23,635 nt of DNA, taken from positions 1 through 23,635 of IMG/VR virus record IMGVR_UViG_3300030104_005826; one strand, written 5' to 3'. Origin of the DNA: a virus. A program made the translations under genes and the position numbers. Each line of letters begins with the position of its first letter. The first letter of the stretch is position 1. This document shows, one piece after another, positions 1-23,635 of the stretch. The notes below the pieces were generated by a model that ran no database searches, had not been told where the DNA came from, and saw only the letters and a list, made by a program, of their open reading frames with translations.

Positions 1-114
1 ACAACTTCGTAAATGATTATCAGGACGCATTAAAGATTCAATAAAGATAGCACGAGCTCTATCCCATTTCTCATAAGATGTTAATTTTTCATCAAGTGTT
101 TTCTGGTCTTTCAT
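1..114 (-). CDS. Partial small protein, C-terminus beyond the left edge
   Basis: An open frame starts with ATG at 114 and stays open to the left edge, giving 38 codons. The visible N-terminus (MKDQKTLDEKLTSYEKWDRA) is charged and looks helical, ending near RPDNHLRSC. It overlaps the 3' end of the upstream 61-aa gene by 23 nt, which fits the dense small-gene packing here. No clear Shine-Dalgarno precedes it and I recognise no family. The composition looks like a real soluble protein rather than a shadow frame, but the evidence is only the open frame and its position. Confidence 0.5.
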   Translation of the reverse strand, partial: MKDQKTLDEKLTSYEKWDRARAIFIESLMRPDNHLRSC

Positions 115-277
115 GTAAATCACATTGTGGGGTTCCTTGAATTAGTATTTCAACTATTTCTATTTTAGCTTCAGAGGACAAATTCCTATCAGATTTAACA
201 GTCTCTATAATACCCTGAATATCAGAGCATTCCATAAGTCCAGCGACAAGAACTGCAATCATTGACGTAACATCCAT
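92..277 (-). CDS. Small hypothetical protein, 61 aa
   Basis: A 61-residue protein starting MDVTSMIAVLVAGLMECSDI. The first ~18 residues are hydrophobic and could be a short amphipathic or membrane-associated helix; the rest is acidic and helical (IETVKSDRNLSSEAKIEIVE). It starts 8 nt after the stop of the 64-aa gene, with a weak AGGT-type ribosome site between them, so the two are probably co-translated. It overlaps the next gene by 23 nt. No family is recognised. Its position after the tail-fibre terminator places it in a run of tiny accessory genes typical of T4-like phages. Confidence 0.55.
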   Translation of the reverse strand: MDVTSMIAVLVAGLMECSDIQGIIETVKSDRNLSSEAKIEIVEILIQGTPQCDLHERPENT

Positions 278-285
278 TACTATAC

Positions 286-480
286 CTATTTAACAACTTC
301 CCAATGGTCATCACACGATTCATGCATTGAAAATTTATATCTACCTGAAATAGATGAAAGATATACTTTACCCTGCTGTCGTTTCTCTACACGACAAGAA
401 TGTAATAAATCCATCTCTTTAGAGAATCTCTCTTTTGCTTGAGAAGATTTTGGATTCACGCAAAGCATTTCAGTTTTCAT
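286..480 (-). CDS. Small basic hypothetical protein, 64 aa
   Basis: A 64-residue, lysine- and arginine-rich protein (MKTEMLCVNPKSSQAKERFS at the start, DDHWEVVK at the end). The C-terminal half (GKVYLSSISGRYKFSMHESC) could form a small beta sheet. Its ATG overlaps the TGA of the preceding 36-aa frame as ATGA (477-480), a typical sign of translational coupling, and the 61-aa gene follows after 8 nt. No signal peptide or membrane segment is seen and no family is recognised. Confidence 0.55.
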   Translation of the reverse strand: MKTEMLCVNPKSSQAKERFSKEMDLLHSCRVEKRQQGKVYLSSISGRYKFSMHESCDDHWEVVK

Positions 481-587
481 AAGAAATTAGTAATAACGAT
501 AGAAGAAAGACGAACACCCCAATTCATAAGAACCATAAAGGATGCTATAAAAACAAGTTTTTCAGATCCAGTTAATTGCATTTTCAT
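477..587 (-). CDS. 36-aa predicted membrane microprotein
   Basis: This short frame begins with ATG at 587 and ends with TGA at 477-479, coding for 36 residues: MKMQLTGSEK, then a hydrophobic stretch (LVFIASFMVLMNWGVRLSSI) and a short hydrophobic tail. One transmembrane helix is likely, with the basic N-terminus outside the helix. Support comes from the ATGA overlap with the following 64-aa gene and from its filling what would otherwise be a gap. A second in-frame ATG at 581 is an alternative start. There is no clear Shine-Dalgarno. Small membrane proteins of this kind are common in T4-like phages, but no function can be assigned. Confidence 0.5.
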   Translation of the reverse strand: MKMQLTGSEKLVFIASFMVLMNWGVRLSSIVITNFL

Positions 588-607
588 TAACGAACTACAG
601 ATAGTAT

Positions 608-635
608 AAACCCCCACACCGAAGTGCAGGGGTTT
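608..635 (-). terminator. Rho-independent terminator with UUCG tetraloop
   Basis: Read on the minus strand this is a 12-bp stem closed by C(UUCG)G and continuing into UUUAUA. In that strand two positions are G-U wobbles (616/627 and 615/628). Read on the plus strand the same positions become A-C mismatches, so the hairpin is perfect only for minus-strand transcripts. It lies 45 nt beyond the stop of the last tail-fibre gene (681) and likely ends the structural transcript. A second, weaker inverted repeat (CACTTA/TAAGTG) lies between the stop codon and this stem. Confidence 0.85.
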
Positions 636-680
636 TGTGTGCCACTTAGTTAAGTGTACTATATTTTATAAAAAAGGAGT

Positions 681-1661
681 CTACCATCCATTACCTGCAA
701 ATAAAGCAAAATTAAGAGCACCCCAATTAGCATCATCATGTGCAAGTCTTATACCCTGTAGGGTACCACTACTACCTGCCCCAACTGCTCCCCCTGACAT
801 CTGATATTGGCCCATCACTGTGTAGTTATAATTAATCGATATAGTTTGAGAATTAAAGAGTTGAAATACGTTGGGGGCACTATTATTAAAGAAAAGCACT
901 TCTCCTCTGTTCCATTTTTGACCGTTACCCAGCTCATGCCATTGACGGTTAGTTCTGAAATTTGCGACCTCAGTTGTACCACTCTGACTCATTTGCTGGT
1001 AATTATATCCCTCAGTTATCCAATTACCACCTATTTTTACCTCCAAACCTAGATCATCACTAGTATCCACTGATTCATGAGCGAATATTAATTTCCACCA
1101 TTTTTTATCTGTATGACTTGCAAAATCGGTAAAAACATCATAAGTAGTTCCTGCTACACCTGCTGCTACATCCACACTAGCCATTTTAATCCATGCACCA
1201 CCAGAATCTACCCATTGAGGAGCAGCAGCATTACCTTGACTAGTTAATACTTGACCTGATGTTCCATAGTTAGTACCACCGATACCAACTTGACCAGCAC
1301 TTGCTATGCGGAGTCTTTCTGACCCACCAGTATTTAATATTAAATTAGATGCAGCATTAATTCCAGTAGAAGCAGTTACAACACCAACAACATCAATACC
1401 ACCAGCAGTAACATCAATACCACCAGCATTAACATCAATACCACTTCTTGCAGTTATAAGTCCAACTGAGTCAATATTATTAACATCCTCATAAGTAAGA
1501 GTTCCCCCTACAGTGACATTCCCACTGAAGTTAGCACTTACAGCAGTTATAATTCCTGTTGATCCTAATTGAAAAGTGGTTCCACTTGCAGTAGTAACAT
1601 CCAATCCTGGACCTGTTATAATACCAATGGGTGCTAATAATTGTGCCTTCGTCTGACTCAT
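681..1661 (-). CDS. Tail-fibre-like virion structural protein, 326 aa
   Basis: Likely a trimeric fibre or baseplate-decorating protein. The N-terminal ~150 residues are beta-repetitive with many 'GIIT/GLIT/GVVT' turns, including the near-tandem heptads GIDVNAG and GIDVTAG (about residues 74-92). A linker follows that is typical of marine phage fibres (SGQVLTSQG...PQWVDSGG, about residues 135-155). The distal ~170 residues form a separate beta-rich head resembling the C-terminal half of the 358-aa protein at 13342. The gene has its own late-promoter motif directly upstream (1681-1688) and a terminator downstream, so it is probably a single-gene unit. The function is inferred from architecture; no enzymatic motif is visible. 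Confidence 0.8.
   Translation of the reverse strand: MSQTKAQLLAPIGIITGPGLDVTTASGTTFQLGSTGIITAVSANFSGNVTVGGTLTYEDVNNIDSVGLITARSGIDVNAGGIDVTAGGIDVVGVVTASTGINAASNLILNTGGSERLRIASAGQVGIGGTNYGTSGQVLTSQGNAAAPQWVDSGGAWIKMASVDVAAGVAGTTYDVFTDFASHTDKKWWKLIFAHESVDTSDDLGLEVKIGGNWITEGYNYQQMSQSGTTEVANFRTNRQWHELGNGQKWNRGEVLFFNNSAPNVFQLFNSQTISINYNYTVMGQYQMSGGAVGAGSSGTLQGIRLAHDDANWGALNFALFAGNGW
1391..1444 (-). repeat. 21-bp tandem repeat inside a fibre gene
   Basis: Units at 1391-1411 and 1412-1432 differ at one base, and a third partial copy (12 matching bases) begins at 1433. They encode successive GIDV-x-AG heptads of the 326-aa fibre protein. This is a coding micro-repeat that could change copy number by slippage or recombination. 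Confidence 0.85.
1398..1423. repeat. 26-bp dispersed direct repeat, copy 1
   Basis: Positions 1398-1423 are identical to 14257-14282 in the 358-aa fibre gene, in the same orientation and about 12.9 kb apart. It encodes part of the GIDV repeat in both proteins and is a candidate site for homologous exchange between fibre genes. Confidence 0.85.
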
Positions 1662-1680
1662 CGTATTTGTTACTTTCTTT

Positions 1681-1688
1681 TATTTATC
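1681..1688 (-). promoter_or_regulatory. T4-type late promoter motif GATAAATA
   Basis: This octamer matches the NATAAATA late motif of T4-like phages on the minus strand. It starts directly after the TAA of the 1057-aa gene and ends 19 nt before the ATG at 1661. A start site about 6 nt downstream would give a leader of only ~13 nt, A-rich and without a Shine-Dalgarno. Confidence 0.65.
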
Positions 1689-4600
1689 TTAGGCAATCGC
1701 TAAGTATATAAATTTACTTCCATTATCATTAACACCTGCAACAGCACCACCAGCAATACCAAATCCTGTAGAAGTTACTCCAATATAATCGTAATTAGTC
1801 TGTTGCATCATATCTTTATTCCAGAACCAATATGGATCATATAGACTACCTCCTGTTGAAGCATCAGGGAAAGTTCTTGCAGCTCCAGAAGTATTTTTAC
1901 CCCATATAATTCTAACGGCACCTTTTGCTCCATCCATAGAATTAGTGCTACCACCTTGAGCACCACCACCGCCACCAAAGTATCCATCATTAGTTGTTCC
2001 TGGAGACCAACTACCACCTGTTCCATTTCTACCACCACCAACATTATTATTAGGACCAGGTGGGGTCAATAGATTTGAAACTGATCCACCTCCACCACCA
2101 TTTCCATCACCACCACTACCAGAACCACCAGAACCAGAAGCACCTTCACCATATATTCCTACTCCACCACCAGCACCAGCTTCGTCATTACCACTATTAC
2201 CTGCTTCTCCACCACCTGCACCACCACCTTGACCATCAGCACCATTTGAAATACCATCTGCTTGACTAGATCCTTGATATCCACCACCACCTCCACTACC
2301 AGTATATCCACCAGCACCACCACCACCGCCTCCAGCATTACCAGAAGAATTCCATCCACCTCTTCCACCAGTTCCAATACCTGCATTATCAGTGTTAGCA
2401 GAGCAAGTTCCTCCTATTCCAGGTGCATTAGATGGTGATTTTATTGCACCTCCACCACCATAGGCCATATAAGTCTCAGAACCTACTGTAAATGTACTAT
2501 TTCCTCCATCACCACCACTACCAGTACTACCCTGTCCACCAGTTCCATGACTTCCTCCAACACCTACTGTTACATTATAAGTTGTTCCAGGAACTATTGT
2601 AATACTATTTTTATATGCTAATGCACCACCACCTCCACCTAATCCACCTGCACCTATACAAGCACCACCACCGCCACCAACAAGAACTACACTACACTCT
2701 GTTACTCCTGCAGGAGCAGTCCATGTATAATTTCCAGGACTAACCCATGCTTGTTCACCAGTTCCTACAGGTGAAGCAGATAATCCTTGATTATTATCCC
2801 ATATATAGAAACTATCTGTTGTATTGGCATTCTTAATCATAATAAATCGTGGAGATGATGGAAATCCACAATCTACCTCTATATCTTGATTTGTACCAGT
2901 ATAAATTCCCACCTTACATATTCCCTTTATAGAAGAGAACATAAATCCCCTAAATCCTTGACCTGCGTAAGGAGAACCATTTGAAACACCTGGACCTGTG
3001 AATAATTCAGTCGCAGTTGGTTCAGTATTATTCCACCAAGTTTGAGGTGCAAAAGCAGTAGCAGGAGATGTTGGTCCTTCTCCAAGTTCACAACCCATAG
3101 TAGCACCTATACCAGCATGATAAATTTTCCATTTAGTATAATCCCCAGTTGTTCCCCTCAAAGGTTTAATCACCGCAAATTCAGGTTTTACACCCAGACT
3201 ATGCCTAACAGTTTGTATACCAACATTATTATAATTCCATGCAATAGTATCAAAAAATCCTCTAGCCTTTCTAAAAAGATACATTCCAGTATTAGCATCC
3301 GTAATATATGGGCTAGCACTATTCACAATATATCCTTTCTCTATAATTCCAATATCATAATTAGATCCAGATATAGGATCCTCAGTAGCTCCACCCCATG
3401 TATTACTAAATAATGCACTATATTTTTGATTATCCTGAATTCCACTGCCACTTTGGTCGCCAAAAGTTTTAAATTGAACCCAAGGTGCTCGTGTTGTAGC
3501 ATTAAACAGATCACGTCTCAACCAAGCCATGTCTGGAGTAAATCCAGGTTGTTCTCTTGGTGTCCGATTTATACCTGATCCCTTTAATGCTTGGAAGAAA
3601 CAAGTTCCACCTATACCCGAACGTTGAACATTATCTTGAATTGGTGTTCTTTGAGGTTTTCTTACAGCAATCCAAATAAATTCATCTCCTTCACCCATTC
3701 CTGAACCTGTTCCACTTTCAATCCAAAATCCATTAGATTCATTACTTATCCTCATCCAAGAAGTTTGTGCTGCTTGACTAGTTGTATTAAAGAAAGGACT
3801 TCTACCCCTACCACCAGTATTACTATTATTATAATAACCATCAAACCAACCTGATGATGTATTAATCAAACGCCAATAATCATTTTCAGTTTTATTTCTA
3901 ACTAATACAAATTCAGGTTCAAATCCACATTCATTAAATGCATCAGCAGCAAATCTATCAGCCCTAACAACACCTACTCCACAAGCAATTGCATCCTCTG
4001 TACCATCATCACCGAATCCACCACTTCCCTTATCAGCAAAGAAATAACCAATGAATGGAGCTCCATTATAATTAACATATTGTGTCGCAGTATCAGGAGA
4101 ACCACGCAATAAAACAGACTTAGTTCCATTAGGCTTTATTACATACTCACCATTTCCCACACTTTTCCTAGCCTGAGAATCCATTAAACCATAATACCAA
4201 AACTGCCAAGGAGTAGTCGGATCAGAATATTTGTGATAACAAGACCAATCATCATTAGCATTAAGTCTCTTGACCAAAATAAAACCAGGTTCACAGTCTA
4301 AATCGTGAAAAATTTCATGACCCTCTGTTCCGTTTCCTGTCCATGTCTGAACATCAAAAAATTTCTTTTTCTTCTTAAATTGAACCGATAGATTCAAATC
4401 TAACTGATTATCATTTCCAACACTCTGTTTTGCAAAATCTGTAGAATGAACCACATATCCATCATTATGCGTCTCAAAGTCAACTGCAGCACCATTACCA
4501 CCACCAGCATCTAAAGTAACATTACTAATAGCTGCAAGTTGTGGATTATTGTTTAAAATAATCTGCTCACTACCAATACCAATAGTCTGACCATTAGCAA

Positions 4601-4862
4601 CTATCTGTTTTGATGGAGTTAATTTAGTAACAACCTGATAGTCACTAGTATCACCTGTAAATTTATGCCATATCACTCCTTCGTCTTCAGATTGTGATAA
4701 GTCAACATATGTTGTTACTTTTTGTGCACCACTATTAGTACCTGGTCGTGTATACGTCTGTACATCAAAATAATCCTCTACATAGTTCGCCTCAATAGGA
4801 ACTGCAGGAGTTTTCCCAGTAGAAAAAGCTTTTATTGTAGCAATTCGTCCGTGTACAGGCAT
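1689..4862 (-). CDS. Large tail-fibre/adhesin with nested polyglycine module, 1057 aa
   Basis: Probable distal tail fibre or receptor-binding protein. The N-terminus (MPVHGRIATIKAFSTGKT) is shared with the 772-aa protein. Five beta-rich repeats follow, at about residues 168-275, 290-401, 413-531, 535-642 and 648-1057. The units have the pattern FFD-x-QxxTGNG, HDL..PGF-I-VK, W..YH, and a closing aromatic strand. Repeat 5 is interrupted at about residues 699-1000 by a glycine-rich domain that opens with SPGNYTWTAPAGV, runs through many GGGGG clusters and closes with GAVRIIWG. The repeat then resumes (FWNKDMMQQ...YDYIGVTSTGFGI). Polyglycine domains of this type act as receptor-binding tips in phage adhesins, for example S16 gp38. 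A variant late motif lies upstream. Function is inferred from domain architecture. Confidence 0.8.
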   Translation of the reverse strand: MPVHGRIATIKAFSTGKTPAVPIEANYVEDYFDVQTYTRPGTNSGAQKVTTYVDLSQSEDEGVIWHKFTGDTSDYQVVTKLTPSKQIVANGQTIGIGSEQIILNNNPQLAAISNVTLDAGGGNGAAVDFETHNDGYVVHSTDFAKQSVGNDNQLDLNLSVQFKKKKKFFDVQTWTGNGTEGHEIFHDLDCEPGFILVKRLNANDDWSCYHKYSDPTTPWQFWYYGLMDSQARKSVGNGEYVIKPNGTKSVLLRGSPDTATQYVNYNGAPFIGYFFADKGSGGFGDDGTEDAIACGVGVVRADRFAADAFNECGFEPEFVLVRNKTENDYWRLINTSSGWFDGYYNNSNTGGRGRSPFFNTTSQAAQTSWMRISNESNGFWIESGTGSGMGEGDEFIWIAVRKPQRTPIQDNVQRSGIGGTCFFQALKGSGINRTPREQPGFTPDMAWLRRDLFNATTRAPWVQFKTFGDQSGSGIQDNQKYSALFSNTWGGATEDPISGSNYDIGIIEKGYIVNSASPYITDANTGMYLFRKARGFFDTIAWNYNNVGIQTVRHSLGVKPEFAVIKPLRGTTGDYTKWKIYHAGIGATMGCELGEGPTSPATAFAPQTWWNNTEPTATELFTGPGVSNGSPYAGQGFRGFMFSSIKGICKVGIYTGTNQDIEVDCGFPSSPRFIMIKNANTTDSFYIWDNNQGLSASPVGTGEQAWVSPGNYTWTAPAGVTECSVVLVGGGGGACIGAGGLGGGGGALAYKNSITIVPGTTYNVTVGVGGSHGTGGQGSTGSGGDGGNSTFTVGSETYMAYGGGGAIKSPSNAPGIGGTCSANTDNAGIGTGGRGGWNSSGNAGGGGGGAGGYTGSGGGGGYQGSSQADGISNGADGQGGGAGGGEAGNSGNDEAGAGGGVGIYGEGASGSGGSGSGGDGNGGGGGSVSNLLTPPGPNNNVGGGRNGTGGSWSPGTTNDGYFGGGGGAQGGSTNSMDGAKGAVRIIWGKNTSGAARTFPDASTGGSLYDPYWFWNKDMMQQTNYDYIGVTSTGFGIAGGAVAGVNDNGSKFIYLAIA

Positions 4863-4877
4863 GAGATATTTTTTAGA

Positions 4878-4885
4878 TATTTAGG
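4878..4885 (-). promoter_or_regulatory. Variant late promoter motif CCTAAATA
   Basis: Seen on the minus strand 15 nt before the ATG at 4862. It matches six of eight bases of TATAAATA. The same variant sits at the same distance before the gene at 13299, which makes chance less likely in this AT-rich sequence. Confidence is moderate because the two 5' bases deviate. Confidence 0.45.
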
Positions 4886-4890
4886 ATAAA

Positions 4891-7209
4891 TTAGTCAGTA
4901 CTGGAAAGAACCCAGTAAACGTATTCAGCACCAGAAACATTAACAGGATTAGCAGCAGTATTAGTAATCCTTAGACCACTAATGTGACCACTATTTGGAT
5001 TACCAGTACTGGTAAGTGAATTAATATAAGTTGTATTACCAAGATTGTATTGGTCACCAGTTTGATTCAATCTCATAAATTGAGTTCCACCAGAAGTTGG
5101 AATAGTTCCACCACTAAAAGCTTTATCCCACATATACCAATCACCTGTACTTCCAGCATCAGCCCTTTTAATTAAAACGCAACCTAATCCACCACTGGAA
5201 TTACCAGTAGTAAATCCCATCTCAATATCAATTTGATTTCCTGTACCAGTATAACTACCAATCTTACTCCAACCAGGATATTCTGCGAAGAAATAAGCAA
5301 CATATTGCCATGAATTTTGATTCCACCTGTAACTGTTGCCATACGTAGGGTCTGGTCCTACAACAATTTTCTCATGATCAACTGATACAAGTACACCCGA
5401 TTCATTAGCATAATTCTGTTTTCCTTCGGTAGTATTAAGCCTTAACTGCTTATCCACTCCCAAAGATTTATGATATACTGCCCAATTTTCATTACCATCA
5501 TAAGACTTACACCAAATCATCGAAGGCTCAAATTCAAGGGCATGGTAAATATTTCGATCACTTGTATTATCCCCAACCCACTGTTGCATATCAAAAAACT
5601 TCCTATGTTGATGAAGTGTCATAGTCCACACCCAACCACTTGTCATATCACTACCACCCCCTAGTTCACCAATTCCGTCTGTTGCATTTGCATTAGGATT
5701 ACCAGCCATATTATACCAACTGATCGCATCATTGGGAGATCTAAACATCCAGGTACCATTATTAAAAGACCACAGATTTGAATTACTTGTAGAATTCCAT
5801 CTCAGATATCTCTTCCAATCAAAACGACCAACCATAAATGTGATACCACTACTATTACCAGATCCACTAGTACCTGAAACTCTCTTACTAATTACAAAAT
5901 CTAATGTTCTACTATAACCATTAGCAATTTCCGAACCTGCACCAGGATTATTAAGCAACGATGAGGTAAAAACATTTTTAATTCTTGGAGTTCCTTCAGG
6001 CCCTACTCCAGTTATAGTTGCATTTCTATATGCAGAATCCCCAACTACCATAAACACTGCAGTTTGTTTTAGCTTCCATCCTTGTGCAAATCCTTTTGCA
6101 GTTCTATACCCTATATCACCATAAGCAGTATTATTATCACTATCAGATTGCTTTTTTTCCTCTGTAAAATTACTTGGAAATACCCACCACGGACTTTGAT
6201 TATGGAAACTCAACCCCCTCAACTTATCACTTACTCTCCAAGAATTTGCCATCTTTGCATTAGTACTAGAACCACTCTCCAGTTGGTCACAAAGCTTTGT
6301 CATTAAAAATTGTGCTGGCATTCCACAATCCAATTCAGGATACCAAGTTGAATTAGATGCACTTGAACAATAACCACAAAATATTAATGGTTTATTTCCC
6401 TCTTCACCAAATATACAATCTTCTGCTGCTTCATTATGACCCCACATATACACATTATAGGTAATACCATTAACATTTAAATTATTTCCAACAGTAAAGT
6501 GAGTTGCATTTGGTCCGCCATTAGAGATAGGAAAAAAACCATTATCAGTTGCTATACCATAATCTTGGTTTAATCTGGTCCACCTATGTTCAGGATTGTA
6601 ATTATTATATCCTCTATGCCATGTAGCAAACTGATGCCAAGAATCATTCCCTGTTCCAGTATCACTCTGACATTTGACAACGATCATTCCAGGAGTACAT
6701 CCCAAATCGTGAGCGATCTCCGTAGTACCTGCATTATCAGCACCTCCTTCATATGAAAATAAAGTAAAGAATTTTTCCTGTTTTGCAAAGGTATATGATA
6801 TATAATTTTTAGTTGAAGCATTCAGATCAACATTAGTTCCAATAGTATATCCATCAGTATTAAATGATATTAAAGTGGTAGCATCAGCAGTGGGATAATC
6901 AGGACCACCACCAGGTTCATCTTGATCATTACAAAGAATGGACTTACCAACACCCATCAAAGTATCCATCCATCGCAAACCTTGATTTCCACCTGACGCA
7001 ACAGCACCAACTTGCTTTGTCCAAATTAATCCACCCTTATTCTCAAGATCTATCTGATTATATATTTGTTTATTACTTCCTTGCCCCTCGTAATATTGCT
7101 GTGCAAAGACATCTTCCTGATAAACAGGATTAGATTCTTTTACAGGAACCCTTTTAGTTTTACCAGTCGCAAAAGAACTAGGCGTTGTTACACGAGAATG
7201 AACAGGCAT
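4891..7209 (-). CDS. Large tail-fibre-like protein with five repeats, 772 aa
   Basis: A paralogue of the 1057- and 893-aa proteins. Its N-terminus (MPVHSRVTTPSSFATGKTKR) is followed by the shared head pattern ending in VDL/IDL...GGLIWTK (about residues 30-66). Five beta-rich repeats of 100-130 residues then run to the end, carrying signatures such as EIAHDLGCTPGMIVVK, HALEFEPSMIWCKSYDG and SKIGSYTGTGNQIDIEMGF. It lacks the polyglycine and LamG-like insertions of its paralogues, so it shows the bare scaffold. It starts 11 nt after the stop of the 254-aa gene with an AAGGT ribosome site, so the two form a unit. It is likely a trimeric virion appendage; no enzyme motif is seen. Confidence 0.8.
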   Translation of the reverse strand: MPVHSRVTTPSSFATGKTKRVPVKESNPVYQEDVFAQQYYEGQGSNKQIYNQIDLENKGGLIWTKQVGAVASGGNQGLRWMDTLMGVGKSILCNDQDEPGGGPDYPTADATTLISFNTDGYTIGTNVDLNASTKNYISYTFAKQEKFFTLFSYEGGADNAGTTEIAHDLGCTPGMIVVKCQSDTGTGNDSWHQFATWHRGYNNYNPEHRWTRLNQDYGIATDNGFFPISNGGPNATHFTVGNNLNVNGITYNVYMWGHNEAAEDCIFGEEGNKPLIFCGYCSSASNSTWYPELDCGMPAQFLMTKLCDQLESGSSTNAKMANSWRVSDKLRGLSFHNQSPWWVFPSNFTEEKKQSDSDNNTAYGDIGYRTAKGFAQGWKLKQTAVFMVVGDSAYRNATITGVGPEGTPRIKNVFTSSLLNNPGAGSEIANGYSRTLDFVISKRVSGTSGSGNSSGITFMVGRFDWKRYLRWNSTSNSNLWSFNNGTWMFRSPNDAISWYNMAGNPNANATDGIGELGGGSDMTSGWVWTMTLHQHRKFFDMQQWVGDNTSDRNIYHALEFEPSMIWCKSYDGNENWAVYHKSLGVDKQLRLNTTEGKQNYANESGVLVSVDHEKIVVGPDPTYGNSYRWNQNSWQYVAYFFAEYPGWSKIGSYTGTGNQIDIEMGFTTGNSSGGLGCVLIKRADAGSTGDWYMWDKAFSGGTIPTSGGTQFMRLNQTGDQYNLGNTTYINSLTSTGNPNSGHISGLRITNTAANPVNVSGAEYVYWVLSSTD

Positions 7210-7220
7210 ATAATTTTACC

Positions 7221-7985
7221 TTAATAATAAGCACCACTAACTACACCCAATAAGGTATAATTGTCGCATGTACTTGCTGAACCTACTGTATTGATTCCCG
7301 TAAATGATTGTATATAATATCCATGTGATGTTGTAAGTCCATTCACAGCAGCAGTAAATGAACCACCTGCCCACTGAATAGTCTTTGATACTCCATTAAG
7401 ATTAACTGCTGTTACAGTATGTGCAAGACCTGCATTTCCATTAATAATTGCACAGAATGTAAGAGTAGAATTATCAAAATCACTGGTTGTTGGAATACCA
7501 GTAACACTTAAAGTTATAGGTCCAGTTGAACTCGTACATATAGCAATATTACTACTATTTCCTGCATAAGTTAAAGTTGCGGTATTACCTGCAAATAAGG
7601 TACTCTTCTCCGAAACTGTGAATACTCTGGTTTCATCAGTTGAAAGAGGTATATTAAAATCAAATCCTTTCTTTGTATTATCATATAATAAAGTCTTATT
7701 TCCGTCATTACCACCATAAACCACAAGACCTGCATCAGCAGCAGTCGTATTCGATGCGGTTGAGGTTGATGCTACACCAACTGTCTTATCAGCAACATCA
7801 AGTTTTTCTGTATTAATAATCGTTTCTGTTCCCTGAACTGTCAAGTTACCAGGAATCAAAATAGTATCAGTCGTACTACCAAGTGTGGTAGCAGTAAGAA
7901 CTCCACTAATGTTTACGCCATTAGGGAAGGTTGGAGCACCCGTTCCCAATCTATCGACATAATTATCTGATCTAACTTTAGACAT
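7221..7985 (-). CDS. Tail-fibre-like structural protein, 254 aa
   Basis: The N-terminus (MSKVRSDNYVDRLGTGAPTF, then PNGVNISGVLTATTL) is the anchor pattern shared with the 277-, 570- and 358-aa proteins. A beta segment follows (LTVQGTETIINTEKLDVADK, about residues 48-67) that is nearly the same in the 277-aa protein. The C-terminal ~110 residues end with a pattern frequent in marine phage fibres (SFTGINTVGSAST...NYTLLGVV). A late-promoter motif lies 36 nt upstream, and the 772-aa gene follows after 11 nt. The repeated pairing of a small anchor protein with a large repeat protein suggests they assemble together. The role is inferred as virion structural. Confidence 0.8.
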   Translation of the reverse strand: MSKVRSDNYVDRLGTGAPTFPNGVNISGVLTATTLGSTTDTILIPGNLTVQGTETIINTEKLDVADKTVGVASTSTASNTTAADAGLVVYGGNDGNKTLLYDNTKKGFDFNIPLSTDETRVFTVSEKSTLFAGNTATLTYAGNSSNIAICTSSTGPITLSVTGIPTTSDFDNSTLTFCAIINGNAGLAHTVTAVNLNGVSKTIQWAGGSFTAAVNGLTTSHGYYIQSFTGINTVGSASTCDNYTLLGVVSGAYY

Positions 7986-8021
7986 TTGGGTTCACTCTCC
8001 CCCGACTATTATTTCTTTATT

Positions 8022-8029
8022 TATTTATG
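8022..8029 (-). promoter_or_regulatory. Late promoter motif CATAAATA (overlapping AATAAATA)
   Basis: On the minus strand two overlapping NATAAATA octamers (8022-8029 and 8018-8025) precede the 254-aa gene. They are followed by a G-rich element (GGGGGAG, 7997-8003) about 11 nt from the ATG at 7985, which could serve as a ribosome-binding site. This is the only fibre unit here with both a late motif and an evident purine-rich leader. Confidence 0.6.
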
Positions 8030-8036
8030 CAATCAA

Positions 8037-10718
8037 TTATGCGTGGGCATAATAAATCATCTTATTTCCATTCCCATTAACAGGGCCGTAGTTTGAATTT
8101 AATTTAAACCCTGTCGAGGTGGTATCTACATAGTCATAACTACATACTTCTGCTCCATTTTGATTAATTTTTAAATAACATTCACTACCACTACCATCAA
8201 GACCACTCAATGAATCCCACAAATTCCATTGGATAAAGTTAACACCAGAGGTTATACATTTAATTATGAGGAACCTTGGGGTAAAACCTAATGTAATTTC
8301 ATGTGATCCATCATTTGTTCCATCACCTGTGTAAGAGCCAACCTTAGATATTCCCGAAATACTGCTGAACAACATAGCCACATAATATGCACCAGAAACA
8401 TTATTCAATCCACCTCCTGCTGTAAACCAATGAGTACTAGTAGGTGGTTTCCACCATTGATTTCCACTTATTACAGCATCATTGGTATTTAATTTTAGAT
8501 AATAATCTTGAGGATATGTACCCATATCTTTATGATAAACTACCCAATCACTTGATGCATCTCTTCTCTTAACCCACATCATTTCTGGAGTAACTCCCAT
8601 ATTTTGCAATCTTTCAGCATTCTGACCCGTACCCATATAGACTTGAACATCAAAACCCTGATGGCGTTTCCACATCCAACTACAATAATCAGCATCTTCT
8701 CCTGGTTGCTCACCCCAACCATTTTGGAAATCCATTATATAATCATTATTATCAACTTGCTGGTTATTAGTTGGAGATCTTAAGTAAGTCTTACCAGTCA
8801 ATCTTGAAGCTATTTCCCAATCTTTATTTTGTACCTGTTGTTTTGTCATAGCAAAATCAAGAGGGAATCCACTTTCATAAACTGGATAAGATGCTGCATT
8901 ATTACCTTCATCAATAGCAAATATATTCGTGGCAACTTTCTCAGGTTTTGCTACCAGACCATCAGGTCTGCGTATAGCCACATAGACGAATTTATCACCA
9001 TCTGAATTGTTATAACTACCAGTTCCATTAGGAGAAAAACCATCAGACGCTAATGTTATACCACTTGCATTTATTTCATCTCCACTAGTACTCTGCAGTT
9101 CTAATCTAGTACCATGAGAATTAGCTTCATTTTGTCCTACTGCCATTCCCCTCATAACATCAAATACCTGCCAAGGTGTGCTACCCTGCGATGAATTTTT
9201 TATCATTATCCACTGGGGTTCCCACCCCAAATAAATTTTAGGTCGAGTAGAATTATTACCAGTTCCAATATACGATCCCGTAGCTATTAAATTTTGATCT
9301 CCTTCCTTTCCAAAGACATATTCTGCAGGGTCCGAGAAAGGACTATCATTTACAATTACTGTTGGACTACCTGAATCTGAAAGTGTTCCAGGAGTTACTG
9401 TTGCAACTTTTGGACCTGTATTTTGCAACATTAAAAGTGTAGTAAAAGTTATGTTTGTTAATGGTTCTATAGAAGGTTTAAATGAAGTTTGATATTGCGA
9501 ATATTTTTGAACACGTAAATTAGACATCTTTCCATCAAACCAAGTATAACTAGAAGAAGTGTAACTTCTATTTCCAAGGACTACATCATTAGTATTATTC
9601 ATATCACTAGTACGAGTAGCAGAATCTTTTAAAGTTCCATTAACAAATAAACGTACAGTTCCAGATGTCCTTGTTACTGCTATATGTTGCCATATACCTT
9701 CAAAAAAATCATCAGTTTGTACGACAATATCACTACCACCAGTAGCATTCATATAAACTCTAAGTTGTCCAGATGTTGCTTCATGTCCGATTGTTATACC
9801 TGTAGTCCCATTAGAAGGTCTTGAATCATAGAGAGTTCCTCTATTATTAAAATTATCAGGTTTAGCCCAAAATTCTATTGTAAAATTAGCTGTTCCAAAT
9901 GTTAAATCTTGAGCTGTACCACCTGAAGGACTTATACTTATAGAATCTTGATCAAAATCAACAGATTTTGCACCTGCTGCCTGAGACTCACCACCTGCAA
10001 AAATCCAAGCAATATAAGTTTCTCCTGATATATTATTATAACTTCCGATAGTAAACTGCGTATTTGTTGGCATCTGTGGGAAGGAAACATTACCTGATCC
10101 TGACTGTGCAGAATTAGTACTATCAAGAACTAACCATTTAGGTGAATCAAGTCCAGAATGCCATGATGCTTTATTTTCACTTTTAGTGGCACACATTGTA
10201 ATAATCCATCCTGGAGTAGAACCAAGATTATGCGAAATATCACGACTATTAGCATTATTGCCAGTGTACTCAACAATATCTAGAAAACCTGGAATTTTTT
10301 TAAATGAGTAACTTACATATCCATTAACATTTGTTTGATTTATCGTACTACTGGAACCTATAGTATATCCATCAGTATTAAATGATGTGTAACTATTAGC
10401 ATCATTATTCCGTTGTGCAATACTATTAGAATTTATATATCTCCCAGTTCCTAATATATTGGTTGTACTACCCCAAGCCCAATCATTTCCTGAATTTCTA
10501 TACTTAGTAATTACTAATCCACCATCTGTAGATAAATCAACACCATTAGTTATAGTCTTAGTACCTGCATTACCTACATAAAGTTGCGTTGAAAATACGT
10601 CGTCAAGATATGTTTTTTTAGCAACTGCACCACCTAATGCTAACCCAGTAGGTCCACCACCCAGACCAGCTAATCCAGCAAGAAATTCTTTCCTATGCGG
10701 AATAATATAAGGAGTCAT
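8037..10718 (-). CDS. Large tail-fibre-like protein with inserted LamG-like domain, 893 aa
   Basis: The third member of the five-repeat family. After a Gly/Ala-rich start (about residues 12-35) comes the shared head (DDVFSTQLYVGNAGTKTITN, then VDL...GGLVITK). Repeat 1 spans about 143-245. A concanavalin/LamG-like jelly-roll follows at ~250-462 (SVDFDQDSISI, FTIEFWAKPDNF, WQHIAVTRTSGTVRLFVNG, LGNRSYTSS, KMSNLRVQKY), a carbohydrate-binding fold common in adhesins. The repeat register resumes at DPAEYVFGKEGDQNLIATGS and continues through repeats 2-5 (about 475-893). The gene starts 2 nt after the stop of the 277-aa gene, so it is translationally coupled. Probably a receptor-binding or accessory fibre. 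Confidence 0.8.
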   Translation of the reverse strand: MTPYIIPHRKEFLAGLAGLGGGPTGLALGGAVAKKTYLDDVFSTQLYVGNAGTKTITNGVDLSTDGGLVITKYRNSGNDWAWGSTTNILGTGRYINSNSIAQRNNDANSYTSFNTDGYTIGSSSTINQTNVNGYVSYSFKKIPGFLDIVEYTGNNANSRDISHNLGSTPGWIITMCATKSENKASWHSGLDSPKWLVLDSTNSAQSGSGNVSFPQMPTNTQFTIGSYNNISGETYIAWIFAGGESQAAGAKSVDFDQDSISISPSGGTAQDLTFGTANFTIEFWAKPDNFNNRGTLYDSRPSNGTTGITIGHEATSGQLRVYMNATGGSDIVVQTDDFFEGIWQHIAVTRTSGTVRLFVNGTLKDSATRTSDMNNTNDVVLGNRSYTSSSYTWFDGKMSNLRVQKYSQYQTSFKPSIEPLTNITFTTLLMLQNTGPKVATVTPGTLSDSGSPTVIVNDSPFSDPAEYVFGKEGDQNLIATGSYIGTGNNSTRPKIYLGWEPQWIMIKNSSQGSTPWQVFDVMRGMAVGQNEANSHGTRLELQSTSGDEINASGITLASDGFSPNGTGSYNNSDGDKFVYVAIRRPDGLVAKPEKVATNIFAIDEGNNAASYPVYESGFPLDFAMTKQQVQNKDWEIASRLTGKTYLRSPTNNQQVDNNDYIMDFQNGWGEQPGEDADYCSWMWKRHQGFDVQVYMGTGQNAERLQNMGVTPEMMWVKRRDASSDWVVYHKDMGTYPQDYYLKLNTNDAVISGNQWWKPPTSTHWFTAGGGLNNVSGAYYVAMLFSSISGISKVGSYTGDGTNDGSHEITLGFTPRFLIIKCITSGVNFIQWNLWDSLSGLDGSGSECYLKINQNGAEVCSYDYVDTTSTGFKLNSNYGPVNGNGNKMIYYAHA

Positions 10719-10720
10719 AA

Positions 10721-11554
10721 TTATGCAGCAGAAGTTTTAGACAGATTACCAACTACAGTATAAGTAGCAGATGCTGTTTTTATAATTGTATATGAATATA
10801 TGTCTACTCCCGAAGAACCACCTGCTGCAGGTGCTTCCCCTCCTATCCAATTCTCTGTAACAGCAGCATGGTCTATCGTTAATTCAGCAGAAAATGCTGC
10901 TGCAGCTGCCGTTGTAATAATAGTAACTACCATACAATCACCTACTCCCATTTGAGTATTAATACCAGCAGATGATGTTATATTAGGTGTTGATGTAGCA
11001 GTTTCCGCAGTGGTAAACAAATGCACCATTCCATTATCAACATTTATATTAGTATTATCGCTTAACTTTCCTGCAGTAACATTTACCTTCTCTCTTAATA
11101 TAGAACCACCATCAAAATCAGCACCCTTAAAAGTAGCTGATGAATTAAAAGTTGATACACCAGTTATATTAAGTTCTGGTGCTTGGAATGCACCACCAGT
11201 TAATGTCCACTTCGTGCCACTTGTACCCCATGTTAATGACTTATCAGTAGAACCATATACAACAATACCTGCACCATTAGCACTTGCGTCTGTAGGGGAA
11301 GAAGTAGAACCGATTCCAACTGTCTTATCAGCAACCTCAAGAGAACTTGTGTTAATAATAGTCTGAGTGCCCTCCACGGTCATATTACCCGTGATTGTCA
11401 GTGCACCTCCTACCGTAACATCACCATCTAGTGCTTTTAAAGAACCATCAAAATTAGTAGCAGTGATGACACCAGAAGAATTAGCACCGTAAGGTAAAGA
11501 TATACCCCCTTGACCAGTTCTATTCTTTATAGTATTGACATTTAACTGTGACAT
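10721..11554 (-). CDS. Tail-fibre-like structural protein, 277 aa
   Basis: The N-terminus (MSQLNVNTIKNRTGQGGISL) is the shared anchor pattern. Residues ~55-85 (MTVEGTQTIINTSSLEVADK) almost copy the 254-aa protein. The C-terminal ~120 residues (KVNVTAGKLSDN..., GDCMVVTIITTAAAAAF, VTENWIGG, GVDIYSYTIIKTASATYTVV) form a beta-rich head of a type common in cyanophage fibres. A late-promoter motif lies 18 nt before the start, with a leader almost identical to that of the 570-aa gene. The 893-aa gene follows after 2 nt. Likely the small partner of that large fibre. Confidence 0.8.
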   Translation of the reverse strand: MSQLNVNTIKNRTGQGGISLPYGANSSGVITATNFDGSLKALDGDVTVGGALTITGNMTVEGTQTIINTSSLEVADKTVGIGSTSSPTDASANGAGIVVYGSTDKSLTWGTSGTKWTLTGGAFQAPELNITGVSTFNSSATFKGADFDGGSILREKVNVTAGKLSDNTNINVDNGMVHLFTTAETATSTPNITSSAGINTQMGVGDCMVVTIITTAAAAAFSAELTIDHAAVTENWIGGEAPAAGGSSGVDIYSYTIIKTASATYTVVGNLSKTSAA

Positions 11555-11555
11555 C

Positions 11556-11578
11556 TTTTATTACTTTTTAGTTATTTA
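11556..11578. repeat. 23-bp duplicated leader/promoter, copy 1
   Basis: Identical to 13300-13322. Each copy spans the late-promoter core and the A-rich leader right in front of a fibre-gene ATG (277-aa and 570-aa genes). This suggests duplication of a promoter plus N-terminal module, or selection on the leader itself. Confidence 0.8.
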
Positions 11579-11580
11579 TC
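11573..11580 (-). promoter_or_regulatory. Late promoter motif GATAAATA
   Basis: NATAAATA match on the minus strand, 18 nt before the ATG at 11554. The leader is A-rich (CTAAAAAGTAATAAAAG) with no Shine-Dalgarno. It likely drives the 277-aa and 893-aa gene pair. Confidence 0.65.
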
Positions 11581-11586
11581 TGAGTA

Positions 11587-13299
11587 CTAATTGGGATTTC
11601 TAAGAAGCAATTTATTTGCAGCAACTGCAACACCAGCAGTAATGTTTTCAGCATCAGCACTAGTGCTTAAAGTTCCATCAGCAAGGACATAATACTTATT
11701 TGCAGGTGAAAGACCCGACACTGCCTCATTTGTTGCCCCAGTAACATCTACCTTAGCAGTTTGACCATCAGTATAAGATGCTTGAGATATTCCAACATAA
11801 TTATTATCATTCATATTACTTACCCTTAGACCTTGCACATAATACCAACGCTTATCTGCTCCAAATGTAAGAGCAACGCATTTACCTTGATCAGGATCAT
11901 AAACCATCATAGGATAACTATCCCCCATATTATCAAGTTCAGGTCTAAACCCATACCAACCCTTAGAAGATATAACTCCTGAACTATCTACATCAAGAAC
12001 TGCTGAATATCCGTTAGTAACACCACCAACAACGTTTGAATAAATTATCATATATTTCTTTGCAGCTGGATCATATACAAAACTACAAGTATTTGATACT
12101 ATTAAGGTTCCATCACCATTACGACCCACAAAGTATTCTGTACCGAAAGTAAAAGTTGTTCCAGAAAGTGTTGCTTCCCTAGCCAGAACATGATAATTAG
12201 TTCCATTAGATCCTTCAACCCAAACTATCATATTTTTTCCTGTATCAGGATTATGAACAACATTATCTAATCTATCAGTTCTACTGCTATCAAATACTTG
12301 AGCAGTACCAAAAGTGACAGCATCAGAGGCAATCGTACCAGCAATAATTGTTCCTCGTTCAGTAGAATTATACCTACCATACGCAATAACTAATTTATTT
12401 GCTGTAGAGTCCCAACAAGAAGTCATAGCAATTGCACGACTACTAGCATCATAACTAACAGGACTATTAGGCCAGTTGCTGCTATTAGTTCCTGAATTTT
12501 TTCCTATTCTAGTTTTAGCATCATATGGGGAAGTTTGAATAGTTGCACTAGCAGCATAATTATGATCAGAGTTTGCACAATATGTTATCCAACCCCATCT
12601 AATATCATCACCAAACACATCTACAGGAGTACCTGTTGTTATAGTCGTACCACTAACTGTACCACTACAAGTTTTTCCTTTATTACCATCACTTCTATCA
12701 CTATAAAAAACAACACACTTATTATTATAAGGATCATAACAGGCATTAAAAATAGACACCTCGTTAGTAGTAAATGTAACAGTAGTTCCCCATGATATTG
12801 TAGTTCCACTTAAAGTACCAACTTTTACTTTTCCCTTACCACTATCACTAGAATCCCTATAAAACATTACATGCTTATTAGATGTGGTGTCATAGGTGTA
12901 ACCAACACCAAAACCACCACTATTTGCAGATTCTGCTTGCGTATTAGTCCCAAATACCTCATTAGTTCCAGATGCTGCCATCAATTTACCATCACCAACA
13001 ACAATAACTCCTTTACCTCCAGTTATTGAACCAGAAGAAACTCCCACTATTAAACCACCAGCTGGTGGTAAATTAGTTAGATTCGCACCATCACCAGCAA
13101 ATCCAGTAGCAGTAATAATACCTGCATTTCCAAATTGAATATTATCACCAATACCTAAAGATTGAGCAGTTATAATACCAGTTACATTCTGATTTAAAGT
13201 TGTTGCAGTAACAACCCCAGTAACTGTCATTCCATTAGGAAAGTCTGGAGCTCCATCCCCGTTGGTATTTAATATGGTATCAACTTGTAACTGAGACAT
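11587..13299 (-). CDS. Fibre-like protein with predicted seven-bladed beta-propeller, 570 aa
   Basis: The shared anchor (MSQLQVDTILNTNGDGAPDF, then PNGMTVTGVVTATTL) leads to a linker (GFAGDGANLTNLPPAGG, about residues 67-83). From ~113 to ~495 there are seven similar units of ~50-60 residues. Their common pattern is Y/W-D-x(5)-K, a hydrophobic strand (VVFYSD, VIAYGR, MIVWVE, MIIYSN), then SGTTI/F-x-G before the next unit, which fits a seven-bladed beta-propeller. The C-terminal ~70 residues (LSPANKYYVLADGTLSTSAD...AGVAVAANKLLL) are a standard fibre tip in marine phages. Propellers in phage appendages usually bind or cleave glycans; no catalytic residues are identifiable here. The variant late motif and duplicated leader lie upstream. 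Confidence 0.78.
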   Translation of the reverse strand: MSQLQVDTILNTNGDGAPDFPNGMTVTGVVTATTLNQNVTGIITAQSLGIGDNIQFGNAGIITATGFAGDGANLTNLPPAGGLIVGVSSGSITGGKGVIVVGDGKLMAASGTNEVFGTNTQAESANSGGFGVGYTYDTTSNKHVMFYRDSSDSGKGKVKVGTLSGTTISWGTTVTFTTNEVSIFNACYDPYNNKCVVFYSDRSDGNKGKTCSGTVSGTTITTGTPVDVFGDDIRWGWITYCANSDHNYAASATIQTSPYDAKTRIGKNSGTNSSNWPNSPVSYDASSRAIAMTSCWDSTANKLVIAYGRYNSTERGTIIAGTIASDAVTFGTAQVFDSSRTDRLDNVVHNPDTGKNMIVWVEGSNGTNYHVLAREATLSGTTFTFGTEYFVGRNGDGTLIVSNTCSFVYDPAAKKYMIIYSNVVGGVTNGYSAVLDVDSSGVISSKGWYGFRPELDNMGDSYPMMVYDPDQGKCVALTFGADKRWYYVQGLRVSNMNDNNYVGISQASYTDGQTAKVDVTGATNEAVSGLSPANKYYVLADGTLSTSADAENITAGVAVAANKLLLRNPN

Positions 13300-13322
13300 T
13301 TTTATTACTTTTTAGTTATTTA
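13300..13322. repeat. 23-bp duplicated leader/promoter, copy 2
   Basis: Identical to 11556-11578, including the TAAATA core and the A-rich leader. It directly abuts the ATG of the 570-aa gene. Confidence 0.8.
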
Positions 13323-13324
13323 GG
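13317..13324 (-). promoter_or_regulatory. Variant late promoter motif CCTAAATA
   Basis: On the minus strand, 17 nt before the ATG at 13299, within the duplicated leader. It has the same two-base deviation from TATAAATA as the motif at 4878-4885. Confidence 0.5.
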
Positions 13325-13341
13325 TGGTTATGAATGCTTTA

Positions 13342-14418
13342 TTATAAAATACCATATAATTTAACTTTTCCCGTATCCCAAGCAACACCTGTACTTGAAA
13401 AGATTGTAAAGTGAGTTAAATTATTAGTTCTAGTGTCCTTCACCTCTATAGTTCCTGTTCCATTCCAAGCACTAGCAGTACCACTTCCTGGTTCTCCGTG
13501 TCCATACATCTGTGGCATATATGCTCCCTTATCATAAAAATTACCAGTAGGTTGGATTATAAAGAGTGTTCCAGATACACCATATACATCATTGTTCATT
13601 GCAAAGAAATCGTCAGTATTGGAAGTTCCAGTAGATCCACCCCCTGAAGCATTTCCACCAACCGAAACATATTTACCATATGAACCGAGTTGATAATTAC
13701 TACCAGTCACTAAAGTTCCATCTATTTTTATTTTTGCTCTACATCTAAATGCTCCACCCGCTTGATAACCGACACTAATATATCTAATTGCATACTCATC
13801 ATAAGCAGCATCTTGTGGAATAGCAATTTCAATTTCGGTTGATGATGTGATTGTCGTAGTTGATAATAAGTTCCATGCACCACCACCAGCATCTGCCCAG
13901 ACAGCAGGAGATCCACCACCTGCACTTGTTAATACTTGTCCAGCTGATCCTATAGATTGGTTAACTCTATATTCTCCACCTTGTCCTATACCAAATCTCT
14001 CTGTTACACCACTACCATTATTAACATGTACTCTAAATGCACCATAATCATTATCTGCTCCACCGTCATGCTGTCCTGCAAGATGAACTAAATCACTAAC
14101 TTCACCACCACTCCTAGTTCCTTGAAATATTATTTTACTACTTCTAGAATTAGAAGCATCACTTGCTGTTGTATTTTTTATAGTAATGTTATTATTAGCA
14201 TCTGGACCATTAATATTTAAATTACCACCTAAAGTAGAAACACCAACAATATTAGCACCACCAGCAGTAACATCAATACCACTAGTAGTAGTAACAATAC
14301 CAGTAACATCAATACCACCTGCACCTATGGTAGCAATACCACTTATAACTGCACCATCAGGTAAAGATGGAGTAGCACCTGCTCTTCCTTTTATACTAGT
14401 AACATTTAAAGTTGACAT
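13342..14418 (-). CDS. Tail-fibre-like structural protein, 358 aa
   Basis: The N-terminus (MSTLNVTSIKGRAGATPSLP) is followed by GVI-type repeats with GGIDVTG and GIDVTAG units (about residues 33-55). The region up to ~165 resembles fibre shafts, with a membrane- and enzyme-free beta composition, and a segment ERFGIGQGGEYRVNQSIGSA precedes the linker AGQVLTSAGGGSPAVWADAG. The C-terminal ~180 residues (EIEIAIPQDAAYDEYAIRYI...VKLYGIL) look like a trimeric head related to that of the 326-aa protein. It starts 3 nt after the stop of the 257-aa gene, so it is coupled to it and needs no promoter of its own. It carries the second copy of the 26-bp dispersed repeat. Confidence 0.78.
   Translation of the reverse strand: MSTLNVTSIKGRAGATPSLPDGAVISGIATIGAGGIDVTGIVTTTSGIDVTAGGANIVGVSTLGGNLNINGPDANNNITIKNTTASDASNSRSSKIIFQGTRSGGEVSDLVHLAGQHDGGADNDYGAFRVHVNNGSGVTERFGIGQGGEYRVNQSIGSAGQVLTSAGGGSPAVWADAGGGAWNLLSTTTITSSTEIEIAIPQDAAYDEYAIRYISVGYQAGGAFRCRAKIKIDGTLVTGSNYQLGSYGKYVSVGGNASGGGSTGTSNTDDFFAMNNDVYGVSGTLFIIQPTGNFYDKGAYMPQMYGHGEPGSGTASAWNGTGTIEVKDTRTNNLTHFTIFSSTGVAWDTGKVKLYGIL
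14257..14282. repeat. 26-bp dispersed direct repeat, copy 2
   Basis: Identical to 1398-1423. It encodes part of the GIDV repeat of the 358-aa fibre protein. Confidence 0.85.
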
Positions 14419-14421
14419 CTA

Positions 14422-15195
14422 TTAAACCCCTAATTGTAGTGCATCAATAACCAAAGATTTACCTGCTCCAACAGTTATTGCAACACCTGAAGCAACCTCA
14501 AGTCTTGGTACTATTGTAAAAGCAACTGAAGTGCTAAGACCTGCATTAGCAGTATCTAAAACCATATTTTCATTTACTATATCATACGTATCAACATAAC
14601 TAAAAGGTGATTTATTACCTGCAGAATAATTAATCGCACTTCCTACACCAGTTTTTAAATCAATATCAACGGTTCCTGCACTTACATTAAATGTATGTCC
14701 AGCACCAACAAAGTTAAATGTAGTAGCACCATATCCAATTAAAGTCCCATCTGACCTAATACCAACACCCCTTGCAGAAGGTGCTAATTTGGCAATAGTA
14801 ATAGAACCATCAGAAACCTCAGTAATGGGGAATGAAACTCCCAAAAGAATTCCAACAAAATTTAATCCTGATGCAGGAGGAGTTGTAAAAACTATATTAG
14901 TAGGATTACTTCCTGCTATAGCAAAATCTTCATTTGGATTCTGAGCAACACCACCCAAATAAACCTGCAACTGAGTAGCATCCATTGGAGCCATATCGCT
15001 CCCACCTACTCGTACTGCAAATGATGTAGTTGAACTATTAAATCCACTTGAGATATCATCTATTTCTAATACAGTAGAGAGATCAGAACTTTCATAACTA
15101 ATCCATACCGTACCATCCCAAACATATGAAAATCCCGAAGCAGTGTCAGTATATATCTGATTAACAGAGGGATTATCGGGAAAATTGAGTGCCAT
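14422..15195 (-). CDS. Tail-fibre-like structural protein, 257 aa
   Basis: It begins MALNFPDNPSVNQIYTDTAS, then SYVWDGTVWISYES (about residues 22-36), the 'FP-P-x-Y..WDGT.W' start common in marine phage fibre proteins. Residues ~40-130 (DDISSGFNSSTTSFAVRVGG..., QLQVYLGGVAQNPNEDFAIA) form a beta-sandwich-like module frequent in tail fibres. The C-terminal half has a short beta segment (GYGATTFNFVGAGHTFNVSA) and a tip ending LVIDALQLGV. It is the first gene of the fibre block, led by an exact TATAAATA late motif and an AAAGAG ribosome site, and it is coupled to the 358-aa gene. Virion role inferred. Confidence 0.78.
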   Translation of the reverse strand: MALNFPDNPSVNQIYTDTASGFSYVWDGTVWISYESSDLSTVLEIDDISSGFNSSTTSFAVRVGGSDMAPMDATQLQVYLGGVAQNPNEDFAIAGSNPTNIVFTTPPASGLNFVGILLGVSFPITEVSDGSITIAKLAPSARGVGIRSDGTLIGYGATTFNFVGAGHTFNVSAGTVDIDLKTGVGSAINYSAGNKSPFSYVDTYDIVNENMVLDTANAGLSTSVAFTIVPRLEVASGVAITVGAGKSLVIDALQLGV

Positions 15196-15212
15196 TATTT
15201 ACTCTTTATAGA

Positions 15213-15220
15213 TATTTATA
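15213..15220 (-). promoter_or_regulatory. Exact T4 late promoter TATAAATA
   Basis: A perfect TATAAATA on the minus strand, 17 nt before the ATG at 15195, followed by AAAGAG. It likely drives the 257- and 358-aa genes and marks the right end of the fibre block. Confidence 0.75.
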
Positions 15221-15224
15221 GTGC

Positions 15225-15253
15225 TTGCTTTTCTTATTTATCCTTGCTATAAT
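15225..15253 (+). promoter_or_regulatory. Host-type sigma70 extended -10 promoter for hldD
   Basis: The plus strand has TTGCTT at 15225-15230, a 17-nt spacer and a perfect TATAAT at 15248-15253, preceded by TG at 15245-15246 (extended -10). The -35 is weak (3 of 6). Transcription would start near 15260, only ~8 nt before the ATG at 15268, so the mRNA would be almost leaderless. T4-like phages use this promoter class for early genes. Confidence 0.65.
15235..15242 (-). promoter_or_regulatory. Second late promoter motif GATAAATA
   Basis: NATAAATA match on the minus strand 14 nt upstream of the exact motif. It lies inside the spacer of the plus-strand promoter for hldD, so binding here could compete with expression of that gene. 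Confidence 0.5.
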
Positions 15254-15267
15254 CTTAGTAAAAACAA

Positions 15268-16050
15268 ATGATCATATTAACAGGACATGAAGGTTTCATT
15301 GGAAAAAAATTCCTTGAGAAATTAACAGGAAAAGAAGTAATTAAAGTTGAAAAGAATAACAGTTGGCATTTTCGTACTTTTAATGAATGGTATAAAGTAG
15401 AACTAATAATTCATCAAGGTGCAATCTCTGATACTACATGCACCAACCTCCAAGCATTCCACCACTTTAATGTAGAGTTTACTGAGTGGCTATGCCAACA
15501 AGCAATCAAACATCAAATACCAATGAAGTATGCATCATCTGCATCTGTCTATGGTAATACATCTGACACAATCAATCCCCTCAACTACTATGCAATCTCC
15601 AAAGTCATCTCAGACTATTGGGTACAAGATCATATGGATGAGTTCAAGTTAATACAGGGATTCAGATACTTTAATGTCTATGGAGAAGGTGAAGAACATA
15701 AAGAAGACCAAGCAAGTCCAGTATCCAAATTCACTAAGCAAGTTAAAGATACAGGAGCACTCAAACTATTTGAAGGTTCTGATAAGTTCCTTAGAGACTT
15801 TGTATGTGTTGATGATGTTGTAGATATTGTCCTGAATAATGATAAACCATCAGGTATATATGATTTAGGTACAAGTAACCCCACTAGTTTTCAAGAGATA
15901 GGAGAACTAGTAGCAGAAAAATATGACGGCACAATAGAATATATCCCATTCCCAGAGCACTTAGAAGGTAAGTATCAAACCTACACTTGTGCTAAAAAGG
16001 AATGGGATTATAAGTTTAAAACTGTTGAAGAGTATATTAATCTCCTCTAA
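15268..16050 (+). CDS. hldD: ADP-L-glycero-D-manno-heptose 6-epimerase (short-chain dehydrogenase fold)
   Basis: Converts ADP-D-glycero-D-manno-heptose to the L-glycero form, the last step before heptosyl transfer; cytosolic. Visible motifs are the NAD(P)-binding TGHEGFIG (residues 5-12), ASSASVYG (89-96) with the conserved Ser, the YxxxK pair Y108/K112, FRYFNVYG (132-139), and HKEDQAS (144-150), where K145 aligns with the second catalytic lysine of HldD (K178 in E. coli). KLFEGSDKFLRDFV (166-179) and EYIPFPEHLEGKYQTYT (224-240) are HldD-specific. At 260 aa it is ~50 shorter than cellular HldD (~310), mostly in the loop after strand 2. It is the only plus-strand gene. Its 3' end overlaps the convergent cupin gene by 14 nt. 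A host-type promoter, not a late one, lies in front. Confidence 0.88.
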   Translation: MIILTGHEGFIGKKFLEKLTGKEVIKVEKNNSWHFRTFNEWYKVELIIHQGAISDTTCTNLQAFHHFNVEFTEWLCQQAIKHQIPMKYASSASVYGNTSDTINPLNYYAISKVISDYWVQDHMDEFKLIQGFRYFNVYGEGEEHKEDQASPVSKFTKQVKDTGALKLFEGSDKFLRDFVCVDDVVDIVLNNDKPSGIYDLGTSNPTSFQEIGELVAEKYDGTIEYIPFPEHLEGKYQTYTCAKKEWDYKFKTVEEYINLL

Positions 16051-16399
16051 AAATTCTAATTGAATCATCATCAAAATGTTGGGTCGAGAACTCGAATAGT
16101 TCTGTGTCTTCTAAGGCAACCATTTGATGTCTCAACCCTCTATAAACATGGAACCTATCACCAGGTTCTAATATAGTTGTCTTTGCATCTTCAAGTTTAT
16201 CTGTATCACCATAGAATAAATGTATTCTCCCTGATTGAATATAAAAAGTTTCATCTTTTAATTTATGATAGTGCCAAGAACATCTCTTGTTCTTTTTAAT
16301 AAACAAAAGTTTACCACAGTATTCAGGAGAATTAGCAATCCATTTCTCATATCCCCATCCCTTGGGCACATGCTTAATAGTAATTAAAGAATGCATCAT
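16037..16399 (-). CDS. Cupin-fold protein (sugar-phosphate isomerase/mannose-6-phosphate isomerase-like), 120 aa
   Basis: A single-domain cupin. Motif 1 is intact as HYHKLKDETFYIQSG (HxH-x4-E-x6-G; H43, H45, E50, G57), and motif 2 is LEPGDRFHVYRGLRHQM (PGD at ~79-81, H91), so a metal site is expected. The opening (HVPKGWGYEKWIAN) resembles the C-terminal cupin of type II mannose-6-phosphate isomerases. An in-frame ATG seven codons further upstream exists, but I prefer the start at 16399, which overlaps the TGA of the oxygenase gene as ATGA. It is the last gene of the cassette and converges on hldD. The substrate is unknown. It could be a sugar-phosphate isomerase or epimerase, or a regulatory sugar-binding cupin. 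Confidence 0.75.
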   Translation of the reverse strand: MMHSLITIKHVPKGWGYEKWIANSPEYCGKLLFIKKNKRCSWHYHKLKDETFYIQSGRIHLFYGDTDKLEDAKTTILEPGDRFHVYRGLRHQMVALEDTELFEFSTQHFDDDSIRIFRGD

Positions 16400-17007
16400 A
16401 CTACAGGACCAAGACCCCAACCAACTATTACTCTCCTCTTACCTTTCGTAACAGGTGTAACTTTATGTAGCATCCATGAAGGAAACACAATTATTTCTCC
16501 TTTATCAAGTTTAATTGTTTGTTCATCTAAACTCATTTTTAGAATTAACTCTCCACCTTCATATTCATCTTTCTCAGATATACCTAAAGAAAAAGAAAGT
16601 TTACGAGAAAGTTCATTTTGAGGTATTTTATATCCATAATCAATATGCCAATCATAATGTCCTTTATATGATTCATCATATTCGGTATATTGAAAAGGTT
16701 CCCAACCATCAATAACCCATCTCCAGTGGTTGTCATTAACACATCTTATTCTACCAGTAATTTCCTCATATAAAGGCATAAGATCATCTTTATATTTTTC
16801 ATCAGACATCCAATTAATTCTTGCATTCCTTACTTTATTAAAATTTTTATGTTCATGATGATGTTTACCCACAAATGATGCCTTATATAAATGTTGTTTC
16901 TTTATATAACTATTAACTTTATCAATAAAAGAATCATCTACAAAATTCGTTGTACTAAAAGTTAGTCCAGGAAACTTAGGATTTAACTCAGAAAAAAACA
17001 ATGGCAT
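16396..17007 (-). CDS. 2-oxoglutarate/Fe(II)-dependent oxygenase (prolyl-4-hydroxylase-like), 203 aa
   Basis: A double-stranded beta-helix dioxygenase. The iron ligands are seen as H121-x-D123 in DWHIDYG and H181 in FPSWMLHKVTPV. Basic residues R191/R192 in the following GKRRVIVGW would hold 2-oxoglutarate. YEGGELIL (149-156) is the usual strand before the distal motif. The N-terminal ~100 residues give the helical support typical of PKHD-type hydroxylases. It hydroxylates an unknown substrate; with sugar-tailoring neighbours this could be the heptose, a lipid or a virion protein side chain. An AGAGG ribosome site overlaps the stop of the preceding HAD gene, and the cupin start overlaps this stop. 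Such oxygenases are frequent in marine T4-like phages. Confidence 0.85.
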   Translation of the reverse strand: MPLFFSELNPKFPGLTFSTTNFVDDSFIDKVNSYIKKQHLYKASFVGKHHHEHKNFNKVRNARINWMSDEKYKDDLMPLYEEITGRIRCVNDNHWRWVIDGWEPFQYTEYDESYKGHYDWHIDYGYKIPQNELSRKLSFSLGISEKDEYEGGELILKMSLDEQTIKLDKGEIIVFPSWMLHKVTPVTKGKRRVIVGWGLGPVV

Positions 17008-17009
17008 AT

Positions 17010-17360
17010 CTACCTCTTATCATTAAAGAATACATGATCAGGACATGCTTTATCATCTATAAAATAATCAGCATGTGGTTTACCCATGATTAGTTCATTA
17101 TATTTAACACCCCAATCATCTAATTGCTGTTTTGTAAGATTGAATAAAACCTCTTTAGCATTTACAGACGCAATGGAATGAGGTTGATCAGAGAATCTAC
17201 CCATAGCCCGTGCAGTGAAGTAGATAATATAATTACCCTCATCATAAAGTTTATTTAGTACCTTGATCCTATCCTGCCAAGGTTCTGCTTTATGGTAATC
17301 TCTACCCACAGTTGGAGTACAAATGGTACCATCAATATCAACACAATAACGCTTTGACAT
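17010..17360 (-). CDS. Small HAD-superfamily phosphatase, 116 aa
   Basis: A capless-size HAD hydrolase. Motif I is VDIDGT (nucleophile D8 and acid D10, numbered from the third ATG), motif II is FTARAMGR (T49), and motif III/IV is MGKPHADYFIDDKA (K94, D102/D103). All catalytic residues appear present. Three ATGs stand in a row at 17366, 17363 and 17360. An AGGAG element directly abuts the first, leaving 6 nt to the third, so the third is the best start. The gene overlaps the end of the kinase gene. Similar small HADs occur in capsule and LPS loci. It may be the working heptose bisphosphatase, since its GmhB-like neighbour has lost a motif residue, but the substrate is not shown by sequence. 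Confidence 0.8.
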   Translation of the reverse strand: MSKRYCVDIDGTICTPTVGRDYHKAEPWQDRIKVLNKLYDEGNYIIYFTARAMGRFSDQPHSIASVNAKEVLFNLTKQQLDDWGVKYNELIMGKPHADYFIDDKACPDHVFFNDKR

Positions 17361-18069
17361 CATCATCTCCTAATACATAAGTTCCTGTGTGCGAAACAGC
17401 AATTGCTGCTGCTCTATTGGCAAGAGGAATTGCCTCCTCAATACTACCATACTTTAAATATCCATAAGTAAGTGCAGCAAGAAACGTATCTCCTGCACCA
17501 ACAACATCGAAGACCTTCACCTTCTCTGCTGGATACAACTTACCTTTATATTCTGTACCTTCTCCACCCTTAGTTATAATCATATTCTCTGGAATAAAAT
17601 GAGTAATCTTTTTAAACTCATATTCATTAACCTTTATGAAAGCATTTCCTGGTATTGAAATCTTTTTAGTATCAATAAAAATTGGACCATCAAAATTATT
17701 ACAAAGTTCAAATAACTTAGTTTGTGATATAAAACCCTTATTATAATCAGATATTACAAGAGCATCATATTCACCATCAAGTACCTCATCATCTAATGGA
17801 GTAACCTCTGATTCTTCATCAAGACGAAGAATTTGCTGATTAGATGTTTCATGAACATAACGAGTCTTAGTAATCTCTTCTTCCTGAGTAATCATATCTA
17901 CATAAACACCCAACGCATTCAAATTATTATATACATTCCATGCCATACCCTCTGTTCTTTTCTCCCTCTTAGGTTCAAGAATAGGAACAGGGGCTTCTGG
18001 ATTTAATCTTTTAACATCGCCATAAACAAAGACATCCGTACAACTATCACCAATTAATAATACTTTCAT
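17338..18069 (-). CDS. rfaE1: D-glycero-D-manno-heptose 7-phosphate kinase (PfkB/HldE N-domain type), 243 aa
   Basis: Phosphorylates heptose 7-phosphate at C1, using ATP. It follows the HldE kinase domain closely: GDSCTDVFVYGDVKRLNPEA (residues 7-26, like the GD..LDxY.xG..xRxSPEAPVP of HldE), TKTRYVHETSNQQILRLDEE (67-86), ALVISDYNKG (103-112) and VVGAGDTF (189-196), with D194 the catalytic base. Two oddities stand out. It is ~70 residues shorter than cellular kinase domains, with a gap near residue 65. The usual PGGAAN substrate loop is TEGMAWN (39-45). Its ATG overlaps the TGA of the adenylyltransferase gene (ATGA) and has AAAGGA upstream. In most bacteria this domain is fused ahead of the adenylyltransferase; here the two are separate and in reverse order. 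Confidence 0.85.
   Translation of the reverse strand: MKVLLIGDSCTDVFVYGDVKRLNPEAPVPILEPKREKRTEGMAWNVYNNLNALGVYVDMITQEEEITKTRYVHETSNQQILRLDEESEVTPLDDEVLDGEYDALVISDYNKGFISQTKLFELCNNFDGPIFIDTKKISIPGNAFIKVNEYEFKKITHFIPENMIITKGGEGTEYKGKLYPAEKVKVFDVVGAGDTFLAALTYGYLKYGSIEEAIPLANRAAAIAVSHTGTYVLGDDDVKALLC
17367..17371 (-). promoter_or_regulatory. Ribosome-binding site deciding the HAD start
   Basis: AGGAG abuts the first of three consecutive ATGs. Only the third (17360) has a normal 6-nt spacing, so translation of the small HAD phosphatase probably begins there. Confidence 0.65.
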
Positions 18070-18473
18070 AAGTTTTTAATCCTTTCAATAGTTTTACTGC
18101 TTGCATATCCACCAACTCTTGGGAGATGTCTAACTTCACCTGCATGTTCCCATCCAACTACATCACCATCCCTCCAATCATCACCAAGTAATAGTATATC
18201 AGGTTGGTATAATTCTATCAAATCTTCAAGTTCTTGTCTATCCCCAAATGTATGTACAACATCAATATACTTAATTGCTTCAAGCATTGCAACTCTATAA
18301 GATAAATTATTGATAGGTCTATGATCTCCCTTATCATTCTTTATCTTCTCATCCGTATCAGTAGCAACAATAACTTTATTACCAAGTGACCTTGCTACTT
18401 TAAACAGTTGAATATGTCCTGGATGAAGTATATCAAATGTTCCATTACACCATACTATGTCAGTTTCTATCAT
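18066..18473 (-). CDS. rfaE2: Heptose 1-phosphate adenylyltransferase (HldE C-domain type nucleotidyltransferase), 135 aa
   Basis: Makes ADP-heptose from heptose 1-phosphate and ATP. The nucleotidyltransferase signature is NGTFDILHPGHIQLF (residues 10-24, with the HxGH motif at 17-20). DKGDHRPINNLSYR (47-60), PDILLLGDDW (91-100) and the GYASSKTIERI ending (122-132, equivalent to the ISTT motif) match the C-terminal half of HldE and run to full domain length. Related TagD or glycerol-3-phosphate cytidylyltransferases share the HxGH motif, but the RPVN-like HRPINNLSYR segment and the neighbouring kinase, phosphatase and epimerase favour heptose. It is joined by ATGA overlaps both to the GmhB-like gene before it and to the kinase gene after it. 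Confidence 0.85.
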   Translation of the reverse strand: MIETDIVWCNGTFDILHPGHIQLFKVARSLGNKVIVATDTDEKIKNDKGDHRPINNLSYRVAMLEAIKYIDVVHTFGDRQELEDLIELYQPDILLLGDDWRDGDVVGWEHAGEVRHLPRVGGYASSKTIERIKNL

Positions 18474-19144
18474 AAAGAATTAACAAACTCTAATAAATTA
18501 TCAAATACCTGAACATCAGTATACTTAGTATTAATACCTTTTAAATGGTCTTTCTCTGTCTTTGCACCTTTACCTGTCCGAACTAAAATTGGTTTAACCC
18601 CAAACTTTTGTGCCATCTTAATATCTTCTATTGTATCACCAACATAATACCCATCAGTCCAATCCATACCTATCTCATTCTTAGAACGATTCAACATTCC
18701 AATATTTGGTTTAGCATACTGATCCTGTGGCATATCAGATTGATTATACAAGAAACCATCAATACTAAAAATACCTGCCTCTCCAAATTGTTGCATCATT
18801 CGTTGCATAATATTCTGAACATCTTGGTCAGTCATCAACCCTCTAGCAATATTAGGTTGATCTGCAAACATAAATGCCTTATGTCCCTTTAATCTTAACT
18901 GACGAATTGCCTCAAGAGAACCAGGAATATATCTAACATCTTCATACCTCTTAATTACATTTTTCCATTCTATAACCACACCATCCCTATCAATTCCAAC
19001 CATTGGTTTTGGAAATGTAGTTGGCCAATCTTGAGGATTATATTGACCTTGTTGCTGTGGTGATTGACCATATTGTTGAGGCATCCCCGATTGACTAGGA
19101 GATTGCATCTGTGATGAGGGTTGTTTTGATTTATATCTTCCCAT
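18470..19144 (-). CDS. GmhB-like HAD phosphatase with low-complexity N-terminus, 224 aa
   Basis: Resembles D-glycero-D-manno-heptose 1,7-bisphosphate 7-phosphatase. It has GIDRDGVV (residues 50-57; D52 and D54), IPGSLEAIRQLRLKGHKAF (73-91), NIARGLMT (98-105), K145 in AKPNIGML, VGDTIEDIKMA (168-178) and ILVRTGKG (186-193). Two departures from GmhB stand out. Motif II reads FADQPN, with Ala94 where GmhB has Thr in TNQSG, and the Cys/His zinc loop before the KP motif is gone. The first ~45 residues are a Gln/Pro/Ser/Gly-rich tail (SQMQSPSQSG, YGQSPQQQGQYN) absent from the family. Translation from this start is supported by AGGAGG at 19155-19160 and the one-base TAATG overlap with the carbamoyltransferase stop. 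Confidence 0.8.
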   Translation of the reverse strand: MGRYKSKQPSSQMQSPSQSGMPQQYGQSPQQQGQYNPQDWPTTFPKPMVGIDRDGVVIEWKNVIKRYEDVRYIPGSLEAIRQLRLKGHKAFMFADQPNIARGLMTDQDVQNIMQRMMQQFGEAGIFSIDGFLYNQSDMPQDQYAKPNIGMLNRSKNEIGMDWTDGYYVGDTIEDIKMAQKFGVKPILVRTGKGAKTEKDHLKGINTKYTDVQVFDNLLEFVNSL

Positions 19145-20868
19145 TATTCATTTTCCTCCTCTACATTAGAAACTTTAATTAATTTACCAAGTTCTGGCAT
19201 ATAAAGATATTCTAATTTACTATTACTTAAAGTAAAAATAGCATCATCTAAAGTCTCAACTAATGGCTGTCCACCAAGATTAAAACTAGTATTGAATAAA
19301 ATAGGAACTCCAGAAAGTTTATAAAACTCATTAATAAGATTATAATAATTCTTATTCTGTTCTTGAGTCACAGTCTGTATTCTACAAGTACCATCTACAT
19401 GGGTAACAGCAGGTAATTCACCAATATGCTTTGGTTCCATCTCCATAGCATACATCATATAAGGAGTTTCTTCACATCCCCTCAAATCAAACCATTCTTT
19501 TGCATGTTCTTGAAGTATAGAACCCGCAAATGGTCTGAACCATTCTCTACCCTTTACTGTATTGACAAAATCTTTTCCATTAGGATCTGTTGGATCATAT
19601 AATATAGAACGATTACCAAGTGCTCTTGGTCCTGCTTCTGCTCTTCCTTGAAAAATAGAAACAATATTACGATCCTTAATTAATTGTGCTACATCATAAT
19701 CAGTAGCATCCGTCACCTCAATACCATCATATCTTTCCAGATCCTTTTCAGTATAATCATATTGTGGTCCCAAATAAAGTGTAGTTAAAGAATCTTTAGG
19801 TATCTCTATTTCATTTTCTTTCATATATTCATATGAAAAATGTTTTGCATATCCAACTGCAGTTCCACCATCATGAGATATTGGATCAACATAAATATTC
19901 AACTCAGGAAATCTTTCCTTGTAATAATAATTTGCTATAACATTCAATCCATATCCACCTGATATTACAATATTCTTTTCACCAGTCATATCAACTGCCT
20001 GTTCGATCAAATCACCTACATATTCTTGAGTTTCTTTCTGAACTTTCCATGCAAGATTCTTTGCAGCATCTGGTAATTTAGAAGGATCTCTATGCCATTC
20101 TCTGGGGTCTCCTTTTTGCCTTAGATAATCAAATCTCTGCTGGTCAATATGTGCTCCTGCAGGATATTGAGGGATAAAAATGTTTTTATCCCCTCTCTTA
20201 GTATCTTTATAAAAAAGATCAGGAATGTCTTTACATTTTCTACCATAGGGAGCAAGTCCCATTGTTTTTCCTGCTTCAATAAATCCAAATCCCAAATATT
20301 CTGAGACTGCTTCATATGCTTTTACAGTAGTCACCGCAGAATCTATTTCTCCTTGAGGAGAGGAAATATTAGGAGCATTATTCTCTGCATGTCTTTTAAA
20401 AACTGGTTCTACTTCAGTACCTTTACACTTAAAAATACTCTCAGTTTCATAAGCTTCTATTTTATTATTCTCATCAACTTCAATACCTTGACGACTACCA
20501 GACCCATCAACTATAACAGCAGCAGCACTTTCAAATCCAGATCCAAAAAATGCAGCATATGCATGACCATAATGATGCTCACCCCAAACTGCTGTTACTT
20601 TCACATTAGGATAATACTTTCTTACCAATGCACCATAAGAAATCTCTCCAGTCCAAGGAAGTCTATGCTCTTCTTGTCCTGTTCCACACATAATTAATTC
20701 ATCAATCTTATACCGATCAATAAGATATATCATTCCTCGATAAGGATTGCCATCATATTTTGAACGACTTAATCTTTCTTCTTCAATATAATATTCTAAC
20801 TTACCATCACATACAAGTGCCACAGAACCATTATGTCCTGGATTAATTGCCATTACATTATAAGTCAT
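19144..20868 (-). CDS. Sugar O-carbamoyltransferase, NodU/CmcH/TobZ family, 574 aa
   Basis: Transfers a carbamoyl group from carbamoyl phosphate (via carbamoyl-adenylate) to a sugar hydroxyl. Two domains are visible. The Kae1-like domain has INPGHNGSVAL (8-18), EEERLSRSKYDG (29-40), the metal-binding GEHHYGHAYAAFF (96-108; H98, H99, H102), VIVDGSG (118-124), SGGYGLNV (303-310) and SHDGGTAVG (331-339). The C-terminal YrdC-like domain has FQGRAEAGPRALGNRSIL (406-423), REWFRPFAGS (441-450) and FNTSFNLGGQP (525-535). Length and all key motifs are normal for the family. AAGGAG lies 8 nt before the ATG, and TAATG overlaps join it to both neighbours. With heptose genes around it, a carbamoyl-heptose product, as known at O-7 of Pseudomonas core heptose, is the best guess. 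Confidence 0.9.
   Translation of the reverse strand: MTYNVMAINPGHNGSVALVCDGKLEYYIEEERLSRSKYDGNPYRGMIYLIDRYKIDELIMCGTGQEEHRLPWTGEISYGALVRKYYPNVKVTAVWGEHHYGHAYAAFFGSGFESAAAVIVDGSGSRQGIEVDENNKIEAYETESIFKCKGTEVEPVFKRHAENNAPNISSPQGEIDSAVTTVKAYEAVSEYLGFGFIEAGKTMGLAPYGRKCKDIPDLFYKDTKRGDKNIFIPQYPAGAHIDQQRFDYLRQKGDPREWHRDPSKLPDAAKNLAWKVQKETQEYVGDLIEQAVDMTGEKNIVISGGYGLNVIANYYYKERFPELNIYVDPISHDGGTAVGYAKHFSYEYMKENEIEIPKDSLTTLYLGPQYDYTEKDLERYDGIEVTDATDYDVAQLIKDRNIVSIFQGRAEAGPRALGNRSILYDPTDPNGKDFVNTVKGREWFRPFAGSILQEHAKEWFDLRGCEETPYMMYAMEMEPKHIGELPAVTHVDGTCRIQTVTQEQNKNYYNLINEFYKLSGVPILFNTSFNLGGQPLVETLDDAIFTLSNSKLEYLYMPELGKLIKVSNVEEENE
19155..19160 (-). promoter_or_regulatory. Strong ribosome-binding site for the GmhB-like gene
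   Basis: AGGAGG stands 10 nt before the ATG at 19144, inside the end of the carbamoyltransferase gene. It supports translation of the unusual low-complexity N-terminus rather than an internal start near residue 48. Confidence 0.7.
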
Positions 20869-21812
20869 TATACTTTCTCCTTAATATCTTTTACAATACT
20901 CTTATAAATTTCATCAACTTCTTCCTCAGAAAAATCCATCAATTTATCATTCAATCTATCTGTTAAATGGCAGTCAAATCCAGCAACACGAATTGGTGAA
21001 TATACTTTCTCTACATTTTTATTCTCAATCATATTAAAATAATCAGGATATGAAACATTTGATGCATAAGTAGAACCCATTATAACTGTTCCAGGTATAT
21101 CAAATGCCCTTGCCATATGCTGTCCAACACTATCACACCCAATAAAGTAATCAACAGATTCTATTACAGCACTCCAGAATCGTAAATCTACACCTTGAGG
21201 TTTCTCTGAAATTTGATCATCTTGAGATACAAGATTAACAAAATCAGGTTCTGCCATCAATATAATATTATATTTTTGAGATAATTTCTTAACCAACTGT
21301 TGATAAACATGTGGTTCAATTGATCTGGTACTATCATCTATAATATCCCCATTATCTACCCTTGCAGATCTTCCAAATGGTTGAATGACAATCGTTAAAT
21401 CTTTACTTTGTTTTGCTTTTACACTTGCAAGCATATTAGCAGCATTTTTCTCTTCTGCTTTACAAAGATATAAATTTGGTTTACCTAAATCAGAATGATC
21501 ATCTGTTTCATTTATCTCTTTATCAAATGCTTCTGCAAGAGAACATTGTTGATTATAATATTCCCATTTCGTATATGGTTCTGGATGAACAATCTGATTA
21601 TCTTTAATTAAATTATTGAAAAGACCTTTCACATCCATACTATAAGTCCTCTCCTGAAGAAGAGGATTACCAAAATATAAAGTATCCCAACCACCAATAA
21701 TTATATTCCAATCTTCGTCAGGATGAAGTCGAGCATATTTTTCTAGTGCTGGAATTGCACATATAGCACGTCCTGCTCCTCCATCAATGGAGAAAACCTT
21801 TTTTCTTGTCAT
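20868..21812 (-). CDS. Glycosyltransferase family 9 (heptosyltransferase-like), 314 aa
   Basis: A GT-B fold transferase expected to use ADP-heptose. The N-domain has DGGAGRAICAIPALEKYARL (residues 10-29), a variant of the GDhllxlPal start of GT9 enzymes. The C-domain has TIVIQPFGRSAR (140-151) and the nucleotide-sugar site DYFIGCDSVGQHMARAFDIP (221-240) followed by VIMGST (243-248), equivalent to the usual 'GxDSGxxHlAxAxxxPvvxlfGxT'. Length is close to the usual ~320-350. It is the first gene of the cassette, with an AATAAATA late motif 40 nt upstream, and its stop overlaps the carbamoyltransferase start. The acceptor (host glycan, virion protein or small molecule) cannot be read from sequence. 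A non-heptose GT9 is possible, but the neighbours favour heptose. Confidence 0.83.
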   Translation of the reverse strand: MTRKKVFSIDGGAGRAICAIPALEKYARLHPDEDWNIIIGGWDTLYFGNPLLQERTYSMDVKGLFNNLIKDNQIVHPEPYTKWEYYNQQCSLAEAFDKEINETDDHSDLGKPNLYLCKAEEKNAANMLASVKAKQSKDLTIVIQPFGRSARVDNGDIIDDSTRSIEPHVYQQLVKKLSQKYNIILMAEPDFVNLVSQDDQISEKPQGVDLRFWSAVIESVDYFIGCDSVGQHMARAFDIPGTVIMGSTYASNVSYPDYFNMIENKNVEKVYSPIRVAGFDCHLTDRLNDKLMDFSEEEVDEIYKSIVKDIKEKV

Positions 21813-21852
21813 AAGTAAAACTCAAGTATTCTACGTGTAAGTCAACACTTCC

Positions 21853-21860
21853 TATTTATT
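21853..21860 (-). promoter_or_regulatory. Late promoter motif AATAAATA before the sugar cassette
   Basis: NATAAATA match on the minus strand, 40 nt before the ATG of the GT9 gene, in the 74-nt gap 21813-21886. The motif sits within a small inverted repeat (CCTAT-AATAA-ATAGG, 21851-21865). No strong terminator for the preceding gene is visible in the gap, so readthrough from upstream may also contribute. Confidence 0.55.
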
Positions 21861-21886
21861 ATAGGATAAAAAGATTATTTGTGCAA

Positions 21887-22834
21887 CTATGTTGTGGTAA
21901 CCCCCACAGATGCACTAGCCCGTAGAGGACAATTATAAATACTGACCTCTAAAAATAAATTATCTGATTCCCAATTAGAAGAAATACCAACAGTAACAGT
22001 TCCTATCCCTGTTGTACCTACTGGTGTTATTGTCATAGTTCCAGAAGAACTTGTACCATCATAATCATAATTAGTGCTCCATTCAAGATCTTGCGAAAGC
22101 ACTTGATTTGTAAGAGTAATAGTAAAACTAATACCTGCACCAGCAACAACTGTTGTTGCAGCTGCACTTACAGAAGGCGTTAATTGTGGTCTATCTTGAG
22201 CATAATAAAGATTACCCACTCTAGAATATTCTAGAGAAGATTCAATTTCTACAGGAGATGTTGACGCAAGAGAAATATTTACTGTTGTAATGCCAGCGAC
22301 AATACCAACGACAAGTCCTTCACTTGATACAGTATCTCCAACTTCAACTCCAGTGGTATCAGCAATACCAACAATATCAGTTCCTGCACCTACTGGACCT
22401 GATGAATCAACTGTAAGACTTCCTTTTTGAATCATACCAGTTGTAACACCTACCCACGAGGTAGTTGCTATTCCTAATGGATCATCATTGGATTTTATAA
22501 ACCCTAAAGCCTCAGGATTAATCTCTGAGTGTCCAGGTGCTAATGGCCAATCTGCCTTCTCAAACCAATAAGGTGCTTTTGCATCACCAGGAAGATCACG
22601 CAATTTTTCTCTATAGGTTGCCCATGCAGCCTTAGTGGTTGAATCTAATGGATTATCAGGAACCTGAGTCCAGTCTGATACTTTAAGTTCATCATCCCTA
22701 TAAGTTCTCAGTTCTGCGAATCCTGAAGTTAGATGACTTGTATGTAATTCAATCCTATCTGCTAACTCCTCCTGAAGATTGAATACTTCAGGTGAATGAG
22801 TTTCAGTACCATCCAAATTAAAAATAACTGACAT
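21887..22834 (-). CDS. Virion protein with tail-assembly-chaperone-like N-domain, 315 aa
   Basis: Residues ~45-85 (RDDELKVSDWTQVPDNPLDS, then TKAAWATYREKLRDLP) match the conserved core of phage tail-fibre assembly chaperones (Phage_tail_APC-like: 'R..LL..SDWTQ.pD.pL....k.aW..YRq.LRdlP'). Unlike free chaperones, it continues with ~80 residues of Val/Gly/Thr-rich beta repeats (about 120-200) and a C-terminal Ig-like sandwich (~215-315, VSAAATTVVAGAGISFTITL at its start). It could therefore be a structural protein that carries the motif, or a fusion of chaperone and client. AAGGGGG (22843-22849) precedes the start at 8 nt spacing, and the Cys-rich gene ends 13 nt upstream, so the two form one unit. 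Confidence 0.7.
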   Translation of the reverse strand: MSVIFNLDGTETHSPEVFNLQEELADRIELHTSHLTSGFAELRTYRDDELKVSDWTQVPDNPLDSTTKAAWATYREKLRDLPGDAKAPYWFEKADWPLAPGHSEINPEALGFIKSNDDPLGIATTSWVGVTTGMIQKGSLTVDSSGPVGAGTDIVGIADTTGVEVGDTVSSEGLVVGIVAGITTVNISLASTSPVEIESSLEYSRVGNLYYAQDRPQLTPSVSAAATTVVAGAGISFTITLTNQVLSQDLEWSTNYDYDGTSSSGTMTITPVGTTGIGTVTVGISSNWESDNLFLEVSIYNCPLRASASVGVTTT

Positions 22835-22842
22835 TTGTATAT

Positions 22843-22849
22843 CCCCCTT
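22843..22849 (-). promoter_or_regulatory. Ribosome-binding site of the 315-aa gene
   Basis: AAGGGGG overlaps the TAA stop of the Cys-rich gene and lies 8 nt before the ATG at 22834, supporting both that start and coupling between the two genes. Confidence 0.65.
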
Positions 22850-23635
22850 AAGCTGTTGTCATGGAACATGTACCAAAGCATGGTCTATCACAGGGTATAC
22901 CCCATATAGTCCAACAAGGCATACCTATCATCAGATCACCACCTTCAGTAGTAGGATAATTACCTCCTGCTAATACCGATTGGAATGGTGTTTCTTGTGT
23001 TCTTACACACATTCTTGTCACATACTTAGAAGAATTTTGCTCCTTACCCCAGAATATACATGCACAATTCACCTGTCCCTTCTGTCTCTCACATCCACTA
23101 TAATTATGACAATCACAACATCTTACGAATTTTTTATAACTCCAATCATACCAAAAACCTGTACCTAGATTTCCTGAAGTACATCCTTTCCATTTTGGAG
23201 CCATTATACAGAATTCAAAACTCCATGCATTATCAAATGAACTATTACAACAATAAACACATGCCTCTTTACCCATCCAACAACAACTGTAATGACACCA
23301 ACAACAACATGATTTCATTGGCCAAGCACAAGTACAGTGTCCTCTATAATTTTCGTTGCAGCAACAGAAACAATCATCACTACCAGCCCCAGGATAAATG
23401 TAAGTATAGCAACATGCACAATTCCTTACACCATTATAATGAATCTTAAATCCTTTGTATTTAGAAGTATCAATACACCATATTACACAGCATCCATAAC
23501 AATCAGTCCAACAAGGACAATTACAAATCATCTCCCAACACCCAAAACCAGGCATTACTAGGGGAGATGGTTGACATGCAGGAGGTTGAGTGGTAAGTTT
23601 GCATACTGTATCGCAAACAGCAGTACAAACTTGTG
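22848..23635 (-). CDS. Cysteine- and tryptophan-rich protein, 5' end beyond the right edge (at least 261 aa)
   Basis: An unrecognised protein. From the ATG at 23555 there are 235 residues with 39 cysteines (about 17%) and 13 tryptophans. The frame is also open upstream to the window edge and stays Cys-rich there (QVC, AVC, TVC and PAC), so that Met is probably internal and the gene is cut by the window. Cysteines occur as CC, CCC, CxC and CxxC clusters (CNCPC, CFCCC, CCCWC) next to aromatic residues. Recurring [N/H/R]C-x-C plus aromatic segments (NCACCYTY, HCTCAWP, NCACIFWG) hint at beta strands. The last ~45 residues (QSVLAGGNYPTTEGGDLM...) are less Cys-dense. No signal peptide can be judged. 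It is coupled to the tail-chaperone-like gene, which suggests a virion role. Disulphide-locked spike or metal-binding protein are both open. Confidence 0.7.
   Translation of the reverse strand, partial: QVCTAVCDTVCKLTTQPPACQPSPLVMPGFGCWEMICNCPCWTDCYGCCVIWCIDTSKYKGFKIHYNGVRNCACCYTYIYPGAGSDDCFCCCNENYRGHCTCAWPMKSCCCWCHYSCCWMGKEACVYCCNSSFDNAWSFEFCIMAPKWKGCTSGNLGTGFWYDWSYKKFVRCCDCHNYSGCERQKGQVNCACIFWGKEQNSSKYVTRMCVRTQETPFQSVLAGGNYPTTEGGDLMIGMPCWTIWGIPCDRPCFGTCSMTTA

Follow-up and report, generated by a model that had tools for sequence, protein, structure and literature searches.

Few viruses on Earth are as abundant as cyanophages, and the closest described relatives of the locus analysed here are cyanophage cassettes. 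In P-SSM2 (PSSM2_307-313), S-SSM7, S-CAM1, S-CAM3 and Sf-FS3 (T4-GC 302-308) the cassette lies in the neck/tail-fibre region in the order GT9-like gene, carbamoyltransferase, nucleotidyltransferase, kinase, small HAD, cupin and divergent epimerase; the first of these is annotated ‘hypothetical’. Earlier work described the cassette as ‘LPS genes’ without assigning a function (PMC3037559, 2010). A second form, seen in S-SM2 and P-TIM68, has its heptose genes in a polysaccharide-type cluster without GT9. The bacterial ADP-L,D-heptose pathway consists of GmhA, HldE, GmhB and HldD. The phage kinase, nucleotidyltransferase, phosphatase and epimerase are homologous to their bacterial counterparts, but the phages lack GmhA, their kinase is split and compact, and a cupin is found instead.

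The window (the whole stretch of viral DNA that was analysed, 23,635 nucleotides) has the same gene order as the P-SSM2-type phages (Table 1). A sequence-only reading had named six genes, for an HldD-type epimerase, a kinase, a nucleotidyltransferase, GmhB, a carbamoyltransferase and a GT9-like protein, all of which are found where it placed them, and the family profiles and the GT9 fold agree with these identities. The six belong to a single block of overlapping genes amid the tail genes of a T4-like cyanophage, with neighbours that overlap or almost abut (gaps of -29 to +2). Three further genes at positions 15268-21812, for the cupin, another HAD of small size and a 2OG-Fe(II) oxygenase, had not been named. 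The window also carries GmhB beside the carbamoyltransferase, whereas the published P-SSM2-type phages depend on the small HAD. The closest relative is marine virus AG-345-O18 (MH319759; identity 73% for GT9, 79% for the kinase and 78% for GmhB), which likewise has both phosphatases but divides the genes into two blocks about 5 kb apart (GT9-carbamoyltransferase-GmhB and nucleotidyltransferase-kinase-HAD-cupin-epimerase), in contrast to the one run of the window.

Table 1. Positions of the cassette genes and their neighbours along the window.
Feature	Coordinates	Strand	Evidence or remark
HldD-type ADP-heptose 6-epimerase, 260 aa	15268..16050	+	motifs ASSASVYG, YxxxK, EEHK; TIGR02197
Cupin, proposed sedoheptulose-7-phosphate isomerase (non-homologous GmhA replacement)	16037..16420	-	co-occurrence; sub-cutoff isomerase matches
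2OG-Fe(II) oxygenase (PKHD/PiuC-like)	16396..17007	-	PF13640 7e-15; accessory, not always present
Small HAD phosphatase (EcbF/BcbF-like)	17010..17366	-	TIGR01689 2.7e-9; 9iqw, 1xpj
Compact PfkB-type D,D-heptose-7-phosphate 1-kinase (HldA/HldE-I)	17338..18069	-	TIGR02198; HldA 4e84
HldE-II type heptose-1-phosphate nucleotidyltransferase (ADP presumed)	18066..18473	-	TIGR02199
GmhB-type heptose-1,7-bisphosphate 7-phosphatase	18470..19144	-	NF006506; GmhB structures
NodU/TobZ-type O-carbamoyltransferase	19144..20868	-	PF16861 5e-60, PF02543 1e-16
GT9-fold glycosyltransferase	20868..21812	-	GGAGR, donor motif DSVGQH; fold search, alignment
Phage_tail_APC-domain protein, directly upstream of GT9	21887..22834	-	PF16778 2e-15
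Cys-rich protein, 39 Cys in 235 aa; proposed acceptor or acceptor-set member	22848..23555	-	Cys content, position

A search for the same gene set in other phages, which the sequence-only reading had proposed as a check, found it in isolated cyanophages, and as the arrangement recurs in these it is not the product of chance. The cassette is for the same reason no discovery in itself, being carried by P-SSM2, S-SSM7, S-CAM1 and S-CAM3 and already in print. The gene cluster was known before, unlike the enzyme apparently responsible for its first step and the likely target. New here are the absence of GmhA from the phages, the cupin as its candidate replacement, an invariant arginine in GT9 and a likely virion-protein target. 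The locus counts given below do not represent independent events, since GT9 served to collect the loci, which are related by phylogeny.

The NCBIfam scores of the four heptose enzymes all fall under the curated cut-offs: the 243-residue kinase scores 141 bits with TIGR02198 (cut-off 345), the epimerase 208 bits with TIGR02197 (cut-off 274.6), the nucleotidyltransferase 105 bits with TIGR02199, compared to 69 for glycerol-3-phosphate cytidylyltransferase, and GmhB 101 bits with NF006506. The kinase profile matches HldA (4e84) at 2.6e-27 and ribokinase at 3e-11, and the epimerase family profile matches E. coli HldD (1eq2) at 2.1e-57 with the catalytic S/Y/K/K positions aligned. There is thus good support for the proposal of an ADP-heptose pathway, as HldA and HldD are specifically the closest matches of the kinase and epimerase profiles, and the cassette very probably makes a heptose nucleotide. 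ADP rather than CDP is presumptive, as the best solved relative of the nucleotidyltransferase profile is a cytidylyltransferase.

The best solved relatives of GmhB are GmhB structures (4pnh, 3l8e and 2gmw), and about 45 Gln/Pro-rich residues extend the protein at its N terminus. Searching the single window sequence against viral contigs returned no relatives, and a profile search of the loci already collected returned 28. GmhB and the small HAD are nearly mutually exclusive across the loci, and the small HAD is proposed to be an alternative bisphosphate phosphatase. It was also considered as the missing isomerase and ruled out on its HAD motifs, its HAD-type matches and the lack of a SIS domain. 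The label ‘phosphoheptose isomerase’, propagated across the records of hundreds of T4-like phages, is therefore a mislabelling that sits on a HAD phosphatase.

The pathway had been described as near-complete, and this stands for the kinase, phosphatase and epimerase, but GmhA is absent and the cupin had been overlooked as a possible stand-in. No GmhA-type SIS_2 domain was found in the window's own 60.7-kb record (a fragment), in 50 GT9-bearing viral records or in eight complete cassette phages, and no broader SIS domain in four of those eight, with RB69 as a positive control. The cupin occurs in all 35 loci that have both kinase and epimerase, and it accompanies the kinase even where the remaining cluster differs. 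Its true start is probably an ATG slightly downstream of the annotated one. The metal ligands, three histidines and one glutamate (H50, H52, E57 and H98), are invariant among 30 sequences. D-lyxose and mannose-6-phosphate isomerases are the commonest specific Pfam matches, all below cut-off (Lyx_isomer in 23 of 30 members and MannoseP_isomer in 17; 16.1 bits for the window cupin with Lyx_isomer against a curated cut-off of 20.8), and the profile matches the D-lyxose isomerase 2y0o, with which an NxxYCxK motif is shared, and 7nzo. The cupin fold and the His-x-His...Glu...His ligands are common to D-lyxose/D-mannose isomerases and cupin phosphomannose isomerases, although identity to these ketol isomerases is only 22-26%, under the family cut-offs, and the proposed substrate is a heptose phosphate. 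The structural model is confident (pLDDT 91.8), but the fold search does not discriminate, giving Z-scores of 13.7-15.8 for many functions, and naming the function in this way was dropped. In databases the protein is labelled ‘cysteine dioxygenase’ or ‘putative nucleotidyltransferase’, and a search of the available literature library returned no report joining cupin, sedoheptulose and heptose.

From sequence, the cupin is the best candidate for the missing GmhA step, and its predicted activity as a sedoheptulose-7-phosphate isomerase is rather probable. Somewhat less probably, it is not an isomerase and performs, for example, another sugar tailoring, with GmhA activity coming from the host or an unrecognised enzyme. 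Cupin folds are indeed put to many uses, the scores of WbuC-like and oxalate-decarboxylase-like cupins are similar, and of 151 near-complete genomes from the Prochlorococcus/Synechococcus family, 28 have a GmhA-like gene. Against this, the other 123 have no GmhA-like match at all, the cupin tracks the kinase through otherwise different clusters, and its commonest specific matches are isomerases with C1/C2 chemistry as in GmhA. A strong heptokinase is present in 16 of the 151 genomes; 15 of these 16 have GmhA and none has a phage-like cupin.

The GT9-like protein has no match in Pfam, its profile gave none among PDB sequences, and HHalign against a WaaC sequence gave only a weak match in the C-lobe. 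The fold was therefore settled by structure prediction. The model is confident (pLDDT 89) and its top matches are GT9 enzymes (3tov, Z 24.0; 1psw, 21.8; 4rb4, 20.7; 2gt1, 20.1), nearest to WaaF, TibC and WaaC, while folds that are clearly unrelated reach 12.4 at most. The fold and a C-lobe DSxG(x)H donor motif are common to WaaC/WaaF and TibC/BAHT. Unlike TibC/BAHT, the phage protein has no N-terminal domain before the GT fold, the alignment beginning at TibC residue 92 and phage residue 1. In WaaC, D13 acts as the catalytic base (PMC5713226); at the equivalent position, as set by motif register and aligned ranges, the phage family has the arginine of GGAGR in 89 of 89 members. The description ‘heptosyltransferase-like’ thus holds for the GT9 fold but not for the catalytic aspartate of characterised heptosyltransferases. 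No host donor of GT9 was found, there being just one marginal match among the 151 genomes.

In 25 of 60 GT9 loci with long flanks there is no kinase or nucleotidyltransferase nearby; 13 IMG/VR contigs with no kinase close by encode it elsewhere. GT9 relatives without heptokinase lie beside a tail gene in a Vibrio phage and beside a Cys-enriched gene in an Aeromonas phage, and hosts of these types normally make their own ADP-heptose.

The carbamoyltransferase contains, above cut-off, both Pfam domains (Carbam_trans_N and Carbam_trans_C) that characterise TobZ, GdmN and NodU. It is nearest to sugar and antibiotic O-carbamoyltransferases, matching solved members that include TobZ and GdmN at 7e-73 to 1e-60. 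Unlike those enzymes it is almost always beside GT9 in the loci studied, following it in 75 of 77 and directly adjacent in 64. Upstream of GT9, 70 of the 77 loci have a Cys-rich reading frame (about 10% Cys, with CC and CCC runs), compared to 1.6% of other reading frames, and 13 of 45 have a Phage_tail_APC domain. A second Cys-rich gene (741 residues) lies just outside the window. Some of these proteins contain a glycine-rich domain that is also found in the fibres of the window phage. Each of five GT9-bearing isolates has two or three Cys-rich genes; S-T4, which has no GT9, shows no comparable gene in about 163 of its 181 kb. This flanking of GT9 by carbamoyltransferase and Cys-rich genes points to virion proteins as the target, and the acceptor is probably one of them.

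The enzyme classes are established by sequence and fold, and from these we infer the substrates, step order and acceptor of the following route. Starting from sedoheptulose-7-phosphate, an intermediate of the Calvin cycle and pentose-phosphate pathway, the cupin would replace GmhA in forming D-glycero-D-manno-heptose-7-phosphate, to which the PfkB kinase would add the 1-phosphate. GmhB or the small HAD would then take off the 7-phosphate, the HldE-II enzyme would produce ADP-D,D-heptose and HldD would convert this to the L,D form. GT9 would transfer the heptose to a protein of the virion, for which the Cys-rich products of the adjoining genes are the likeliest candidates, and the NodU/TobZ-type enzyme would O-carbamoylate the sugar before or after transfer. 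The whole chain, ending in carbamoylated heptose on the phage's own Cys-rich tail proteins, is given a probability of about 0.4. A narrower and doubtful version is that this GT9 branch is an S-glycosyltransferase placing (carbamoyl-)heptose on Cys thiols of neighbouring tail proteins, fed by a GmhA-free, cupin-started pathway. A thiolate acceptor needs no general base, which would explain the arginine in place of the catalytic aspartate, and a Cys-thiol acceptor would explain why Cys-rich proteins track GT9.

Remodelling of the host envelope, in which carbamoylated heptose is added to the LPS or capsule of the infected cell, for example to block superinfection, is a rather unlikely alternative. 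Such genes have been read as LPS genes in print (PMC3037559; PMC7378029), WaaC and WaaF, the top GT9 fold neighbours, work on the LPS core, and in S-SM2, P-TIM68 and S-T4 the same heptose genes belong to clusters that hold several glycosyltransferases and lie close to genes for photosynthesis and phosphate. The form with GT9 and carbamoyltransferase, however, is found within the tail/neck region beside tail-chaperone and Cys-rich genes, and the Vibrio and Aeromonas members of the GT9 family are likewise found by the tail region. Furthermore, the LPS of cyanobacteria has no Kdo-heptose core, the structure on which GT9 LPS enzymes build (PMC4390846); together with the low heptokinase and GmhA-like counts in the host family, this supports the statement in the sequence-only reading that the LPS of such hosts is free of heptose. 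Of the two roles first suggested, host-surface remodelling and decoration of the phage's own fibres, the neighbourhood favours virion decoration for the GT9-carbamoyltransferase form, but the S-SM2/P-TIM68 form lies in a polysaccharide cluster.

DNA hypermodification, with a modified base as the substrate of GT9 and the carbamoyltransferase, comparable to RB69 arabinosylation, is very improbable. A phage NodU-family enzyme does carbamoylate 5-hydroxymethylcytosine (PMC8670742), and the small HAD is also present in RB69-type phages, where it adjoins arabinose-5-phosphate isomerase. The partner of the 5-hydroxymethylcytosine system, a thymidylate-synthase-fold hydroxymethylase, is nevertheless absent from the window's own record and the eight complete cassette phages (the RB69 control gives two), tail genes surround the cassette, and the acceptors of GT9 relatives are lipids or proteins. 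Least credible of all is the suggestion, made in 2010 (PMC3037559), that these genes have no function beyond serving as ballast in headful packaging, given active-site residues that are invariant across deeply diverged phages, conserved gene sets and overlapping open frames.

The cyanophage ‘LPS genes’, without an agreed function since 2010, can now be recast as a testable heptose-nucleotide pathway. It would draw on sedoheptulose-7-phosphate, a major intermediate in photosynthetic organisms, and apparently dispense with the usual first enzyme. The heptose that it would yield is a seven-carbon sugar absent from most of the hosts. The pathway is tied to a previously unremarked family of Cys-rich proteins in the tail-gene region, which points to decoration of the virion.

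The record that holds the window is 60,673 bases long; beyond bases 1-23635 it carries T4-like cyanophage baseplate, tail-tube and fibre genes, and its nearest relatives are Prochlorococcus phages, Synechococcus phages and single-cell marine viruses. The cassette consists of nine genes, eight in one orientation with the epimerase opposed to them, and adjacent genes share as many as 29 bases or are separated by a 2-base gap. Cassette genes are carried in the same order by P-SSM2, S-SSM7, S-CAM1, S-CAM3 and Sf-FS3. Four of these gene clusters were among the seven LPS genes that Sullivan and colleagues (PMC3037559) found common to P-SSM2, S-SM2 and S-SSM7, and left undecided as working genes or stuffer DNA; heptose-related LPS genes have been named in another cyanophage (PMC7378029). 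In the window, unlike the isolates, GmhB adjoins the carbamoyltransferase. The closest relative, AG-345-O18, has two separate blocks (GT9-carbamoyltransferase-GmhB and nucleotidyltransferase-kinase-HAD-cupin-epimerase), and the window cassette therefore looks like a joined form.

The epimerase family profile is closest to E. coli HldD (2e-57), with the catalytic residues aligned, and that of the kinase to heptose kinase HldA (2.6e-27, compared with 3e-11 for ribokinase). Similarly, the profiles of the GmhB-like phosphatase and the carbamoyltransferase are closest to GmhB enzymes and TobZ/GdmN-type carbamoyltransferases respectively. The nucleotidyltransferase is matched best by the model for domain II of HldE, although among solved structures a cytidylyltransferase is the closest to it, so the nucleotide used may be ADP or CDP. 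NCBIfam scores for the kinase, nucleotidyltransferase, epimerase and GmhB fall under the curated cut-offs; these are divergent, compact family members. Gln/Pro-rich low-complexity extensions are seen at the GmhB N-terminus and at GT9 C-termini in isolates (L002, L004).

The last cassette gene, GT9, gave no match in a Pfam search. In a fold search with its predicted structure (pLDDT 89), the top matches were GT9 enzymes (Z 20-24), ahead of three chloroplast NDH-complex chains (Z 18.6-19.6) and of unrelated folds, which reached 12.4 at most. The GT9 fold is also present in plant NDH-PSI supercomplex subunits (7wff_a, 9grx_1, 7f9o_6). All 89 GT9 sequences contain GGxGR. Judging by motif register and by the ranges aligned (residues 3..314 of the model with 1..324 of WaaC), its arginine occupies the position of WaaC Asp13, which has been proposed as the catalytic base (PMC5713226). 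The counterpart of WaaC Asp261 is retained in a DSxGQH motif (86/89). The family is therefore GT9 in fold, but its active site is not that of a standard heptosyltransferase. The carbamoyltransferase immediately follows GT9 in 64 of the 77 loci with at least 2 kb beyond it, and lies about one gene length further in 11 more; the loci, many of them fragmentary contigs, were gathered via GT9, which is present by construction, and are related to one another. In L044, L059, L063 and L073 two GT9 copies flank one carbamoyltransferase.

GmhA converts sedoheptulose-7-phosphate to heptose-7-phosphate. It was not found in the window's own record, 50 GT9-bearing viral records or eight complete cassette-bearing phages; a broader SIS domain search, which recovered the known RB69 isomerase, found none in four of these eight. 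In cassette phages and in many T4-like phages, 'phosphoheptose isomerase' is the name given to a gene for a small HAD protein; this label stands on the small HAD phosphatase in 385 phage records, including T4-like phages such as RB69. In general the hosts do not make up for this absence: among 151 near-complete Prochlorococcus/Synechococcus family genomes any GmhA-like gene occurs in 28 and a strong heptokinase in 16, and cyanobacterial LPS is reviewed as lacking Kdo and heptose (PMC4390846). In the GT9-less cassettes of S-SM2 and P-TIM68 a gene labelled 'transketolase central region' precedes the heptose kinase, either immediately or at a distance of one gene; since transketolase makes sedoheptulose-7-phosphate, these phages may encode their own supply.

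Locations of features discussed in the text
Feature	Location	Remark
Small HAD phosphatase	window 17010-17366	
GmhB N-terminal extension	window 19010-19144	
Cys- and Trp-rich protein	window 22848-23555	39 Cys in 235 aa; upstream of GT9
Cys- and Trp-rich protein	L088:699-2924	75 Cys in 741 aa; upstream of GT9
'Transketolase central region' gene	L182:4422-5630	S-SM2
'Transketolase central region' gene	L183:7768-8913	P-TIM68
Carbamoyltransferase and predicted sulfotransferase genes	L190:43855-49304	S-T4

We consider the cupin to be the missing isomerase with a probability of about 0.6. It is present in all 35 loci having kinase and epimerase, and accompanies the kinase in S-SM2, P-TIM68 and S-T4 despite a different surrounding cluster. 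Heptokinase host genomes show the reverse pattern, with GmhA in 15/16 and a phage-like cupin in 0/16 (Fisher values computed ignoring relatedness). The cupin metal ligands are invariant. Generic cupin models aside, Pfam matches among 30 members were most often to D-lyxose isomerase (23) and mannose-6-phosphate isomerase (17), all of them weak, and a PDB profile search gave D-lyxose isomerase 2y0o, with an NxxYCxK motif in common. Both isomerases perform the same C1/C2 ketose-to-manno-aldose change as GmhA. Fold-search matches do not discriminate function. Six of the 151 genomes (G040, G083, G101, G104, G164, G168) contain a phage-like cupin without a strong heptokinase and are possible donors.

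Across the same 35 loci the small HAD alone is found in 19, GmhB alone in 13, neither in two and both in one, the window, a combination also seen in AG-345-O18. This distribution points to the small HAD as a substitute for GmhB in removing phosphate from heptose bisphosphate.

As to the target, host-surface remodelling is possible, particularly for GT9-less cassettes, and DNA modification is unlikely, as no hydroxymethylase partner was found in the window's own record or in the eight complete cassette phages (compare PMC8670742). Decoration of the virion is favoured by the surroundings of GT9. In 70 of 77 loci with enough sequence there, the 6 kb upstream of GT9 contain a same-strand ORF whose Cys content is 4% or more (usually about 10%), a level reached by 1.6% of 803 other ORFs. 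ORFs of at least 6% Cys number 163 in 72 GT9 loci, often three in a row and also enriched in Gly and Trp. Most of those scanned have no Pfam or PHROG function; some match the glycine-rich domain PF21722, present too in the 1057-aa fibre-like protein of the window phage. The gene adjoining GT9 contains a tail-assembly-chaperone domain in 13/45 loci. Five GT9-bearing isolates each have two or three Cys-rich genes, and no comparable gene was found in the approximately 163 of 181 kb searched of S-T4, which is without GT9 and shares its isolation host strain, WH7803, with S-CAM1. GT9 without heptokinase occurs beside a tail gene in a Vibrio phage and beside a Cys-enriched gene in an Aeromonas phage. 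Beside its tail-fibre genes, S-T4 itself encodes a carbamoyltransferase resembling NodU together with a predicted galactose-3-O-sulfotransferase, which we regard as other sugar decorations near fibres. Together, the Cys-rich ORFs, tail-domain neighbours, isolate pattern and Vibrio/Aeromonas context favour a cassette that decorates the virion, and, speculatively, the data are consistent with heptose S-linked to protein.

Follow-up and report, generated by a model that had tools for sequence, protein, structure and literature searches.

Gene content of the tail-fibre locus

We analyzed a window of 23,635 nucleotides that corresponds to bases 1-23635 of a viral record of 60,673 bases. Its sequence places the virus with the T4-like marine myoviruses of the cyanophage type. 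For two of its tail proteins, the best matches are to Synechococcus and Prochlorococcus phages and to marine single-cell viruses; S-SM2, Bellamy, and SynMITS9220M01 are among the top ones. The genes discussed here follow the order tail fibre and baseplate, a connector-like phrog_677 protein, a big cysteine-rich protein, the small cysteine-rich protein that is the target of this analysis, a Phage_tail_APC protein, a phrog_8954 protein, a carbamoyltransferase, and a sugar cassette.

The target gene lies on the minus strand at 22848..23635, an extent assigned from its open frame, its translation, and homologues of the same position and length in MH319759, L006/L009, L007, and L010. The frame is open over 22848-23633 (261 visible codons), with its stop at 22848-22850. 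The original prediction had reported at least 43 cysteines in about 261 residues, rich in tryptophan and outside normal phage protein composition. We counted 43 Cys (16.5%) and 13 Trp, together with 14 Tyr and 11 Phe, so that W+Y+F amounts to 14.6%. The composition is abnormal by the standard of the virus itself: median Cys content is 0.56% among the 42 non-overlapping ORFs of at least 100 aa in the same record, and the Cys-richest ORF besides the target and its upstream neighbour (10.1%) reaches 3.4%. The genes adjacent to this pair do not share the bias.

The frame was also predicted to pass the window edge with the same cysteine bias, and the first half of this claim is correct. The target begins at an ATG about 22 codons beyond the edge, near record position 23699, where it overlaps the stop of the preceding upstream gene (TAATG). 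The codons beyond the edge encode a Gly/Ser-rich linker that lacks Cys and reads MARYVSTKAAGGGGSSGG... Because the gene reaches only about 22 codons further, the cysteine bias past the edge is not its own; it belongs to the upstream gene, which codes for a protein of 741 aa with 75 Cys (10.1%; record 23698-25923, L003:1199-3424) and overlaps the target start. A scaffold gap of 10 Ns (approximately 23636-23645) sits just past the window edge, in a part of the target gene that is rich in GGN. Its length throws the gene out of frame, and gene callers would therefore overlook the true start. Recovery of the full gene, proposed as a check, thus located the start codon but left the linker length inexact. 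By eye, the target N-terminus resembles short MGRYV/MGRFV...GGGG proteins encoded beside PSSM2_302. Its best conserved C-terminal motif, PCWTIWGIPC (22890..22919, minus strand), is kept in close homologues, and a distant syntenic counterpart on contig L014 ends in the similar FGLYGIP.

Directly downstream of the target, a 315-aa protein (21887..22834, minus strand) carries a Phage_tail_APC, or tail-fibre-assembly chaperone, domain at residues 40-100 (PF16778, 2.3e-15) and also matches phrog_8716 and phrog_4912 (tail fibre / tail fibre assembly). It is the likely assembly partner of the Cys-rich pair. This neighbour and the existence of homologues uphold the earlier description of the target as a tail-linked protein of unknown kind. 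Two further genes anchor the slot by synteny. The phrog_8954 protein (20868..21812, minus strand; E = 3.5e-98) corresponds to T4-GC 302 in P-SSM2 and was found in 55 phage records. A Nol-like carbamoyltransferase (19144..20868, minus strand; PF16861/PF02543) likewise neighbours the slot in P-SSM2, S-SSM7, S-CAM1, S-CAM3, and Sf-FS3.

Elsewhere in the window, positions 15268-18473 hold a sugar cassette much like the one in P-SSM2. It comprises epimerase, cupin, 2OG-Fe(II) oxygenase, PfkB kinase, and, as a separate protein, CTP_transf_like; the counterpart small protein is named 'cysteine dioxygenase' in the P-SSM2 and S-SM2 records. Three long tail-fibre-like proteins with DUF7483 (1689-10718) have ordinary Cys content; one adds Laminin_G_3 and one Gly_rich_2. 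Profile alignments (hhalign) of the big or small family against the window's other tail-fibre proteins were negative.

Relatives of the pair and the domain architecture of the partner

A tblastn search of 50,697 phage records returned one match per protein, both in the single-cell record of Marine virus AG-345-O18 (MH319759); the genes are neighbours there too and encode proteins of 758 and 290 aa. Further relatives came from IMG/VR contigs (L005/L007, L006/L009, L008, L010, L011, L012, L013, L014, and L015). Nine phage records contain the pair, placed between tail-fibre/baseplate genes and the tail-assembly chaperone. Big and small genes are adjacent and followed by phrog_8954 in MH319759, L005/L007, L006/L009, L010, L011, L013, L014, and L015; in L012 the big protein is present and the small one is absent. 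Across relatives, the big protein spans 669-911 aa with 5-12% Cys and the small protein 248-310 aa with 6-13.5% Cys. Small-protein homology is clear for MH319759, L006-L008, and L010. The small proteins of L011, L014, and L015 show 25-29% pairwise identity versus 23-25% for shuffles, and are syntenic counterparts only, agreeing in position and composition. A scan of genome contigs revealed no cellular homologues. In the phage represented by L009, the 911-aa Cys protein is preceded upstream by three tail-fibre-like ORFs (L009:1-5006) with raised Cys contents of 5.4%, 3.2%, and 2.9%, and the bias may extend to other tail proteins there.

Neither protein matched Pfam, PHROG, or NCBIfam, and a PDB sequence search with the family profiles gave matches at chance level only. 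For the target, AF2 gave an all-beta model with low confidence (pLDDT 39.8, pTM 0.50). A fold search with this model gave weak beta-sandwich or lectin-like matches (Z ~5), and nothing significant was found in BFVD.

The partner was more informative at its ends. Members of the big family are conserved at both termini and variable in the Cys-rich middle. When the first 58 residues were joined to the C-terminal 35-50, they aligned with the whole 106-aa PSSM2_302-type domain, from one end to the other (hhalign 98.8%, E = 1.3e-16, 99 columns). PSSM2_302 of P-SSM2 (T4-GC 297) and its equivalents are Cys-poor and uninterrupted, whereas the domain of the 741-aa partner is interrupted midway by a Cys-rich insert of 500-800 aa. 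PSSM2_302 itself matches the tail-fibre family phrog_11338 (4.5e-8). AF2 modelling of the big homologue from L005, although of low confidence (pLDDT 33.0, pTM 0.30), independently places the N- and C-terminal strands together in one beta-sandwich that matches a region of complement C5 (Z 9.4, 91 residues, 2.3 A, model range 1..757). The joined-end profile match and the union of both ends in the model indicate that the big protein is a phage beta domain of 105 aa opened by a Cys-rich insert of 500-800 aa. A beta-propeller-like region at 470-690 of the big-protein model was considered and set aside as weak (Z 5-7). Separately, a 109-aa ORF that follows the big Cys protein in L012 (L012:4366-4695) resembles an uninterrupted version of the split domain.

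Cysteine-rich proteins at the same slot in cultured cyanophages

We compared the locus with the stretch just upstream of phrog_8954 in cultured and single-cell viruses. In P-SSM2, S-SSM7, S-CAM1, S-CAM3, and Sf-FS3, and in the single-cell viruses AG-345-F15 and AG-345-P14, this stretch encodes between one and three proteins, 260-357 aa long, in which Cys makes up about 8-12%. They are annotated as hypothetical wherever annotation exists. They include P-SSM2 304/306 (L018:6973-8043 and 8772-9839), S-SSM7 114-116 (L019:5923-8316), and sets of two or three in tandem in S-CAM3 (L020:6291-9109), Sf-FS3 (L021:5961-8374), and S-CAM1 (L022:6332-9132). Those scanned from P-SSM2, S-SSM7, and S-CAM3 fall into two PHROGs of unknown function, phrog_4205 and phrog_35878; no PHROG matched the AG-345-P14 protein.

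The phrog_4205 and phrog_35878 proteins (260-356 aa) share with the target a high Cys content, a tandem arrangement, and a position beside phrog_8954 and the carbamoyltransferase. They differ in being glycine-rich (WTVPxGVxxxxxxxWGxGGG...), with Gly_rich_2 matches in some, and no homology to the target was detected: hhalign of the two families gave 0.1%, and the target and its homologues matched neither PHROG. Cysteines were kept better than other residues between the S-SSM7 and Sf-FS3 slot proteins (p = 0.0015-0.036); in cultured-phage families at 39-53% identity, Cys positions were kept no better than other residues. Two Cys-rich solutions at one slot suggest convergence or an exchange of parts. 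Cysteine richness is not required at this position, since S-SM2, a close cultured relative, has Cys-poor proteins in the slot.

T-even gp38-type distal adhesins offer a further comparison. They are separate, small, fast-varying, glycine-rich proteins at the fibre tip, and their glycine-rich character is common to the cultured-cyanophage slot analogues. Unlike gp38, the target is not glycine-rich beyond its linker, and neither it nor its partner has a Pfam match to Gly_rich_2 (PF21722). Gp38 is not known as a Cys-rich protein.

Cys-rich slot proteins are apparently undescribed in the searchable literature: our search found no account of Cys-rich cyanophage tail proteins, with most subscription papers outside its reach, and no virion proteome that detects the pair or the slot proteins of cultured phages. 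A virion proteome has been published for S-CREM2 (PMC10665884); in the tail region examined, this phage lacks Cys-rich proteins.

Evolution, cysteine chemistry, and putative role of the pair

The Cys-rich pair evolves faster than its conserved neighbours (dN/dS 0.51-0.63 vs 0.06-0.22). Between MH319759 and L005, dN/dS was 0.51 for the big protein, 0.62 for the small protein, and 0.69 for the chaperone-domain protein, compared with 0.10 for phrog_8954 and 0.22 for the carbamoyltransferase. Between L006 and L008, the values were 0.63 for the small protein, 0.66 for the chaperone-domain protein, and 0.06 for phrog_8954. The chaperone-domain gene thus evolves as fast as the pair (0.66-0.69). Position at the tail locus, the partner's domain, the neighbouring chaperone, and fast evolution together point to distal tail adhesins. 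To the full reading, an adhesin module with variable loops held by disulphides, we give about an even chance (roughly 50%). Virion location, disulphides, and receptor binding are all predictions for the pair.

Faster evolution also bears on the possibility that the proteins are a structural part of the virion (a whisker, a collar, or a cross-linker) whose inter-protein disulphides make the particle harder after lysis, and that they have no direct contact with a receptor. Tail locus and Cys content are consistent with such a part, and where Cys counts are odd, thiols would be left over to bond between chains. We nevertheless consider it unlikely: the conserved neighbours have dN/dS values 2-11 times lower, the dN/dS of the pair and its length variation (669-911 aa in the big protein) are closer to receptor-binding parts than to structural linkers, and a gene with a tail-fibre-assembly chaperone domain directly follows.

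Retention of cysteines depended on evolutionary distance. In the closest pair of small proteins (MH319759/L005, 78% identity), 31/31 Cys are kept while 63/259 other aligned residues changed (p = 3e-4), and five of these Cys codons differ synonymously (TGC/TGT). The corresponding big proteins keep 68/80 Cys (p = 0.008). In the L009/L008 comparison, Cys retention was not significantly different from that of other residues. At 36-45% identity, the target shares a fraction of 0.50-0.62 of its Cys positions, versus 0.41-0.43 in an alignment-shuffle control. More distant members share Cys positions at the level of this control, yet their Cys content is still high, which indicates that content outlasts position. 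Strong conservation of positions in distant pairs was rejected as a reading because the shuffle control shows that the aligner creates much of it. The homologues with conserved Cys positions that the original prediction looked for therefore exist among the closest relatives, and to a modest degree at intermediate distance, but not among the most distant members.

The spacing of the cysteines did not bear out the clusters that had first drawn attention to the gene. The CC, CCC, and CxC groupings in the target are what a protein of 16.5% Cys gives by chance: CC occurs 9 times versus 7.0 in shuffled sequences (p = 0.25) and CxC 8 times versus 5.7 (p = 0.20). The idea of stacked cysteine ladders is likewise not supported, with spacing near random and positions that turn over among distant relatives. 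Big-family Cys counts (75, 73, 75, 111, 94, 69, 80, 62, and 33) show no even-number bias and so do not indicate complete intrachain pairing, and paired gain or loss of Cys along the sequence was not significant (p = 0.28).

Metal binding had been suggested as well, and a tail protein whose cysteines bind Fe, Zn, or Cu, structurally or as bait for an uptake receptor (the 'Ferrojan horse'), would account for the very high Cys content. In the 741-aa neighbour, CC (p = 0.008) and CxC (p <0.001) are enriched. One paper describes six potential iron-binding domains in the tail fibre of a marine phage (PMC11705849). In our sequences, however, CxxC is at or below chance in every family member (2 vs 4.8 expected in the target), and His is hardly conserved, many pairs of members sharing none. 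The target thus lacks the CxxC excess and conserved Cys/His ligands of zinc-finger, rubredoxin, or Fe-S proteins, making zinc or Fe-S sites unlikely. Metallothioneins have about 30% Cys with CC and CxC pairs and lack aromatic residues. The target resembles them in its high Cys content and its CC and CxC pairs; unlike them, it is much longer, has 16.5% rather than about 30% Cys, and is rich in aromatics, as are the Cys-rich proteins of the family in general (W+Y+F 11-17%). These findings weaken the metal-cluster reading, and we regard a metal-loaded tail protein as rather improbable. The lack of CxxC enrichment, the poorly conserved His, and the abundant aromatics favour disulphides formed after release instead.

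A protein that acts inside the cell, as a redox buffer, a metal sequestrant, or an anti-host factor, and merely sits in a tail operon would fit the absence of virion detection. We hold this to be quite improbable, since the pair is embedded between tail-fibre/baseplate and tail-chaperone genes in relatives, the ends of the partner carry a tail-fibre-type domain, and a reducing cytoplasm gives such Cys content no obvious use. That the frame is no real gene, or its Cys content a by-product of base composition or an artefact, is very improbable: the scaffold gap at the gene start and the near-random spacing would allow it, but the pair occurs in independent contigs and a single-cell virus record, dN/dS is below 1, adjacent genes lack the bias, and all 31 cysteines of the closest pair are kept despite the synonymous codon differences. 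Homologues, conserved synteny, and dN/dS indicate instead that the target is a real coding gene on the minus strand.

We propose the following model for the adhesin reading. Two genes at the tail-fibre locus would form an adhesin module, with the target as the second of them. The 741-aa protein would attach through the beta domain formed by its two ends and display the Cys-rich insert, while the target would attach through its N-terminal MARYV... / Gly-Ser linker segment and display a Cys-rich all-beta domain. The downstream chaperone-domain protein may help to assemble both. Thiols would persist in the reducing host cytoplasm, and lysis into oxic seawater would then allow many disulphides to staple long variable loops. 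With stability provided by many redundant cross-links, the loops could change quickly while single cysteines come and go, and rapid loop change would track changes in the host surface. A redundant mesh of replaceable disulphides would fit a Cys content that is kept while positions drift. The disulphide-locked spike of the original prediction, taken as a distal spike or adhesin, remains the best reading.

A broader proposal is more tentative. Marine T4-like phages may possibly have evolved, repeatedly and in at least two unrelated families at the same locus, adhesins selected on Cys content rather than Cys positions. In this class, a disulphide mesh formed only in oxic seawater would hold variable loops that are otherwise unconstrained.

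The Cys-rich pair is real and unusual, and is best filed as a putative phage tail adhesin variant. Little is known of how abundant ocean phages recognise cyanobacteria and the organisms around them. The presence of two proteins with 10-17% Cys at the position that normally encodes host-binding tail tips, together with the unrelated Cys-rich slot proteins of P-SSM2, S-SSM7, and S-CAM1/3, points to a chemistry-based strategy at the tail tip, one that is testable now in cultured cyanophages. If the adhesin reading is true, proteomics performed without reduction and alkylation may miss these proteins, the genes would be candidates for determining host range, and a set of unlabelled hypothetical proteins in reference genomes would be explained.
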